A stretch of DNA of 64,000 nt from Dyadobacter sp. Leaf189 (GTDB lineage Bacteria; Bacteroidota; Bacteroidia; Cytophagales; Spirosomataceae), in NCBI RefSeq assembly GCF_001424405.1, contig NZ_LMPS01000004.1, positions 740,537 through 804,536 on the forward strand, in the 5' to 3' direction. Below, one piece after another: positions 1-64,000 of this stretch. The position numbers and the translations under genes are program-made. Numbering within the stretch: the first letter of the stretch is position 1; every line of letters begins with the position of its first letter. The notes under the pieces were generated by a model. The model searched no databases and had not been told where the DNA came from. It worked only from the letters and a program-made list of their open reading frames with translations.

Positions 1-1
1 A

Positions 2-445
2 ATGAACATTTCAACCAGGCAAGGGAAAGTAGAGGATATACCAGCTATTTTTGAGTTGGTAAAAGAACTGGCGATCTATGAAAGAGCTTTAAACCAGGTC
101 ACCAATAATGTTGAGAAAATGACGCGGGATTACCACGAAAAACTCTACGACTTTTTTGTGGCCGAATCAGATTCCAAGATTATCGGATTGTCGCTTTACT
201 ATTACCGGTATTCGACCTGGAAGGGAAAGCGATTGTATATGGAAGATATCATCGTGACGGAATCGATGCGGGGAAATGGGATCGGAAAGATCCTCTTTGA
301 TGCAACGGTTTCGGCTGCGAAACAAACGGGTTGCACCGGTATGCTCTGGCAGGTGCTCGACTGGAATACCTCAGCAGTCGGCTTTTACCGGAAGTACGGC
401 ACCAATTTCGATAATGAATGGATCAATTGCAGCCTGGACTTTTAA
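2..445 (+). CDS. GNAT family N-acetyltransferase (SAT1-like)
   Basis: A 147-residue single-domain GNAT acetyltransferase, which would move an acetyl group from acetyl-CoA to an amine. The first 20 residues follow the spermidine/diamine N-acetyltransferase (SAT1-like) pattern, with an early 'IFELVKELAIYE' segment. The acetyl-CoA pyrophosphate loop RGNGIGK lies near residues 91-97, after the strand YMEDIIV. The C-terminal 'NTSAVGFYRKYG' helix is also typical. The ATG at position 2 fits the usual family start, so the gene is probably complete although it touches the window edge. It converges on trmD. The substrate cannot be read from the sequence; a polyamine or another small amine is a guess from similarity. 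Confidence 0.85.
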   Translation: MNISTRQGKVEDIPAIFELVKELAIYERALNQVTNNVEKMTRDYHEKLYDFFVAESDSKIIGLSLYYYRYSTWKGKRLYMEDIIVTESMRGNGIGKILFDATVSAAKQTGCTGMLWQVLDWNTSAVGFYRKYGTNFDNEWINCSLDF

Positions 446-467
446 TACATCTCAGGCTGGGTTGCAG

Positions 468-1145
468 TTAATCGAGCAGATCAGGCCTGCGTTCTCTTGT
501 TCTTTTAAGCGCCTGTTCATAGCGCCATTCCTCGATATTAGCCTCGTGCCCGGACATTAAAATATCCGGCACTTTGTGACCTTCATAGTCAGCAGGTCGC
601 GTGTACACGGGTGGAGCAAGCAGGTTATCCTGGAATGAATCGGTTAATGCGGAAGTTTCGTCATTTAAAACACCGGGAACCAGCCTGATGATAGCATCGG
701 CAAGTACAGCAGCAGCGAGCTCTCCTCCCGAAAGTACATAGTCTCCGATACTGATCTCCTTAGTAACAAACAAATCGCGCACGCGCTGATCAACTCCCTT
801 GTAATGCCCGCAAAGCAAGATCAGGTTTCCCTTTAAGGAAAGTTGGTTAACTGCTTTTTGATTCAATAATGCGCCATCGGGAGTGAGGTAAATGATCTCG
901 TCATATTCCCGCTCGGCTTGTAACGCCTGAATGCAACGCGCGATCGGCTCGATCTGCATTACCATTCCGGCTCCACCACCAAATGCATAGTCGTCAATTG
1001 TACGGTGCTTATTGGTAGAATAATCCCGGATATCATGAACCTTCACTTCCGCGTGACCAGCTTGCTGGGCGCGTTTAAGGATGGAATGCGCAAAAAAGCT
1101 TTCGAGCAGCGCCGGCACACAGGTTAATATATCAATCCGCATCAT
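468..1145 (-). CDS. trmD: tRNA (guanine-N1)-methyltransferase TrmD
   Basis: A 225-residue SPOUT-fold enzyme that makes m1G37 in tRNAs using S-adenosylmethionine, preventing frameshifting. The N-terminus '[16 protein letters not shown]' is characteristic, as are the SAM-binding knot segments '[13 protein letters not shown]' and '[14 protein letters not shown]', followed by the substrate motif 'ALTDSFQ'. The length matches the family (about 225-250). The start overlaps the end of rimM by 14 bp, so translation is probably coupled in the rpsP-rimM-trmD operon. In many bacteria rplS follows; here a convergent GNAT gene ends 23 bp beyond the stop instead. Confidence 0.97.
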
Positions 1146-1698
1146 CCGGAATGTTTTCTGAGTCTGAGTCTTTGGACAGGTACACTTCCAGTAATCCTTC
1201 CGGCAGGTTCACAAGTAATTGCTTGGTCTCCTTGTCGGCGCGCTGTACTATCTCGTTCGCAGTCGGGATCAGTACTTCGGTACCTTCGTAATCCATTGCA
1301 ATCAAATCCTGTCCATTCAAAGAATACACCTCCCGCACGATTCCCAGCTCACCGGCAGTTTGATCAATAACTGTATATCCTTTGATCTCGTGGTAGTAAA
1401 AATTCTCCCCGCCAAGTTCTTCAAGATCTTCAAGCGGCAGGTATAAAGAGCTACCCACCAAAGCCTGCGCCTTAGCCATGGTATTCACTTCTTCCAGCGC
1501 GACAATCGCATTGCCCTGCTTTTGAATATTGATATCCTCTATAAAGTAAGGAACCAGATCGCCTTTTATTTCGACGTAAACAGTTTCAAGATCTTCGTAA
1601 TCATCAGGATAGTCAACGTCCAGGTAAAACACCACGTTACCTGCAGTTCCGTGTGTTCTGACGATATATCCCAGTAAAAAGCAATTATCCTGTGTCAT
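1132..1698 (-). CDS. rimM: 16S rRNA processing protein RimM
   Basis: A ribosome maturation factor that helps assemble the 30S head, where it contacts S19. The protein (188 residues from the ATG at 1698) has the N-terminal RimM beta-barrel, starting '[16 protein letters not shown]', and a C-terminal PRC-barrel with '[10 protein letters not shown]' and '[11 protein letters not shown]'. A TTG 12 bp further upstream would add four residues; the ATG is preferred because the family usually starts a few residues before this glycine-rich segment. It lies between rpsP and trmD, overlapping trmD by 14 bp. The acidic C-terminal tail ([12 protein letters not shown]) is slightly longer than in proteobacterial RimM. 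Confidence 0.95.
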
Positions 1699-1781
1699 GG
1701 ATAATATCAATTAGGGTGAGTAAAAAAAGTATGAGTCTGTACGGAGTTACCGACAGACCCATAATGATATAGAAGCAATAA

Positions 1782-2336
1782 TTATTCAGCAGATTCCTCA
1801 GCTGGTGCTTCGGTTTCAGCTGCATCAGAAACTTCTCCTTCTGCCACTTCTTCAGTTTCAGCAACTGGTTCAGCAGGAGGCGTGTTTTTCTTAGCGATAG
1901 CTTCTGCACGAGCCTGGTTTACTTTGCGTTCTGCATCCAGTTTCGCTTGCTTGTCAGCATCTTTTTGTTGGGTCAAAGTATCAGCAGCAGTAGCTTTACG
2001 CTCTGTTTTTGATCCTTTCCACTCTTCAAAACGTGTATCTGCAACTTCTTGAGTAATTGCACCTTTCAAAACACCAACTTGCAAGTGCTTGCGAAGCATT
2101 ACACCTTCATGTTGCAAAATAGAACGTGCTGTATCAGTTGGTTGAGCTCCTTTCAAAAGCCAGTCAACTGCTTTAGCTGATTCCAATACGATGGAAGCAG
2201 GATTTGTACCTGGGTTGTAAATACCCAATTTTTCGATGAAGCGACCATCACGTGGTGCTCTGGCATCTGCGACTACGATATCATAGATCGCTTTCTTTTT
2301 GCGTCCACGACGCGCTAACCTGATTTTAACTGCCAT
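1782..2336 (-). CDS. rpsP: 30S ribosomal protein S16
   Basis: The first 80 or so residues are canonical bS16: 'VKIRLARRGRKKKAIYDIVVADARAPRDG', then 'IEKLGIYNP'. The remaining 100 residues form a charged, Ala/Glu-rich extension ending in a run of acidic residues. Long acidic S16 tails are common in Bacteroidota, whereas the E. coli protein is only 82 residues. This is the first gene of the rpsP-rimM-trmD cluster, with an 83 bp gap to the rimM start. A candidate promoter -7 box (TACCTTTG on the minus strand) lies about 45 bp upstream. Confidence 0.97.
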   Translation of the reverse strand: MAVKIRLARRGRKKKAIYDIVVADARAPRDGRFIEKLGIYNPGTNPASIVLESAKAVDWLLKGAQPTDTARSILQHEGVMLRKHLQVGVLKGAITQEVADTRFEEWKGSKTERKATAADTLTQQKDADKQAKLDAERKVNQARAEAIAKKNTPPAEPVAETEEVAEGEVSDAAETEAPAEESAE

Positions 2337-2382
2337 TTTGAATTTGTTATAGCGGGAACTCGTCCCTTGATTAAACAGGGTG

Positions 2383-2390
2383 CAAAGGTA
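2383..2390 (-). promoter_or_regulatory. Candidate -7 promoter box for rpsP operon
   Basis: The minus strand reads TACCTTTG, a perfect match to the Bacteroidetes -7 consensus TAnnTTTG, about 45 bp before the rpsP start. No clear TTG -33 box is seen at the expected distance, so the call rests on the -7 box and its location. Confidence 0.45.
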
Positions 2391-2423
2391 TGAAATTATC
2401 CTCTGTTTCTAAATAGTGGCCAT

Positions 2424-2457
2424 AAAAAAAGGGAAGACTTTGCAGCCTTCCCTTTTT
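2424..2457 (-). terminator. Rho-independent terminator after the OmpA-like gene
   Basis: Arms AAAAAGGGAAG (2426-2436) and CTTCCCTTTTT (2447-2457) form an 11 bp stem with a 10 nt loop. On the minus strand it is followed by a T-run. It lies 17 bp past the stop codon of the OmpA-like gene and upstream of the rpsP promoter region. Confidence 0.85.
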
Positions 2458-2473
2458 CATATCTTCAATCCGA

Positions 2474-3982
2474 TTATCTGCGGAAACCAGCAGGATAAGT
2501 TGAGCGGATTGAGTTATTTGGCAATATTTTGATTTCAACGCGACGGTTAGACTGCAAACCTTCCACAGTTGTGTTCTCTGCGATCGGGCGGTACTCACCG
2601 TAGTATTCAGCGATGATACGGCTAGGATCTGTCAAACCAGCACGAACCAGGAATCTCTTAGCTGCGTCAACGCGGCGGCGGGATAGTGATACGTTATAGC
2701 TGTCAGAAGCACGTGCATCCGTGTGACCTACCAGAACTATGCGGCAGTTGGTACGCATATTCAACAGCTCAACCACTTTGCTCAATGTTTCTTTTGAAGG
2801 ATTGCGGATGATTGCTTTGTCAGTATCAAATTCGATATTGCTGAACAACGCTTCGCATTCGTCTTTCGGAAGGTTGTTTTTAATAGCGTCTCTGATGATT
2901 TTGTCAATATCAAGTGCTACACCACCACCTGAAACAATGCTACCAGCAGGAGTATTCGGTTCTTTGTCAAACAAATCAGCTACACCGTCACCGTCAGAAT
3001 CTGTGTAAAGACGTGGGTCAACAGGCTTAGGCATATTCGCTTTTGCAATTGAATCTGCATCTTCCATTGTTGGGTTGTAAGGTACAGGGATCAAAGATTG
3101 TGGGTTAGCCCAGCGCAGGTGATAGCGTCCGCTTGCAGCATCATACTTACCTCCTTTTGCTCTTACTGCATTCTTGCCTAATTTGTAAGTCAGTGCAAGA
3201 GACAACATTCCGTAAGAGTCATTTTTAGAATCTCCTTTTGCAAATGTCCAGATACCTTGCTGAGAATCGTAGTCACTCAAACCGCCCACTGTCGCGTCGA
3301 TTTTCTCGGTATTTACAAAGTTATGGGTATAGTCAAGTCCAAGATCAAAGCGTGGAGTAAGTTCGTAGTGTAAAGTAAATCCTGCTGGAACCACCCATTC
3401 ACGAGTGTAAGTAGAACCATTACGCTCCCATTTACCAGCAGTTTTAGAACTCGCATCAGTGTTAGTTGAGAAGTTGCCTACCTGACCAGTATTTACGTCA
3501 GTCCAGTCAATATCAGTGTGGTAGTAAATGATACCAGCACCTAAGTGAGCGTCAAATTTCCACCTTAACAGCTTTTTGTAACCTAACAATAGGCGATTCA
3601 AATTCATAGTTCCATCAAGTGTCACCTGAACAAAAGATGGGCTGTTAAATGTAGCGCTATATGTTCTGTTAGAAAGAGAACTCAGGTGATTATCCTTCGC
3701 TCCTTGCAAACGTCCATTATACCCTACTATCTGAACACCGAAAATCGGCGACAATTGCTTGTTAACAGAAAGACCCCATCCGCCGGTGAGAACTTCTCTG
3801 TCTCCGCGTCTGAAGCCGTTGTATTGCGATAAATCACCGAAGAATTTTGTAATCCCTCCATATCCGGTAATGGACCAGGTATTCATTTTGTTGGGTCCAT
3901 CATACGTTCGATTCTGGGCAAACGTATCCAAACTCAGCAGGGACAAACAAAGCAAAGCAACGTAAAGATTCTTTTTCTTCAT
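2474..3982 (-). CDS. OmpA family outer-membrane protein
   Basis: A 502-residue secreted protein. The ATG at 3982 gives a clean signal peptide (KKKNLYVALLCLSLLSLDTFAQ); a GTG three codons upstream is less likely. The mature N-terminal half (to about residue 270) is rich in aromatic beta strands and resembles an outer-membrane barrel. A short Asp-rich, thrombospondin-3-like calcium motif follows (DSDGDGVADLFD, about residues 330-340). The C-terminal OmpA peptidoglycan-binding domain contains 'SNIEFDTDKAIIR', 'LVGHTDARAS' and 'NVSLSRRRVDAAKRFLV'. It probably anchors the outer membrane to peptidoglycan. It is monocistronic, with its own terminator downstream. Confidence 0.92.
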   Translation of the reverse strand: MKKKNLYVALLCLSLLSLDTFAQNRTYDGPNKMNTWSITGYGGITKFFGDLSQYNGFRRGDREVLTGGWGLSVNKQLSPIFGVQIVGYNGRLQGAKDNHLSSLSNRTYSATFNSPSFVQVTLDGTMNLNRLLLGYKKLLRWKFDAHLGAGIIYYHTDIDWTDVNTGQVGNFSTNTDASSKTAGKWERNGSTYTREWVVPAGFTLHYELTPRFDLGLDYTHNFVNTEKIDATVGGLSDYDSQQGIWTFAKGDSKNDSYGMLSLALTYKLGKNAVRAKGGKYDAASGRYHLRWANPQSLIPVPYNPTMEDADSIAKANMPKPVDPRLYTDSDGDGVADLFDKEPNTPAGSIVSGGGVALDIDKIIRDAIKNNLPKDECEALFSNIEFDTDKAIIRNPSKETLSKVVELLNMRTNCRIVLVGHTDARASDSYNVSLSRRRVDAAKRFLVRAGLTDPSRIIAEYYGEYRPIAENTTVEGLQSNRRVEIKILPNNSIRSTYPAGFRR

Positions 3983-4042
3983 GGGAAACACGCGTTATGT
4001 GATTCAATATTGCACTATAAAAATTTACTAAAAACAAGAAAA

Positions 4043-4457
4043 AAGGGGCAAGCCTATAAGCCGGATTCTGTTTCTCCGTGCACCTGAGTGCCCGAAAACT
4101 CCTACCATTTATCCAGGATCCAGGTCGCCCTGGACCTCTAACGATCTACCCGTGCCGGCGTTCCGAAGAACGGGGACGAGCAGCCCCGCAAACCAACACC
4201 TATTTGATCTTTCAGCCCGTAAGGTTTACCTTGCCCCGCCTGTCGCCAGCCGGTCGGTGGGCTCTTACCCCACCATTTCACCCTTACCTCAACCTATAAA
4301 AAACATGCCAAGGCGGTATCATTTCTGTGGCACTTGCTGTCAAAAAAGCCGTTCCCAACTTTTTGCCTTCCTGTTAGGAAGTACGGCGCTCTGCGCTGCC
4401 CGGACTTTCCTCTCCGGTAAAAATACCGCAGCGGTAGGACAGCTCACTCCTTTCCTC
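4043..4457 (-). ncRNA. rnpB: RNase P RNA (class A)
   Basis: The catalytic RNA of RNase P, which trims the 5' leader of pre-tRNA. On the minus strand the conserved 5' core GAGGAAAGTCCGGGC lies at 4412-4398, and the 3' signature 'ACAGAATCCGGCTTATAGG' lies close to position 4060. Internal P4-adjacent and P10/11 segments such as 'GGGTGAAATGGTGGGGTAAGAGCCC' parts are also present. The 5' GGAGUGAGCU can pair with the 3' GGCUUGCCCC as helix P1, which sets the ends at about 4457 and 4043 (within a few nt). The length of about 415 nt fits the class. Reading frames across this stretch are spurious. Confidence 0.95.
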
Positions 4458-4463
4458 TGACCA

Positions 4464-4471
4464 CAAAGCTA
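4464..4471 (-). promoter_or_regulatory. Candidate -7 promoter box for rnpB
   Basis: The minus strand reads TAGCTTTG, a perfect TAnnTTTG box, ending about 7 nt before the inferred RNase P RNA 5' end. The spacing matches a transcription start at 4457. A TTG lies 25 nt further upstream, slightly beyond the usual spacing. Confidence 0.6.
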
Positions 4472-4557
4472 ACAAATAACTTCTTTCATCGACAGTCAAT
4501 TTATTATAAAAAGCAAAAAATTATGGTATCTATACGTACAATTATGACAGTTTTGAC

Positions 4558-6018
4558 TCAAATTCCTTTCAATCCGTCGACACGTAAATTTACCTTCCCC
4601 TGCGCAAATACGACAGAATAAAGATGTTTTGGAGTCAGGTAAACCTTGTCTGGCTGAATGTCGGAAAGCGTTCCTTTTAATGTCACTCCGTCTGTAACTT
4701 TATAGTTACTCAGTGCCTTCTGGATCGTCTTTTTGGCTTCAGCAATCTGCTCTCCTACGGGGAAAATCATCTTCTTTTCCATCATTCTGCTGAACTGTCC
4801 CTGCAAAAGCCAGCCGGCCGTTTTGACGATTGCATTGCGGGTATCCAAATCATAGTCAAGCCCTTTAAGCGACAGTTGCTGCGTGGCCGGGTCGTAGTAC
4901 GGCACACCTTTCAGGTAAATAAAGCCCGACATACTTCCTTTCAATCCTGCCTTGATCACCAATTTGTCATTCTGGCCATACATTTCAACAGAGGTAACTT
5001 CTACTTTGTACTGTCCGCCGAGAAAAGAGAACTTCTCTCCCGCAAACTTAGCAGTGGCAAGACGGGCGGCGTCTTCGTAGGAAACCAGACTGATCAGACC
5101 GATCTTGAAATCTTCGGTGACCTTGGGACTGATTTGCAGATTCGGCAGCTTGGCTACTGCTGTTACACTGGGTTTGGTAGCCGAAGTGATGGTTTGCGTG
5201 TATCCCTTGATACCGAGTACCGCGCGGATTACATTGTTCTTTGCCAAAAGCGGCGTCATTACAATGCCTGTCGGCACTACAACAAGCCAGGTATCAAACT
5301 CTTCGGCGAGCATAACCGGCTGGCGGGCGATGTTCCACGCCAGCTCTGCATTCTTTTTGAGTTCCAGGTTTTTAGCAACTTCTTCGTCGATTGCTTCGGT
5401 AATCTTGTCAAAATTCTTGTTCAGCAACCTGCTCGCCATACTTTTGATCGGAATATTCAGTCCTGCCACCTTGATGCTCGGATCCGAGATCCAATCGTAG
5501 CTATCTACATAGGTTTCAGACTTGATCTGCCAGTTTGGCAAAATCCCGATTTTCGATATCAGCCTGATTTTAATGGAAAATTCCGTGTCTTTATAACCGG
5601 ACATTGTTATACCCAGCGGACTAACCTTATAACCGGCACTTACCCAGATTTTCAGCGGAACCTCAAAAAGGAACGAAGAATCAATTGCTACAACGCGGAT
5701 CGGACTGATTTTCCAGACTTTGGCCTTGAGATTGTCGTTATCCTCGTCCTCGTAACTATTATCTTCGTAAATCAATCCCTTGATCTTGGCATTAATCTGC
5801 GTCTCGATTTCTGAAACCGGAATCTCTATCGGGATATTTAAAACCGACAAATGCTTCTCATTCTGAATTTCCTTATCCGAATACTTATATTCTTCCATAG
5901 GTGCTTGCGGGGAGGTACTTTTTGAGCGACATTGCCAGCTGCTCCACATAATTGCCGACAACAACGAAACATATAATATCCTGACCAGCAGGTTACTTGA
6001 TTTTGACGAGCGTAGCAC
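4558..6018 (-). CDS. DUF4403 family lipoprotein
   Basis: A 486-residue protein with an N-terminal hydrophobic segment ending in a lipobox-like 'SSWQC' (Cys about residue 30), so a lipoprotein anchor is likely. The body matches the DUF4403 pattern: 'LNIPIEIPVSEIETQINAKI' near residue 60, 'VEVTSVEMYGQNDKLVIKAGLKG', and the repeated beta-rich 'GVPYYDPATQQLSLKGLDYDLDT'. The function of DUF4403 is not established; the beta-rich, lipid-binding-protein-like arrangement is only suggestive. The start is a GTG overlapping the last 26 bp of the Smr-protein gene. The only nearby ATG lies inside the signal segment, so GTG is the better choice. It is probably co-transcribed with the Smr protein. Confidence 0.75.
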   Translation of the reverse strand: MLRSSKSSNLLVRILYVSLLSAIMWSSWQCRSKSTSPQAPMEEYKYSDKEIQNEKHLSVLNIPIEIPVSEIETQINAKIKGLIYEDNSYEDEDNDNLKAKVWKISPIRVVAIDSSFLFEVPLKIWVSAGYKVSPLGITMSGYKDTEFSIKIRLISKIGILPNWQIKSETYVDSYDWISDPSIKVAGLNIPIKSMASRLLNKNFDKITEAIDEEVAKNLELKKNAELAWNIARQPVMLAEEFDTWLVVVPTGIVMTPLLAKNNVIRAVLGIKGYTQTITSATKPSVTAVAKLPNLQISPKVTEDFKIGLISLVSYEDAARLATAKFAGEKFSFLGGQYKVEVTSVEMYGQNDKLVIKAGLKGSMSGFIYLKGVPYYDPATQQLSLKGLDYDLDTRNAIVKTAGWLLQGQFSRMMEKKMIFPVGEQIAEAKKTIQKALSNYKVTDGVTLKGTLSDIQPDKVYLTPKHLYSVVFAQGKVNLRVDGLKGI

Positions 6019-6973
6019 CGTATCCGAATTTATCTTTTAATGCATCTTTAAAATATGCGACGTGCCTGTTTTTGCTCAGCCGCTTGTGCAGTTCATTCTT
6101 CAATGCGCCGCTGCCTGCGCCATGGATAAATGTAATTTCTTCCATTCCGTTTGCAATCGCCTTTTCCAGGTTTTCCTCAAAAACGTTGAGTTGAGTTTTG
6201 ACGATACTATCCTTGGAAATACGCGAAGGATCTTCGATAAGCTTCTCAATATGCAGATCAACAATCTCCTGGGGCTTCCCTACTTTCACTTCCTCCCTTT
6301 CCGTTCCTCTTAGCATACTTTCCTTCAAAGCTGCAGCATCAATATCTGATGGAATAAGCTCCTTTTTCAAACTCTCTTCATCCAGCTGATAAACAAATGC
6401 TTCCTTGTCCAGAACAGGTGCCTTTTTCTTGCTTTTATAAAAAGATTGCGCGCGGCATTTGATCCTCTTGTTCAGAGGCTGTGGAAGTGTGTACTTACCT
6501 TCTCTGAAATACAGGATATTAAAGTCAAATACAGGCCATTCCTCAAAATCTTTCATCAAAACTTCGGTCAGCTTTTGCGACTGACGAGGTAGTAAAACGC
6601 CCGCAGCCAATCCCGTTTGTACCTGATTGCCAACGGAAGATGCGGTAAACGGAAGTATCCAGTCTGTATTGTTCACCAAATGCACGGTAAGCGACTTATC
6701 ATTTATGGAAACAAAAGCCATGTAAATCCCCTTCTCCGCAAACGGTGCATTCCGCGGAACGATCACGTCAGATTTTGCACTCGCCTTCACTAATTCCCTG
6801 TCTTTCTGCATCCGCTGGGATTCAACAGGGGAAATCGTCACAACCTCATTACGAAGTACCGGAATGCGGAATCCGTCTTCGATCTCAATTTCAACCACAT
6901 TTCCCGGCAGGAAAGCATAGATAATGCCTTCCTCACGTCCATGTACCAACCTAACTTTATCTCCAATATTCAT
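5993..6973 (-). CDS. DUF2027 protein with C-terminal Smr domain
   Basis: A 326-residue cytoplasmic protein. The first 50 or so residues form a small beta-barrel like the MutS2/KOW-type segment ('KVRLVHGREEGIIYAFLPGN'), followed by the DUF2027 middle. The C-terminal 90 residues are a Smr domain with the nuclease/nucleic-acid motif 'VDLHIE' near residue 238 and 'IHGAGSGALKNEL' near residue 285. Smr domains bind or nick branched nucleic acids or cleave stalled-ribosome mRNA. This protein lacks the MutS ATPase part, so it is not MutS2. Its gene overlaps the following DUF4403 gene. Confidence 0.85.
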   Translation of the reverse strand: MNIGDKVRLVHGREEGIIYAFLPGNVVEIEIEDGFRIPVLRNEVVTISPVESQRMQKDRELVKASAKSDVIVPRNAPFAEKGIYMAFVSINDKSLTVHLVNNTDWILPFTASSVGNQVQTGLAAGVLLPRQSQKLTEVLMKDFEEWPVFDFNILYFREGKYTLPQPLNKRIKCRAQSFYKSKKKAPVLDKEAFVYQLDEESLKKELIPSDIDAAALKESMLRGTEREEVKVGKPQEIVDLHIEKLIEDPSRISKDSIVKTQLNVFEENLEKAIANGMEEITFIHGAGSGALKNELHKRLSKNRHVAYFKDALKDKFGYGATLVKIK

Positions 6974-7009
6974 TGATATACTATTTAAATCATCGTTTTT
7001 CCCTGCCGC

Positions 7010-7936
7010 CTAAAAGTATAACGGCTTAAATCCAATTCCGTTCCTGCTGAACTGTAACGCAGGCGCCGGTATTTTCAACGAGTTGACAAGGAACCCGATC
7101 GTACGAACAAATTTACTCTTGCTTTTGATCTTGGTCAGATCTATATCCAACGACAAATAGTACTGCCGGTAAGGCCGGTAGCCCATTTCTATGCTTTTGC
7201 GTGGCTCTGCCGAAACCATATCCTGAATACCGTAACCGACTGAAAAACATAGCCACTCAGGCCATTTACTCTCCGGAAAGAAGGAGCGCGGACTGGCCGA
7301 CAACCAGTAAGTCTGACCATTATAATCCTTCAACCAGCTTTCAGTCAGGGAACTCCCCAACAGCTCCGGCCGGACTTTCGAAAGTGGCGTCGCATGGAAA
7401 GAATACTTGGGATGAATGCGAACTTCGTCCCATAATGCAACCTGCCCGAGGTACAACACCGAACCTGCCAGGTTAGCTATCATATCGCCGGGCGAAAATC
7501 CGTAATCGGGTGAGAAGCCGTCGAGGATTTCAATGGGCGTCTGAAAAATAACGCCCGAGATAGCGCCGTAAATCAGCATCTGACGTTTTGAAATGCCCGT
7601 TTTCTTGTAAAGAGCCGCAGTGTGACGCGCTATCTGGTACGATGTGTAAACGTGCCCCACTTTGTCCATTTGCAGCCACTCGCGGGTATCATCCTCAATT
7701 GTAAAGTGGGTAAGCGGCTGTTTGTACCAGGATTTGCTCAGCCCGTAGATCGTACCCAGGTACAGTGCAGACTGTGCCGCAAAGATCCCGCGCAGCATCG
7801 CATAATTCGGGCGTTGTACCTGCGTAGTATCCGGCTTGTTCGGTAAAAGTAACGAATCTGCTTGCTGGGAAAAGCCTGGCCTGGTTAGGATAAGACAGAG
7901 AAAAATGGCTAACAATATACTTCTAATACCCGCCAT
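7010..7936 (-). CDS. DUF2279 family secreted/membrane protein
   Basis: A 308-residue protein with an N-terminal signal peptide ending 'TRPGFSQQ'. The core carries the DUF2279 signature 'MDKVGHVYTSYQIARHTAAL' near residue 90 and 'GFSPDYGFSPGDMIANLAG' near residue 145, with several hydrophobic stretches. DUF2279 members are predicted periplasmic or membrane proteins of unknown role. The gene overlaps the end of the upstream VWA gene by 14 bp, suggesting co-expression. Function unknown. Confidence 0.75.
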   Translation of the reverse strand: MAGIRSILLAIFLCLILTRPGFSQQADSLLLPNKPDTTQVQRPNYAMLRGIFAAQSALYLGTIYGLSKSWYKQPLTHFTIEDDTREWLQMDKVGHVYTSYQIARHTAALYKKTGISKRQMLIYGAISGVIFQTPIEILDGFSPDYGFSPGDMIANLAGSVLYLGQVALWDEVRIHPKYSFHATPLSKVRPELLGSSLTESWLKDYNGQTYWLSASPRSFFPESKWPEWLCFSVGYGIQDMVSAEPRKSIEMGYRPYRQYYLSLDIDLTKIKSKSKFVRTIGFLVNSLKIPAPALQFSRNGIGFKPLYF

Positions 7937-9998
7937 GATACTTTCTTAATCCCCATTCAGCGCCGAGTAGCAGTATCAGCAGAAAAAACAGCCATTTTAA
8001 ATAGATCAGCTCCACCATTTCTTCGGAGCTGTCGAGACGGTCAGCAGGTCTGTCGGCTTTCAGCTTTTCAACATAGGACGTTAGTGACGCGGGCATGATA
8101 AACGCCCCGCCTGAGCGACCGGCCAGTTCCCGTAGCATTCCAAAATCTGCCGTTGTATTATTAAGTTCAAGATCCACATTCCTCACAACAAACTGCCCCG
8201 CCGCCTTCTCCTGCCCGCCGCGCAATGCAGCAGACGCAGTATAGCGATAAACGCCGTCTGAAAGCCCGCTGATGTTGAACCGCGGCGACTCGGCGGTATG
8301 TGTATATGTAAATTGCCTCGCTTTTCCTTTCTCGTCTATAATATCCAGCTTCACTTCCTGACCAAAAATGGGCTCGTAAATATCATTGTAAATCTCTGTC
8401 TGGAAAGTCACCTGCTCACCAGCTTCAAACTCGTTCCGTGTCGGATATACCCTGAACTTCCGTTTATCTTCCCTCAGTGAAAGTACCTGGATCAGCTTCT
8501 GGAACAGGTTATCGACTACATCCTGCTTATTGGTTTGCGCAAATTCTTCCTGCCGCCATTGCCAGATCCCCTCTCCTGCCAGCACGGCAATCTTCTGCTC
8601 GCCACTGGTGTTGAGCACAAGCAGCGGTTTTTGCGTATTTAATGTACCGACCTTCTGGAATAGGATCGTTTCAGTTCCCGATGACAGATTGTATTCGCCG
8701 AATGGGACCGAAAGCGGCGGAAGCCTTTCTAATATCTTCAAGCTTTCCGTATCAAAATTCAGTTGTTGAAAGGCCGGATTAAAACGGGCTGTTACCTTGT
8801 CGGTCTGGTTACTTGCTGTATTAATCGTAAGCGAGCGGTTCAGCGAATTGGCCAGTGGCACAGCAGACTGGTTTCCCAATATGAAAAACAAAGGTGTTTT
8901 GGCATCAATGAATTTGCGGATCTGTGCATTACCAAGCCCCAGTACATTCGGGATCTGGTGCAAAATGACAAGATCGTACGGTTTGGTTGCGGCCGGCGGC
9001 GTTGTTGAAATAGACAGGATATTGATATCCAGCTCGTAATTTTCATTCGCCTCGATCACGCTGCGCAGACTTTTAATATCGGGATGCGGCGCGAGTGCCA
9101 TTAACAGGATTTTCTGTTTCCCGTCGATAATATCAATGTAAACATCACGGGTATTATTCCGCCTGGAAGTTTCTCGGGAGACTGCACCTATTTCCAATGT
9201 AAAATGCTGTACACCTTTCTGGGTAGAAGTAGCTTTAAAATCCACCGCCTTGAAGAAATCGGCACGATCTATCGCTACATTCTGGCTCTGGATTACCCGG
9301 CCATTTTGTTTCAAAGTGACTGTCGTGGATTTACCCGCAAGCCCGTTTGCAGCAATTTCGGCGCGGATCGGGAATTCATTTCCCAAATACGCGATCCTGT
9401 TATTGACCACATCTTTGATACGGATATCCAGATCAGGAACAGTATCCCCTACTGCAAGCGTGCTGATACGGAATGGAAATCGGTTATAAGCCGGTGAAAC
9501 GCCCTGGTTTACGATACCGTCAGATACCAGTATTACGTCAGTCAAGTTCCTGCCTTCGTAATTACTCCGGATCGTCTGGAGCATTCCGGTGAGGTCTGTT
9601 TTGTTTTTGTCAAAGCGGATAGAATCTGCCGAAAGCTGCTTTGCCTGCTGGTCCAGGGTTTCAATTCCCACTTCAAACCCCGAAGCTGCCAGCTGGGCAG
9701 ATGCTTCCGCCACTGCTTTCATGATCTCTTTTCCATACGCACCGACAGACTCCGAATTGTCTATTGCAAATACAATTTTGGCTTTGTCAATGGAAGTTTC
9801 CGTCTTTCTGACCAGCGGACTGAGCAGCAGAAAGCAGATTAGCGCAACGGTAATCCCACGAAATGCAGCCAGAATGTAGTTCCACTTTTTACCCCAGGAA
9901 GCAATTGGCTGGTAAAGCAGGAAAGCATACAGCATTCCCGCTGCCAGGCAAAAGAGAATAAACCAGTAAGGAGTTTGAAAGATCAGTTCGGACCGCAT
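7923..9998 (-). CDS. Membrane protein with von Willebrand factor A-like domain
   Basis: A 691-residue protein from the ATG at 9998; a TTG 24 bp upstream is an alternative. Two N-terminal transmembrane helices cover residues 8-60. A VWA-like region follows, with the metal-site pattern DNSES (DxSxS) near residue 80 and 'VILVSDGIVNQG' near residue 155. Ig-like beta-rich segments come next, and a final transmembrane helix ends about 10 residues before the C-terminus ('WLFFLLILLLGAEW'). The architecture matches Bacteroidetes membrane VWA proteins of unknown function, distantly like the BatA/BatB group. It is co-directional with and overlaps the DUF2279 gene. Confidence 0.7.
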   Translation of the reverse strand: MRSELIFQTPYWFILFCLAAGMLYAFLLYQPIASWGKKWNYILAAFRGITVALICFLLLSPLVRKTETSIDKAKIVFAIDNSESVGAYGKEIMKAVAEASAQLAASGFEVGIETLDQQAKQLSADSIRFDKNKTDLTGMLQTIRSNYEGRNLTDVILVSDGIVNQGVSPAYNRFPFRISTLAVGDTVPDLDIRIKDVVNNRIAYLGNEFPIRAEIAANGLAGKSTTVTLKQNGRVIQSQNVAIDRADFFKAVDFKATSTQKGVQHFTLEIGAVSRETSRRNNTRDVYIDIIDGKQKILLMALAPHPDIKSLRSVIEANENYELDINILSISTTPPAATKPYDLVILHQIPNVLGLGNAQIRKFIDAKTPLFFILGNQSAVPLANSLNRSLTINTASNQTDKVTARFNPAFQQLNFDTESLKILERLPPLSVPFGEYNLSSGTETILFQKVGTLNTQKPLLVLNTSGEQKIAVLAGEGIWQWRQEEFAQTNKQDVVDNLFQKLIQVLSLREDKRKFRVYPTRNEFEAGEQVTFQTEIYNDIYEPIFGQEVKLDIIDEKGKARQFTYTHTAESPRFNISGLSDGVYRYTASAALRGGQEKAAGQFVVRNVDLELNNTTADFGMLRELAGRSGGAFIMPASLTSYVEKLKADRPADRLDSSEEMVELIYLKWLFFLLILLLGAEWGLRKYHGGY

Positions 9999-10074
9999 GT
10001 GCTCGGAGTCAATAGCTGGCAATGTTTACAATATACAATGAAACCGCCAGCTATTTTACAAACGAAGAAAGACA

Positions 10075-10821
10075 CTATGTTAACATACCACCATCTACCT
10101 GAAGTACCTGCCCGGTAATGTACCTGGATAAGTCTGAGGCGAGGAATACGCATGCATCGGCCACTTCTTCGGGCTGTCCTCCGCGTTTCATCGGAATGGA
10201 TTGCTTCCATTCTTCCACTGCCTTGGACTCTACTGCGCCGGTCATTTCGGTTTCGATAAAGCCGGGTGCTACTGCATTGGACCTGATATTGCGGGAGCCC
10301 AGTTCCAGCGCGATTGATTTGGTAAAACCAATGATACCCGCCTTCGAAGCAGCGTAGTTGGACTGGCCTGCATTACCGCTGATCCCTACAACTGAAGTAA
10401 TATTAATGATAGAGCCGCTCTTGGCGCGGATCATGCTTTTTGTTGCCGCCTTTGTGAGGTTGAAAACAGATTTCAGGTTAATGTTGATAACGGTATCCCA
10501 TTGCTCCTCGCTCATCCGCATTAACAGTCCGTCGCGGGTTACACCGGCATTGTTAATCAGCACGTCAAGTTTACCGAAGTCGGCCACTACATCGGTTACG
10601 AGCTGTTCAGCCTGTTGAAAATTGGCCGCGTCGGAACGGTAACCCTTCGCTCTTACACCAAATGCTTCGAGTTCCTTGGTAAGCGCCTCGCCTTTTTCTA
10701 CACTTGATAGATAGGTAAAAGCCACATCAGCGCCTTCTTCTGCCAAACGCAAAGCAATTGAACGTCCAATTCCACGGGAGGCACCGGTCACCAGCGCGAC
10801 CTTGTTTTCTACTATTTTCAT
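10075..10821 (-). CDS. fabG: 3-oxoacyl-[acyl-carrier-protein] reductase
   Basis: A 248-residue short-chain dehydrogenase that reduces beta-ketoacyl-ACP with NADPH in fatty-acid elongation. Motifs: the nucleotide loop 'TGASRGIGR' (about residues 14-22), 'NNAG' near 90, the catalytic Ser in 'NITSVVG', and the YxxxK pair in 'YAASKAG' near 155-159. 'FIETEMT' and the C-terminal 'ITGQVLQVDGGM' are typical FabG features. The ATG at 10821 puts the glycine loop at the usual distance. A possible -7 box (minus-strand TATTTTTG, 10859-10866) lies 38 bp upstream. Confidence 0.93.
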   Translation of the reverse strand: MKIVENKVALVTGASRGIGRSIALRLAEEGADVAFTYLSSVEKGEALTKELEAFGVRAKGYRSDAANFQQAEQLVTDVVADFGKLDVLINNAGVTRDGLLMRMSEEQWDTVININLKSVFNLTKAATKSMIRAKSGSIINITSVVGISGNAGQSNYAASKAGIIGFTKSIALELGSRNIRSNAVAPGFIETEMTGAVESKAVEEWKQSIPMKRGGQPEEVADACVFLASDLSRYITGQVLQVDGGMLT

Positions 10822-11014
10822 AGATGGTTTAAAAATCTGACAAAAAAATAATGGTTGGCAAAAATAGGGTTTTAGATATTATGAAGTAAAAAACAGCCAC
10901 ATTTTACTGAACAGGGGAAGTTGGCTGAAACTTAGAAATATGCCGTTGTGACAAACCTTATCAGGTTTACGGCTGTTACCTTTTTGCATTTATTTATCAC
11001 AACTCTTAAAACTG

Positions 11015-11725
11015 ATGGCAGAAACTACTAAAACCGCACTGATTACTGGGGGCTCAAAAGGAATTGGCTTCGGGATCGCAGAAGTATTGATTAAAGAAGG
11101 TATCCAGGTGGCAATTACCAGCCGCTCAAAGGAAAATGCCGAAAAAGCAGCCGCACAGCTCAACCAGATCCGGGAAGGCGCCGCGATCGGGATTGAATCC
11201 GATGTAAGAAGCTTCGAATCGCAGCAAAATGCAGTTAAGGCGGTAATAGATAAATGGGGACAGCTCGATTATTTCATCGCGAATGCAGGCGTCGGCCATT
11301 TTGCGCCGATCGCAGAGTTGACGCCGGAACAATGGCAGGAAACCATTGATATCAACCTGACAGGTGTTTTTTATAGTGCAAAAGCTTCTTTAGAAGCACT
11401 TACCCAGACAAAAGGATATTTTATCAACATTGCCAGCCTTGCGGGTACCAACTTTTTCGCAAATGGAACTGCTTACAATGCGAGCAAATTTGGCCTCGTC
11501 GGCTTCTCGCAGGCGATGATGCTGGACGTGAGAAGCGCAGGTATCCGCGTTACGACCATTATGCCGGGCTCGGTTGCCAGTGAATTCAACAACCACCAGC
11601 CTTCTGACAAAGATGCCTGGAAAATTCAGCCGGAAGATATCGGTCAGATCATTTCCGACCTCATCAAACTTCCTGCACGGACTTTGCCGAGCAAAATCGA
11701 AGTTAGACCGTCGATGCCGAAGTAA
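11015..11725 (+). CDS. SDR family oxidoreductase
   Basis: A 236-residue classical short-chain dehydrogenase. Motifs: 'TGGSKGIGFG' cofactor loop at residues 11-20, 'NAGVG' near 92, catalytic Ser in 'NIASLAG' near 139 and 'YNASKFG' near 152-158. The Arg at the end of beta-2 ('ITSRSKENAE') suggests an NADP preference. Homologues of this type are often annotated as 3-ketoacyl-ACP reductase-like, but the C-terminus differs from FabG and the substrate is unknown. It is divergent from fabG and converges on the membrane protein at 11727 with a 1 bp gap. Confidence 0.85.
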   Translation: MAETTKTALITGGSKGIGFGIAEVLIKEGIQVAITSRSKENAEKAAAQLNQIREGAAIGIESDVRSFESQQNAVKAVIDKWGQLDYFIANAGVGHFAPIAELTPEQWQETIDINLTGVFYSAKASLEALTQTKGYFINIASLAGTNFFANGTAYNASKFGLVGFSQAMMLDVRSAGIRVTTIMPGSVASEFNNHQPSDKDAWKIQPEDIGQIISDLIKLPARTLPSKIEVRPSMPK

Positions 11726-11726
11726 G

Positions 11727-12797
11727 TCAGGTTTTATACCACTTTGGGAAAAACCAGATTGAAAAGAGCATTCCCGCTCCTGCCAGCATAAGCAACGGGA
11801 TTTTATAAAGAATCAACAAAGTCAGTCCGACAAAGCCGAAAAGAAATACTTTGAGGTGATCGTCGGGCTGACTTTGCTTTTTATACAAATACAAATGGGA
11901 GACTGTCAAAAGCGCAACTCCGAGCAGAAACAATTGCAACAACTCTGCAAAACTTAGTGCCGCATTCCGCATTGCTGCCAATGTTTCGGGCACGATCAGC
12001 AACGCATGAAAACCTGCCACCCTCAAAAACCGGCGCACGTCGGGTACCGGCATAGACTTCTCCCAAAGGCAAACCTCATTCTCCCATTGGTACAGTTCCA
12101 TTGATATGCCGAAGTTCAGCAGGTAAGCAAGCGACAGTCCGATTGCCGGAAGCCGCAGGTCGTACTGATCGGTGGAATAGTACAGCATTGTACCCGTTGC
12201 AACAAGTATCGCGCCGGTTTTGCCTGCAAGCAAGGTAATCCCGCGCTCCCGCAACAGCCATTCAAAAATCCAGTACAGCCACGAGGCCGGACGGGGAAAC
12301 GGAATGCTTAAGATCCGTCCGCCATTCCTTTTTACATACATTACCGGATTACGCAGCCGCCGCTCGGCTACCGCAGCCAGCAAAATAGCGAGAGCAGCAT
12401 ACATAGGAAGAACAAGCCAGATCCTGTCCATTACTTTATCCTGAATAGCAATGGAAGCCAGGTATATGCCGTAGTACAATATGGGTTGCAAAAAGCCCAG
12501 AGCGAGTTTAAAGAGTCGCTGCCCGCGAAGTGCAGCGGGCCAGGTCCGGGCATTGTATATAAATGTATAATCAGGCTGCTGCCAGAGCTGATTGACAAAT
12601 TGCGCGCATACCAGCGTGTATCCAAGCCACAACAGAAAAAGAAAGTGCATTCCATAATTCCCCGTCAAGAAGAATGTGGCAAATGCATAATGCTCCGCCC
12701 CGCTCACAAAGCCAAACAGCACTCCGATAAGCACCAGAAATGTACCGGCGCGCCGCCTGAAAAACTCCGATACCGTCGATAGCAGGAGCATTTTCAT
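11727..12797 (-). CDS. Polytopic membrane protein, probable ABC transporter permease partner
   Basis: A 356-residue integral membrane protein with about 8-10 hydrophobic segments and no recognisable catalytic motif. Its start overlaps the stop codon of an ABC ATPase by 4 bp (ATGA), which is strong evidence that the two form one transporter. The family is not recognised by sequence; the ABC-2 type permease role is inferred from the pairing. Substrate unknown. Confidence 0.6.
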   Translation of the reverse strand: MKMLLLSTVSEFFRRRAGTFLVLIGVLFGFVSGAEHYAFATFFLTGNYGMHFLFLLWLGYTLVCAQFVNQLWQQPDYTFIYNARTWPAALRGQRLFKLALGFLQPILYYGIYLASIAIQDKVMDRIWLVLPMYAALAILLAAVAERRLRNPVMYVKRNGGRILSIPFPRPASWLYWIFEWLLRERGITLLAGKTGAILVATGTMLYYSTDQYDLRLPAIGLSLAYLLNFGISMELYQWENEVCLWEKSMPVPDVRRFLRVAGFHALLIVPETLAAMRNAALSFAELLQLFLLGVALLTVSHLYLYKKQSQPDDHLKVFLFGFVGLTLLILYKIPLLMLAGAGMLFSIWFFPKWYKT

Positions 12798-13426
12798 AGC
12801 ATCGGAACGAGCGTTTTATTACTGAGTGCAAAGCTTTCGTTTACCTGCAGACCCTCCTGCTGAAAAGGCTGGTGTGATGAAAGCAAAAACGTTACTCCGG
12901 CGGCACGATACTCACGTATCAGGTCAAAGAGGTTTTCGCGGGCCTGGCGGTCGATTGTGATCAGCGGCTCATCAAGAATAATGATTTTGGGATTACCCAG
13001 AAATGCCACAGCCAGCGACACTTTCTTCACCATTCCGCTGGAACAGCTGCCAAATGTATTGTTGAGATAATTGATGCCAAGCTTTCCGATCAAATGTGCA
13101 GCCTGTCCTTCCGGCGCTTTCTTCGCGCCGGCTATAAAGTCAATCAGGTCACGGGGAGTGAGAAATGAGGGATATAGCGGCTCTGCCTCGCCCAGGTTGA
13201 GTCGTAACCGGTAATCTACAGGATGTTTTTTGAGATCATATTTCCCGTCGATAACTACTGATCCGGTACATGGAAGCATTCCGGCCAGCGTCCTGAAAAC
13301 GGTAGACTTCCCTGCGCCGTTTTCTCCGTGAATCCAGTAAATACCTCCGCTTACCTGAAAGTGCTCAATGGAAATGATCTCCACGTCGCCGTATCGCTGA
13401 TGAAGATCCCGGATTTCGAGCACCAT
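12794..13426 (-). CDS. ABC transporter ATP-binding protein
   Basis: A 210-residue ABC ATPase. Walker A is 'HGENGAGKSTV' (about residues 33-43), the signature region is 'FGSCSSGMVKKVSLAVAF' (about 122-139), and Walker B is 'KIIILDEPLI' (about 146-155), followed by the H-loop 'LLSSHQP'. The signature starts CSSGM rather than LSGGQ, a variant common in ABC-2 type systems. It is translationally coupled to the downstream membrane protein and lies 11 bp from the glycosyltransferase-like gene, so the three probably form an operon. Confidence 0.88.
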   Translation of the reverse strand: MVLEIRDLHQRYGDVEIISIEHFQVSGGIYWIHGENGAGKSTVFRTLAGMLPCTGSVVIDGKYDLKKHPVDYRLRLNLGEAEPLYPSFLTPRDLIDFIAGAKKAPEGQAAHLIGKLGINYLNNTFGSCSSGMVKKVSLAVAFLGNPKIIILDEPLITIDRQARENLFDLIREYRAAGVTFLLSSHQPFQQEGLQVNESFALSNKTLVPML

Positions 13427-13437
13427 AAGTCAGACAG

Positions 13438-14346
13438 TTATTTTTTGAAGGTTTTTGATTTCGGGTCAAAGCCAAACTCGTCGACCAGCTGCTGCAATGC
13501 GACAGACTCTTCATACTGATACAGATCCTTATTGAAAAGTGCATCGTGACCCGCGTTTTTCATACTGATCCAACTATGGGTAGCGTAAGGATCGTAGTCA
13601 AAATGGCGGAAAGAATGCCCGAGGTTGTTCATGTCAGCAAACCATTTCACGCCAACATCAAGGCGGTCATAGCTCCCGAATGCAGATCCTTTACCAACCG
13701 GCAACGTATCTTTTCTGGTTTTCTCCAGATCGATCATCGCCACATATTCATTCAGCCTGCATTCCGGAAGCGGCCAGGGTGCGGCGGGATCGACAACCTC
13801 GGTGTACGTGGATGTACGCGCCTGCGGGTATTCGGCAGCCAGCTGCATTACCTCCTCGTAACCTGGTTTGTACCGGGTATAGATATCCGGATTACAACGC
13901 TTCGCCTCGAATGCAGGACAGCCCCAGCACTGCCCGATACGCCCGATTCCCGAAGTATCGCCTATATGCCGAAGATATTCCTGAATGAGGTCCGCCTTGA
14001 AATATACGTCATTATGCATCACCAGCAGGTACTTCGCATTTGATTTCTCCCACGCATACTGATACCGGATTGCACGTCGGAAAAACGGCAGTTTTAAAAG
14101 GAAGTTGAATTTCAGATTTTTGGTCCAAAGCCAGAGACTTGGCTTGTAGTAGACCACTTTATCCCCGAGATAGTCCAGAATAAACTGGAAGTTGGAAGGC
14201 TCGGGCTGTTTCGCTTCCTCAACAAAGTAAATCTTATTGATCCATTGCCCTGATTCTTTCATCAAAGTCAGCAATGTCATTGCAGTTTGATAAGGTTTAC
14301 CGTAGGCATTTATCGCTACGTCAACACTGTTTTTAGGAAGGTTCAT
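13438..14346 (-). CDS. Glycosyltransferase-like protein
   Basis: A 302-residue soluble protein that I cannot place in a named family with certainty. The N-terminus 'VDVAINAYGKPYQTAMTLLTLM' and a later 'YLLVMHNDVYFKADLI' resemble the nucleotide-sugar fold and acidic metal site of GT-A glycosyltransferases. The conserved-looking segment 'GQCWGCPAFEAKRCNPD' contains two cysteines. It sits just upstream of the ABC ATPase, consistent with polysaccharide or glycolipid synthesis and export. The function is inferred, not established. Confidence 0.5.
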   Translation of the reverse strand: MNLPKNSVDVAINAYGKPYQTAMTLLTLMKESGQWINKIYFVEEAKQPEPSNFQFILDYLGDKVVYYKPSLWLWTKNLKFNFLLKLPFFRRAIRYQYAWEKSNAKYLLVMHNDVYFKADLIQEYLRHIGDTSGIGRIGQCWGCPAFEAKRCNPDIYTRYKPGYEEVMQLAAEYPQARTSTYTEVVDPAAPWPLPECRLNEYVAMIDLEKTRKDTLPVGKGSAFGSYDRLDVGVKWFADMNNLGHSFRHFDYDPYATHSWISMKNAGHDALFNKDLYQYEESVALQQLVDEFGFDPKSKTFKK

Positions 14347-14597
14347 GATAAGGCGGCATTTAAGCTGACTGACAATCTTAGTGGTGTCATTGTGATTTCA
14401 AACTCCGAATTTCAGCTAAATCAAAATACAAACAAAATGTTGCAGGTGCCTGACTATCCAACAGGCATTTATGCAAATGAAATTTCGTATTTTCATTTGT
14501 CGGGACAACTTAGCCCAGTATATTTGAAAAAATTTGAATTAATACGAAGGTATTTTTAAAATATTAGAAAGTTATTCACTGACATCTTCTCTCTTCT
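14347..14597. promoter_or_regulatory. Divergent intergenic region with a 9+9 bp palindrome
   Basis: This AT-rich gap separates the minus-strand transferase-like gene from the plus-strand asparaginase gene. It contains the inverted repeat CAAATGAAA (14474-14482) / TTTCATTTG (14491-14499) with an 8 nt spacer, a plausible dimeric-regulator site. No perfect TAnnTTTG promoter was found. Confidence 0.4.
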
Positions 14598-15632
14598 ATG
14601 AAATCGAATCGCCGGTCTTTCCTCCAACTTTCTGCTTTCGCACTTCCTTTCACAAGAGTCAACGATTTGTTTGCCAGGAGCAAGCCGGTCAACAAACCCA
14701 TTGTCATATCTACCTGGGACAGCGGGCAAATTGCCAATGGAGGAGCGTGGCCGGTGCTCGAAAAAGGAGGAAAAGCATTGGATGCAGTGGAACAAGCGGC
14801 AATCGCGATGGAAAATGAAGTGAACTGCTGTGTCGGACTGGGCGGAAATCCGGATCGGGACGGAAGGGTAACTTTGGACGCCTGCATCATGGACGATAAG
14901 TTCAACTGCGGCTCGGTTGCATTTGTAGAGCGCGTCAAACACCCGGCGTCGCTCGCTAGGAAGCTGATGGAAAACACGCCGCACGTATTTCTGGCGGGTG
15001 AAGGTGCGCAGCAGTTTGCAGTAGCAAGCGGCTTTAAGCTGGAATCGGGAGAATTGTCGCCTGATGCTGCGAAAACATATAAAGAATGGTTGAAAAAGGC
15101 CGAATACAAGCCCGTTATCAACATTGAACATCAACAATCCAAGCCAAAAGGCCACGGCCCTTTTGCGCCCAGCCACTTTGAAGACGGTTCGGTAAACCAC
15201 GATACAATGGGCACCCTCGCGATGGATGCCGCCGGCAACCTGTCGGGAATGTGTACCACAAGTGGAATGGGTTTCAAAATGCGCGGCCGTGTGGGCGACT
15301 CCCCTATTATCGGCTCGGGACTATATGTGGATAATGAAGTAGGCGCTGCGACGGGCTCAGGCCAGGGCGAAGAAGTGATACGCATTTGCGGTACCCACAC
15401 CATCGTGGAGCTGATGCGAAACGGCGCTTCACCTAAAGAAGCATGCAAAAAAGCCATCGAACGCATTGTAAAGATCAATCCCGAAAAGGCGAAAACTTTT
15501 CAGGTAGGGTTTATAGCAATTAACAAAAACGGGGAAGTCGGCGCGTATTCTCTTCAAAAAGGCTTTAACTACACAGTTACCGAAACAGGCGGAAAAGGAA
15601 AGGTATTCAATGCGGACAGCCATTTTGCCTGA
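14598..15632 (+). CDS. N(4)-(beta-N-acetylglucosaminyl)-L-asparaginase-like Ntn hydrolase
   Basis: A 344-residue Ntn-hydrolase of the glycosylasparaginase/isoaspartyl peptidase family, which cleaves the GlcNAc-Asn bond left after protein N-glycan breakdown. The N-terminus has a Tat-like 'SNRRSFLQLSAFALPF' signal, so export is likely. Autocleavage and the nucleophile are expected at Thr203 in 'NHDTMGTLAMD'; 'GRVGDSPIIGSGLYVDN' and 'GTGSGQGEEVIR'-like glycine motifs follow and match glycosylasparaginases. It lies 40 bp upstream of an alpha-L-fucosidase. An isoaspartyl dipeptidase activity is the main alternative. Confidence 0.85.
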   Translation: MKSNRRSFLQLSAFALPFTRVNDLFARSKPVNKPIVISTWDSGQIANGGAWPVLEKGGKALDAVEQAAIAMENEVNCCVGLGGNPDRDGRVTLDACIMDDKFNCGSVAFVERVKHPASLARKLMENTPHVFLAGEGAQQFAVASGFKLESGELSPDAAKTYKEWLKKAEYKPVINIEHQQSKPKGHGPFAPSHFEDGSVNHDTMGTLAMDAAGNLSGMCTTSGMGFKMRGRVGDSPIIGSGLYVDNEVGAATGSGQGEEVIRICGTHTIVELMRNGASPKEACKKAIERIVKINPEKAKTFQVGFIAINKNGEVGAYSLQKGFNYTVTETGGKGKVFNADSHFA

Positions 15633-15672
15633 TAGTCACCTCGTTTATAATTCTGTTACTAATTTTTTCAAA

Positions 15673-17094
15673 ATGAAATTACGATCTGCGGCAATCCTGT
15701 TCTCGGGACTGCTTTTAGGGAACCTGTCCCTTGCCCAGCAACATGCCGAGCAGGACCATTCCAAGTATGTAGCACCAGCAGATCCGCTTGTGCAACAAAA
15801 GCTCAGCAAGTGGCAGGATGTTAAATTCGGCTTGCTGATGCATTGGGGAACGTATAGTCAATGGGGCATTGTGGAATCGTGGTCGCTTTGCCCGGAAGAC
15901 GAAGGCTGGTGCGAGCGCAGAGGTCCGCATTCACATGATTGGTACGATTATAAAAAAGCTTACGAAGCAATACCACAAACCTTCAATCCCGTCAAATTCA
16001 ATCCCGAAAGGTGGGCGCAGGCTGCGAAGAATGCGGGGATGAAATATGTGGTTTTTACTACCAAACACCACGACGGATTTACGATGTTCGACTCCAAGTA
16101 CACGGACTATAAGATCACGAACACGCCATTCAAATCAAATCCAAAAAGCAACGTAACCAAGGAAGTACTGGCTGCATTCCGCAACAAGGGTTTCATGACA
16201 GGTACCTACTTCTCGAAACCAGACTGGAATAACGAGTTTTACTGGTGGAAGTACTTCCCGCCGAAAGACCGCAATGCCTCTTATGATCCCAAAAAGCGGC
16301 CTGAGCTCTGGACTAAATTTAAGGATTTCACTTACAACCAGATCGAAGAGTTGATGTCGGATTACGGCTCGGTGGACATTCTCTGGCTGGACGGAGGTTG
16401 GGTACGTCCGCTGAACACGATAGACCCGAATATCAGCTGGCAGAAAAGCATTCCGTATGAGCAGGACATTGATATGGCACGCATTGCCAAGATGGCGCGC
16501 TCGCACCAGCCTGGTTTGCTGGTTGTGGACAGGACTGTTACCGGCGAGTTTGAAAACTATGTAACACCCGAGCAATCGATTCCTGAACATTATATGTCGA
16601 TTCCTTGGGAGTCTTGTATGACGATGGGCGACTCGTGGTCTTATATCCCGAAAGAGAACTTCAAATCTACCCGGAAGCTTGTACATACCCTGTTGGATAT
16701 TGTCGCCAAAGGCGGAAACCTGCTCCTTAACGTAGCGCCGGGGCCTGATGGAGAGTGGCACGAAGAAGCCTACGCGCGACTGGAAGAAATAGGGAAATGG
16801 ATGAATGTAAACGGAACAGGGATTTACGAGACCAAACCGCTGGCACCATACCGTCAGGGCAAATGGGCTTATACAAAAAAAGGTAACACCACTTACGCAT
16901 TCTATCTGGCGGAAGCCGGAGAAAAGCTGCCAGCAAGCCTGAAACCGGAAGGATTAACGCTAGCCGCCAATGCAAAAGTGACCTTTGCAGGAAGCAAAAA
17001 AGCATTAAAAGTAAAAGACGGAGTAATCCAGCTACCCGCAAAATCAGTAGCTGAATTGGGTGAACAACCGGCTTATTTGCTGGTGATTAACTAG
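15673..17094 (+). CDS. Alpha-L-fucosidase (GH29)
   Basis: A secreted 473-residue GH29 enzyme that releases alpha-linked L-fucose with retention. The ATG at 15673 gives a signal peptide ending 'LGNLSLAQQ'; an upstream in-frame start at 15610 overlaps the asparaginase gene and is unlikely. Family motifs: 'KFGLLMHWGTYSQWGIVESW' near residue 50, 'VVFTTKHHDGFTMFDS' near 130, and the nucleophile Asp240 in 'DILWLDGGW'. A C-terminal beta-sandwich of about 80 residues follows. Together with the second GH29 downstream it suggests attack on fucosylated glycans. Confidence 0.93.
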   Translation: MKLRSAAILFSGLLLGNLSLAQQHAEQDHSKYVAPADPLVQQKLSKWQDVKFGLLMHWGTYSQWGIVESWSLCPEDEGWCERRGPHSHDWYDYKKAYEAIPQTFNPVKFNPERWAQAAKNAGMKYVVFTTKHHDGFTMFDSKYTDYKITNTPFKSNPKSNVTKEVLAAFRNKGFMTGTYFSKPDWNNEFYWWKYFPPKDRNASYDPKKRPELWTKFKDFTYNQIEELMSDYGSVDILWLDGGWVRPLNTIDPNISWQKSIPYEQDIDMARIAKMARSHQPGLLVVDRTVTGEFENYVTPEQSIPEHYMSIPWESCMTMGDSWSYIPKENFKSTRKLVHTLLDIVAKGGNLLLNVAPGPDGEWHEEAYARLEEIGKWMNVNGTGIYETKPLAPYRQGKWAYTKKGNTTYAFYLAEAGEKLPASLKPEGLTLAANAKVTFAGSKKALKVKDGVIQLPAKSVAELGEQPAYLLVIN

Positions 17095-17119
17095 GGTAAC
17101 CTGTTATACCAAAAGCTTG

Positions 17120-17149
17120 TTGCCAGGCATTAGATTAATCTTATCTTTG
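17120..17149 (+). promoter_or_regulatory. Bacteroidetes-type promoter
   Basis: TTG at 17120-17122, a 19 nt spacer, then TATCTTTG at 17142-17149: a full match to the TTG/TAnnTTTG consensus. It lies 35 bp before the small broken reading frame at 17185 and about 240 bp before the second fucosidase. Confidence 0.65.
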
Positions 17150-17184
17150 CTTGGAGGCAGCATGGTTGTTAAACGATATTTTAA

Positions 17185-17350
17185 ATGAAGCCAGACTTCA
17201 AAGTACTAGATAAAACTGATCTGGAAGTAGTCAGTAAACCACTTCTCAGATCAGACTTAGAGGAAATTTCTACTTTGTTAAAAGTTAAAAGAGCAAATTC
17301 CGTTTTGGCAGTTACCCGGTGAAAAATACCAGATCATCCCGAAACGTTAA
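17185..17350 (+). pseudogene. Possible frameshifted small gene
   Basis: The ATG at 17185 opens a 45-codon frame ending at 17322 (starting MKPDFKVLDKTDLEVV). Within an A-run near 17280 the next frame continues with a protein-like 'KEQIPFWQLPGEKYQIIPKR' and a stop at 17350. Dropping one A would give one continuous protein of about 54 residues. A perfect promoter lies just upstream. The family is not recognised. A decayed small gene is the simplest reading; a sequencing error or programmed frameshift cannot be excluded. Confidence 0.4.
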
Positions 17351-17392
17351 CCTAACAAACACTTTCCGGAAATAACAGTAATTCCCTTTCAT

Positions 17393-18856
17393 ATGATCAA
17401 ACCCATAGCCGCACTTTTCTTTCTTTCGGCACTGAATGCTTTTGCCCAGACTCCCCCAAAACCTTACGGTGCAACACCTGCTCCGAGGCAGGTATTATGG
17501 CACCAGACTGAGGTTTACGGCCTTATACACTTCACTCCTACTACCTTTGAAAATAAGGAATGGGGATTTGGAGATGCTGATCCGAAAGCCTTTAATCCCA
17601 GTGATTTCAATGCAGAACAGATCGTACTCGCAGCAAAAGCAGGTGGCTTGAAAGGCATTGTGCTGGTGGCAAAACACCACGACGGATTTGCGCTCTGGCC
17701 AACCAAAACCACAGAATACAATATCACCAAAAGTCCGTTCCGCGACGGAAAGGGCGATTTGGTTAAAGAAGTAGCCGACGCGACGCGCAAGCATGGCCTG
17801 AAATTCGGAGTTTACTGCTCGCCCTGGGACCGCAACAATGCAAAATATGGCACCCCGGAATACCTGGCGATTTACCGCGAGCAGCTACGCGAGCTTTATA
17901 CGAATTATGGTGAGCTGTTTATGTCGTGGCACGACGGCGCAAATGGAGGCGACGGATACTATGGAGGAGCCAGGGAAAAACGCTCTATCGACAATACCAC
18001 TTACTACCAATGGGATTCAACCTGGACAAACCTGACCCGCAAATTGCAGCCCAATGCAAACATTTTCAGCGATATAGGCTGGGATGTGCGCTGGGCAGGA
18101 AATGAAGATGGAAGTGTAAATGAAACCTCATGGGCTACATTAACACCTAAACCCTCAGAAGGCAAGAATGTAGCAGTTCCAGGACAGGCAAATGCAACCG
18201 AAAACCCAGGTGGTACCCGCAATGGAAAGTTCTGGATACCTGCTGAATGCGATGTGCCGCTTCGCAAAGGCTGGTTTTACCACCCCAATGAAAAGCCGAA
18301 ATCGCCGGAGAAACTGTTTGACCTGTACCTGAAAAGTGTTGGTCGAGGTGCAGCGCTGGACCTTGGGCTTGCTCCCGACACACGCGGCCAGCTGCACGCC
18401 GATGATGTTGCTGCGCTGAAAGCATTCGGCGATCATGTTAAAGAAACCTTTGCTACCAACCTGATTGCGAAAGCCAGCTCCAAAGCGGTTAATGTAAGAG
18501 GTTATAACTCCATTTACAGCGCCAAAAATCTGCTGGACGGAAAACCTGAAACTTACTGGGCAACAGACGATGATTTTAAAACGCCGGAAGTGATTCTGGA
18601 CCTGGGACAACCTGCCGTTTTTGACATTATTACCTTGCAGGAATTCATCAAACTCGGTCAGCGCATTGAAGAATTTGCAGTAGACGCGTGGCAGGGAACG
18701 GAATGGAAGGAAATCCATAAAGGTACCAGCGTAGGCGCAAAAAGGATCGTTAAGCTGGAAGCTCCGGTTACTGCACAGCGAATCCGCCTGCGGATTACCA
18801 AGTCACCTGTGAGTGTGGCGATCAGTGAGTTCGGGTTGTATAAAGATTCCGAATAA
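17393..18856 (+). CDS. Alpha-L-fucosidase (GH29) with C-terminal F5/8 type C domain
   Basis: A secreted 487-residue protein with signal peptide 'MIKPIAALFFLSALNAFAQ'. The GH29 barrel has 'YGLIHFTPTTFENKEWG' near residue 45, 'VLVAKHHDGFALWP' near 95, and the nucleophile Asp181 in 'FMSWHDGANGG'. A discoidin-like F5/8 type C carbohydrate-binding domain covers about residues 350-485 ('NLLDGKPETYWATDDD', then 'RIRLRITKS'). It resembles the broader GH29-B type fucosidases rather than the first enzyme. The two are not close duplicates, so they probably act on different fucose linkages. Confidence 0.92.
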   Translation: MIKPIAALFFLSALNAFAQTPPKPYGATPAPRQVLWHQTEVYGLIHFTPTTFENKEWGFGDADPKAFNPSDFNAEQIVLAAKAGGLKGIVLVAKHHDGFALWPTKTTEYNITKSPFRDGKGDLVKEVADATRKHGLKFGVYCSPWDRNNAKYGTPEYLAIYREQLRELYTNYGELFMSWHDGANGGDGYYGGAREKRSIDNTTYYQWDSTWTNLTRKLQPNANIFSDIGWDVRWAGNEDGSVNETSWATLTPKPSEGKNVAVPGQANATENPGGTRNGKFWIPAECDVPLRKGWFYHPNEKPKSPEKLFDLYLKSVGRGAALDLGLAPDTRGQLHADDVAALKAFGDHVKETFATNLIAKASSKAVNVRGYNSIYSAKNLLDGKPETYWATDDDFKTPEVILDLGQPAVFDIITLQEFIKLGQRIEEFAVDAWQGTEWKEIHKGTSVGAKRIVKLEAPVTAQRIRLRITKSPVSVAISEFGLYKDSE

Positions 18857-18872
18857 GCACAAAAGAACCTCG

Positions 18873-18923
18873 TAAAAGCAATGTCCCCGATAAGTACAGC
18901 ACTTATCGGGGACATTGCTTTTA
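18873..18923. terminator. Bidirectional hairpin terminator
   Basis: A perfect 23 bp inverted repeat (arms 18873-18895 and 18901-18923) with a 5 nt loop 'acagc'. The arms begin TAAAAGCAATG and end CATTGCTTTTA, giving A/T-rich flanks in both directions. It lies exactly between the convergent fucosidase and GH76 genes, so it probably ends transcription from both. Confidence 0.85.
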
Positions 18924-18937
18924 TAGCTTATTTCAGA

Positions 18938-20014
18938 TTACTCGGCCGTGAGCCGTGCCAGGCGCGCATACATTTCAATCATCGCGCCCTGGTCGATCAG
19001 TGTTTTTTCCTGCTTTCTGCCGATCAGGTTATTTTCATCGCGCTCTTCTTTCCATATCCGCTCTGCATCATCAATGAAAAACGTCAGCATGTTTTTGTCT
19101 TTGGTAACCTTATAAAGTTCCTCGTATCCGCGCAGCAGAACCACATTGAACCAATAATTGGCGGGCAGCTTGTTGTTTACATAAAAGAAGTCGCGGGCAG
19201 CCTGTGCGATCGTTTTTGCTTCATCCAGGTATTGCTGCTCTTTGGTGATTTCATAAAGCAGTACATTCGATTGCAGCATGGTACCCGTATTGTAAGTGTA
19301 TTTGGCGGAATCGATTTTCATGGATGGAATTTTGATCGCATCCCAATAAGTACCGTCCGGCGAGCGCAGGTGTTTGTTGGTCCATTTGTAAAGATCCAGC
19401 GCAGTATCGAGGTACTCCTTCTTTTTGCTGACTTTATATAATTGCAGCGCCACCAGTATACCCGGTCCATTTGAACAGGTATTCTTGGTATTCTTCTCGT
19501 CTTCCTTCCAGTAAATGCCCCCGCCCGATTTCTGGTCATATCCGGTCATCATAAACCTGTAAATCTCCTCTGCCAGTTTGAGGTAAGCGGTATTATTTGT
19601 CCGGTTGTATGCATCGAGCGCCGCGATGGCGATCCATTGGTTATCGTCGTAAAACCTCGAATCCTTTTGTTCTTTGGTGACGTAAGCCTGGTAACCCGGC
19701 GCAGGCGCGTCGTTGTTACGGTACTTGCCGATTGCATTCAGCACAGGCTTCATGGCTTGTCCCCCCGGCATCAAGGCATCGGCTTCGTTGGCAGCCTGCA
19801 TCAATGCGCATAACGGCCAGAGAAACGAATGCGGTTTCTCATTTTTTCCATTTGTTTCAATATACAAACCCGACTTCGGTTCGTAGAATACCTTGCTGAT
19901 ATTCTGGCTGATAAGTGTAATCCGCTGCTGGTACTCGGCTTTCGTCTGCGCATCTGCCTGTGAGAAAAGCAGGCAAAGAAGCATAGAAAGTGACCAGGTC
20001 CGTCTTTGTAGCAT
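18938..20014 (-). CDS. Glycoside hydrolase family 76 protein (alpha-1,6-mannanase-like)
   Basis: A secreted 358-residue (alpha/alpha)6-barrel protein. The signal peptide ends 'LFSQADAQ'. The catalytic Asp pair of GH76 is visible as Asp123-Asp124 in 'FYDDNQWIAIAALDAY', and 'TYNTGTMLQSNVLLYE' is another family motif near residue 250. Known GH76 enzymes are endo-alpha-1,6-mannanases; some relatives have other activities. Its neighbours (fucosidases, glycosylasparaginase, SusCD) suggest mannose-containing glycoprotein glycans. It is transcribed opposite to the rest of the locus. Confidence 0.85.
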   Translation of the reverse strand: MLQRRTWSLSMLLCLLFSQADAQTKAEYQQRITLISQNISKVFYEPKSGLYIETNGKNEKPHSFLWPLCALMQAANEADALMPGGQAMKPVLNAIGKYRNNDAPAPGYQAYVTKEQKDSRFYDDNQWIAIAALDAYNRTNNTAYLKLAEEIYRFMMTGYDQKSGGGIYWKEDEKNTKNTCSNGPGILVALQLYKVSKKKEYLDTALDLYKWTNKHLRSPDGTYWDAIKIPSMKIDSAKYTYNTGTMLQSNVLLYEITKEQQYLDEAKTIAQAARDFFYVNNKLPANYWFNVVLLRGYEELYKVTKDKNMLTFFIDDAERIWKEERDENNLIGRKQEKTLIDQGAMIEMYARLARLTAE

Positions 20015-20207
20015 AGTTGGGTATGTTTAGATCCTCACTCGCAAAACAACGCCATTCGTCTGATTTACTGTCAATTTAAATCTACTTTTGGTTACAAAAC
20101 CTCTCCTCTCCAAAGACAAATCGTTCTGATTTTAGGAAAATAATGCAATTAAATTTTGATTTTTAAAGGAACTACAAAACACTATTTCATGCATTAGGCA
20201 CAACACC

Positions 20208-20215
20208 TATATTTG
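20208..20215 (+). promoter_or_regulatory. Candidate -7 box for the ECF sigma gene
   Basis: TATATTTG matches the Bacteroidetes -7 consensus exactly, 37 bp before the sigma factor start. No TTG is present at the usual upstream distance. Confidence 0.4.
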
Positions 20216-20251
20216 ATTCATTAGCAACCTATTCCTACCGTTTTCCTGATT

Positions 20252-20857
20252 TTGACTACATTTTCCAAACATACTGATGATGCATCTTTATGGAATTGCT
20301 TTCGGCAGGGAGATGAAAACGCGTACACGGAACTAGCCCGCCGATACTACCGCATTTTATTCCATTACGGACAAAAGTTCAGCTCCGATCAGGAGCTGAT
20401 CGAAGATGCATTGCAGGATCTGCTTGTCCATTTGTGGCTCCATCGCAGCACGGTCGGCGATACGGCTTCAGTGAAGTTTTACCTTATCAAATCATTCCGG
20501 CATCGCCTTTTCAAAGCATTGAAAGCTGCACCCGCGAAAGTGGAAATATGCGATCAGGTAGCCCAGCTCCATCAGGAGGATTCCGCTGAAACATTGCTGA
20601 TCAGCGAGGAGACGGCGAGTTCGCGCAGCAGCTGCATCCGTCAGCTGATAAGCCGGCTCCCTTCCCGCCAGCAGGAAGTAATCTACCTGCGTTTTTACCA
20701 AAATCTCAAACCTGAGGAAATCGCCAAATTACTCTCCATTCACCCGCAATCGGCCAGCAACATTATACAGCGTGCACTGGGGAAACTGAGGGAATTGTGG
20801 CCCGCTTCTGCATTTCTTTCAATCGCTACACTCGCTTTTTCCCGTATTCTGTTCTAA
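20252..20857 (+). CDS. ECF RNA polymerase sigma factor
   Basis: A 201-residue sigma-70 family ECF sigma factor. Region 2 covers about residues 15-85 ('FRQGDENAYTELARRYYRIL', 'DALQDLLVHLWLHRS'). Region 4 helix-turn-helix covers about 130-180 ('SRLPSRQQEVIYLRFYQ', 'PQSASNIIQRALGKLRELW'). The only plausible start is TTG at 20252; no in-frame ATG precedes region 2. It sits 70 bp upstream of a FecR-like anti-sigma factor and then an STN-containing SusC, the standard three-part trans-envelope signalling arrangement in Bacteroidetes glycan loci. Confidence 0.92.
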   Translation: MTTFSKHTDDASLWNCFRQGDENAYTELARRYYRILFHYGQKFSSDQELIEDALQDLLVHLWLHRSTVGDTASVKFYLIKSFRHRLFKALKAAPAKVEICDQVAQLHQEDSAETLLISEETASSRSSCIRQLISRLPSRQQEVIYLRFYQNLKPEEIAKLLSIHPQSASNIIQRALGKLRELWPASAFLSIATLAFSRILF

Positions 20858-20954
20858 ATTTTTAAAAAATCAAAAAAATTTTCGCTGCCAACTGAGTAGT
20901 CCGACAACATAAAGGGATAATACCTGTGTGGCTCCAAAAAACCACTTTGCAAAA

Positions 20955-22070
20955 ATGTCGGACAGTAACCTTTCCCTGCTTCAAGACCTACTCGAAAACC
21001 AGCGGTTTATATGCTGGGCGAAAGGTGAAAAGCCGGAAGATGATATGTACTGGCAGCAATGGAAATTGAATGGGCCAGATCATGCAAAGGTGCTGGATGA
21101 AGCCGCAGAGCTGATCAACAGTATGGAAAACAGCTACCCGCAGCTTTCCGATGCGCATATTGAGCACGCAATAAGCTCTTCCCTGGAAAAGGCAATGCAG
21201 ATCGAGCGCGAAAAAGCTGCTGCAAACGCAGTTGACTGGAACGGTTTCAGAAGGTACTGGACCATAGCCGCGGCGGTGCTGCTAACAGCGGGTATCGCGT
21301 GGGCAGCGTTTATCATGCATTCACGGAATACTCGCAAGACGATATCTTATGATAATGACCTCTACCAGCTGGCAGACCGCGATTCAATCATAGAGAATGA
21401 GAACCTCAGTGCCAGTTTGAAATACGTGCAGCTGCCGGACGGTAGCTCGGTGGTGTTGCATAAGAATAGCAAAATCAGTTACCCGGGCGATTTTGGAAAG
21501 GAAAAACGGGCCGTGTTCTTGTCAGGAGAAGCCTTTTTTGAAGTTACCAAAAATCCGGAAAAGCCATTTTTCGTCTATGCCAACGAGCTCGTTACGAAGG
21601 TTTACGGAACCAGTTTCAGCATCAGCGCCGGGAAGGCGAAAAGTGAAATCGTTGTGGCGGTAAAAACAGGGAAGGTGTCAGTATGGTCACGCAAGGATTA
21701 CCAGACAAACGGAACTGGCAATAGTGCGGGTTTACTTATTCTGACGCGGAACCAGAAGGCGACTTTTGACAGAAACCTGCGCAAGCTGACCAGGACTGAA
21801 TCGAAAATCCCCAAGCTCCTGGACATTCCCATTGAAGAGCAGGTTTTTAACTATACCGAAACGCCCGTATCCGAAGTGTTCCGATCGCTTGAAAGTGCGT
21901 ATGGGATCAAAATCGTGTACAATAAAGAAGCAATGTCCGACTGCAGCATTACTGCGGTACTCGGAGACGAGCCTTTGGAAAACAAGATGAAATGGATTTG
22001 CACGATCCTGGAAGCGAGTTACCAGCGGCAGGGAGAGAAAATGATCATTACCGGAAATTCTTGTAAATAA
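20955..22070 (+). CDS. FecR family anti-sigma factor
   Basis: A 371-residue protein from the ATG at 20955; a GTG at 20928 would add nine residues. The cytoplasmic N-terminal ~100 residues would hold the sigma factor, followed by one transmembrane helix ('YWTIAAAVLLTAGIAWAAFI'). The periplasmic FecR domain contains 'YVQLPDGSSVVLHKNSKISY' and 'VFLSGEAFFEVTKNPEKPFFV', then a C-terminal DUF4974-type segment ('NYTETPVSEVFRSLESAYGI'). It would relay the substrate-loaded SusC signal to the ECF sigma factor upstream. Confidence 0.93.
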   Translation: MSDSNLSLLQDLLENQRFICWAKGEKPEDDMYWQQWKLNGPDHAKVLDEAAELINSMENSYPQLSDAHIEHAISSSLEKAMQIEREKAAANAVDWNGFRRYWTIAAAVLLTAGIAWAAFIMHSRNTRKTISYDNDLYQLADRDSIIENENLSASLKYVQLPDGSSVVLHKNSKISYPGDFGKEKRAVFLSGEAFFEVTKNPEKPFFVYANELVTKVYGTSFSISAGKAKSEIVVAVKTGKVSVWSRKDYQTNGTGNSAGLLILTRNQKATFDRNLRKLTRTESKIPKLLDIPIEEQVFNYTETPVSEVFRSLESAYGIKIVYNKEAMSDCSITAVLGDEPLENKMKWICTILEASYQRQGEKMIITGNSCK

Positions 22071-22237
22071 TTATTCACCATAAACCACCAGCCTGATCAT
22101 GAAAAAAGGTGAATGATGTCGCCACATCACTCACCCGAATTAAACCCCCAACCAGATTGCGTTACCCGGATTGCTGCCCCGAAAGGAGCATGGGATTTTG
22201 TTTGCCGATTTTTCAAAACAACAAAACGTTCAAAAGT

Positions 22238-25200
22238 ATGAAAAAAACCTTTTACCGGCGGAATTACCTGCTTAAAATTATGAGAATCAGTCTCGTACAA
22301 TTATTCATCACCATCCAGTTTGCAGGCATTTCCCTCGCAGACGGATTCGCGCAGGATGTGCTCAACCGTCGCTTGACGGTAAGTATCCGTGAGCAGAAAA
22401 TTGGCGCTGCACTGGATAAGATCAGTAAGCTCTCCGGGGTAAATTTTATGTACAGCCCCGAGCTGATCCAGTCGCAGCGCAAGGTGAGCTTTGAGGCAAA
22501 GGACTCCAAGCTCGAATCCGTGCTCGACCAGTTTCTGACACCGTTACAAGTAACTTATGAAGTATCCGGAAAGCAGATTCTGCTGAAAAGAACTTCTGCC
22601 AAACAATCCCCCAACAGCCAGGAAGGCGCGGGAGTAAATGCGAAAAGCGCGCAAAGCGCTGACGTTTCCATTAAAGGAAAAGTAGCCGACGCAACCGGCG
22701 CCACAGTTCCCGGCGCGACAGTTGTACTGAAAGGCAGCTCATCGGTAGGTACTACCACAGACGCCGACGGTTCATTTTCACTGAACGTACCCGACGGCAG
22801 CACAACACTCGTTGTTTCTTCCATCGGCTTTTTGACGCAGGAAGTGGACATTACCAACAAGTCTCAGATCGACATCGTACTGCAATCAGACGTAAAAGCA
22901 TTGAGCGAGGTGGTGGTAACCGGATATTCTTCCCAGTCCAAAAGAGATATCACAGGTGCTGTTTCTACAGTTGACGCGACCGAGCTCACGAAAGTGGCTG
23001 CTCCAAATGTAGCGCAGCAGCTGCAAGGCCGCGTGGCGGGTGTGACGGTTACTTCCAACAACTCTCCGGGCGGAGAGGCGACAGTTCGTATCCGTGGTTT
23101 TGGTACGATCAATAACAACGATCCATTGTACGTGATCGACGGGGTACCGACAAAAGGCGGCCTCAACAGCATTAACCCGAACAACATCGAGTCAATGCAG
23201 GTTTTGAAAGATGCTTCTTCGGCTTCCATTTACGGTTCCCGCGCTGCTAACGGGGTTATTATCATTACTACCAAAAAAGGGAAAGCAGGTGCAGCGAGAT
23301 TCACATTCAACTCACGCGCCGGTTTACAAACAGGAAAAGTGGACCTGGACCTGATCAAAGACCCGCAGCAATTTGGTGACCTACTCTGGACGCAGCGCCG
23401 CAATGCAGGTGTGCTGACAAACGGAAATCCATCGCACCAGCAATACGGAAACGGCCCGAATGCAGTAGTGCCTGACTATATCCTCGCGGGATCAAGCTAC
23501 GGCCTTTCTGCCAGTGATCCGCGCGTTAATCCATCGCTTTACAACTACAACCGCACTGGTTTTTACCAGATTGTAGAAGCTAACAAGGAAGGAACAGACT
23601 GGCACAAGGAGATCCTTCGCCCGGCTGCCATTCAGGAATACAACATTGGCGCGAGCGGCGGTACCGAAACCGGCCGTTACGCCATTGCGCTTAACTACTT
23701 CAAGCAGGATGGGGTTTTGATTCACACTTCTTTCAACCGTTACTCGCTGCGCTCGAACACAGAGTTTACATTCAAAAAACGTGTTCGTTTGGGTGAAAAC
23801 CTGGAAGTAAGTTATACTGAAAACAAAGGTTATTATGCCAACAACGGTACTGCCAGCACGCTGAACAACCAGGATGGTAACCCGATCGGAAATGGATACC
23901 GCATTCCGTCGATCATTCCTGTGTACGATATCAAAGGCAATTTCGCAGCAACCAGAGCAGCCGGACTTGGTCCAGCTACCAACCCGGTAGCTCAGCTGTG
24001 GAGAACAAGAAACAACCAGACCAACAACTTCCGTGCATTCGGTAATGCTTACATGGAAATTGATATCCTGAAAGACCTGACTGCCAAGTCGAGCATCGGT
24101 ATTGATCTGAATGCATTCAACCGGGTGGGTTATACTTTAATGGACCTTGAAGAAGCGGAGATCGAAGCGGCAAATGCATTGTCGAACGAGAATGCTTACG
24201 ATATCAACTGGACGTGGTCAAATACTTTGAACTACAACAAGAACATCGGCGCTAACCACAAGCTGGGCGTTTTGCTGGGTACCGAAGCAATTAAAGGAAC
24301 AGGCCGCAACTTCAATGCGACACGTACTACTTTCTTCTCGGAAGATCCTCAGTACATGTTCCTGAGCTCAGGTACAGCAGGTATCAACAACGGAGGCGGA
24401 GGTTACGAATGGGCACTTTTCTCGATTTTCGGAAAGGTTAACTATGCGCTGAAAGACCGCTACTTGCTGGAAGCAACAGTGCGCCGCGACGGATCTTCCC
24501 GTTTTGGCCAGAACAACCGTTACGGAACATTCCCTGCATTCAGTGTGGGATGGAGATTGTCGGAAGAGAACTTCCTGAAACCACTTACCTGGCTGGATGA
24601 TCTGAAATTAAGAGGAGGCTGGGGACAAACTGGTAACCAGGAAATCGGTAATTACAATGGTTTCAGCACGTACCGTTCAAGTCTGAGCTTATCTTCATAC
24701 GCGATCGGCGGCGGTAACAATGCAGTTGAGCCTGGTTTTGACACAGAAGCATTCGGGAACCCTGATGCAAAATGGGAAACTACGACACAAACCAACATCG
24801 GTCTGGACGCGACTTTCCTGAAAGGCATGTTCAACTTCAACCTGGATTTGTATAACCGTACTACTTCGGATATGCTTTATCAGGTAGCACTTCCTGCAAC
24901 CCAGGGTGTAGCAACAATCCCGTTTGTGAATGTGGGTGAAATGAACAACAAAGGAATTGACCTTGCTCTGGACTTCAATAACAAAGCATTGAACGGAGAC
25001 CTGACTTACTCGGTAGGAGTTAACTTTTCTACTTACAAAAACGAAGTGAAAAAGCTGAACAACAGCTCTTCCGCAGTACTTCTTGGCCCTGCGATCCGCA
25101 GCTATACCTGGACCCGCTCGGTAGCCGGCATGCCCCTTTATTCATTCTACGGTTTACAGATCGACGGTATCTATCAAAATCAGGGAGAAGTGGACAAAGG

Positions 25201-25813
25201 ACCTAAATACCCTGGCTACGCAGCAGTTGGTAAATATAAATACCACGATACGGACGGCGATGGTACCATTACAGACAACGACCGTGTGTTCCTGGGCAAC
25301 CCCCACCCTGATTTCACTTACGGTATCAACCTGAATGTTGGTTATAAAAACTTCGACCTTTCGGCATTCTTCCAGGGCGTAAAAGGAAACGGGATTATCA
25401 ATATGGTAAAACGCTGGGTTGACTTCAACAACCAGGCTGGTAACAGAAGTCTGCGCATGCTGAATGATTCGTGGACACCTGAAAATCCGGATGCAGTACT
25501 TCCGATCCTGGACGCAAACGACAGCCGCAGCCAGCAGCCTTCAAGCTACTTTATCGAAGACGGTTCTTATTTCCGTATGAAAAACCTGACGATTGGCTAC
25601 ACACTTCCAAGTACTGTTTTGTCAAAAATCGGATTTGAAAGTGCGCGCGTTTACGTGCAGGCTCAAAACCTTTTCACGATCACCAAGTACAGCGGTATTG
25701 ATCCTGAGGTAACATCGGTGGGTTCAACTCCGGGAAGTACTGTACTGGGTGTGGATCAGGGTAACTATCCTAATTCCAAAATGTACCAGATCGGTATCAA
25801 CTTCGGATTCTAA
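22238..25813 (+). CDS. SusC/RagA family TonB-linked outer-membrane receptor with STN domain
   Basis: A glycan-importing TonB-dependent transporter of 1191 residues from the ATG at 22238, which begins 'MKKTFYRRNYLL' and a signal ending 'GFAQ'. Domains in order: the secretin/TonB N-terminal (STN) signalling domain (about residues 45-115, 'IGAALDKISKLSGVNF'), a carboxypeptidase-like D2 repeat ('KGKVADATGATVPGA'), the plug with 'SEVVVTGYSSQ', and a long barrel ending 'YQIGINFGF'. The STN domain links it to the FecR/sigma pair just upstream. An upstream in-frame ATG at 22109 gives a poor N-terminus. Confidence 0.95.
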   Translation: MKKTFYRRNYLLKIMRISLVQLFITIQFAGISLADGFAQDVLNRRLTVSIREQKIGAALDKISKLSGVNFMYSPELIQSQRKVSFEAKDSKLESVLDQFLTPLQVTYEVSGKQILLKRTSAKQSPNSQEGAGVNAKSAQSADVSIKGKVADATGATVPGATVVLKGSSSVGTTTDADGSFSLNVPDGSTTLVVSSIGFLTQEVDITNKSQIDIVLQSDVKALSEVVVTGYSSQSKRDITGAVSTVDATELTKVAAPNVAQQLQGRVAGVTVTSNNSPGGEATVRIRGFGTINNNDPLYVIDGVPTKGGLNSINPNNIESMQVLKDASSASIYGSRAANGVIIITTKKGKAGAARFTFNSRAGLQTGKVDLDLIKDPQQFGDLLWTQRRNAGVLTNGNPSHQQYGNGPNAVVPDYILAGSSYGLSASDPRVNPSLYNYNRTGFYQIVEANKEGTDWHKEILRPAAIQEYNIGASGGTETGRYAIALNYFKQDGVLIHTSFNRYSLRSNTEFTFKKRVRLGENLEVSYTENKGYYANNGTASTLNNQDGNPIGNGYRIPSIIPVYDIKGNFAATRAAGLGPATNPVAQLWRTRNNQTNNFRAFGNAYMEIDILKDLTAKSSIGIDLNAFNRVGYTLMDLEEAEIEAANALSNENAYDINWTWSNTLNYNKNIGANHKLGVLLGTEAIKGTGRNFNATRTTFFSEDPQYMFLSSGTAGINNGGGGYEWALFSIFGKVNYALKDRYLLEATVRRDGSSRFGQNNRYGTFPAFSVGWRLSEENFLKPLTWLDDLKLRGGWGQTGNQEIGNYNGFSTYRSSLSLSSYAIGGGNNAVEPGFDTEAFGNPDAKWETTTQTNIGLDATFLKGMFNFNLDLYNRTTSDMLYQVALPATQGVATIPFVNVGEMNNKGIDLALDFNNKALNGDLTYSVGVNFSTYKNEVKKLNNSSSAVLLGPAIRSYTWTRSVAGMPLYSFYGLQIDGIYQNQGEVDKGPKYPGYAAVGKYKYHDTDGDGTITDNDRVFLGNPHPDFTYGINLNVGYKNFDLSAFFQGVKGNGIINMVKRWVDFNNQAGNRSLRMLNDSWTPENPDAVLPILDANDSRSQQPSSYFIEDGSYFRMKNLTIGYTLPSTVLSKIGFESARVYVQAQNLFTITKYSGIDPEVTSVGSTPGSTVLGVDQGNYPNSKMYQIGINFGF

Positions 25814-25858
25814 CAACAGGGACAAAACTTTTTATCTGTGAATTATAAGCTAATAGAT

Positions 25859-27517
25859 ATGAAAAAGAGCATATTAACTGCAATGGTCTGCGTGGGAATG
25901 CTGACTTCCTGCGGCAAAGAGTTTCTGGAAACGACACCGCTTGGTGTTGGGAATGAACAATCACTTTCAAATAAGGCGGGTGTAAATGCGGTATTGATCG
26001 GTGCGTACAGCTTGCTCGACGGTGTTGGCGCCGGACCGGTTAATACTTCTTCGGTAAGTAACTGGATTTACGGCTCCATTGCCTCCGACGATGCATACAA
26101 AGGTTCCGACGTAGGTGACCAGGCGCAGATCACGACCATTGAGCGTTACATTCCGCAGGCGGACATTGGCGCATACAACGACAAATGGATCGCGGTATAC
26201 GACGGTGTTTCCCGTTCCAACAATACTATCAAGCTGATCGGCCTCGCTACGGATATGACCGATGCAGAAAAGGCACAGGCAATGGGAGAAGCCCGCTTTT
26301 TGCGCGCCTGGTACCATTTCGAAGCTAAAAAGCTTTGGAACATGGTTCCTTATGTTGACGAAACGGTAACTGATTTCGTGAACCTGCCCAACACGGCGGA
26401 TATCTGGCCGATGATCGAGGCTGACTTCCAGTTTGCGGTAGATAATGTATCAGCAACCAAGGCGCAGGCAGGCCGCGTAAGCAAGTGGACTGCTAAGGCT
26501 GCATTGGCAAAAGTGCACATGTACCAGCAGGATTATAAAGCTGCAAAACCTCTTTTGGACGATATCATTACCAACGGACCTTTTGCATTGGTAAATAGCT
26601 TCCACGATAACTTCCGCATTGCGACCGAGAACAACAGCGAGTCTATTTTTGAGGTACAAATGTCGGTTGGTGACGGCGGAAGCGGCCAGAATGGTAGCTG
26701 GGGAGATAACTATAACTTCCCTTACGGCTCAGCGCCGGGCGGCTGCTGCGGATTTTTCCAGCCTTCTCAAAACCTTGTGAATGCATTTAAAACGGATGCG
26801 GCCGGTTTGCCATTGCTGGATACTTTCAATGATGTGGATGTAAAAAATGATGAGGGACTTGCTTCCAGCGATCCGTTCACGCCTTACGAAGGAACCCTTG
26901 ACCCGAGACTCGACTGGACTGTGGGCCGCAGAGGATTACCGTTCCTGAACTGGGGCACCCACCCGGGCAGAAACTGGATCCGCGACCAGGCTTTCGGCGG
27001 ACCTTATACGTTCAAGAAGTTCTTTGCTTACAGCGGTGAAAATGCAGGCGCTGAATCACCCCGCGCAAATGCGAACAACTACCGGGCAATCCGGTTTGCC
27101 GACATTCTTTTGATGCGTGCAGAAGTGGCAGTGGAAGAAAACGACCTTGCAACTGCATTGAAATTTGTTAATCAGGTAAGAACGCGCGCGGCCAATGTAG
27201 TGGTAACGGACGCGAGTGGAAAGCCGGCAGCTAACTATCTTGTGAAAGCTTACCCGGCATTTGCAAGTCAGGATTATGCAAGAAAAGCAGTTCGTTTTGA
27301 GCGTCGCGTGGAGCTCGCAATGGAAGGCCACCGTCACTTCGACCTGGTTCGCTGGGGAGTTGCTGATTCAGTTTTGAATGCTTATCTGACCAAAGAAAGC
27401 AAGAAACGTTCTTACCTGTCGGGCGCCACTTTCGTAAAAGGAAGAAGCGAGTACTTCCCGATCCCCCAGGCTCAGATCGATATCATGGGGGCTAATGTGT
27501 TGAAGCAGAATCCTTAA
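25859..27517 (+). CDS. SusD/RagB family nutrient-binding lipoprotein
   Basis: The surface-exposed partner of the preceding SusC, 552 residues from the ATG at 25859. The signal ends in the lipobox 'LTSCGKEFLETTPLG', with the lipidated Cys near residue 18. TPR-like helices follow ('MGEARFLRAWYHFEAKKLWN', 'AALAKVHMYQQDYKAA'), and the C-terminus carries the SusD signature 'RVELAMEGHRHFDLVRWG'. The gap from SusC is 45 bp. It forms the lid of the SusCD import complex; the ligand is not visible from sequence. Confidence 0.94.
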   Translation: MKKSILTAMVCVGMLTSCGKEFLETTPLGVGNEQSLSNKAGVNAVLIGAYSLLDGVGAGPVNTSSVSNWIYGSIASDDAYKGSDVGDQAQITTIERYIPQADIGAYNDKWIAVYDGVSRSNNTIKLIGLATDMTDAEKAQAMGEARFLRAWYHFEAKKLWNMVPYVDETVTDFVNLPNTADIWPMIEADFQFAVDNVSATKAQAGRVSKWTAKAALAKVHMYQQDYKAAKPLLDDIITNGPFALVNSFHDNFRIATENNSESIFEVQMSVGDGGSGQNGSWGDNYNFPYGSAPGGCCGFFQPSQNLVNAFKTDAAGLPLLDTFNDVDVKNDEGLASSDPFTPYEGTLDPRLDWTVGRRGLPFLNWGTHPGRNWIRDQAFGGPYTFKKFFAYSGENAGAESPRANANNYRAIRFADILLMRAEVAVEENDLATALKFVNQVRTRAANVVVTDASGKPAANYLVKAYPAFASQDYARKAVRFERRVELAMEGHRHFDLVRWGVADSVLNAYLTKESKKRSYLSGATFVKGRSEYFPIPQAQIDIMGANVLKQNP

Positions 27518-27522
27518 TATTT

Positions 27523-27594
27523 TTTAATTGCCACGAATGCACGAATGAGGCACGAAAGTATTCGTGCCTCATTCGTGCATTCGTGGCAATTAAA
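27523..27594. terminator. Perfect 34 bp inverted repeat between convergent genes
   Basis: Arms 27523-27556 and 27561-27594 are exact complements, with loop AGTA. The arm carries the sub-repeats CACGAATGCACGAATG and GGCACGAA and has A/T-rich ends. It lies 5 bp after the SusD stop and 23 bp from the stop of the convergent YoeB-like toxin, so it can act as a bidirectional terminator. The unusual length and perfection also fit a recent mobile repeat. Confidence 0.75.
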
Positions 27595-27617
27595 GGCCCT
27601 GTTGTAGATTACTTCCC

Positions 27618-27869
27618 TTAATGAAATCGACAGCGGACAATGATAATCAGATCTTTCTCGACTCTATAGACCAGGCGATGCTCTTCGTTAATGCGTCTTG
27701 ACCAATGACCTGAGAAATTAGAGCGCAGCATTTCCGGCTTTCCTTGTCCCTCGAAAGGAGTTCTCAAGCACTCTTTAATAAGCTCATTAATTTTCTTCGC
27801 GATACTCTTATCTGATATTTGCCACTCCAGATAATCTTCCCAGGCGCCTGTCTGCCAGGCGAGCATCAT
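27618..27869 (-). CDS. Txe/YoeB family toxin
   Basis: An 83-residue RelE-superfamily mRNA interferase, probably ribosome-dependent. It aligns with E. coli YoeB without gaps at the catalytic positions: Glu46 ('GKPEML'), Arg65 ('EEHRLVY') and His83. The family motif 'KINELIKECLRTPFEGQGKPE' and 'SRRINEEHRLVY' are present. It ends at His83 and lacks the last Tyr84 of E. coli YoeB. The gene starts inside the antitoxin stop (4 bp ATGA overlap), the standard antitoxin-first operon. Confidence 0.9.
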   Translation of the reverse strand: MMLAWQTGAWEDYLEWQISDKSIAKKINELIKECLRTPFEGQGKPEMLRSNFSGHWSRRINEEHRLVYRVEKDLIIIVRCRFH

Positions 27870-28072
27870 GGTTCTATCAGATCCCTAAAAATGAACTTTC
27901 CATTTTCAACATCTTCAATCGCTTTCAGCAAGAGCTCTCGATTGCGTGGATCACTCATCAAATATTCTGTCGTGTCCATTTGAGCAGAAGATTTGGGTTG
28001 AGATTTTAGTGTTCTCAAAAAATTCCGGATCGCTCGTTTTTCCCTTTTGGCCGGCACTGCAAGTCGTAACAT
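27866..28072 (-). CDS. Short YefM-like antitoxin
   Basis: A 68-residue protein directly upstream of, and overlapping, the YoeB-type toxin gene. The C-terminal half 'TEYLMSDPRNRELLLKAIED' resembles the toxin-wrapping tail of YefM/Phd antitoxins ('YLLSSPANAERLL'-type). The N-terminal 30 residues are basic and do not look like the usual Phd/YefM DNA-binding fold, so this is shorter than typical (about 80-90). Either the DNA-binding part has been replaced or lost, or translation starts at Met32. A minus-strand -7 box TATATTTG (28121-28128) lies 48 bp upstream. Confidence 0.75.
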   Translation of the reverse strand: MLRLAVPAKREKRAIRNFLRTLKSQPKSSAQMDTTEYLMSDPRNRELLLKAIEDVENGKFIFRDLIEP

Positions 28073-28138
28073 AGTGAAGATTTTTAATGTTAGTATGTGT
28101 CATGAATTGAGGAACCAGGACAAATATAAAAATATCCG

Positions 28139-29305
28139 CTAACTCTTCCGCATCGAAGAACCCCTCACTATCAGCTCGGTATTCAAAACTTTACGCTCGT
28201 GTAAATTGAGCTCCTCCGCGTCGACCAGCTGCAAAATCCACTCCGCCGTAGACTGCCCCATTTCCAGTGTGGGCTGGCGGATCGTAGTTAATCCAGGTCC
28301 AATGTAAGCCGATTCCGGGTTGTCGCTGAACCCAACCACACCCAGTTCGTCAGGTATAGCAATTCCCTTTTCTTTGGCAATGAGCATGATTTCAATGGCT
28401 GCCGAATCATTCACAGCGAAGATCGCATCCGGGCGCTCGGCGAGGTCGAGCAGGTACTGTCCGTAAATCCGCGCTTTTTGCTGGGTCAGCATGCCTTGAA
28501 TGACCATGTGGCTTTCAATGGTTTTGCCGTGTTTTTGCATTGCTGCTTTATAACCTCTCAGCCGCTCCTGGCTGACAAGTAAGGTAAGCGGCCCGCCGAG
28601 GTGCGCAATGCGTTCGTACCCGTTCAGGATCAAATGCTCCACCGCCATGAATGCGGATTCGAAATCATTCACCACCACTTTGGGCACGTCAATCTCTTCA
28701 CAGACCCGATTGAACAGGATCAGCGGGATACCCCTTTTTTCAAACACACTCAAATGATCAAAATTGTTCGTCTCCTGCGTCAGCGAGATCAGCAGCCCAT
28801 CTACCCTGTTCGCCAGCATTGCCTTCGTATTGGAAATTTCCACCTGATAGGATTCATTGCTCTGCATGATCGTCAGGTTATAGCCCGCCCTGGTCAGTAC
28901 CTCATGAGCGCCGATGATCACATTGGGGAAAAATGGATTATGAAATTCCGGCACGATCATCCCGATTGTATTCGTGCGGCTTTTCACCAGATTATAAGCC
29001 AGCTGGTTGGGCTGGTAGTCAAGCAAGGCGGCAGTGTCGAGTACCGCCTGCCGAGTATCCGGACTGATATCAGCGTGTCCGTGCAATGCACGTGAAACTG
29101 TAGAATTAGAAACCCCCAGCGTCCGCGCGATATCGATAATGGTTGTTTGGTGACGTTTTCTTTTCTGCTGAACCGCCGTAGAAACGTCTTTTTCCTGGAT
29201 TGTAAAATAGTAATTGCAAGGCTTGCAAAGGAACCGCTGCTTACCCCGAACATACCCAGCTTTCATAATTCCTTCTACCTGCCCGCACTTCACACATTTG
29301 ATCAT
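28139..29305 (-). CDS. LacI family regulator with N-terminal zinc ribbon
   Basis: A 388-residue regulator from the ATG at 29305. Residues 1-35 form a CxxC...CxxC zinc ribbon (Cys4, Cys7, Cys27, Cys30; 'MIKCVKCGQVEG' and 'FLCKPCNYYFT') like the N-terminal ribbon of IS1/InsA-type transposases. A LacI helix-turn-helix follows ('TTIIDIARTLGVSNSTVSRALHG', about residues 55-75), then a periplasmic-binding-protein-like sensor domain ('TIGMIVPEFHNPFFPNVI'). An upstream start at 29362 would leave almost no leader after a candidate -7 box at 29374-29381. It is divergent from SusCD and probably controls them through the palindrome at 29419-29444. Confidence 0.88.
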   Translation of the reverse strand: MIKCVKCGQVEGIMKAGYVRGKQRFLCKPCNYYFTIQEKDVSTAVQQKRKRHQTTIIDIARTLGVSNSTVSRALHGHADISPDTRQAVLDTAALLDYQPNQLAYNLVKSRTNTIGMIVPEFHNPFFPNVIIGAHEVLTRAGYNLTIMQSNESYQVEISNTKAMLANRVDGLLISLTQETNNFDHLSVFEKRGIPLILFNRVCEEIDVPKVVVNDFESAFMAVEHLILNGYERIAHLGGPLTLLVSQERLRGYKAAMQKHGKTIESHMVIQGMLTQQKARIYGQYLLDLAERPDAIFAVNDSAAIEIMLIAKEKGIAIPDELGVVGFSDNPESAYIGPGLTTIRQPTLEMGQSTAEWILQLVDAEELNLHERKVLNTELIVRGSSMRKS

Positions 29306-29373
29306 TTCAATTGTACTATTTAAATAAAACACTTCTGCACGCTCCCATTCCTGCCTTCTCACAAATCCAAGCT

Positions 29374-29381
29374 CAAAAATA
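29374..29381 (-). promoter_or_regulatory. Candidate -7 box for the LacI-type regulator
   Basis: The minus strand reads TATTTTTG (TAnnTTTG), placing a start near 29368. This favours translation from 29305 rather than 29362. No -33 TTG is seen. Confidence 0.4.
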
Positions 29382-29418
29382 AAGAATTATTATATTAATA
29401 ATTTATAAAACCATATAT

Positions 29419-29444
29419 CGGTAACGTATTCGCAAACGTTCCCG
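29419..29444. promoter_or_regulatory. Candidate LacI-type operator
   Basis: An imperfect 26 bp palindrome bounded by CGG and CCG, with core AACGTATTCGCAAACGTT (14 of 18 core positions symmetric about a central CG). This is the size and symmetry expected for a LacI-family site. It lies between the divergent regulator and the SusC gene and touches a promoter-like TAGTTTTTG. Confidence 0.6.
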
Positions 29445-29645
29445 ATAGTTTTTGAGCAATTTTGAGATTAGATAAGGTTTAAACCGCCTTGATTTCGGCA
29501 TTTGCACCGGTTAATTTCAGTTAAAAAGGCCCAGATCACACCGGATTGCAGCCTGAATTGCCTGTCTATTCTATATCTGAATCCGCGAGAAATCTGTTTC
29601 GAATTGAATTATTCCGTTATCCACTCTAACCCTATATTCTTTAAT

Positions 29646-32600
29646 ATGCAGAAAAAAATACGCATTTTGCTTGGGCTCCTATGCTTGTCGCTGAGCCTTG
29701 CACAGACCACTTTCGCCCAGTTGGGCAATGTCGCCGGAAAAGTAACTGATGAAAAAGGGGAAGGTGTTCCCGGAGCCAGCGTAACTGTTAAAGGCACGCA
29801 AACAGGAACCCTTACGAACGTGGACGGTACTTACGCCATTGAAGCGCCTGCAAATGCCACGCTGGTTTTCTCCTTTGTTGGTTACCTGAAAGAAGAAGTG
29901 GCCATTAATAACCGCTCTACCGTAAATGTTACGCTGAAAGTAGATGCGAAAGCGCTGGAGGAAGTAGTCGTGGTGGGTTATGGAACGCAGCGCAAGGTGG
30001 AAACCACCGGATCAATTGCTTCCGTCAAGTCCGATGAATTGACGCAACTACCTATTACAAACGTCGCGCAGGGACTTCAGTCCCGCGTTTCCGGCGTGCA
30101 GATCAACCAAAACTCCGGCTCGCCTGGCGGTAATATCAGCGTGAGGATCCGGGGAACAAACTCGATCAACGGCAATGCAGAACCGCTTTATGTGATCGAC
30201 GGAATTCAGATATCGAACAGCGGTGAGATCAATGATGTGAGTCCGCTTTCTACCATTAACCCCAATGATATCGAGTCTGTTGAAGTATTGAAAGACGCTT
30301 CTGCATCCGCTATTTACGGCGCACGTGCTGCTAACGGGGTTATCCTCATCACAACCAAACGCGGCAAAGCAGGCAGAACCAACGTTTCTCTCGAAAGCTA
30401 TTATGGCGTGCAGCAGGTGACGAAAAAACTGGATGTTTTAAACGCAGCCGAATTTGCGCAGCTTGAAAACGAAACATTCAAAAATAACGCTTACCCTGAT
30501 CCCGCGAGCCTGGGAGAGGGAGTTGACTGGCAGGATCTTATCTTCCAGAAAGCACCGATCCAAAATCACCAGCTCACGATCAGCGGGGGATCCGAGAAAA
30601 CGCAGCTGTCGCTTTCGGCCAACTACTTCGATCAGGATGGTGTGATCATTAATTCCGATTTCAAACGTTTCACTTACCGGCTCAATGTGGACCATAATGT
30701 TAGCAAGAAGCTGCGTGTGGGAACCAGTGTTATGGGAAGTTTTTCCAACAGCAATGGGGTTGAGGCCGGCAGTACAAGTGTTGGCGATGCCGGTGTGGTA
30801 ACCGGAACAGTGCTCGGAGCTGCTGTGGGCGCGCCACCAACTTTACAGCCCTACAAAGCCGACGGTTCTATATTCCCATTTGCGGAACAGGGGAATGGTC
30901 AGTACCGCGAAGTAATCAATCCATTGAATTACACGTCTATTTTGCGGAAGCGCAATATCAAGCGCGCATTGATCAACATTTACGGTGAATACACGATCCT
31001 TCCAGGACTTAGCTACCGGGCCTCTTTCAATGCAGATATAGACTCAAGACTTAACGACACCTACTTGCCTATTTCCATTATCGCTGCGAAAGACCGCAAC
31101 GATAATTCAGGAACTGCCGCCAAGTTCAATTCCAACATGCTGGGGCTTCTTCACGAGAGTGTACTTTCCTATGGTACCAAAATCGGTGCTCACCACAGTT
31201 TGAAATTTACGGGCTTGTTTGCCACTCAGGTAGAGAAATATAACAAAAACCAAATCAATGCAACCGGCTTTCCCAACGATGCGACCAGGAATGAAGCGCT
31301 CCAACTCGCGTTGAACCGAACAGTATTAAGCTCGCGCAACATGCAGCGACTGGATTCTTACATGGGCCGTATTAATTATGGTTTCAAAGACCGGTATTTT
31401 GTTGACGTTACTGCGCGTGTCGATGGTTCAAGCAAGTTTGGGGCCAATCATAAATACGGATTTTTCCCCGCAGTATCAGCAGCATGGCGCATTATTGAAG
31501 AGCCGTTCATGAAAGATGCGACTTGGCTTTCGGACCTGAAATTGCGTGGTAGCTATGGTATCACAGGAAATGCAGGCGGAATTGATCCTTACCAGTCACT
31601 TGCAACGGTGGAGTCTGGCGGCGGCTACAATATCAACCATACTTACTTTACTGCCATTCGTCCTTCCGGGATTTCAAACCCCGATCTGCGCTGGGAAAAG
31701 TCGACGCAAACGAACGTAGGTATCGATGCAAGTCTGCTTAATAACCGCTTCTCTCTGATTGTGGATTATTATGTCAAGAAAACAGAAGACCTTCTTTATA
31801 TCAAAACACTGCCGCTTTCCTCCGGTTACAGCAGCATTACCGGAAATTACGGCTCGCTGGAAAACAAAGGACTTGAAATCGCCGCAAATGCCAACCTGCT
31901 GAATGGTCCGGTAAAATGGAGCATTAATGGAAACCTGACCATTAACCGGAACAAGATACTAGATCTGGACGGCGGCACTACCGACGAAAGATTTATTACA
32001 AATTATACCGTTCTCAAAGTAGGTCAACCATTGGGCGTGTTTAAAACATACGTTTTTGACGGAATCAACCAGACCGGCGAAGCTATTATCCCTGGTTACG
32101 ACGGCAGGCTGGGCGGACACAAAGTGAAGGACCTCAATAATGACGGCGCCATTAATTCCGCAGACCAGATCATTACGGGCAATCCAAATCCGAAGTTCAT
32201 CTACGGTTTTTCTACGAATGTTACCTTTAAAAACTTTGACCTGAGTGCGTTTTTCTCAGGCACGGAAGGAAATGACATTTATAACGTAAGCCGCCTCTCA
32301 TTCGAGAACCCGCTGGGTCAGCGCAATCTTTTTCAGGGCGTAGAGAACCGGTGGACACCACAAAATCCAAGCAACCAGTATGTAAGTCCTGCCGTTGCCG
32401 GCAGATTGCCGATTTCTTCCTATGCAGTTGAAGATGGTTCGTACCTGCGCTTCAAGAACCTGATGCTGGGCTATACCCTGCCGACGATCAAAGGAATCAG
32501 CAGAATCAGGATTTATGTGAGCGGCAATAACCTGTTCACATTTACGAAATACAGCGGCTTCGATCCGGAAGTGAACACATATGCCAATTCCAACACGACC

Positions 32601-32669
32601 ATCGGAATTGACAACCTCGTTTATCCGCAATCGAAATCATTCCTGGGAGGCATTCAGCTTACGTTTTAA
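29646..32669 (+). CDS. SusC/RagA family TonB-linked outer-membrane receptor
   Basis: A 1007-residue TonB-dependent glycan importer. The ATG at 29646 starts a signal peptide ending 'LAQTTFAQ'; the upstream in-frame start at 29502 is not credible. The order is carboxypeptidase-like repeat ('VAGKVTDEKGEGVPGASVTVKG'), plug with 'EEVVVVGYGTQRK' and 'LYVIDGIQI', 'SAIYGARAANGVILITTKRG', then the barrel. There is no STN domain, so unlike the first SusC it is not a sigma-factor transducer; control by the divergent LacI regulator is likely. SusD follows after 17 bp. Confidence 0.95.
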   Translation: MQKKIRILLGLLCLSLSLAQTTFAQLGNVAGKVTDEKGEGVPGASVTVKGTQTGTLTNVDGTYAIEAPANATLVFSFVGYLKEEVAINNRSTVNVTLKVDAKALEEVVVVGYGTQRKVETTGSIASVKSDELTQLPITNVAQGLQSRVSGVQINQNSGSPGGNISVRIRGTNSINGNAEPLYVIDGIQISNSGEINDVSPLSTINPNDIESVEVLKDASASAIYGARAANGVILITTKRGKAGRTNVSLESYYGVQQVTKKLDVLNAAEFAQLENETFKNNAYPDPASLGEGVDWQDLIFQKAPIQNHQLTISGGSEKTQLSLSANYFDQDGVIINSDFKRFTYRLNVDHNVSKKLRVGTSVMGSFSNSNGVEAGSTSVGDAGVVTGTVLGAAVGAPPTLQPYKADGSIFPFAEQGNGQYREVINPLNYTSILRKRNIKRALINIYGEYTILPGLSYRASFNADIDSRLNDTYLPISIIAAKDRNDNSGTAAKFNSNMLGLLHESVLSYGTKIGAHHSLKFTGLFATQVEKYNKNQINATGFPNDATRNEALQLALNRTVLSSRNMQRLDSYMGRINYGFKDRYFVDVTARVDGSSKFGANHKYGFFPAVSAAWRIIEEPFMKDATWLSDLKLRGSYGITGNAGGIDPYQSLATVESGGGYNINHTYFTAIRPSGISNPDLRWEKSTQTNVGIDASLLNNRFSLIVDYYVKKTEDLLYIKTLPLSSGYSSITGNYGSLENKGLEIAANANLLNGPVKWSINGNLTINRNKILDLDGGTTDERFITNYTVLKVGQPLGVFKTYVFDGINQTGEAIIPGYDGRLGGHKVKDLNNDGAINSADQIITGNPNPKFIYGFSTNVTFKNFDLSAFFSGTEGNDIYNVSRLSFENPLGQRNLFQGVENRWTPQNPSNQYVSPAVAGRLPISSYAVEDGSYLRFKNLMLGYTLPTIKGISRIRIYVSGNNLFTFTKYSGFDPEVNTYANSNTTIGIDNLVYPQSKSFLGGIQLTF

Positions 32670-32686
32670 GCCCTAAACTTTGAAAT

Positions 32687-34183
32687 ATGAAACTTTCTAA
32701 AATAGCATTCAAGAAAATCCTTCCCCTCGTTGCGCTTGCATTGGGAACCGGTTCCTGCCAGTTGGAAGAAGAAGTTTACTCTTCGATCTTTGTCGAATCC
32801 TTTTATAAAACGGCCTCCGATTCTGAAAAAGGCTTGCTGTCAGTTTACGATGCCCTTAGCAGCCTTTACGGCGGTCCGGCTGCCACCATGGTACCTGATT
32901 TCAGCGCAGATCAGGTCTATCCGCGTGGCGTGGTAGGCCGCAACTCACTAACCTTATTCACGGTAGAACCAACTTATACAGTTCAGAAAAGTGCAGGTCG
33001 CACCAATGAATCGCCTCAGCAGCTCTGGATATCATCGTATAGTGGAATAGAAAGAGCCAACTGGATCATTACCAAAGTCCCGGACGCAACGATGGACGAG
33101 ACCCGGAAGAAACAAATCTTGGGAGAGGCTTACTTTCTGCGCGCTTTTTACTTCTGGACGCTCACCAAGAATTTCGGAGACGTGGTGGTAAAAACCGAAC
33201 CCAGCGTGACAGAAACCGAAGCCTATGCTCCGAAAAGTGCGGCAGCAGATGTTTACAAACAAATTTACAGCGATCTCGATCAGGCAGGACAGTCCGGGCT
33301 TGTCTCCTACCCTGCTAATGAAAAAGGGCGGCCTTCCAAAGAAGCCGTAGATGCGCTTTATGCCAAAGCTGCACTTTACAATCAGGACTGGGCGAAGGCG
33401 CTGGAAAAGGCAGAAGCTGTTATTAATTCTGGCAAATACGCTTTGCTGCCCAATGTAATGGATGTTTTCAGTTACCTGAAAGAAGATGAAGCGCGCCGGG
33501 AGAATATCTGGGCTTACGAAGCGGATCCTATTACGCCAGGAAACGGGCACCAGCTCACCAGTTTGGCTGGTCCGGTCGGCAGTGCGGGTGTGGAGTATTC
33601 AAAAACCTCCTATGGTTCGATGTTCGCCTATATGTCGTTTTTCAATTCATTTGATCCAAAAGACAAGCGCCGACAGTTACTGGACACTACTTTCATTGAT
33701 AAATCTGGCAAATGGGTTCCTCAGAAAAGCATTACACCCATAACTACGGATGCTGTTCTGATAAAGAAATACCAGGATCCCGTTTCCAGCACAGGTTTGA
33801 TCCCCAACATACCGATTCTGCGGATGGCGGATATTTACCTCATTGCCGCAGAAGCAGAGGCGCGTCTGAACGGACCTTCCGCTAAGGCTTATGAATTCAT
33901 CAATGCTGTCCGCACAAGAGCGGGCCTGGCCGACCTTGCAAAAGGATTGACCAAAGATGCTTTTATCGACGCCGTGATTCAGGAGAGATCGTGGGAATTG
34001 TTTGCCGAGGGCGACCGCTGGTACGACCTCACGAGAACAAACAAATTCCTCACCGTGATTCCCAAGGCGGTTAACTCCGTCTATCCTTCACGCCCGGTTC
34101 AACCCAAAAACAAATACTTCCCAATTCCCCAGGACGAGATCAATGCAAACCCGCTGATTGAACAGAACCCGGATTGGAAGTGA
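32687..34183 (+). CDS. SusD/RagB family nutrient-binding lipoprotein
   Basis: A 498-residue partner of the preceding SusC. The signal peptide ends in the lipobox 'LGTGSCQLEEE' (Cys near residue 24). 'LGEAYFLRAFYFWTLTKNFGD' is the conserved SusD helical motif, and the C-terminal 'VIQERSWELFAEGDRWYDLTR' and 'KYFPIPQDEINANP' match the family. It would cap the SusC barrel and bind the glycan at the cell surface. Confidence 0.94.
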   Translation: MKLSKIAFKKILPLVALALGTGSCQLEEEVYSSIFVESFYKTASDSEKGLLSVYDALSSLYGGPAATMVPDFSADQVYPRGVVGRNSLTLFTVEPTYTVQKSAGRTNESPQQLWISSYSGIERANWIITKVPDATMDETRKKQILGEAYFLRAFYFWTLTKNFGDVVVKTEPSVTETEAYAPKSAAADVYKQIYSDLDQAGQSGLVSYPANEKGRPSKEAVDALYAKAALYNQDWAKALEKAEAVINSGKYALLPNVMDVFSYLKEDEARRENIWAYEADPITPGNGHQLTSLAGPVGSAGVEYSKTSYGSMFAYMSFFNSFDPKDKRRQLLDTTFIDKSGKWVPQKSITPITTDAVLIKKYQDPVSSTGLIPNIPILRMADIYLIAAEAEARLNGPSAKAYEFINAVRTRAGLADLAKGLTKDAFIDAVIQERSWELFAEGDRWYDLTRTNKFLTVIPKAVNSVYPSRPVQPKNKYFPIPQDEINANPLIEQNPDWK

Positions 34184-34396
34184 GGCAATTTTGAATGATT
34201 GAATGAGTGAATGAATGAATGGTTGGTCACAATCGGCCGCAGCGCGGCCTCCTGTTTATAGAAACTGGCATTCCCCAAACAATCCCGAGCTCCGGAGGAG
34301 CTTCCTGGAAAACGAGCTGTAAAGAGAAAATGAATAAAGGTCCATGTAACAATCCGTTGTAGACCTTTTTTTACCTAAAATCAATGTGAATACAAT
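34184..34396. other. Intergenic region with tetranucleotide repeat and terminator
   Basis: Just after the SusD stop a short (TGAA)n-like run covers about 34190-34220. Small GC-rich palindromes such as CCGCAGCGCGG and GAGCTCC...GGAGCT follow. A terminator-like hairpin with arms AAAGGTC (34336-34342) and GACCTTT (34362-34368) and a T-tract ends near 34372, just before the next gene. This suggests that SusCD transcription is at least partly ended here. Confidence 0.55.
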
Positions 34397-35332
34397 ATGC
34401 TAAGTGTCGCTTTCTTCCTATCGCTTTTCTTGAACAACCCCTCCTTCGTTCCCCGGAATGAAAAGGTGAAGGAATTCAGGATCGTGGAGAATGACACGCT
34501 GACTTATACATTGAAACTCGCGCTTGACGACAAAGGCCGCCCGCAGTATTTTTTCAGAAACATTTTCACACCGGTTTGCTACACCAATGAATGCAAACCG
34601 GTGTATATCAATTTTTACTGGGACTTGCTGGGTAACTATATGCGGTACGACCTTCCCAAAAACAAAGTGCTCACAAAAGTGGATCACGACGAGTTTAAGG
34701 AAGAGGATTACCAGAAGTTGCAGGATATTCTCGCGCAACCCAACTCCATTTTCGCAGACCTCAAAATGGAGGATCTCATCACAACAGGTACTGAAGACCT
34801 CACGGATTCAGTGGATGTAAAAGCCGGTGCTACCTTGAAAACCATCAAAAATCAGGTGATCGACGGCGCAGTTTATACCTGCTATACCCTCTGGCAAATC
34901 GCCTACGGAAAAGCGGTACCCGAAATGCAGAAGATCATCGAAAGCTACACCGACGACAAGCTGCTGCACAGCTTCCTGACCAGCAACAATTACCATTATC
35001 AATATTGGGCAATGGAAAAAGTGGTAGGTAAGGATGGAAGTGTGTCAAAACCTTTTGAACAAGACTTGCAGCAGATCATCGCCGGCAAAAATATTTTTAC
35101 GGCCAAATATGCTTTGCAGCATGTGAACAACTCCTTCTTCGAAAGCGAAGCAAGGCAGGTCTGGCTCTGGGAAAGCTATCAGAAAGCTGCCTATCCATTG
35201 CAGATCACAATGTTGAAAAAGCTGGCCAATATTCCGCTCACCAGCTCACTCGCAAACAACCTTAAAGCCGCATTAACCAATGCAAACCAGGAACAAGCCT
35301 CGCTAATCAATCAAATACTGGCAAAAAACTAA
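34397..35332 (+). CDS. Secreted protein with flavinylation-like motif, possible ApbE substrate
   Basis: A 311-residue protein with a short N-terminal hydrophobic signal (LSVAFFLSLFL). It contains 'DVKAGATLKTIKNQVIDG' at residues 140-157. DxxAGAT resembles the ApbE flavinylation consensus Dxx(S/T)GA(T/S), in which the last Thr (here Thr146) receives FMN, with Ala in place of Ser/Thr. A Cys pair CYTNEC (61-66) and 'VYTCYTLWQIAYG' flank this region. The C-terminal third is helical and HEAT-like. The FMN-binding interpretation is inference, supported by an ApbE gene two genes downstream; no characterised family is recognised. Confidence 0.55.
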   Translation: MLSVAFFLSLFLNNPSFVPRNEKVKEFRIVENDTLTYTLKLALDDKGRPQYFFRNIFTPVCYTNECKPVYINFYWDLLGNYMRYDLPKNKVLTKVDHDEFKEEDYQKLQDILAQPNSIFADLKMEDLITTGTEDLTDSVDVKAGATLKTIKNQVIDGAVYTCYTLWQIAYGKAVPEMQKIIESYTDDKLLHSFLTSNNYHYQYWAMEKVVGKDGSVSKPFEQDLQQIIAGKNIFTAKYALQHVNNSFFESEARQVWLWESYQKAAYPLQITMLKKLANIPLTSSLANNLKAALTNANQEQASLINQILAKN

Positions 35333-35374
35333 ACTCATGAAAACACCTGACAAATTGCTAAACCCCTTCAAAGT

Positions 35375-35479
35375 CCCCGGGCTAAAGCCCGGGGCAATGG
35401 ATTATTTGTTCAATTTCTGTTGGCTGAAGCCAACCCGACCAATAGATTTTTTAATCAATTCCCGTTGGCTTCAGCCAAC
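35375..35479. repeat. Cluster of three GC-rich palindromes (REP-like)
   Basis: CCCCGGGC-taaa-GCCCGGGG lies at 35375-35394, followed by GTTGGCTGAAGCCAAC at 35419-35434 and GTTGGCTTCAGCCAAC at 35464-35479. These are typical extragenic palindromes. They sit between the secreted protein gene and the FAD oxidoreductase, within an open frame that is probably not translated. Confidence 0.7.
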
Positions 35480-35485
35480 GGAAAA

Positions 35486-35593
35486 GACAACAAGAGAGAC
35501 AATAAGAAAGACAATAAGAGAGACAACAAGAGAGACAACAAGAGAGACAATAAGAAAGACAATAAGAGAGACAATCGAGAAGACAATGGGAAA
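35486..35593 (+). repeat. Nine-copy 12 bp tandem repeat at a gene start
   Basis: Nine units of the pattern GACAAnAAGAnA (GACAATAAGAGA and close variants), the last two diverged. The final unit contains the ATG (35586) used as the start of the oxidoreductase. The repeats are purine-rich and free of stops in the gene's frame. A change in copy number would preserve frame but alter the leader. Confidence 0.8.
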
Positions 35594-37397
35594 CATGATT
35601 AGAAAGATGATCATATCATTCGTATTTCTTCTGTCTTTGTCTGTCTCTGCCCAAAATCACGTTTTTGTCGAAACAGAATCGTTTACCGACAAAGGCGGCT
35701 GGGTAATTGATCAGCAGTCTTTTGTAGTAATGGGCTCGTCGTACTTAATGGCGCACGGAATGGGGCGACCTGTGAAAGATGCGACTACTACAGTCAATTT
35801 TCCTAAGACGGGCAAATACCGAATGTGGGTGCGTACCAAAGATTGGGCGCCGTTCCCCAAAGGTCCGGGCAAGTTTCAGCTTCTGGTTGATGGAAAAGCA
35901 GCCGGTCAGGTATTTGGTGAAAGCGGGTCCGATGAATGGAAATGGTACGACGGAGGCCAGGTGGATATCAAGTCTGCCGAAACAAAGCTCCTGATGAAAG
36001 ACCTGACGGGCTTCAACGGTCGCTGCGACGCGATTTTGTTTACTGATGATCTGAAATTTACCCCGCCCAACAAGCTCGAAGAGCTGACTGCCTTCCGGAA
36101 AAAACTGCTGCATCTGACTGACAAACCTGTCGAAGCCGGCCAGTTTGATCTGGTGGTAGTCGGCGGCGGCATTGCCGGGACTTGTGCTGCCATTTCTGGC
36201 GCTAGAATGGGACTTAAAGTTGCATTGATCCAGGACAGGCCCGTTTTGGGAGGAAATAACAGTTCTGAAATCCGGGTGCATTTAATGGGCGACGTGGACA
36301 AAAACCACTATCCCAAGCTCGGCCGCATTGTGCGGGAAATGGACAATGGTGATCCCGGAAACGGTAACCCGGATGCAAAAGAATACGGCGACGCGCGCAA
36401 GATATCCATCGTAAAAGCCGAGCCGAATATTTCCCTCTTTCTGAACACGCATGTTTATAAAGTGGAAAAAGAGAACGATATCATCACCGCGGTAGTGGGC
36501 CGGGATATTGCTACCAATAAAGAGACACGTTTTGCAGGCTCCTTCTTCTCCGACTGCACCGGCGACGGAACGATCGGTTTCCTGGCTGGCGCGGAGTTCA
36601 GAATGGGACGTGAGAGCAAGGCCGAAACAGGCGAGTCACTCGCGGCGGAAAAGTCGGACGATTTTACATTAGGTACCTCAAATTTGTGGGCTTCGCTCCC
36701 GCGCGACACCGTTTCTTCATTCCCGGAAACACCCTGGGCGATCCAGTTTTCGGACGAATACCACATTGACGAACCCAAGGCTGACTGGCAATGGGAAACA
36801 GGGTTTGGCAACTTCAATACCATTACTGATGCTGAGAAAATCCGCGATCACAACCTGCGCGCGATCTATGGAAACTGGTCTTATTTAAAAAAGAACAAAG
36901 CCGCGAAGTACGCGAAGCATGAGCTGGCTTGGGTTGCCTATATCGGTGGTAAAAGGGAATCGAGACGCATTATCGGTGATCATATCCTGAACCAGATGGA
37001 CATTCAGGAAGGTAAATTTTATCCCGACGGTTCGGTAACTGCTACCTGGACCATCGACCTGCATTTTCCCGACGCCAAGAACAGCAAGTACTTTGAAGGC
37101 CAGGAGTTTTTTGCCGGAACAAAACACATCAAAGTGGCGCCTTACACGATCCCCTATCGCTGTTTGTATTCCAAAAATATCCAGAATCTGTTCATGGCCG
37201 GGCGGAATATCAGCACCACGCACGTTGCATTCGGCAGCACGCGGGTAATGCGTACCTGCGGCATGATGGGCGAAGTGGTAGGCTTTGCAGCATCTCTGAC
37301 CAAAAAGTACAGAACCACTCCGCGCGGCGTGTACGAACAACATTTACCGGAATTAATGGGAATCCTGAAAGGAGAAACCCTCGCCCCGCAGCCTTGA
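35586..37397 (+). CDS. Secreted FAD-dependent oxidoreductase (PF12831-type) with N-terminal carbohydrate-binding-like domain
   Basis: About 604 residues from the ATG at 35586. The frame extends upstream through repeats, but this ATG gives a normal signal peptide ('MIISFVFLLSLSVSAQ'). A beta-rich domain (about residues 25-150; 'GKYRMWVRTKDWAPFPKGPG') resembles carbohydrate-associated domains of xanthan-lyase-like proteins. The FAD domain begins 'DLVVVGGGIAGTCAAISGARMG' (GxGxxG loop near residue 195) and continues 'VLGGNNSSEIRVHLMGD', with C-terminal 'MAGRNISTTHVAFGSTRVM'. Oxidation of a sugar or glycoside is likely from context, but substrate and electron acceptor are unknown. ApbE follows after 22 bp. 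Confidence 0.8.
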   Translation: MGNMIRKMIISFVFLLSLSVSAQNHVFVETESFTDKGGWVIDQQSFVVMGSSYLMAHGMGRPVKDATTTVNFPKTGKYRMWVRTKDWAPFPKGPGKFQLLVDGKAAGQVFGESGSDEWKWYDGGQVDIKSAETKLLMKDLTGFNGRCDAILFTDDLKFTPPNKLEELTAFRKKLLHLTDKPVEAGQFDLVVVGGGIAGTCAAISGARMGLKVALIQDRPVLGGNNSSEIRVHLMGDVDKNHYPKLGRIVREMDNGDPGNGNPDAKEYGDARKISIVKAEPNISLFLNTHVYKVEKENDIITAVVGRDIATNKETRFAGSFFSDCTGDGTIGFLAGAEFRMGRESKAETGESLAAEKSDDFTLGTSNLWASLPRDTVSSFPETPWAIQFSDEYHIDEPKADWQWETGFGNFNTITDAEKIRDHNLRAIYGNWSYLKKNKAAKYAKHELAWVAYIGGKRESRRIIGDHILNQMDIQEGKFYPDGSVTATWTIDLHFPDAKNSKYFEGQEFFAGTKHIKVAPYTIPYRCLYSKNIQNLFMAGRNISTTHVAFGSTRVMRTCGMMGEVVGFAASLTKKYRTTPRGVYEQHLPELMGILKGETLAPQP

Positions 37398-37419
37398 GTA
37401 ACATACTGATCTGCTGATT

Positions 37420-38433
37420 TTGAAAAGTTCGTTTGCGCTCCTTTTAATGGTATTTCAAATGCTCGTTCCCGCGGTGAATGCAAAAGCTGCCGGGGACGAG
37501 CCTATGATTTCCATTTCAGGCCAGGCGCAGGGTACTACTTACCATATCAAATATTTTGATCAGCAGAGCCGAAATTTCAAAGTACAGATCGACTCTATTC
37601 TCGCGGATTTTGATAAGTGTCTGTCATTGTACCGAAAAGATTCAGAGATAGTTGCGTTCAATAACAGCACCGGATCGCATCGGTTCAGGTCTCCATATTT
37701 TTATCCTGTTTTACAAAGATCCCGGGAAATATACGCAGCTACCAATGGCGCTTTCGACCCTACTATTATGCCGCTGACAGAAGCACTGGGATTTGGTGCG
37801 AAGAGAACAGATCCCGAGCTGGCGAATGTGGATTCACTGCTTCAATATGTTGGCTTTGAGAAAATTAGCTTTAATGCAGATTCTGTTACAAAGATGAAAG
37901 CGGGTGTGAGGCTGGATATGAACGGGATCGCGCAGGGGTATTCGGTCGATATTGTGAGCGCATTTCTCAGGAGTCGGAATATCGACCGGTTTATGGTCGA
38001 GATCGGGGGCGAAGTAGTGTGTTCGGGAAATAAGAATGATAATCTTCCCTGGACCGCGGGTATTGAAAATCCATTGAAACGCGGACAATTGTTTGCGACT
38101 GTGAAACTCACGGATTTGGCGATGACGACTGCGGGTAACTACAACAATCATTTTACTAGAAACGGCCGCGTTTTCAACCATATCATCAATCCAAAAACGG
38201 GTTCTATGGAAGAAACGTCGCTGCTAAGCGTCACCGTTTTTTCCAAAGATGCGATCACAGCTGACGGATATGATACCGCGTTTTTTGTAATGGGACTGGA
38301 AGCGACAAAGCAGTTTTTATCACAACAAAATGACCTGGAAGCCTACCTGATCTATACAGACGAAAAAGGAAAAGTAAGCAGGTACGTGACCGAAGGAATG
38401 AAGGAATTGATCAAAGAAATACCTAACCCATGA
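37420..38433 (+). CDS. apbE: FAD:protein FMN transferase ApbE
   Basis: A 337-residue exported flavin transferase that attaches FMN covalently to Thr/Ser of periplasmic or membrane proteins. Key segments: 'SGQAQGTTYHIKYF' near residue 30, 'FDPTIMPLTEALGFG' near 115, 'RLDMNGIAQGYSVDIVS' near 165, 'VEIGGEVVCSGNK' near 195, 'HIINPKTGSMEE' near 255 and 'ADGYDTAFFVMGLEATKQF' near 280. Together these are diagnostic. The start is TTG followed by a signal peptide ending 'NAKAA'. It overlaps the next gene by 4 bp. No Rnf/Nqr genes are present, so its substrate here is probably a local secreted protein. Confidence 0.92.
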   Translation: MKSSFALLLMVFQMLVPAVNAKAAGDEPMISISGQAQGTTYHIKYFDQQSRNFKVQIDSILADFDKCLSLYRKDSEIVAFNNSTGSHRFRSPYFYPVLQRSREIYAATNGAFDPTIMPLTEALGFGAKRTDPELANVDSLLQYVGFEKISFNADSVTKMKAGVRLDMNGIAQGYSVDIVSAFLRSRNIDRFMVEIGGEVVCSGNKNDNLPWTAGIENPLKRGQLFATVKLTDLAMTTAGNYNNHFTRNGRVFNHIINPKTGSMEETSLLSVTVFSKDAITADGYDTAFFVMGLEATKQFLSQQNDLEAYLIYTDEKGKVSRYVTEGMKELIKEIPNP

Positions 38434-41000
38434 AATTTACCACAACGATATTCATCTCGCTACTGATCTCAGGAGCAGCATTTGGCCAGAAAAAATACCT
38501 GAACAGTCTCAGTAATGACCACGTCAGAGTAGTGTGGCAGGGAGACAATAAAGGCACATTTCCGATCGGTGTTTTGCAGGTTAAAAAGGATGGAAAATGG
38601 ATTGATGGGCCCAAGCCTTCCGGCGAGTATACTTTGTTGTATTCGGCCACAAAACCCTCCGGAGAGCCTACCGAAAGTTTTGAAAAAATAACCGGCGGAA
38701 CATTTCCTGAGAAATCCTATCATTATCAGCAGGAACAATGGAAGGAAAGCATCAATGATGTTTCTCTCAATAAAGCCGGTCAGGCGATACATTTCCTGCC
38801 TGCCAAAATGCTGGTCAAACCGGATGCGATTGAGTTTTCAAAGGAAACCGAAGTTGCTACCGTCACCGGCAACTGGCGTTTCGATCCGCAAAATCCGACG
38901 GATATCCTGGTGAAAATGACGGTGAAAGCGAAAACAATAGGCTACTTTTCAATGGCCACTCCTACGCTGGGAACCGTGCCTGCAGAGCAGCTTGGCTGGA
39001 CTTCCGTGCCGGGTTATTTCCAGGGAAATGCATTGCAAAAGAACTTCGCACTCGCTTATGCTTACGGTCACGGCGTACCCGACCGGCCGGTGATCTACCG
39101 CGAGCGTTGTGCAAGTACATTGAGTCCGCTGGTAACTACCAAAAATGGTGTGACCGTATCGGTAATTCCCGAGCCGGGGCTGGCGAGAGACCCCTGGAAA
39201 AAGGACAAGATCACGCAAACGGACTGGCACATTGGTTTGTCGCACATGAACCGGAAAGGTCAGCTTGCGCCTACCATTTACTACCCTGTTTTGGGTGAGG
39301 AAAAATCGGAACTCAATGCAGGCGAGGAATTTACCTTTTCATTCAGGTACAGCATCATTGCCGGCGACTGGTTCCAGGCAATCAAGCATGCAGCGAATGA
39401 CATTTATCAATTTGACGAAACGCTGGCCCTCCGCAAAAACAAACAGTCGCAGACCGACCGCATTCAGCAAATGCATCTGTATCTCACCAATCCTGAAACT
39501 TCACTTTGGAATATTGAGGAGTATGAAGGCAAGCAGATCGGCGCGCAATCCTATCTGGGCGGCGTGGTGGGTTCTAATAAGGATGCGATGAAAAATGCGG
39601 ACTACGGCGCCATGTGGATGCTGGCCCATGCGACCAACGATCTGGAGCTGAAAGAAAAAGTGCTGCCACCTGCGCTCAATTTCAAGCTGGTGCAGCAGGA
39701 AACTGATAAAGGCTTTTTCAATGGTGCAATCGAAGGCCAATATTATCTCGCCAAAAGCAAAAAGTTTGTTGAAGAATGGGGAGAAGTGGTGGAGCCTATC
39801 GCGCTGACATATTATGTGACGCTCGATGTGGGCAATATGCTCTTGTTCGAGCCAGGTAATGCCGAATTGAAGGAAAGATTGCGGCTGGGTGCCGATAAGT
39901 TGCTGAGCTGGCAGAAATCTGACGGAAGCTGGGCAGTGGCTTACGACCGGAAAAATGAACAGGAACTTTTCAGGGATATCAAAGATGTGCGGCCGACTTT
40001 TTACGGGATGATTGTCGCGTATAGGATTCTAAAAGATGAAAAGTACCTAAGAGCTGCGCAAAAAGGGGCTGACTGGTTTATCAAAAATGCAGTAGAAACG
40101 GGTTCTTTCCTTGGCGTTTGCGGAGATGCACGTTATGCGCCAGATTTCGCCACCGGCCAATCAGCGCAGGCTTTGCTGGATTTGTATGATTTAACCAAAA
40201 ACAAAAAATACCAGGACGCGGCGGTTACCTGCGCTAAAATTTATACCACCTCCATTTACACACATCCTATTGCGAGTCACGATCCAAAAACGGTGAACGG
40301 AGTAGCCCGGGAGGATTGGGAGATCAGCCAAACCGGCCTCAGCTTCGAACATGGCGGCATTTTCGGTTCTGCTGTCCGCCACGGCCCTATTCAGCTGGCG
40401 AGCCACGCGGGGATGTTTATCCGGATGTACAAACTGACTGGCGAGCAGATCTTCGCAGATATGGCACGCTCGGCTGCGATTGGCCGCGATGCATTTGTGG
40501 ACAGCAAAACGAGCGTCGCTTCCTATTACTGGAATGCAATGAACCGCGGTGCTGGCCCCTACCCGCACCATGCGTGGTGGCAGGTCGGCTGGATTACCGA
40601 TTACCTGTTGTCGGAAGCGGAGTTGAGATCCAATGGAAAAATCAGCTTTCCGAGAGGCTTTGTCACACCGAAAGTAGGCCCGCACCAGACTTATGGTTTC
40701 GAGCCGGGAAATGTATTTGGAGATCAGGCCAACCTGGTGATCAAAGCGGGACTTGCGACACCGGATCATGCTGCTATTGAATGCATTACCGCGCAGTCTA
40801 CCTCAAAAAACAGCACTTATATAATCCTGATGAACAACAGTGCGGACGCGACGGATTTTGCATTGAAAATTGATGAGTCCAAAATCGGCAGTTCCAAAAA
40901 GATCAATGCAATGAAATGGCTGGAAGACAACCATCCTGCGAAAATAGAACAATTCACAATTCCGCCCTTTGGTTTGAAGACACTTGAAGTTCAGTATTAG
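38430..41000 (+). CDS. Large secreted protein with (alpha/alpha)6-barrel-like region
   Basis: An 856-residue protein with signal peptide ending 'SGAAFG', translationally coupled to apbE (ATGA overlap). The N-terminal ~300 residues look beta-rich. The middle 350 residues have repeated helical hairpins ('KYLRAAQKGADWFIKNAVETG', 'TGQSAQALLDLYDLTKNKKY') as in six-hairpin glycosidases. The C-terminus is a small beta domain. A glycan-acting enzyme (hydrolase or lyase) is likely from the locus, but no family-specific catalytic motif is recognised. Confidence 0.6.
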   Translation: MKFTTTIFISLLISGAAFGQKKYLNSLSNDHVRVVWQGDNKGTFPIGVLQVKKDGKWIDGPKPSGEYTLLYSATKPSGEPTESFEKITGGTFPEKSYHYQQEQWKESINDVSLNKAGQAIHFLPAKMLVKPDAIEFSKETEVATVTGNWRFDPQNPTDILVKMTVKAKTIGYFSMATPTLGTVPAEQLGWTSVPGYFQGNALQKNFALAYAYGHGVPDRPVIYRERCASTLSPLVTTKNGVTVSVIPEPGLARDPWKKDKITQTDWHIGLSHMNRKGQLAPTIYYPVLGEEKSELNAGEEFTFSFRYSIIAGDWFQAIKHAANDIYQFDETLALRKNKQSQTDRIQQMHLYLTNPETSLWNIEEYEGKQIGAQSYLGGVVGSNKDAMKNADYGAMWMLAHATNDLELKEKVLPPALNFKLVQQETDKGFFNGAIEGQYYLAKSKKFVEEWGEVVEPIALTYYVTLDVGNMLLFEPGNAELKERLRLGADKLLSWQKSDGSWAVAYDRKNEQELFRDIKDVRPTFYGMIVAYRILKDEKYLRAAQKGADWFIKNAVETGSFLGVCGDARYAPDFATGQSAQALLDLYDLTKNKKYQDAAVTCAKIYTTSIYTHPIASHDPKTVNGVAREDWEISQTGLSFEHGGIFGSAVRHGPIQLASHAGMFIRMYKLTGEQIFADMARSAAIGRDAFVDSKTSVASYYWNAMNRGAGPYPHHAWWQVGWITDYLLSEAELRSNGKISFPRGFVTPKVGPHQTYGFEPGNVFGDQANLVIKAGLATPDHAAIECITAQSTSKNSTYIILMNNSADATDFALKIDESKIGSSKKINAMKWLEDNHPAKIEQFTIPPFGLKTLEVQY

Positions 41001-41004
41001 AAAC

Positions 41005-41100
41005 CTTTTTGTCACCCTGAGCGGAGTCGAAGGGAAGGTGCGTCAGCTACATTGTGCGCGCAGGGTAGCGTGCTTCGACTCCGCTCAGCATGACAAAAAG
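41005..41100. repeat. Imperfect 28 bp inverted repeat (CTGAGCGGAGTCGAAG type)
   Basis: Arms 41005-41032 and 41073-41100 match as reverse complements at 26 of 28 positions, around a 40 nt centre. The arm contains CTGAGCGGAGTCGAAG, a sequence often seen as a dispersed intergenic repeat in Bacteroidota. It could form a strong hairpin between the barrel-protein gene and the symporter gene. Confidence 0.75.
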
Positions 41101-41139
41101 CGGCAGGAGCAGATTGAAAGTTAGCATTTAAACAACAAC

Positions 41140-42861
41140 ATGAACAACAACATCGATACCATTGTCATCCTTGTCTTCTCCGCATTTGTGCTCGGGATTG
41201 GGATGCTTTTTGCGCGGACGGGACGGAACCTGAAATCCTTTTTTGCCGGAGGCGAGGCAGTTCCCTGGTTTATCGGGGGTCTGTCCTTATTTATGAGCTT
41301 TTTCTCGGCCGGAACGTTTGTGGCCTGGGGCTCCATTGCCTACAAGCATGGCTGGGTGGCGATTACCATTCAATGGACGATGTGCATTGGTGCCTTGGTT
41401 ACCGCACTTTACCTGGCGCCACGCTGGAAAAGAACGGGTGCGCTTACCGCCGCTGAATTCATCCGCGAGCGGCTTGGGCTGCCCGTCCAGAAGACTTACA
41501 TCTTCATTTTTACACTGGTTTCGGTTTTTATCAAAGGCTCGGTTCTGTATCCGGTCGCCCGGCTTGTGAGTGCCTCGCTGGATCTTCCATTAGTGCCTTG
41601 TACGATCGGATTAGGGCTTTTTATGATTGCTTACACGGCTGTCGGCGGACTTTGGGCGGTGATGGTGACGGACATCCTGCAATTTGTGGTCTTATCTGCT
41701 GCGGTGTTCATTCTGCTTCCCTTGTCTTTTGAAAAAGTAGGTGGCTGGGAAGGCTTTACGCAAAATGTTCCTGATGATTTTTTCAATTTGCTAAATGGCG
41801 AATACACTTTCGGCTTTGTCCTCGCATTTGTCATTTACCATATCTGCTACATCGGTGGAAACTGGACCATGGTGCAGCGTTATACGAGCGTCGACAGTGA
41901 GAAATCGGCCAGGAAAGTCGCACTTCTTTTTGCAGGCTTATACCTGATCAGCCCGGTGATCTGGATGTTCCCGCCTATGATCTACAAGGCAATCAATCCC
42001 GCATTGACAGGGTTGGATACTGAAAATGCCTATTTGATGATCTGCAAACTGGTGTTACCTCCTGGCTTATTGGGCCTGATGCTCACCGGAATGTATTTCT
42101 CCACTTCTGCGAGTGCCAATACCGCTTTAAATGTAGTATCCGCTGTTTTTACCAATGATATCTATAAAGGAATGGTCAACCCGGCGGCTTCCGACAAGCA
42201 ACTGATCCGTGTTGCGCGGGGCTCTTCTTGGTTTTTCGGTTTGGGCATGATCGGCATTGCATTGCTGGTACCGGCGGCTGGCGGCATTGTGGAAGTAGTT
42301 TTGAGCATTTCTGCCATTTCCGGCGGACCGCTGCTGGCACCGCCGCTCTGGGCTTTGTTTTCCAAAAGGCTGAATGCGAAAACAACGCTTTGGGTTACCG
42401 GTATCGGACTGCTTGTCAATCTGTTTTTCAAAATCCTGTCTCCGCTGTTGCTTGATTTCAAGCTATCGCGGGGAATGGAAACGATCGTGGGTGTGGGACT
42501 GCCGCTGCTGCTTTTGCTGGCTTATGAACTTTGGGCACGGTCCAAAAACCGCATTGCGGCTGAATACCTGACGTATCTCCAAACTAAAGAACAAAAGCGT
42601 ATTGACGCATTGGAAATCAATGAAGAGGAAGTTGTTGAGATCAAGCGCCAAAACAGGTTTGGCTTGCAGGTCATTGCAGGAGCCCTGCTTTTCACGGCGG
42701 TTATGCTTTTTATCCTGAGTCTTCTGACTACTTCTGGGGCGATGATCACTGCCATTATCGCAACAGTAGTCTTGTTTTCAGCATTGATTCCCTTTGTAGC
42801 GTCGCGGAAAGTCAGTGTGGACGTGCTACTACCAGTTCAAGAAAATTATCCGCACGAATGA
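41140..42861 (+). CDS. Sodium:solute symporter (SSS family)
   Basis: A 573-residue inner-membrane transporter with about 13 transmembrane helices. 'AGGEAVPWFIGGLSLFMSFFSAGTFV' near residue 30 and 'GLLGLMLTGMYFSTSASANTALNVVSAVFTND' parts near residue 310 are conserved SSS segments. Bacteroidetes members in glycan loci import monosaccharides or acidic sugars with Na+. A charged cytoplasmic segment near residue 480 ('EQKRIDALEINEEEVVEIKR') separates the last helices. It probably takes up the product of the neighbouring periplasmic enzymes. Confidence 0.9.
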   Translation: MNNNIDTIVILVFSAFVLGIGMLFARTGRNLKSFFAGGEAVPWFIGGLSLFMSFFSAGTFVAWGSIAYKHGWVAITIQWTMCIGALVTALYLAPRWKRTGALTAAEFIRERLGLPVQKTYIFIFTLVSVFIKGSVLYPVARLVSASLDLPLVPCTIGLGLFMIAYTAVGGLWAVMVTDILQFVVLSAAVFILLPLSFEKVGGWEGFTQNVPDDFFNLLNGEYTFGFVLAFVIYHICYIGGNWTMVQRYTSVDSEKSARKVALLFAGLYLISPVIWMFPPMIYKAINPALTGLDTENAYLMICKLVLPPGLLGLMLTGMYFSTSASANTALNVVSAVFTNDIYKGMVNPAASDKQLIRVARGSSWFFGLGMIGIALLVPAAGGIVEVVLSISAISGGPLLAPPLWALFSKRLNAKTTLWVTGIGLLVNLFFKILSPLLLDFKLSRGMETIVGVGLPLLLLLAYELWARSKNRIAAEYLTYLQTKEQKRIDALEINEEEVVEIKRQNRFGLQVIAGALLFTAVMLFILSLLTTSGAMITAIIATVVLFSALIPFVASRKVSVDVLLPVQENYPHE

Positions 42862-42899
42862 CCTTTTAGTTAATCCATTTGAATCCCTTAACGCATTTT

Positions 42900-44927
42900 A
42901 TGAACAATAAATTTAGAGCGCTGCTCTTGGTTATCATCTGCTGGGCTTCCCAAAACAGCTTCGCGCAGTACCATATCAAAGATCCCGGTGCGATTTCGCT
43001 GAATGGCGACTGGTGGTTTGTACTGGACCCGGCCGAGCTGGGGATTTCAAATCAGTGGTATAAAGAAGGGACCGCCAAAACTGCGCGGCAGGATAAGGTG
43101 ACCGTACCGCATTGTTTTTCGACAGACCCGCGCTATGAATTTTACACAGGAACCGCCTGGTACCGCAAGTTTTTCCCCTGGAAACCGGCTTCGGGCAAAC
43201 GCGTGATCCTGCATTTCGATGCGGCTTATTACAAGACTTACGTTTGGCTCAATGGTCAAAAGGTCGGGGAGCATGAAGGTGGGTATACCCCATTCAGTTT
43301 TGATGTGACTGATTTGCTCAAAGAAAACAACGAGCTGGTGGTAGCTGTGAACAACAATACCTGGAAAACCAACACCATTCCCGGAGTGAAGGATAATAAC
43401 AAAATGGACGATTCTTTTGTCGGCTGGGTCAATTACGGCGGGCTGATCCGCCCGGTTTATCTCACCATCGAGCCGGAGGTTTATGCTGAAAATATCAAGA
43501 TTGAAACCACACCGGATCTTGCCAAAAACACCGCGAGTATTACTGCCCGGATTCGCATAAAAAATGCATCTGCAAATGCAGTTTCACCGAAAGCAGAATT
43601 CACTGTATTCCAGGATAAAAAACTTGTTACACTGAAATGGAAAGCAAAACCGGCGAACATACCAGCCGGACAAACTGCGCTCATGGAAGCGGAAGCGAGC
43701 ATTCCCGCCGCCTACGTAAAGTTGTGGGACCTCGACCAGCCAAATCTGTACGAACTGAAAGCCACCGTTGGTACTGACTCGATCGCATCCCATTTTGGCA
43801 TAAGGAAAGTTGAAGTCCGTAATGCACAGATCCTGCTGAATGGTAAGCCATTGAAAGTGGGAGGCGGTAACCGGGTACTCGATTATCCCGGTCTTGGTTC
43901 TATGGAGCCGGATTGGCTCGTTGAAAAAGACTTCCGCCTGATGAAAGAAGCTGGTATGGAGTTCCAGCGGCTTACGCATTATACACCTGCCGAATACTAT
44001 TATGACCTGGCCGACAAATTCGGTATGCTGATTATCACAGAAGCGGGTAACTGGCAGCTGACAGGCAAGCAAATGGACAATGATTCCATGCGCGCCAATT
44101 TCAGGTCGCAATTCCGGGAAATGGCCGAGCGCGACTGGAACCACCCGAGCGTGATTGCTTACAGCGTCGGCAATGAATATTTGTCTGAAGAACCCGCCGG
44201 TCAGCGCTGGACGAAGGATATGATCGCATTCGCCAGGGAAGTGGACCCTACCCGGTTATACACTTTTGCGAGCATGCGCCTGAATGCATTGCCTGCGAAA
44301 CCGGAGGACGAAGCCAGTCAGTATGTGGATTTTGTTTCGACCAACACCTATGGCGGTCACGCGAAATCCCTCGATCACATTCATAAACTATATCCCGACA
44401 AGCCCATTTTCATCAGCGAATGGGGCACGCGCTCCGACGGAAAGGGCGGCGAGGAATACCAGGCGCAGCATATCCGGGACGTAATTGCCGAAGTACGTAA
44501 AAGACCTTACGTGGCCGCAACTTCCTGGTGGACTTACAACGATTATCGCAGCAAGTTGTTTGGTACCAATGCAAATGGTTTCCGTCCCTGGGGGATCGTC
44601 GGCGCCGACCGTTCTCCCCGCCGCGCTTACAAGGTGCATCAGGAGGAATTGTCGCCGGTGACAATTGAAAAAGTGGGTTACCAGTCTGGCGAATTGGGAG
44701 CTAACACATTGACGATCAAAGTCACAGCACGGGCTGATTTCCCTGCGCGAAAGCTATCCGGCTACTACATTAAAACTTCGGACACAAAAGTCAGCATCCC
44801 CGAACTAAACCCCGGCGAAAGCAGGGAAGTACTTGTTCCCATCCGCGGATTTGAAGGAAAAACACATATCTCGATCTATAAACCAACGGGTTTCCTCACA
44901 ACGGAAGCTGAGTTCGCATTGGAATAA
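42900..44927 (+). CDS. Glycoside hydrolase family 2 protein (beta-glucuronidase/galactosidase-like)
   Basis: A secreted 675-residue GH2 enzyme. The ATG at 42900 gives a signal ending 'ASQNSFAQ'; the upstream TTG is unlikely. The sugar-binding jelly-roll has 'LHFDAAYYKTYVWLNGQKVGEHEGGYTPFSFDVT' features, an Ig-like domain follows, then the TIM barrel with acid/base Glu426 ('SVGNEYLS') and nucleophile Glu507 ('FISEWGTRS'). The shape is closest to short GH2 beta-glucuronidase-like enzymes. Which sugar it removes is not clear from sequence. Confidence 0.9.
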   Translation: MNNKFRALLLVIICWASQNSFAQYHIKDPGAISLNGDWWFVLDPAELGISNQWYKEGTAKTARQDKVTVPHCFSTDPRYEFYTGTAWYRKFFPWKPASGKRVILHFDAAYYKTYVWLNGQKVGEHEGGYTPFSFDVTDLLKENNELVVAVNNNTWKTNTIPGVKDNNKMDDSFVGWVNYGGLIRPVYLTIEPEVYAENIKIETTPDLAKNTASITARIRIKNASANAVSPKAEFTVFQDKKLVTLKWKAKPANIPAGQTALMEAEASIPAAYVKLWDLDQPNLYELKATVGTDSIASHFGIRKVEVRNAQILLNGKPLKVGGGNRVLDYPGLGSMEPDWLVEKDFRLMKEAGMEFQRLTHYTPAEYYYDLADKFGMLIITEAGNWQLTGKQMDNDSMRANFRSQFREMAERDWNHPSVIAYSVGNEYLSEEPAGQRWTKDMIAFAREVDPTRLYTFASMRLNALPAKPEDEASQYVDFVSTNTYGGHAKSLDHIHKLYPDKPIFISEWGTRSDGKGGEEYQAQHIRDVIAEVRKRPYVAATSWWTYNDYRSKLFGTNANGFRPWGIVGADRSPRRAYKVHQEELSPVTIEKVGYQSGELGANTLTIKVTARADFPARKLSGYYIKTSDTKVSIPELNPGESREVLVPIRGFEGKTHISIYKPTGFLTTEAEFALE

Positions 44928-44967
44928 GCGTCGCGCTTTGAACCAGTGACGTAAAAAATCTAACAAA

Positions 44968-47256
44968 ATGATACAAGAAGAAGCTTCTGCGAAAAGAACA
45001 CCGAAAACCATTGAATCCGCGGCTGATCTGGTGATTGTAGGAGGAGGATTATCGGGTACCTGCGCGGCGATTACTGCGGCGCGGGCGGGTGTGAAAGTAA
45101 CGTTGATCCAGGACAGGCCGGTGCTCGGTGGAAACTGTTCCAGCGAAGTAAGACTGTGGATACTCGGCGCTACCTCTCACATGGGAAACAACAACCGCTG
45201 GGCACGCGAAGGCGGCGTGATCGACGAGATTATGCTTGAAAATATCTACCGGAACCCTGATGGTAACCCACTGATTTTCGATACTGTTTTGCTCGAAAAA
45301 GTAATCCAGGAACCTAATATTACGCTGCTGCTCAATACTGCGGTTTTTGATTTGGACAAAAAAACAGGGGATGGAGAGGAAGGTAATGAAATAGAGGCAG
45401 TTCACGCATTTTGCAGTCAGAACAGCACGAAATACAAAGTGTCGGCTCCCTTGTTTTGTGACGCCTCCGGCGACGGAATCCTGGGTTTTCTCGCCGGGGC
45501 TGCATTCAGAATGGGCGCGGAATCAATGGAGGAGTTTGGTGAGAAATTTGCGCCGGATAAAGCCTACGGCGAGCTGCTGGGGCATTCCATGTATTTTTAT
45601 TCCAAAGATGCGGGCCGGCCAGTGAAGTTCATTCCTCCCTCCTATGCATTGCAGGATATTACCGAGATACCACGCTATAAAACCTTTAATCCCAAAGATT
45701 TCGGCTGTCGGCTCTGGTGGCTGGAATTTGGCGGGAGAATGGATACGGTACACGATACTGAGCAGATCAAATGGGAACTCTGGAAGGTCGTATACGGTGC
45801 GTGGAATTACATTAAAAATTCAGGCGAGTTTCCCGAATCGGAGAACATGACGCTCGAATGGGTGGGTACCATTCCGGGGAAGCGCGAAAGCAGGCGATTT
45901 GAAGGCGATTACATGCTTAAACAGCAGGATATTGTTGAGCAAACGACATTTAAAGATACAGCTGCTTTCGGCGGTTGGAGCCTGGATCTGCACCCGGCCG
46001 ATGGTGTTTACAGCGACCAATCAGGTTGTAATCAGTGGCATAGCAAAGGCGTTTACAGCATTCCTTACAGATGCTATTACAGTCGGAATATCACTAACCT
46101 CTTTATAGCAGGCCGCATTATCAGCGCAACGCACGTGGCATTTGCTTCGACGCGGGTAATGGCAACGAGTGCAGTTGGCGGGCAGGCGGTAGGTATCGCG
46201 GCGGCGCTTGCAAAAAAGTACGGCTGTACGCCGCGCGAGATAGGCCAACAGCATTTAAAAGAATACCAGCTTGAACTTTGGAGATCGGGACAGTATCTGC
46301 CGCAAACAGCTATTTCCGATCATGAAGATCTGGTTCAAAAAGCTTCCGGCATTTCAGCTTCATCAGAGCTGCGGCTTACGGGACTACCCGGCTCGGATCA
46401 CTGGTCCCTTATTGTGCATTCAGTAGCGCAAATGTTGCCGGTTCAGGGTAAAATGCCATTTGTGAAGGTTTGGGTTGATGTTTTGGAAAATACCACTTTG
46501 GAAGTAGAGTTGCGCAAAAGCAGCAAGGCATTCAATCACACTCCTGATGTGACAATCGAAAGAAAATCGCTGACATTAAATCAGGGAAGGCAGGAAATCC
46601 AGCTCGATTGGGACGCTTCGTTCGACGAAGAATGCTACGCTTTTGTTTGTTTTTTGAAGAACGAAAAAGTCAAAATACAATACAGCGACAAGCGAGTAAC
46701 GGGCGTTTTAACAGTTTTCAATGCGACCAATCCTGCTGTTTCAAACTACGGAAAACAGGAGCCGACCGAAGATCTGGGGGTAGATACCTTTGAATTCTGG
46801 TGTCCGCAACGAAGACCTGAGGGAAAAAACCTCGCATTTCAGCTTGGCGGGCGCCTCAATGCATTTGGAACAGAAAACCTGAAAAACGGACTGCACCGAC
46901 CGATAGCCGCGCCTAATGCGTGGGTATCCGCACTGGAAGACGAGGCTCCATCTGTGACAATTAATTGGAATGAAGCAGTCATTATCAACCAGATAGATCT
47001 TGTTTTTGATACGGATTCAGATCATCCAATGGAAAACGTGATCTATGTTCACCCGGAAAATGTAATGCCTTTCTGCGTAACAGCGCTCGAACTCTTGGAT
47101 GATCAGGGAAATGTAATTGGCAGCATCAGCGAAAACCACCAGACCAGGCGGCGCATCAGGCTTGAAAAGCCGGTTAGTACAAGATCGTTGAAACTAAATA
47201 TCGTTAGCAAAAACCCGGACATTCCAGCTGCACTTTTCGAAATACGCTGCTACTGA
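44968..47256 (+). CDS. FAD-dependent oxidoreductase (PF12831-type)
   Basis: A 762-residue protein without a signal peptide, so probably cytoplasmic. The FAD domain starts 'ADLVIVGGGLSGTCAAITAARAG' (about residues 20-42), then 'LIQDRPVLGGNCSSEVRLWILG' and 'IAGRIISATHVAFASTRVMATS', matching the secreted oxidoreductase upstream closely in these motifs. The last ~300 residues are a beta-rich region specific to this protein. Since the paralogue is secreted and this one is not, the locus may oxidise related substrates on both sides of the inner membrane. Confidence 0.8.
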   Translation: MIQEEASAKRTPKTIESAADLVIVGGGLSGTCAAITAARAGVKVTLIQDRPVLGGNCSSEVRLWILGATSHMGNNNRWAREGGVIDEIMLENIYRNPDGNPLIFDTVLLEKVIQEPNITLLLNTAVFDLDKKTGDGEEGNEIEAVHAFCSQNSTKYKVSAPLFCDASGDGILGFLAGAAFRMGAESMEEFGEKFAPDKAYGELLGHSMYFYSKDAGRPVKFIPPSYALQDITEIPRYKTFNPKDFGCRLWWLEFGGRMDTVHDTEQIKWELWKVVYGAWNYIKNSGEFPESENMTLEWVGTIPGKRESRRFEGDYMLKQQDIVEQTTFKDTAAFGGWSLDLHPADGVYSDQSGCNQWHSKGVYSIPYRCYYSRNITNLFIAGRIISATHVAFASTRVMATSAVGGQAVGIAAALAKKYGCTPREIGQQHLKEYQLELWRSGQYLPQTAISDHEDLVQKASGISASSELRLTGLPGSDHWSLIVHSVAQMLPVQGKMPFVKVWVDVLENTTLEVELRKSSKAFNHTPDVTIERKSLTLNQGRQEIQLDWDASFDEECYAFVCFLKNEKVKIQYSDKRVTGVLTVFNATNPAVSNYGKQEPTEDLGVDTFEFWCPQRRPEGKNLAFQLGGRLNAFGTENLKNGLHRPIAAPNAWVSALEDEAPSVTINWNEAVIINQIDLVFDTDSDHPMENVIYVHPENVMPFCVTALELLDDQGNVIGSISENHQTRRRIRLEKPVSTRSLKLNIVSKNPDIPAALFEIRCY

Positions 47257-47289
47257 GGCGATCAGCCGAAGAATTTTGCACGACACACA

Positions 47290-47345
47290 GTCCCTTCAAG
47301 TCAAAGACAGGTTTGTAAAGCAGCTGCTTGAAACCTGTCTTTGAT
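47290..47345 (+). terminator. Hairpin terminator after the FAD oxidoreductase
   Basis: The arms AAAGACAGGTTT and AAACCTGTCTTT form a 12 bp stem around a 15 nt loop, about 50-85 bp after the stop codon. It probably ends the glycan operon before the sulfur-gene promoter. Confidence 0.65.
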
Positions 47346-47370
47346 AATTAACAAAATGAAATTAACTTTG
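47341..47370 (+). promoter_or_regulatory. Bacteroidetes-type promoter for the sulfur cluster
   Basis: TTG (47341-47343), a 19 nt spacer and TAACTTTG (47363-47370) match the consensus fully. The TauE-family gene starts 43 bp downstream. Confidence 0.7.
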
Positions 47371-47412
47371 CATGCTTAAATTACTCTATAAGAATAGTAT
47401 AGTTAATAGACT

Positions 47413-48585
47413 TTGAAGGAAGCGGCGGATTTTACACCCTCATCTGATACCAACGCAGCAAACGACTGGGAATCACTCGACGTAGCTTACATCGCGAGCG
47501 GAAATCCTGATGAAGATCGCCGGCTGGCTGCGATTGCACGGGAAAAAGGTCAGGTTGTTTACCTGCCCGACTTGCCGGGTGAATCGGACCTGCCTTTCAA
47601 CAAGCCTCTCGCAAATACCACTTCTGAAACAACTGCAAATCCGCACATTCATCCGGCACGCACTCCCCTTACCTGGGAAACGATCCAGCAAAAAGTATGG
47701 GCAGCGACTGTCCGCAAACGTACCCGGACCGAAGTAGCTGTCAATATTTTCTCTGCGATTGCATTAATGGTGCTCGGGCATCTGTTATTTACATTTTTCA
47801 CCTACGATCGCCTTACCGTGCTCTGGAATGAGCTGGAAGTAAATGAGAATTTTTTCTACTATGTACTCGGCGGGTTTGTCGCGCAGATGATCGACGGCGC
47901 ACTGGGAATGGCGTATGGCGTGACAGCGGCTACGTTTCTGCTGACTTTGGGCGTACCACCTTCGGCTGTGAGTGCGAGTGTGCACAGTTCTGAGATATTC
48001 ACCAGCGGGGTTTCGGGGTACATGCACCTGAAATTCGGCAATGTAAACAGCAAACTTTTCAAAAAGATCCTGTTCCCCGGCGTCCTCGGCGCGATTACGG
48101 GTGCTTACCTACTGTCTTCACTCGAACAATATATCTACATTATCAAGCCATTGGTGGCAGTTTACACGCTGATACTGGGAATTCTTATCGTTCAGAAAGC
48201 GTTAAAAAAGCGTGTCGAAAAAAAGCCAATCCGGAAAATTGGCTGGCTTGCAATGGCGGGCGGAACGCTCGATTCGATAGGCGGCGGCGGCTGGGGACCA
48301 ATCGTAACTTCCACGCTGATCGCCCGCGGACGTCACCCGAAATATACCATCGGCTCGGTTAACCTGGCTGAATTTTTCGTTTCGCTTGCCAGTTCGATCA
48401 CATTCATCAGCATCATCGGTTTTTCGCATTGGCAGGTCGTCCTGGGATTGATACTAGGCGGAATGGTAGCCGCCCCAATCGCCGCCAACCTTTCACGCAG
48501 ACTACCGATCAAAACAATGATGATCATGGTAGGTACCATTGTTATTATTGTGAGTTTGAGGATAATTTATATGGTTATTTTTTAG
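47413..48585 (+). CDS. TSUP (TauE/SafE) transporter with partial siroheme-synthase N-terminal domain
   Basis: A 390-residue protein from a TTG start. Residues 1-80 include 'LDVAYIASGNPDEDRRLAAIAREKGQ', close to the second half of the Met8/CysG Rossmann domain ('DLVIAATDDPELNRRVAEAAR'-type), but the first half with the GGGxVA loop is absent. The rest is a TSUP transporter with about eight helices ('GGFVAQMIDGALGMAYGVTAATFLL', 'GGTLDSIGGGGWGPIVTSTLI' features). In sulfur clusters TSUP proteins export sulfite or import sulfate-related anions. The fused half-domain is unlikely to be an active dehydrogenase. Confidence 0.8.
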   Translation: MKEAADFTPSSDTNAANDWESLDVAYIASGNPDEDRRLAAIAREKGQVVYLPDLPGESDLPFNKPLANTTSETTANPHIHPARTPLTWETIQQKVWAATVRKRTRTEVAVNIFSAIALMVLGHLLFTFFTYDRLTVLWNELEVNENFFYYVLGGFVAQMIDGALGMAYGVTAATFLLTLGVPPSAVSASVHSSEIFTSGVSGYMHLKFGNVNSKLFKKILFPGVLGAITGAYLLSSLEQYIYIIKPLVAVYTLILGILIVQKALKKRVEKKPIRKIGWLAMAGGTLDSIGGGGWGPIVTSTLIARGRHPKYTIGSVNLAEFFVSLASSITFISIIGFSHWQVVLGLILGGMVAAPIAANLSRRLPIKTMMIMVGTIVIIVSLRIIYMVIF

Positions 48586-48783
48586 CTAAAAGCTGTTAGC
48601 TGTTAGCAATTAGCTTTTAGCTTTTTAGGGAGGAAAGGGAGAATGGAGGAGGAAGGAAAGGATTAGGTAAGTTATAAGGGACGACCATCGATAGTTTTAC
48701 AAATAATTTAAAGTAAAGAGCTACAAGCTAACTGCTAACAGCCAAAAAGCTAATAGCTAAATGCTAAAAGCCAACAGCTTCCA
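48586..48783. repeat. Inverted AGCTGTTAGC-type repeats and purine-rich stretch
   Basis: A left block (48583-48629, AAAAGCTGTTAGCTGTTAGC and related words) is complementary to a right block (48719-48780, GCTAACTGCTAACAGCC and related words), around a GGAGGAAAGGGAGAATGG-like purine-rich centre. It could fold into a large, imperfect hairpin between the TauE-type gene and metZ. No promoter box is obvious. Confidence 0.6.
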
Positions 48784-49971
48784 ATGAAAAAACAAACCAA
48801 AGCAATCCGCACGCAAACGGGCAAAACGAAGTACCGCGAGCATTCCACTCCGCTCTTCCTGACTAGCAGCTTCACTTTTGAAAGTGCCGAACAGGGAAAA
48901 GCGCTCTTTGAGGAAACAGAAGAAGGTAATATTTACAGCCGTTTTTCTAATCCGAGTGTACAGGAATTTGTAGACAAAGTGTGCCTCCTGGAAGATTGTG
49001 AAGACGGCGTTGCGACTGCAACCGGAATGGCGGCTGTGTTTGCGAGTATGGCGGCTTTGTTGAAAACGGGCGACCATATTCTGGCTTGTCGTGCATTGTT
49101 TGGTTCAGCGCATCAGGTAATTACCCAAATCCTGAGCAAATGGGGCATTACGCATACTTACCTGGATGCAGACGCAACAGAAGCTGAATGGGAAGCCGCG
49201 GTTCAGCCTAATACGCGCATGATTTACCTGGAAACACCTTCTAACCCCGGTTTGGACCTGGTAGATCTGGCGATGATCGGCCGCATTTGCAAGAAGCACA
49301 ATATCATTTTTAATGTAGATAACTGCTTTGCCTCACCCGCTTTGCAAACCCCCGCGGATTACGGTGCTGACCTCGTTTTGCATTCGGCTACGAAATTCAT
49401 GGATGGACAAGGCCGTGTATTGGGTGGAATTGTTGTTGGAAAAAAAGAATATATCAAAGAATTGCGGTTTTTCTGTCGCCAGACTGGCCCGTCAATGTCT
49501 CCGTTTAACGCCTGGGTTTTGAGCAAGAGTCTTGAAACGCTGAACCTGAGAATGGAAAAACACGCGGCCAATGCATTGCAGCTTGCGACAGCTTTGGAAA
49601 AACACCCGGACGTGAAGCAGGTGAAATATCCTTTCCTGGCTTCTCACCCGCAGCATGAACTGGCAAAGCAGCAAATGAAAGCAGGCGGCGCGGTTGTGAC
49701 CATTGAACTGGAAGGTGGATTTGAAAGGGTCGCCGCATTCATGGACGCACTTGAAATTGCTTCGCTATCATCAAACCTGGGAGATACCAGAACGATCGTA
49801 ACGAATCCAAACACAACAACCCACGCGAAATTGAAGCCGGAGGAGAAAAAAGCATTGGGTATCACCCCTGGTCTGATCCGTATCTCAGTAGGTTTGGAAG
49901 ACATTGAAGACCTGATCGAAGACTTCACCCAGGCGGTTGAGGTGTCGGTTAAAAGTGGTATATTGGAGTAG
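48784..49971 (+). CDS. metZ: O-succinylhomoserine sulfhydrylase-type PLP enzyme
   Basis: A 395-residue Cys/Met metabolism PLP enzyme, which in this subfamily makes homocysteine from an acylated homoserine and sulfide. The PLP Lys is Lys204 in 'VLHSATKFMDGQGRVLGG', a phrase typical of MetZ; 'YSRFSNPSVQEF' near residue 57 and 'SNLGDTRTIVTNPNTTTHA' near 330 are also conserved. It fits the sulfur cluster by using the sulfide made downstream. Cystathionine gamma-synthase or O-acetylhomoserine sulfhydrylase are possible alternative activities. Confidence 0.88.
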   Translation: MKKQTKAIRTQTGKTKYREHSTPLFLTSSFTFESAEQGKALFEETEEGNIYSRFSNPSVQEFVDKVCLLEDCEDGVATATGMAAVFASMAALLKTGDHILACRALFGSAHQVITQILSKWGITHTYLDADATEAEWEAAVQPNTRMIYLETPSNPGLDLVDLAMIGRICKKHNIIFNVDNCFASPALQTPADYGADLVLHSATKFMDGQGRVLGGIVVGKKEYIKELRFFCRQTGPSMSPFNAWVLSKSLETLNLRMEKHAANALQLATALEKHPDVKQVKYPFLASHPQHELAKQQMKAGGAVVTIELEGGFERVAAFMDALEIASLSSNLGDTRTIVTNPNTTTHAKLKPEEKKALGITPGLIRISVGLEDIEDLIEDFTQAVEVSVKSGILE

Positions 49972-49995
49972 TAATCACTTAAAAACAGCTAGATC

Positions 49996-50340
49996 ATGCA
50001 CACATTAACAATTGAAATTCCAGATCAATTTGAGAAAAAAGAAGTGCTGCTTTCAATTGCAGTACAGCTGTTTAAAAAGGGAGCACTCGATGCGAAGCAG
50101 GCAGCAGATCTTGCAGACGTTTCATTGAATGATCTGTCTTATTATTCATTGCCGGAGGGTGATCCTGCAAAGGAACTGCTCGAACCAACCACGGAATACG
50201 CATCAACAGTAGAATGGATCGAAAGCATAAAACAGGAGCAGAGTTATAAGGGTTTTGACGAGGAAAGAATGAAAAAGCTTGCTGATAAAATGGACATACA
50301 AGAACCATTTGAGCTTTTACTTTCTCAGCTTAATAAATGA
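49996..50340 (+). CDS. UPF0175-like antitoxin
   Basis: A 114-residue protein. The first 50 residues match the UPF0175 pattern: 'LTIEIPDQFEKKEVLLSIAVQLFKKGALDAKQAADLADVS' features with a short helix-turn-helix. The C-terminal part has an acidic, amphipathic helix suitable for binding a toxin. It overlaps the following PIN-domain gene by 4 bp (ATGA), the classic antitoxin-toxin arrangement. It lies 24 bp after metZ. Confidence 0.75.
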   Translation: MHTLTIEIPDQFEKKEVLLSIAVQLFKKGALDAKQAADLADVSLNDLSYYSLPEGDPAKELLEPTTEYASTVEWIESIKQEQSYKGFDEERMKKLADKMDIQEPFELLLSQLNK

Positions 50341-50783
50341 GATACTTCCTTGACACCAACATTTTGCTTGCTTATTTACGAAAACACAATCTGGTTAACA
50401 CATTACAAAAGTACTTTGAAGATGAAGGAGGCGTGAGTCAAATGTTTACTTCGGCAGTTTGCATGGCAGAGTTAACGTCTATCGGAATTCAAAATAACTG
50501 GGGTGAGCAAAAAATGAAAGCATTGAATTCTATTGAAGAATCTGTGCTGATTATAAAGGAACTAAAAAAGCCAATAATACAACGGTACGCAGAAATTGAC
50601 GCTTTCAGTCAAGACAGATTGCCGAAAAAACCGCTAAAATGCTCAGCCAGAAACATGGGCAAAAATGACTTGTGGATTGCTGCGACGGCGAGTGTTTTGA
50701 GTGCAACATTAGTAACGACGGATAAAGACTTTGATCATTTGAATAAAGAATTTTTAAACGTCACCCGTTTCGATTTGAATTAA
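50337..50783 (+). CDS. PIN-domain (VapC-like) toxin
   Basis: A 148-residue probable ribonuclease. PIN acidic residues are present: Asp6 in 'YFLDTNILLAYLR', Glu near residue 45 in 'CMAELTSIG', Asp near 112 in 'MGKNDLWIAATA' and 'VTTDKDFDHL' at the end. The complete set suggests an active Mg2+-dependent RNase. It is coupled to the UPF0175-like gene and sits between metZ and the APS reductase gene, an odd place for a toxin-antitoxin pair. Confidence 0.85.
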   Translation: MRYFLDTNILLAYLRKHNLVNTLQKYFEDEGGVSQMFTSAVCMAELTSIGIQNNWGEQKMKALNSIEESVLIIKELKKPIIQRYAEIDAFSQDRLPKKPLKCSARNMGKNDLWIAATASVLSATLVTTDKDFDHLNKEFLNVTRFDLN

Positions 50784-50792
50784 TAAATCACC

Positions 50793-51497
50793 ATGAACGA
50801 GACAATAATATCATCATTAAATGCTGCTATTGCCGGGAAAAGCGAAATTGAGTCGCTGGCTGTATTGGCTGACTTGTTCCCGGGCGAAGTTGTGTTTTCG
50901 ACCAGTCTGGGCTATGAGGATCAGGTTATTACTGATTTGATCTTAAAGAACAACCTGAACATCACGATTTTCACACTGGATACGGGCCGGCTTTTCAGCG
51001 AGACTTATATGACGCTGCAAAAAACTAATAACCGGTATGACACGAAGATCAAAGTATATTATCCGCAGACAGCCGCAGCAGAAGAGCTGGTGAGCACAAA
51101 AGGCCCGCTAAGCTTTTACGACTCCGTTGAAAACAGAAAAGAATGCTGCTTTATCCGCAAGGTAGAGCCTTTGAACCGTGCACTTAAAGGCGCTAAGATA
51201 TGGGTTACAGGTATCCGGGCGGAACAATCGGGCAATCGCCACGACATGCCGCAGCTGGAATGGGACGAGGCGCATCAGCTGGTAAAGTTCCATCCTATCC
51301 TGAACTGGAATTTTGAAGAGGTAAAACATTACGTAAAATCAAATGGTATCCCTTACAATCCGCTGCACGACAAAGGTTTTGTAAGTATCGGCTGCGCACC
51401 CTGTACAAGAGCGATCCAGGAAGGCGAAGATTTCCGCGCCGGTCGCTGGTGGTGGGAAGATGAATCAAAGAAAGAATGCGGGCTGCATGCGAAATAG
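50793..51497 (+). CDS. cysH: Adenylyl-sulfate (APS) reductase, CysH family
   Basis: A 234-residue thiol-dependent reductase that converts activated sulfate to sulfite. It has the iron-sulfur cysteines of the APS-using type: Cys118-Cys119 ('RKECCFIRK') and Cys201/Cys204 ('IGCAPCTRA'), plus the catalytic Cys229 in 'KKECGLH'. PAPS-specific enzymes lack the four cluster cysteines. This agrees with the absence of an APS kinase (cysC) in the window. 'STSLGYEDQVITDLI' near residue 36 is the nucleotide-binding segment. It starts 9 bp after the PIN toxin gene. Confidence 0.93.
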   Translation: MNETIISSLNAAIAGKSEIESLAVLADLFPGEVVFSTSLGYEDQVITDLILKNNLNITIFTLDTGRLFSETYMTLQKTNNRYDTKIKVYYPQTAAAEELVSTKGPLSFYDSVENRKECCFIRKVEPLNRALKGAKIWVTGIRAEQSGNRHDMPQLEWDEAHQLVKFHPILNWNFEEVKHYVKSNGIPYNPLHDKGFVSIGCAPCTRAIQEGEDFRAGRWWWEDESKKECGLHAK

Positions 51498-51635
51498 TGC
51501 GCTAGCCGTCGGCAATCAGCTGCCGGCAATCGAACTTTGCTTCCGCGATCTATAAATAATTTTGAGGCTTTAAGCCGACGGACGATTACCGAAAGCCGAT
51601 TGCCAAATAATTCTTGCAAGAAAAATTAAACAACC
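51498..51635. repeat. Inverted GCCGTCGGCAATC-type repeats
   Basis: Words of the form GCCGTCGGCAATC and GCCGGCAATCG on the left face their complements (GCCGACGG, GCCGATTGCC) on the right, with an AT-rich centre. The centre holds the promoter at 51537-51564. Confidence 0.55.
51537..51564 (+). promoter_or_regulatory. Candidate promoter for cysD
   Basis: TTG (51537-51539), a 17 nt spacer and TAATTTTG (51557-51564) match the consensus. It lies 72 bp upstream of cysD and within the loop of a repeat hairpin. Confidence 0.5.
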
Positions 51636-52577
51636 ATGTCAATTTCAGTCAATGAGGCTTCGGTAGGAGCGGAAAAGAAAGCGCCGGATTACCTGGATCA
51701 GCTTGAAGCAGAAGCCATTTACATTATGCGTGAGGTAGCGGGACAGTTTGAGCGCCCTGCACTGCTTTTTTCAGGTGGAAAGGATTCTATCACGCTCGTC
51801 CATCTTGCCCAAAAAGCATTTGCGCCCGGTAAAATCCCGTTTCCGCTGGTACACGTGGATACCGGACATAATTTCATTGAAGCAATTGAATACCGAGATG
51901 AGCTTGCTAAAAAGATCGGCGCGAAGCTGATTGTGAGATATGTGGAAGATACGATCAAAGCGAAAGGGCTGAAAGAACAGACTGGTAAGAATGCAAGTCG
52001 TAACTGGCTGCAAACTTTTACTTTGCTGGACACGATTGAAGAATTTGAATTTGATGCTTGCATTGGCGGCGCCCGCCGGGATGAAGAAAAAGCACGCGCA
52101 AAAGAACGTATCTTCTCTTTCCGCGACGAATTCGGTCAGTGGGACCCAAAACGTCAGCGCCCTGAATTGTGGAACCTGTTTAACGGAAGAATACAGAAAG
52201 GCGAAAACGTGCGCGTTTTCCCGATTTCGAACTGGACCGAGCTGGATGTATGGGCTTACCTGAAAAGAGAAGGTATCGCACTACCATCTATTTATTTTGC
52301 CCACGAAAGAGAGTTGATTTTACGCGACGGCAAACTGCTCAACCACACGCCGGTGATCGAAAGCGACCCGGAAGATCAGATCGTTACGCGCCAGGTCCGT
52401 TTCCGGACTGTGGGTGATATGACCTGTACAGCAGCCGTTGAATCAAGCGCAGCAACCCTGGATGAAGTAATTGCTGAAATTACAGTTTCGAGGATCAGTG
52501 AAAGAGGCGAAACCCGCATTGACGACCAACAAACCGAAGCGGCAATGGAGGATAGAAAAAAGGGGGGATATTTTTAA
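51636..52577 (+). CDS. cysD: Sulfate adenylyltransferase subunit 2
   Basis: A 313-residue N-type ATP pyrophosphatase that makes APS from ATP and sulfate together with CysN. The PP-loop is 'LLFSGGKDSITLVHLAQKAF' near residue 45, followed by 'FPLVHVDTGHNFIEAIEYRD'. 'ACIGGARRDEEKARAKERIFS' and 'WTELDVWAYLKRE' are typical CysD motifs. The length is normal for the family. It is followed by cysN after 94 bp of repeat-rich sequence. Confidence 0.96.
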   Translation: MSISVNEASVGAEKKAPDYLDQLEAEAIYIMREVAGQFERPALLFSGGKDSITLVHLAQKAFAPGKIPFPLVHVDTGHNFIEAIEYRDELAKKIGAKLIVRYVEDTIKAKGLKEQTGKNASRNWLQTFTLLDTIEEFEFDACIGGARRDEEKARAKERIFSFRDEFGQWDPKRQRPELWNLFNGRIQKGENVRVFPISNWTELDVWAYLKREGIALPSIYFAHERELILRDGKLLNHTPVIESDPEDQIVTRQVRFRTVGDMTCTAAVESSAATLDEVIAEITVSRISERGETRIDDQQTEAAMEDRKKGGYF

Positions 52578-52671
52578 AGCAGTTTAAAGCTTAGGAGTTT
52601 ATGAGTTTAAAGTTTTCTCGTAAACTCTGAACTCATAAACTATAAACTCATAGACTTTAAACAGATTTCAA
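52578..52671. repeat. Inverted AGTTTATGAGTTTAAAG-type repeats
   Basis: GTTTAAAG and AGTTTATGAGTT words on the left are complementary to ACTCATAAACT and CTTTAAAC words on the right, filling nearly the whole gap between cysD and cysN. It could form an AT-rich hairpin. Confidence 0.6.
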
Positions 52672-53916
52672 GTGGATTTACTAAGATTTATAACAGCAGG
52701 ATCGGTTGACGATGGAAAAAGTACCTTAATCGGCCGCTTGCTTTTTGATACAAAAAATATCCTGGCCGATCAGATGGAAGCCATCGAACGCGCCAGCAAG
52801 ACACGTAATGCAGGTGAAATTGACCTTGCTTTACTTACGGACGGACTTCGGTCTGAGCGTGAGCAGGGGATTACCATTGATGTAGCCTACAAATATTTTC
52901 AGACGCCAAACCGCAAGTTTATCAGTATTGACGCACCTGGGCATATTCAGTATACCCGAAATATGGTAACCGGCGCATCGAATGCAGACCTGGCTATTAT
53001 TCTGGTTGACGCGCGTCACGGTGTAGTGGAACAAACCCGCAGACATTCGCTGATCGCTTCCATGCTCGGGATTCCGCATGTAATTGTGGCAGTTAACAAA
53101 ATGGACCTGGTTGGGAACTCGGAAGATGCATTCCTGGAAATTGCTAAATCTTATCAGGAACTGGCGCAGAAACTGGCGATCAAAGACCTGACGATCATTC
53201 CGGTAAGTGCATTGAACGGCGATAATATTGTAGACAGATCCACCAGCATGAACTGGTACACCGGTGAGACATTGCTTTCGGTTCTGGAAAATGTTAATGT
53301 GCTGAAAGACCAGAATCTGGAAGACGGCCGATTTGCAGTACAATATGTAATTCGTCCGCAAACCGACGAGCTGCATGATTACCGCGGCTATGCAGGGCGG
53401 GTACAGAGTGGCAGCTTTAAAAAGGGTGATCTGATCAAAGTTTTGCCTTCTGAGCAAGAATCTAAAATCGCTAAAATCGAATTTGGCGGAAACGAAATAG
53501 AAGAAGCCTCTGTTCTAGAATCGGTAACGATATTGCTTGAAGACGACATAGATATCAGCCGCGGCGATACCATTGTTTCATTGAACAACGCTCCTATTGT
53601 AAGTCAGGACATTGAAGCACTGGTTTGCTGGATGGACGACAGAAAGCCGCTGAAAGCAGGAAGCAAATACATCTTACAACACGGTACTGCCCGCTCCCGC
53701 TGCTCGATCCGTGACATTGAATATCAGATCGATATCAACTCTTACGAAAAGATCGACGAAGTTGACAGCTTGAAACTGAACGACGTTGCAAGAATTATAT
53801 TAAGAACAGCCCAGCCTATTGCTTACGATCCCTATCAGAAAAACCGCGCAAACGGCGCAGCAATTCTGATTGACGAGACATCAAATGTGACTGTGGGGGC
53901 TTGTATGATAGAATAA
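52672..53916 (+). CDS. cysN: Sulfate adenylyltransferase subunit 1 (GTPase)
   Basis: A 414-residue EF-Tu-like GTPase that drives APS synthesis by CysD. G1 is 'TAGSVDDGKSTLIGRLL' (residues 8-24), 'REQGITIDVAYKYF' is the switch I region, G3 'DAPGHIQYT' and G4 'VNKMDLVG'. The start is GTG at 52672, which puts the P-loop at the expected place. It lacks the C-terminal APS-kinase domain of CysNC fusions, consistent with an APS-reductase route. Confidence 0.96.
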   Translation: MDLLRFITAGSVDDGKSTLIGRLLFDTKNILADQMEAIERASKTRNAGEIDLALLTDGLRSEREQGITIDVAYKYFQTPNRKFISIDAPGHIQYTRNMVTGASNADLAIILVDARHGVVEQTRRHSLIASMLGIPHVIVAVNKMDLVGNSEDAFLEIAKSYQELAQKLAIKDLTIIPVSALNGDNIVDRSTSMNWYTGETLLSVLENVNVLKDQNLEDGRFAVQYVIRPQTDELHDYRGYAGRVQSGSFKKGDLIKVLPSEQESKIAKIEFGGNEIEEASVLESVTILLEDDIDISRGDTIVSLNNAPIVSQDIEALVCWMDDRKPLKAGSKYILQHGTARSRCSIRDIEYQIDINSYEKIDEVDSLKLNDVARIILRTAQPIAYDPYQKNRANGAAILIDETSNVTVGACMIE

Positions 53917-54045
53917 TGCTGCAATTGCCCGGCGGCCCGGTGCGCTCAGCATGACAAGTTGCTCAGCGCAACCAATTAATACCCTGAAAGGCAACACACA
54001 CACACAAACAATATACTATTCCGATAGAAGAAAAGAATATATACC
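53917..54045. repeat. Gap with partial dispersed repeat and CA run
   Basis: It contains GCGCTCAGCATGACAAG, similar to an arm of the repeat at 41073-41100, a partly complementary TTGCTCAGCGCAA, and a short (CA)n tract just before the sulfite reductase leader. No convincing promoter was found. Confidence 0.45.
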
Positions 54046-56274
54046 ATGAGCGAAATATTGATTTCTGACAAAGTATCCGCCGTTGCAAAGCGTGATATCA
54101 TTGATTTGAACAACAAAATCAATGCGTTTAATACGGGCGAAACACCGGAAGAAGCATTCCGTAAATTTCGTCTGACACGCGGTGTATACGGTCAGCGCCA
54201 GCCTGGTGTGCAAATGATCCGTATCAAACTACCTTACGGGCGCATTACCGCAGACCAGCTCGTTCGCATTGCAGATACCTCCGACAAGTTCGCAACCGGA
54301 AACCTTCATGCTACCACGCGCCAGGATATCCAGCTGCACTTTGTAAAACTGGCGGATTCACCTCAATTGTGGGCAGACCTGGAAGATGCCGGAATTACCT
54401 TGAAAGAGGCTTGTGGTAATACCATTCGCAATGTTACTGCATCTTCTATCGCGGGAATTGATCCTGACGAACCATTTGACGTAACGCCGCTTACGCATTC
54501 GATTTTTCAATATTTCCTCCGTAATCCTATTAACCAGGACATGGGCCGGAAATTCAAGATTGCGGTTTCATCTTCTGAGAAAGACTCTGCCCTTGCATTC
54601 ATTCACGATGTGGGTTTGATCGCTAAAATGGGTGTGAACGAAGCCGGAGAATCTGTAAAAGGATTTAAAGTGCTGATCGGCGGCGGCCTGGGCGCGCAGC
54701 CTTTTTCGGCACAGACCGCTTTCGAATTCCTGGAAGAAAAAGATGTTATTCCTTTTATAGAAGCATTACTCCGCGTTTTTGACCGCTATGGAGAGCGCGT
54801 ACGTCGCCACAAGGCACGTATGAAGTTTCTTTTAAATGACCTGGGTCTGGAAGAAATGATGGCGCGTGTGGAGGAACAACGCGTAGCATTGAAAAACAAG
54901 GTTTTCACAATTCCTGAGGATCTTTTTGGAACCAAGGAAATTGAATCCATTACTTACGCGCCACGTCCTTCACTGAGCGAAGCTGAGATCCTCAAAATCG
55001 CCGCTGAAAGCATTGAGGCAGACAAGCTGGATATTTTCACAAAATGGCTTCGCACCAACACTTTTGAACAAAAACAAAAAGGCTGGTATGCGGTACAACT
55101 GAGGGTATTGCTGGGAGATATGAACTCCAATATCGCCCGTAGCCTGGCGGATGTTGTACGCAAGTACGCAGCCGATGATATCCGCGTGACTGTTAACCAG
55201 GGATACATTCTGCGCTTTGTAAAAGGCGAAGATCTGGTTGCGATTTACCACGAACTGGCTAAGCTCGGACTGGTTACGCCTGGTTTCGACAGTACCATGG
55301 ACATTACTACCTGCCCTGGAACCGATACCTGTAACCTGGCAATTTCCAGCAGCTACGGAATTACCCGTGTACTGGAAGATGTAATGCGCGACGAATATCC
55401 TGAGATGATCTACAATCAGGATATCAAGATTAAGATCAGCGGCTGTATGAATGGTTGCGGTCAGCACAATGCGTGTAATATCGGTTTCCACGGAAGCTCG
55501 ATTAAGAACGGCAAGCTGGTACTTCCTGCATTGCAGGTACTACTTGGCGGCGGCTTTACAGGCGACGGTGTCGGACTGATCGGCGACAAGGTGATTAAAG
55601 TTCCTACCAAACGCGGACCGGAAGCTTTAAGGCTGCTTTTTAATGATTACGAGGCAAATGCTTTCGATGGTGAGTATTATAACCAGTACTACCAGCGCCA
55701 GACCAAGAATTACTTTTTCCAACTCCTGAAACCACTCGCTGACTTGTCAACCTTGCAGGATGATGATTATCGCGACTGGGATCATGATGAGCTGTTTAAA
55801 ACGGAGATTGGTGTTGGTGAATGTGCGAGCGTACTGGTTGACCTGGTTGCTACGACGATCACCGAAGGTCAGGAAAAACTGAATCTTGCAAAAGAGAATT
55901 TTGAATCCGGTATTTGGGCAGATGCCATTTACCATGCATATAACGTGCTTATCACTGGTGCTAAGGGATTATTGATGACGAAGGATGTCAATACCAATAC
56001 ACAATATGGTATTGTCAACGATTTCGAAACACATTTCGGACAAGATTTCAAGTATGAAACTCCTGCCGAATTCCAGCTGCCAGAAAAAGCGGAAACTCCA
56101 TTCAAATCGTTGGCTTTCAGCATTAATAAGTTTGAGCCCACGCAGGAGTTTGCAACATACTTTATCAGCACTGCGGCTCAATTCCTCGATTTCGTAAGAG
56201 ATACCCGCGAAAGCCAGCTCGCCGAAACAGGCGAACCTGTATTGCAGGAGCTTTCGTTTGGAAAAGATAGTTAA
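54046..56274 (+). CDS. Nitrite/sulfite reductase (siroheme, 4Fe-4S) with long C-terminal extension
   Basis: A 742-residue enzyme that reduces sulfite to sulfide with six electrons. The siroheme/4Fe-4S ligands are Cys423 and Cys429 ('TTCPGTDTCNLAI'), and Cys467 and Cys471 ('ISGCMNGCGQHNACN'). N-terminal 'ATGNLHATTRQDIQLHFV' is the siroheme-binding repeat. No CysJ flavoprotein gene is nearby, so a ferredoxin-type donor is likely. About 170 extra residues after position 570 are helical ('GIWADAIYHAYNVLITGAKGLL') and resemble a HEPN-like bundle, with no evident RNase motif. The sulfur neighbours favour sulfite over nitrite. Confidence 0.9.
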   Translation: MSEILISDKVSAVAKRDIIDLNNKINAFNTGETPEEAFRKFRLTRGVYGQRQPGVQMIRIKLPYGRITADQLVRIADTSDKFATGNLHATTRQDIQLHFVKLADSPQLWADLEDAGITLKEACGNTIRNVTASSIAGIDPDEPFDVTPLTHSIFQYFLRNPINQDMGRKFKIAVSSSEKDSALAFIHDVGLIAKMGVNEAGESVKGFKVLIGGGLGAQPFSAQTAFEFLEEKDVIPFIEALLRVFDRYGERVRRHKARMKFLLNDLGLEEMMARVEEQRVALKNKVFTIPEDLFGTKEIESITYAPRPSLSEAEILKIAAESIEADKLDIFTKWLRTNTFEQKQKGWYAVQLRVLLGDMNSNIARSLADVVRKYAADDIRVTVNQGYILRFVKGEDLVAIYHELAKLGLVTPGFDSTMDITTCPGTDTCNLAISSSYGITRVLEDVMRDEYPEMIYNQDIKIKISGCMNGCGQHNACNIGFHGSSIKNGKLVLPALQVLLGGGFTGDGVGLIGDKVIKVPTKRGPEALRLLFNDYEANAFDGEYYNQYYQRQTKNYFFQLLKPLADLSTLQDDDYRDWDHDELFKTEIGVGECASVLVDLVATTITEGQEKLNLAKENFESGIWADAIYHAYNVLITGAKGLLMTKDVNTNTQYGIVNDFETHFGQDFKYETPAEFQLPEKAETPFKSLAFSINKFEPTQEFATYFISTAAQFLDFVRDTRESQLAETGEPVLQELSFGKDS

Positions 56275-56358
56275 AATGGCTTTCGGCTTTCGGCTACCAG
56301 CTTTCGGCTTTTCAAAAGTGCCGACTGCCGATAACCGAAAGCCGAAGTCCCCCAAGAT
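56275..56358. repeat. Inverted GGCTTTCGGCTTTCGGC-type repeats
   Basis: Two or three copies of GGCTTTCGGC on the left are complementary to GCCGATAACCGAAAGCCG on the right. The hairpin fills the gap between the sulfite reductase and cobA genes. Confidence 0.6.
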
Positions 56359-57123
56359 ATGAAACTTACATTAATCGGTGCAGGGCCGGGAGATCCGGAT
56401 CTGATCACCTTAAAGGGAGTTAAGGCGCTGCAAAAAGCCAAAGTCGTGTTGTACGATTCCCTTGCTCACCCCTCACTTCTTGATTATTGCCCCGACGAAT
56501 GTGTTAAAATTCTCGTTGGGAAACGCTTTGGCAAAACCAGCTGCGGACAGGATGAGATCAATGATCTGATCGTTGAAAAAGCCAGACAATACGGAGCTGT
56601 TGTGCGACTCAAAGGGGGTGATTCCTTTATTTTCGGCCGCGGCTATGAAGAAGTCGTTTTTGCTGCGGAACATGGTATTGAATCAGAGATTATTCCGGGT
56701 ATTTCAAGCAGTTATGCGGTTCCTGCGTTGGCGGGTATTCCGCTGACCTCTCGGGGTGTAAGTGAGAGTTTTTGGGTGATAACAGGCACTACCAAAGCGC
56801 ACGAGCTATCGAAAGACCTGCATCTGGCCGCCCAATCTTCCGCCACTGTTGTAGTGTTAATGGGACTTCACAAACTGGAAGAGATCGTTGAAATGTATTC
56901 AGGTTTGAACAAAACGGACGAGCCGATAGCGATCATCCAGAATGGTACGCTGGAAAACCAGAAGGTGGTAACAGGAAAAATCAGTAATATCCTGCCGCTT
57001 TCGAAAGTAAGCGAAATTGGCTCTCCTGCTATTATGGTGATTGGAAAAGTAGCCGCTTTACCCGATTTGTCTATTCAAAAAGTAAAGGAAATGATGCAGA
57101 AAAGCAGCTCTGTCGCAAACTAA
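56359..57123 (+). CDS. cobA: Uroporphyrinogen-III C-methyltransferase
   Basis: A 254-residue SAM-dependent methylase that makes precorrin-2, the first step to siroheme, the cofactor of the sulfite reductase just upstream. 'LIGAGPGDPDLITLKGVKAL' (residues 4-23), 'VRLKGGDSFIFGRGYEEVVF' near residue 80, and 'GISSSYAVPALAGIPLTSRG' near 115 are diagnostic. It is the stand-alone form without the CysG dehydrogenase/chelatase part; that function must be supplied elsewhere. Confidence 0.95.
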   Translation: MKLTLIGAGPGDPDLITLKGVKALQKAKVVLYDSLAHPSLLDYCPDECVKILVGKRFGKTSCGQDEINDLIVEKARQYGAVVRLKGGDSFIFGRGYEEVVFAAEHGIESEIIPGISSSYAVPALAGIPLTSRGVSESFWVITGTTKAHELSKDLHLAAQSSATVVVLMGLHKLEEIVEMYSGLNKTDEPIAIIQNGTLENQKVVTGKISNILPLSKVSEIGSPAIMVIGKVAALPDLSIQKVKEMMQKSSSVAN

Positions 57124-57126
57124 GTT

Positions 57127-57465
57127 TCAGAGCAGCCGGATCAGCCAGTGAAGGTCAACTACTCTCCCTTTCTGGTGAAATTCAAGAAAATAGATAATGC
57201 CCGCCAGGATCAGATAGCTGACAAATAGCCACTTCTTTTTGATCTCATACTGATCGTGATGGTGAAAGTAATCGTAGACCATCGCAGCTGTAAAACCGAA
57301 GATCATGAATGCGAAGGAAAGTAACCCGCAATCCTGCCGGTATTGCATATAGGTATGCAATGCAGGTGCACCCAGGACCAGGTACAGCATCCACATACCG
57401 AACCCCATCCTGTACAAGTACACGCTTAGGCGGCGATCATTTTTGATGTCAAATAATCCTTCCAA
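57127..57465 (-). CDS. Small membrane protein of unknown function
   Basis: A 112-residue protein with three hydrophobic helices ('GMWMLYLVLGAPALHTYM', 'LLSFAFMIFGFTAAMVY', 'WLFVSYLILAGIIYFLEF') and a His-rich loop 'FHHHDQ'. The start appears to be TTG at 57465; an ATG 57 bp inside would drop a charged N-terminus. It is convergent with cobA (3 bp gap). The family is not recognised. Confidence 0.6.
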   Translation of the reverse strand: MEGLFDIKNDRRLSVYLYRMGFGMWMLYLVLGAPALHTYMQYRQDCGLLSFAFMIFGFTAAMVYDYFHHHDQYEIKKKWLFVSYLILAGIIYFLEFHQKGRVVDLHWLIRLL

Positions 57466-57649
57466 ATGAGTTCATGCGGGTGTTTGAAAGAGTGAATCTA
57501 ACAAAATTTGTCAACAAAGCCAACCATTGAGCGCGCTACTGCCGCGGCCTCAACATCTCTCCCTTTGCCTAAATCAGCCAGCATTTCCTTTCATAGTTTG
57601 ACCGGAACTATTTTTTTTGTAGAATGCTTCTTTTTGAAAGGATTTAGTA

Positions 57650-58564
57650 ATGAAGACATTTTCTACCAGGCTCCTTCTATCATTTCTTACTGCGATTTCG
57701 AGGCTTTCCTGGAAGAAGTTATATAAACTTTCCGACATATTCCGCTACCTGATATTCAATGTGGGAAACTACCGCAAGAGTGTGATTATCAGTAATTTAA
57801 AGAATAGTTTTCCTACATATAGCGACTCGGAGATCCAGGCAATTGCCAAACGCTACTACAAGAACTTCACCGACATTATTTTTGAAACGATCAAGATGAT
57901 ATCCATTTCCAGGGAAGACTTACTGGAAAGGTTTGATCTTGAAATGCCGATCCTCGACCACTATCATGAAAAAGGACAAAATGTGGTGGTCATGGCTGGT
58001 CACCTAGGCAACTGGGAAATGCTCAATCTGTTTGCCTCCGCCAAACTATCCTACCAGATCATTGTCGTTTACCACGAGCTTGCCAACGACGTTTTCGATG
58101 ACTGGTTTCGCAGTTTCCGCACGCGTTTCGGGACAGAAATGGTACCTATGAAAGACGCGATCAGCAAAGCACTTGAACCGCGCGACAAACCATTTCTGTT
58201 TGTACTGATCAATGATCAGTCCCCTGTTCCGGAAAAAGCATACTGGACTACATTCCTGCATCAGGACACTGGCTTTTTCCGAGGCGGTGAACTGATCGCG
58301 CGCAGGCTGAATGCGCCCGTTTTGTATATGGGAATCGCCAAAAGCCGGACGAAAAGGGGCTTTTACAAGGCCAGCTTTAAACTGATTACAGAAACTCCGA
58401 GGCTGGAACCGACCAATGCGATCCTGCAAAGTCAGATACAGCATTTGGAAGAAGATATCATTGCACAGCCGGATAACTGGTTGTGGAGTCACCGCCGCTG
58501 GAAGCATCGCCGGCCGGCCAATCTCCTCCCCAATCAGCAACGCCAAGAACTTCAAAGTGAATAA
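57650..58564 (+). CDS. Lysophospholipid/lipid A acyltransferase (LpxL/HtrB family)
   Basis: A 304-residue inner-membrane acyltransferase of the lipid A biosynthesis family. An N-terminal membrane helix is followed by 'YRKSVIISNLKNSFPTYSD' and the catalytic HxxxxE motif in 'MAGHLGNWEMLNLF' near residue 117. 'FLFVLINDQSPVPEKAYWTTFL' is another conserved block. It probably adds a secondary acyl chain to lipid A. The gene end overlaps the GT9 start by 8 bp, linking it to surface glycan or LPS synthesis. Confidence 0.88.
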   Translation: MKTFSTRLLLSFLTAISRLSWKKLYKLSDIFRYLIFNVGNYRKSVIISNLKNSFPTYSDSEIQAIAKRYYKNFTDIIFETIKMISISREDLLERFDLEMPILDHYHEKGQNVVVMAGHLGNWEMLNLFASAKLSYQIIVVYHELANDVFDDWFRSFRTRFGTEMVPMKDAISKALEPRDKPFLFVLINDQSPVPEKAYWTTFLHQDTGFFRGGELIARRLNAPVLYMGIAKSRTKRGFYKASFKLITETPRLEPTNAILQSQIQHLEEDIIAQPDNWLWSHRRWKHRRPANLLPNQQRQELQSE

Positions 58565-59543
58565 ACCTGCCAAATTCCTGATTTTACGCTTCTCTTCAAT
58601 CGGAGATATTATCCTGACAACTCCGGTAGTGAGGTGTTTGAAAAAGCAATATCCCGGCGCTGAGATCCACTATTTTACCAAAAGCAAGTTCGAGTTCCTG
58701 TTGCGGGACAATCCTTATATTGACAAAATCTGGCTGCTGGAAAAGAACACGAAGGAATTGCTCGCACAACTCAAAGCCGAAAATTTCGACTACCTGATTG
58801 ATCTTCATCATAATGTCCGCACGCTGCGTATCAAGTTTGCACTGGGCGTTCCGGCTGTCAGCTTCAAAAAACTGAATGTGCAAAAGTGGCTGCTCACGCA
58901 ATTCAAGATCAATTACCTGCCCGATGTACATATCGTGGACAGGAATATGGATACTCTTAAAGGTTTTGGTGTAGTAAACGACGCCGAGGGGCTCGATTAT
59001 TTCATTCCTTATAAAGACCACGTAGAAACCGGGTGGCTGCCCGCCGCGCATCAAAACGGGTTTGTTGCCTACGCGATCGGTGGTCAGCATGGTACCAAAA
59101 AGTTACCGGTTGAGCGAATGATTGAACTTTGTAAAAAAATCAACTACCCGACCATTCTTCTCGGCGGCCCCGAGGATTTTGACAATGGTGAAAAAATAAC
59201 AGCCGCATTACCCGGCGGACTGATCTTCAACAGCTGCGGCAAATACAATTTTAACCAGTCGGCTTCACTGATCCGCCATGCAAAAATCGTTTTTTCCCAC
59301 GATACCGGCTTAATGCACGTAGCGGCTGCATTCAGGAAAAAAGTGTACTCGATCTGGGGCAATACAGTCCCCGAATTTGGCATGTATCCTTACAAAACCA
59401 CATTTGAAGTTTTGGAAAGGAAAGGACTGAGCTGTCGTCCCTGTTCCAAGATCGGCTACAAATCATGTCCGCAGAAACACTTCAAATGCATGAACGAGAT
59501 TTCATTCTCTTTCCCGATCAAAGAACTACCGCCTGAAAAATAG
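58557..59543 (+). CDS. Glycosyltransferase family 9 (heptosyltransferase-like)
   Basis: A 328-residue protein from a GTG at 58557, chosen because the upstream in-frame region lies inside the acyltransferase gene and because 'KFLILRFSSIGDIILTTPVV' is the normal GT9 N-terminus. The C-terminal nucleotide-sugar site has 'PTILLGGPEDF' and 'VFSHDTGLMHVAAAFRKKVYSIWG'. The final cysteines in 'LSCRPCSKIGYKSCP' are common in this family. It probably transfers a heptose-like sugar to the LPS core. Confidence 0.9.
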   Translation: MNKPAKFLILRFSSIGDIILTTPVVRCLKKQYPGAEIHYFTKSKFEFLLRDNPYIDKIWLLEKNTKELLAQLKAENFDYLIDLHHNVRTLRIKFALGVPAVSFKKLNVQKWLLTQFKINYLPDVHIVDRNMDTLKGFGVVNDAEGLDYFIPYKDHVETGWLPAAHQNGFVAYAIGGQHGTKKLPVERMIELCKKINYPTILLGGPEDFDNGEKITAALPGGLIFNSCGKYNFNQSASLIRHAKIVFSHDTGLMHVAAAFRKKVYSIWGNTVPEFGMYPYKTTFEVLERKGLSCRPCSKIGYKSCPQKHFKCMNEISFSFPIKELPPEK

Positions 59544-59590
59544 TGTTAATTTCCATGATCAATTAAAGGCAAATCCACCAACCCAGATTC

Positions 59591-60499
59591 ATGACAAAAA
59601 AAGTAAACATAGGTTTGGTACAAATGAGCTGTACCGCTGATGTTGAAGCCAATTTTCAGAAAGCAACTGTAAAAATCCGCGAGGCTGCCGCAAAAGGCGC
59701 TAACATTATCTGCCTGCAGGAGCTTTTCAAATCCCTTTATTTCTGCGATGTCGAGGACCATGGAAATTTCGCATTAGCCGAGGCAATTCCCGGACCTTCT
59801 ACCATAGAGCTCGGTGCACTTGCCAAAGAACTGGGGGTTGTGATCATCGCATCACTATTCGAGAAGCGTGCTCACGGCTTGTACCATAATACGACTGCCG
59901 TACTCGATGCAGACGGTGCTTACCTGGGGAAATACCGCAAAATGCACATTCCCGATGATCCCGGTTATTACGAAAAGTTCTATTTCACACCCGGAGATGC
60001 ACCTACCGGCGATCCGCAGGAGCAAGGTGACAAAGACGGTTACCGGATTTTTGAAACAAAATTTGCGAAAATCGGTGTGCTGATCTGCTGGGACCAATGG
60101 TACCCCGAAGCAGCGCGGATTACAAGTTTAATGGGCGCAGAAATCCTTTTCTACCCTACCGCAATCGGCTGGGATACCAACGAAACCGACCCGGCTACGA
60201 ATGAGGAACAGTACGGAGCCTGGCAGACTATCCAGCGCGGACACGCTGTCGCAAATGGCGTTTACGTAGTGTCGGTGAACCGCGTCGGCCGCGAAGCAGA
60301 CCAGCAGTTCTGGGGAGGTTCATTCATCGCAAATCCGCATGGAAGATTGATATACCTGGCGCCGCATGAAGAGGAAGTTACACATGTACAGGAACTTGAT
60401 CTCCAAAAGCTCGACCATTACCGTACTACCTGGCCATTCCTACGCGACCGACGGGTGGATTCGTACAGGCCGATATTAAAGAGGTACATTGACGCTTAA
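59591..60499 (+). CDS. aguB: N-carbamoylputrescine amidase-like carbon-nitrogen hydrolase
   Basis: A 302-residue nitrilase-superfamily enzyme. The catalytic triad is Glu44 ('CLQELFKS'), Lys117 ('GKYRKMHIPDD') and Cys166 ('GVLICWDQWYPEAAR'). 'FYPTAIGWDTNETDPATNEEQYGAWQ' features and 'HIPDDPGYYEKFYFTPGD' are typical of AguB, which turns N-carbamoylputrescine into putrescine. The partner agmatine deiminase is not in this window, so the assignment rests on sequence pattern alone. Confidence 0.88.
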   Translation: MTKKVNIGLVQMSCTADVEANFQKATVKIREAAAKGANIICLQELFKSLYFCDVEDHGNFALAEAIPGPSTIELGALAKELGVVIIASLFEKRAHGLYHNTTAVLDADGAYLGKYRKMHIPDDPGYYEKFYFTPGDAPTGDPQEQGDKDGYRIFETKFAKIGVLICWDQWYPEAARITSLMGAEILFYPTAIGWDTNETDPATNEEQYGAWQTIQRGHAVANGVYVVSVNRVGREADQQFWGGSFIANPHGRLIYLAPHEEEVTHVQELDLQKLDHYRTTWPFLRDRRVDSYRPILKRYIDA

Positions 60500-60523
60500 A
60501 TATAATTATTCCTGGTTTATACA

Positions 60524-60555
60524 AATAAGGCTTCTATCCGGAGCCTTATTTTTTT
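60524..60555 (+). terminator. Rho-independent terminator after aguB
   Basis: A 9 bp stem AATAAGGCT (60524-60532) / AGCCTTATT (60542-60550) followed by a T-tract to 60555, 25 bp past the aguB stop. Confidence 0.88.
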
Positions 60556-60821
60556 GTCCCTGACTTACGAAAACATTTTTAATCGGCATTTTCTTAAAAG
60601 TAACCATTTGTCACAAGACAGAATTCAATTCTAAACCTATAAACATCTATACAATAGCTATTTAGGAAGTATTATAGACAAAAATAACCTAGTAAAATGG
60701 TAGATAATCCTCAAAAGCAGGTTTATTGAAATTTTTTATCAGATTATTACAAAAGGATTTTATATAGATTTTAAATGACCAATTTTTATTGCAAAAAAGT
60801 CGACATTTTTAATCTAATCTC
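60556..60821. other. AT-rich intergenic stretch, nothing recognised
   Basis: About 265 bp of very AT-rich sequence with no convincing reading frame, repeat or RNA signature, upstream of the next promoter. Confidence 0.5.
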
Positions 60822-60851
60822 TTGCATCTTTTCACATTGTCAGTATATTTG
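60822..60851 (+). promoter_or_regulatory. Bacteroidetes-type promoter for the third SusC
   Basis: TTG (60822-60824), a 19 nt spacer and TATATTTG (60844-60851) match the consensus exactly. Transcription would begin near 60858, about 400 nt before the SusC ATG. Confidence 0.7.
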
Positions 60852-60857
60852 AGAAGT

Positions 60858-61260
60858 CGTTAAACGAATGACTGAACTTCTAAGCCGAGGGCATATTCGA
60901 GCCGCACATGAATATGTCTGATTGTTGAGAGAAGAACATACCAGGAACCGAAGGGATTATCTGTAATCTTTTCAGGGATGTTCACAACCAACATAATATA
61001 ATTTTTTTAATACTTATTTTCCCAGGACAACGTGGACAGGCACACTGCCAGGAGTAGCACTATGCTTTTTCCTTTGCATTCTTACCTGCCTGTCCTCGAT
61101 TAAAGAGGGTATTGCTTTCCGGAAAAGCAGTGTTGCAAGCTTATGGCTGTGTTGTTCTGTCCACGCGAAAGTGTGTGCGGCGCACGGCAGTGTGGACACC
61201 ACACAGCCATAACTTTTTTCTCCTGCTGAACACCAACTCACCATTTAACCTAACACTCCT
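60858..61260 (+). ncRNA. Long structured 5' leader, candidate cis-regulatory RNA or small RNA
   Basis: No protein-coding frame is convincing here. Hairpins: CATATTC/GAATATG (stem ends 60894-60916); GAACAT (60934-60939)/ATGTTC (60978-60983) enclosing GATTA-tctg-TAATC; GGACAGGCA-type (61034-61042)/TGCCTGTCC (61087-61095); and a perfect 12 bp stem TTATGGCTGTGT (61141-61152)/ACACAGCCATAA (61201-61212) followed by CTTTTTTC, like an attenuator. It does not match any riboswitch class I can recognise. Confidence 0.5.
61201..61219 (+). terminator. Possible attenuator hairpin before SusC
   Basis: This is the 3' arm and T-run of the 12 bp stem starting at 61141. The T-run ends about 42 bp before the SusC start codon, the usual place for transcription attenuation. 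Confidence 0.45.
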
Positions 61261-64000
61261 ATGCGTAAAGCTCTGCTCTTATTGTTATGGGTATGCCTTT
61301 GCTCTCCGCTTGCTTTCGCCCAGGTCAGGCAAGTCAGTGGAAAGATTACGGCAGCCGAAGATGGCCTTGGACTTGCCGGGGCTTCTGTCATTTATAAAGG
61401 GACCAATGTGGGTACCAATGCAGATGCGGACGGCAAATTCTCTTTTTCAGTGCCTGGCGATGGAATACTCGTGATCTCCTACGTAGGTTTTCTGATCAAG
61501 GAGCTGCCGATCGGTAACCAGACCGAATTCGATATCAAACTTGAATCTGACACCAGACAATTATCCGAGGTAGTTGTAACCGCATTCGGTATCGAGCGCG
61601 AGAAAAAGGCGCTGGGATATACAGTACAGGAAGTAAAAGGAAGTGCACTCACCGAGTCGCGCTCAACCAACGTAGCCAATGCATTATCCGGTAAAATCGC
61701 GGGTGTAAGGATTCAATCAAATGGCGGACCGGGAAGCGGCTCCACCATCCAGATACGCGGCGCCTCTTCCGTTTCAGGAAATAATCAGCCGCTGATCGTT
61801 ATCGACGGTGTGCCTATGGAACAAACTGCCAACAAAACCTATGGCGGCGGGATTTCGGAAGTAAACCCCGACAACATTAAGGAAATGTCTGTTTTGAAAG
61901 GACCTAATGCAGCTGCATTGTACGGATCGCGCGCAGCAAACGGCGTAATTTTGATTACAACGAAAACGGGCCAGGGAACTAAGGGATTGGGTGTTGATAT
62001 TAACTCCAACATCACATTTGAACGTCCGTGGATCAAGCCTGATTTTCAAAATACATACGGTGGCGGAAATGGCTACCGCACCTGGTACAATGACGGTTGG
62101 AGCGGTACTATCTCTGATGCCAACCAAATAGCGCAATACCGTGCCGTGTACGACGCGAGATATCCACTCGCGGGATCAGAAGGTACAGACGAAAGCTGGG
62201 GAGCTCCGATGGACGGACGCCTGGTGAGACAGTGGTGGACTGGTGACGATGTTGCACCACTGACTCCTCAGCCTAATAACTGGGATGAATACTGGCAAAC
62301 AGGCCAGACCATCACCAACAGCATTGCATTGAATGGCGGGAACGACAAAGGCTACTTTCGCCTGGGACTAAGCCGCGTGGATCAGAAAGGGATCATGTAC
62401 TACAATGATTTCCATCGGAATAACTTCCGTATCAACTCCGGCTACAATCTGACAAAAAACCTGAGCGTAACCCTTTCCGGTGAGTACATTAAGTCGGGCT
62501 CTGACAACCGCAGCTACACGGGCGGACAGGAATTTATCTGGTCGCACCGCCACGTTTCGTGGGATCAGCTGCGTGACTATGAAAGCTATACCGACGTTCA
62601 TAACCAGCGCGCCGGAGACACCGATCCTCCTCACTGGCAGCACACGTTTTTTACAAACCCATATTTCTCCCAGAAAAACCTGCCGTCCGGCAATGAAAAG
62701 GACCGTCTGCTCGGCAATATCGCATTGAACTATAAAATCCTTCCTTCGCTGAGCATTCTGGTGCGTACCGGAACAGATTACTGGAATGATACGCGGATCA
62801 ACGTATCCAACTTCCTGCGCGTCAGGAATGGGGTACGTACGCCAGGCCGCTACTCTGAGGAAGTACTCAGGAGCCAGGAAACCAACTCGGATTTTATGCT
62901 CACTTTCAACAAAGACCTGACATCTGACTTTGGGATGAATGTGCAGTTTGGAGGTATCCAGCGTAAAAATTATTACAAAAGAAACTACTTCTATGTTGGC
63001 GAACTGGTGGTGGACGGACTTTATAATGCAGGAAACTCTGTGGCCAGCCAGAACAGCATTGAAAGCGAGATCAGGGAATCGGAAACGCAAAGCTTGTTTG
63101 GAACTGCCAATTTCTCATGGAAAGACGCATTGTTCCTCGACCTGACTGCCCGTAACGACTGGTCGAGCACATTGCCTTCCAATGCACGCTCCTACTTCTA
63201 CCCTTCTGCTTCTGTAAGTGCGGTGATTACCGAATTGCTGGATGTAAAAGGAAATGTTTTCTCTTTCGGCAAGATCCGCGCTAGCTATGCACAGGTAGGT
63301 AACGACGCCAGTCCTTACCAGCTTGCACAAACGTTCCAGTCGAAAGGTCCTTGGAACGGATCGGTTGCCAAGTTTGCAGAGAACATCGAGATCGCGAATT
63401 CCACGCTAAAACCTGAAATCACGACCGGTCTGGAACTGGGTGCAGACCTGCGTTTTTTCAAAGGAAAAATCGGACTTGATGTTACCTATTACGACCAGAC
63501 CACGAGAGACCAGATCCTGGGCGTAGAGATTTCCAAAGCAAGTGGGTACAATACTCGTATCCTGAATGCAGGTAAAATCACCAACAAAGGAGTAGAAATA
63601 AGCATTTCGGGCACACCGGTGAAATTACCGAACGGGCTCAGCTGGGATGTTTCGCTAAACTGGGCCCGCAACCGCAATAAGGTGGTGGAGCTTGCAGAAG
63701 GACTTACTACTTATACCCTCACAACCCAGCGCGGTATGTCTTCCGAGGCCCGGGTGGGCCAGCCTTATGGCACCTTCTACGGTGTAGGTTTCCAGAAATA
63801 CAATGGACAGGTGGTGTACGGTGCAAACGGGCTGCCGATCACTGCTGGCGGCCAGAGACTTGGCAACATCCAGCCTGACTGGATTGGCGGTATGCAGAAC
63901 ACATTGAACTTCAAAGGCTTCTCGCTGAGCGCATTGGTGGATGTACGTATGGGTGGTGATATTTATGACGAAGGTACTGGCACCGCGCGCTGGACTGGTC
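61261..64000 (+). CDS. SusC/RagA family TonB-linked outer-membrane receptor (partial, runs off window)
   Basis: An open frame of 913 codons from the ATG at 61261 to the window end, with no stop. Signal peptide 'MRKALLLLLWVCLCSPLAFAQ', then a carboxypeptidase-like repeat ('VSGKITAAEDGLGLAGASVI'), a plug with 'SEVVVTAFGIEREKKALGYT', 'PLIVIDGVPMEQ' and 'ALYGSRAANGVILITTKTGQ', then most of the barrel. There is no STN domain. The ending and a probable SusD lie beyond the window. It has its own promoter and a long structured leader, unlike the other two SusC genes. Confidence 0.95.
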   Translation, partial: MRKALLLLLWVCLCSPLAFAQVRQVSGKITAAEDGLGLAGASVIYKGTNVGTNADADGKFSFSVPGDGILVISYVGFLIKELPIGNQTEFDIKLESDTRQLSEVVVTAFGIEREKKALGYTVQEVKGSALTESRSTNVANALSGKIAGVRIQSNGGPGSGSTIQIRGASSVSGNNQPLIVIDGVPMEQTANKTYGGGISEVNPDNIKEMSVLKGPNAAALYGSRAANGVILITTKTGQGTKGLGVDINSNITFERPWIKPDFQNTYGGGNGYRTWYNDGWSGTISDANQIAQYRAVYDARYPLAGSEGTDESWGAPMDGRLVRQWWTGDDVAPLTPQPNNWDEYWQTGQTITNSIALNGGNDKGYFRLGLSRVDQKGIMYYNDFHRNNFRINSGYNLTKNLSVTLSGEYIKSGSDNRSYTGGQEFIWSHRHVSWDQLRDYESYTDVHNQRAGDTDPPHWQHTFFTNPYFSQKNLPSGNEKDRLLGNIALNYKILPSLSILVRTGTDYWNDTRINVSNFLRVRNGVRTPGRYSEEVLRSQETNSDFMLTFNKDLTSDFGMNVQFGGIQRKNYYKRNYFYVGELVVDGLYNAGNSVASQNSIESEIRESETQSLFGTANFSWKDALFLDLTARNDWSSTLPSNARSYFYPSASVSAVITELLDVKGNVFSFGKIRASYAQVGNDASPYQLAQTFQSKGPWNGSVAKFAENIEIANSTLKPEITTGLELGADLRFFKGKIGLDVTYYDQTTRDQILGVEISKASGYNTRILNAGKITNKGVEISISGTPVKLPNGLSWDVSLNWARNRNKVVELAEGLTTYTLTTQRGMSSEARVGQPYGTFYGVGFQKYNGQVVYGANGLPITAGGQRLGNIQPDWIGGMQNTLNFKGFSLSALVDVRMGGDIYDEGTGTARWTG

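Follow-up and report, generated by a model that had tools for sequence, protein, structure and literature searches.

Does the polysaccharide utilisation locus (PUL) in this stretch of Dyadobacter-like DNA contain a flavin-based oxidation step, and if so, which of its genes form the working unit? An earlier note had described a co-directional run of redox, transport and glycoside hydrolase genes at 34397–47256 of the window, by which we mean the whole 64,000-nt stretch that was analysed. The run is borne out in full: every gene named is present, on the plus strand and in the order described. The PUL extends beyond it, with SusC, SusD and a divergent LacI regulator upstream, and the SusC/SusD pair together with carbohydrate-active enzymes (Pfam, NCBIfam) identifies it as a PUL. 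Directly downstream of the cluster lie sulfur-assimilation-like genes. The features, whose signal peptides here and below are by-eye judgements from sequence, are as follows.

28139–29362, minus strand: LacI-family regulator, divergent from the PUL (family match; LacI in 28 of 29 loci of the genus)
29502–32669, plus strand: SusC-type TonB-dependent transporter (TIGR04056, 931.8 bits)
32687–34183, plus strand: SusD-type lipoprotein (PF07980, PF14322)
34397–35332, plus strand: X311, 311 aa, candidate ApbE substrate, apparently secreted (alignments, motif count, model)
35337–37397, plus strand: FAD1, PF12831 flavoprotein with Sec-like signal and N-terminal beta-type domain (PF12831, E 1.4e-73)
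37420–38433, plus strand: ApbE, FAD:protein FMN transferase, with Sec-like signal (PF02424, E 1.2e-73)
38430–41000, plus strand: carbohydrate-active-type protein with beta-sandwich, (alpha/alpha)6 barrel and signal peptide (structural model)
41140–42861, plus strand: SSF sodium:solute symporter (PF00474, E 2.6e-37; TIGR00813)
42879–44927, plus strand: GH2 enzyme (PF02836/02837/00703)
44968–47256, plus strand: FAD2, second PF12831 flavoprotein, predicted cytoplasmic (PF12831, E 6.8e-96)

Comparison of neighbourhoods refutes the possibility that these genes are adjacent by chance. Of 88 X311 loci (80 plus 8, some of their species being shared with the loci underlying the search profile), 87 have a PF12831-like gene on the same strand no more than 1.3 kb away. 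The sole exception, L199, has the order sulfatase, PF12831, ApbE, X311, with ApbE between the pair. In loci of distant paralogues the PF12831-like gene is directly adjacent in 15 of 16, and two genes separate the pair in paralogue locus L063. Among the partner genes outside the window, those of L063, L065, L067, L073, L199 and L200 were assigned to PF12831 with Pfam and the others by similarity to these. Counting from stop to stop, we find X311 in 80/80 loci, and in 80/80 a PF12831-like gene no further off than 1.3 kb; the apparent lack of an X311 ORF in 5 of 80 loci and of the adjacent gene in 2 of 75 was traced by this recount to ORF-picking artefacts or small spurious ORFs. An evenly drawn sample of the phylum gave 10 confident X311 loci (two from the genome studied here) in 8 of 395 genomes, all with a PF12831 partner, which is directly adjacent in nine and separated by an interposed ApbE in one. 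Four weak phylum-wide matches (E 2e-5 to 9e-4) were excluded before counting because they lay in the repeat part. X311 homologues occur in 30 of 37 genomes of the genus, this one included, and in 0 of the 22 other genomes of the set. X311 and its PF12831 flavoprotein are a well-supported conserved pair.

In 29 loci from other species of the genus, SusC, SusD and FAD1 were each found in all 29, X311 was called in 28, and the barrel protein (28), the symporter (28), GH2 (27) and ApbE (24) accompanied them. Dyadobacter fermentans strain JDP9 also has the locus (L094). Across 75 loci SusC was present in 67 and SusD in 69, and GH2 in 30, a count made with 8-kb flanks that often stop short of the place of GH2. 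Since GH2 is found in 30 of 75 loci and 44 of 88 have no ApbE, what moves between loci as a unit is X311 plus PF12831, often with the symporter and FAD2, and not the complete gene list; of the module that the earlier note had presented as one unit, it is the pair within SusC/SusD loci that holds. Other X311 loci carry GH78, a sub-threshold GH43 match, sulfatases and, where the neighbours of L062 were scanned, one Gfo/Idh/MocA gene.

The suggestion that X311 is a flavinylated protein gains from two observations, an ApbE-like site on X311 and, for half of the near loci (44 of 88, the distant L199 included), a linked ApbE gene. If the fourth position may be Ala or Cys and the fifth Ser, the site is present in 126 of 127 X311 ORFs and in 2 of 1252 other ORFs from the loci examined, counted over two locus sets that overlap in species. 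The strict form, D-x-x-[S/T]-G-A-[S/T], occurs in 72 of the 127. The copy in the window reads DVKAGAT and so departs from the strict form, having Ala in place of the published Ser/Thr at the fourth position; it is among 46 of 126 copies with this Ala, and a PF04205 protein of L177 (DAIAGAT) carries it as well. The Thr of the motif, invariant across both alignments, is the predicted FMN attachment residue (Thr146).

It could instead be that X311 is unflavinylated and serves PF12831 enzymes in a structural or export role, the linked ApbE acting on another protein. Such a role would fit both the 46 copies with Ala at position 4 and the absence of ApbE from the other 44 loci and from all 16 distant-paralogue loci (0/16). 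However, the invariance of the Thr, the near confinement of the motif to X311 and the recurrence of ApbE–X311 linkage in the distant lineage L199 all argue against it, and we consider it quite improbable; flavinylation of X311 is likely. Pairwise scores point in addition to a particular ApbE: because the window ApbE and the ApbE of L199 align with 219 bits, as against 95 and 73 bits for the two others of the three ApbE proteins encoded in this genome, X311-linked ApbE looks like a separate lineage. The presence of ApbE somewhere in a genome is uninformative as a marker of X311, being seen in 12 of 12 genomes with X311 and 7 of 7 genomes of the genus lacking it (19/19 positive). One ApbE gene of this genome is grouped with DUF2271 and PepSY genes, and the genome gives no match to FMN_bind (PF04205).

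What kind of protein is X311? In the structural model its N-terminal half is a beta/alpha domain bearing the motif at residues 140–146, and the order strand, helix, motif loop, helix matches the FMN-domain crystal structures of PMC10339131. Residues from about 186 to 311 resemble HEAT/armadillo repeats by fold match, and 3 of 19 X311 members have HEAT_2 matches in Pfam. The fold search covered mainly this part (best Z 11.8 over 126 residues, a value that for repeat proteins may reflect common arrangement only) and hardly touched the N-terminal domain, with FMN domains absent among the matches listed; Foldseek gave none at E 0.001 or better. X311 itself stays below every Pfam cut-off (OrtA scores best, with 13.9 bits where 27 are needed) and has no match to Flavodoxin_4 or FMN_red in Pfam, none in NCBIfam and, as a single query against PDB sequences, none at E 10. 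None of the 19 members matches PF04205 (Pfam, E 0.05); matches to OrtA in three (best E 0.015) and Dna2 in one (E 0.0045) were taken as chance. Of the known FMN domains, PDB 8p2b shows a weak likeness, located at the motif (E 0.7). By hhalign, X311 aligned with PF04205 proteins from 23 loci, four of them with truncated reading frames, at 54% probability and E 1.3e-4 (a single comparison) over 119 columns, and with a partial FMN_bind set at 41%, only the motif being aligned. The likeness of X311 to FMN_bind is not significant.

FAD1 and FAD2 each match the PF12831 profile over its full length and carry its FAD-binding motif. The ORF start of FAD1 is likely over-called, with the true start near 35595, because most homologues begin near residue 87. 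The N-terminal domain of FAD1, previously called carbohydrate-binding-like, has no significant Pfam match, the best being Mann_GBD_bact (E 0.056). FAD2, on the other hand, does look cytoplasmic, as the note had it, since 22 of the 24 rows shown start without a signal peptide by eye; the sequences labelled FAD2 in L040 and L161 begin in a Tat-like manner and belong to another paralogue.

In fumarate/urocanate-reductase-like enzymes (PF00890) an FAD enzyme exchanges electrons with a covalent FMN; here, the flavoprotein is of the PF12831 family, the motif sits on a separate protein and the setting is a PUL. Electrons might run in reverse, as in flavinylated enzymes of the fumarate-reductase type, from FMN-X311 through FAD1 to a glycan-derived acceptor such as a keto sugar or one with an unsaturated bond. 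In the PDB sequence search, flavocytochrome c fumarate reductases matched FAD1 at the FAD-binding motif, and PMC8238504 has a section on PF00890 fumarate-reductase-like enzymes tied to flavinylation. Yet the likeness of FAD1 to PF00890 spans 37 residues, at the FAD-binding motif, whereas its PF12831 match is full-length (E 1.4e-73), and the window cluster genes include none recognised as a quinol- or NADH-linked input, so that we regard reverse flow as unlikely. Searched against PDB sequences, alone or as an alignment, FAD1 gave Rossmann-motif matches only.

The direction that we prefer, from substrate to X311, raises the question of the substrate. The barrel protein has only sub-threshold Pfam matches (GH88, GH127) and, searched alone against PDB sequences, one chance-like match, and its model resembles carbohydrate enzymes of the (alpha/alpha)6 type, with Z reaching 22.9 over 325 residues. 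The GH2 enzyme is closest in NCBIfam to beta-galactosidase GalA and beta-glucuronidase, below the equivalog cut-offs, and looks secreted as well because of a signal-peptide-like start, judged by eye. Neither PDB sequences nor the open-licence literature yielded a PF12831 enzyme that is known to act on sugars; this, with the sulfur-assimilation-like genes downstream and the sulfatases of some loci, could mean that X311 and FAD1 cooperate on a non-sugar substrate such as a phenolic aglycone, a sulfonate or a protein. SusC in 67 and SusD in 69 of 75 loci, with varied glycoside hydrolases, speak against such a substrate, and we think it improbable.

Our preferred reading, in which X311 and FAD1 together make up a secreted dehydrogenase acting on glycan-derived substrates, has as a whole somewhat better than an even chance. 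ApbE would place FMN on Thr146 of X311; FAD1 would oxidise, by two electrons, a sugar or glycoside that SusC/D brings in, and its FAD would hand the electrons on to the FMN bound covalently to X311, outside the cytosol. The HEAT-repeat tail of X311 may be a dock for FAD1 or for a respiratory acceptor; no membrane electron acceptor was recognised by Pfam among the window cluster genes. The oxidised product, possibly cut by the barrel and GH2 enzymes, would enter through the Na+ symporter and be processed by FAD2 in the cytoplasm; this order of steps, like the direction of electron flow and the class of substrate, we infer. More tentatively, at a little under an even chance, X311 would found a new family of ApbE substrates, with X311–PF12831 as a general, haem-free, two-protein dehydrogenase carrying electrons from extracytosolic glycans to respiration. 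Bacteroidota would then insert the pair into varied PULs, among them rhamnosidase, GH2 and sulfatase loci.

The 3-keto-glycoside pathways of Bacteroidota and the sugar dehydrogenases of cytochrome or GMC type rely, in known examples, on Gfo/Idh/MocA enzymes that depend on NAD or on haem/GMC partners. They share with our proposal the oxidation of glycosides during glycan breakdown, and differ from it in that here a PF12831 enzyme is joined by a probable flavinylated partner. PULs such as those for carrageenan (PMC5698469) have in common with the window SusC, SusD, a regulator, a glycoside hydrolase and a transporter; a figure key in that paper lists AA3 and fumarate reductase/succinate dehydrogenase in some PULs, whereas the redox unit of the window is FAD1, X311, ApbE and FAD2, and its text contains neither 'ApbE' nor 'flavin'.

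We read the cluster as a variant, within PULs, of extracytosolic flavinylation systems. PMC8238504 describes electron-transfer systems flavinylated by ApbE, with FMN_bind (PF04205), DUF2271 and DUF3570. Like these, X311 appears secreted, has a D-x-x-x-G-A-T site and often has genes for ApbE and an oxidoreductase next to its own; unlike them, it matches none of their Pfam families and has HEAT-like repeats, a PF12831 partner and SusC/D loci. The terms PF12831, polysaccharide, SusC, HEAT, carbohydrate and sugar are absent from its main text. PMC11334425 describes FMN-bind2, a domain of about 160 aa in which inserts enlarge the beta-sheet; the N-terminal part of X311 is similar in size and, by that description, could be a distant relative. 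The same text covers the ApbE substrates Flavodoxin_4 and FMN_red, neither of which X311 matches, and mentions neither PF12831 nor HEAT.

In the open-licence PMC literature we found no description of an oxidative X311–PF12831 step or of ApbE in PULs, though one could exist elsewhere. If our reading is correct, the usual hydrolyse-and-import view of PULs would gain a redox step, and the PF12831 enzymes of glycan loci a function. X311 would also suit the role of substrate for orphan ApbE proteins (PMC8238504), naming one for some of those left as orphans by that 2021 survey. As a minor observation, PF12831 is named in connection with a Brucella flavoproteome study.

The gene run lies in the window, which spans G000:C4:740537-804536 of the own genome (genome size 6.07 Mb), and consists of the following features.

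28139-29362, divergent from SusC: LacI regulator, upstream of SusC
29502-47256 (+): SusC, SusD, X311, FAD1, ApbE, barrel protein, SSF symporter, GH2, FAD2, in that order
34397-35332 (+): X311, 311 residues, apparently secreted, with DVKAGAT at residues 140-146

FAD1 and FAD2 are the PF12831 flavoproteins, the former next to X311 and the latter predicted to be cytoplasmic. The window thus holds every item of the flavin and polysaccharide utilization locus (PUL) gene set named in the earlier note. The FAD1 ORF is apparently over-extended by ∼86 residues; the stretch that separates X311 from the probable start of FAD1 (approximately 35470-35595) encodes a repeated RETIRKTIRETTRET-like string, which points to short tandem repeats in the leader DNA. 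The N-terminal stretch of the LacI ORF resembles an IS1/IS1595-type zinc-binding domain (NF050000, 27.8 bits, cut-off 28).

Of the 37 genomes in the genus set, 30 carry X311 homologues, the own genome counted among them; 22 other genomes have none. The nearest named relatives are Dyadobacter records, with 93–94% identity of X311. Across 29 loci from other genomes of the genus, X311 was called in 28, and the run is kept: FAD1 in 29, barrel protein in 28, SSF in 28, GH2 in 27 and ApbE in 24, with a FAD2 label in 27, some of these being another PF12831 paralogue. We also analysed the best 80 of 222 X311 relatives in named genomes (Dyadobacter, Spirosoma, Runella, Larkinella, Chitinophaga, Parapedobacter, Olivibacter, Cyclobacterium and others), many of which belong to species already in the genus set; the two sets are therefore not independent. 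Adding 8 loci from a phylum sample gives 88, and in 87 of these a PF12831-like gene lies on the same strand within 1.3 kb of X311. This partner was recognised by a profile built from the flavoproteins of earlier loci, and Pfam itself was run on the partners from L063, L065, L067, L073, L199 and L200. The sole exception, L199, reads sulfatase, PF12831, ApbE, X311. In the phylum sample X311 is rare (8 of 395 genomes, own included; 10 confident loci), and nine of the ten have a directly adjacent PF12831-like gene, the tenth being L199. The earlier note named chance adjacency of the ApbE and oxidoreductase genes in this genome as grounds against its proposed oxidation module; given this near-constant partner and the run kept within the genus, the grouping of X311, PF12831 and PUL genes is not due to chance.

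Distant X311 paralogues (20–34% identity) are likewise found in SusC/D loci. Sixteen of these loci were retrieved (L063-L073, L077-L081): 15 have a directly adjacent PF12831-like gene, two genes separate the pair in L063, and none has ApbE within 20 kb. One pair of this kind is present in the own genome (L073, near G000:C4:370558-374675); its flavoprotein, ∼1054 residues long, contains three PF12831 stretches, and its start looks Tat-like by eye. Cyclobacterium-type loci carry the unit X311-FAD1-SSF-FAD2. Because a PF12831-like gene stands beside X311 across near and distant loci, we regard these two as the portable unit.

Several variants were seen around this unit. In L040, L061 and L062 a second X311-PF12831-like pair directly follows ApbE, one ApbE being common to two flavoprotein genes. 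Several Chitinophaga, Cyclobacterium and related loci (L141:5416-7896, L062:3537-5993) encode, just 5' of X311, a ∼820-residue protein that has no Pfam match in the two copies scanned, and a CstA-type transporter lies directly 3' of X311 at L205:10930-12378 (Pfam) and L202:8922-10364 (by eye).

Asp140, Ala145 and Thr146 of X311 are invariant in both alignments. Counted by ORF, over two locus sets that share species, the relaxed site D-x-x-[ASTC]-[GS]-A-[ST] is present in 126 of 127 X311 ORFs, the remaining one being a 106-residue fragment. Among the 1252 other ORFs in these loci, two have it (one SusD, one unclassified). L200, with DALSGST, is the single locus of the 88 that lacks it. The flavinylation site given in the review PMC12052999 is D-x-x-[S/T]-G-A-[S/T], which 72 of the 127 ORFs match; DVKAGAT of the window fails this strict form, having Ala at position 4. 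Such an Ala may be tolerated, since a PF04205 protein in L177 has DAIAGAT. PF04205 is found in 20 of 60 class genomes, and the own genome gave no match to it. Of the three own ApbE genes, one accompanies DUF2271 and PepSY, a described system, for another, none of the three neighbours scanned is a known substrate, and the third is that of this PUL. According to PMC8238504, 4% of its genomes (670) keep ApbE without a known substrate even once two new substrate families are added. X311 has a fair chance of being a new ApbE-substrate family.

In the X311 model (pLDDT 83.9, built from 31 sequences), strands lie within 23-85 and a helix spans 102-112; a loop modelled with low confidence then runs up to the motif, a second helix begins right behind Thr146, and helical repeats follow as far as the C-terminus. 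This predicted order agrees with the FMN-domain crystal structures as outlined in PMC10339131: three strands, helix, loop, and a helix with the flavinylated Thr at its start. Sequence comparison to FMN_bind is at most suggestive. The fold search covered mainly the helical repeats, which Pfam also finds HEAT-like in 3 of 19 members. X311 may be a distant FMN-bind relative; the FMN-bind2 subtype described in PMC11334425 is ∼160 residues. The barrel protein model (pLDDT 82.2) has an (alpha/alpha)6 domain at ∼329-745 that resembles cellobiose 2-epimerase, GH76 and unsaturated glucuronyl hydrolase (Z 18–23); the protein carries no family assignment.

Flavinylated extracytosolic electron carriers and PULs are each already known; in the open-licence literature we found no description of a PF12831-X311 pair in PULs with a linked ApbE. 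Probably, FAD1 would oxidise its substrate outside the cytoplasm, with electrons passing from its FAD to FMN on X311 and from X311 to a respiratory acceptor, while SSF would import a product and FAD2 act in the cytoplasm. Oxidation ahead of GH2 cleavage, as the earlier note has it, is one possible order. No respiratory acceptor was recognised among the genes of the window cluster, and electrons could possibly flow in reverse, with FAD1 as a reductase. That the substrate would be a sugar is read from context: SusC/D, GH2, the barrel protein, and neighbours in other loci, such as GH78 in L063, a below-threshold GH43 match in L064, and sulfatases in X311 loci L141, L148, L199, L201 and L203.

Either side of the PUL, we noted further gene groups. 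Upstream, 15610-27517 is a second PUL-like region with two alpha-L-fucosidase-family proteins, SusC and SusD, together with an opposite-strand GH76 and, by eye, a sigma/anti-sigma-like pair. Directly downstream (47413-57123) are a TauE/SafE transporter (PF01925) and apparent sulfur-assimilation genes, by eye MetB-, CysH-, CysD-, CysN-, sulfite-reductase- and SUMT-like. Of the 29 genus loci (20 kb each), 18 show TauE, and TauE-MetB also occurs at L062 and L129. Within this run, a PIN-domain protein and its small upstream partner (49996-50783; UPF0175 match below cut-off) are possibly a toxin-antitoxin pair.
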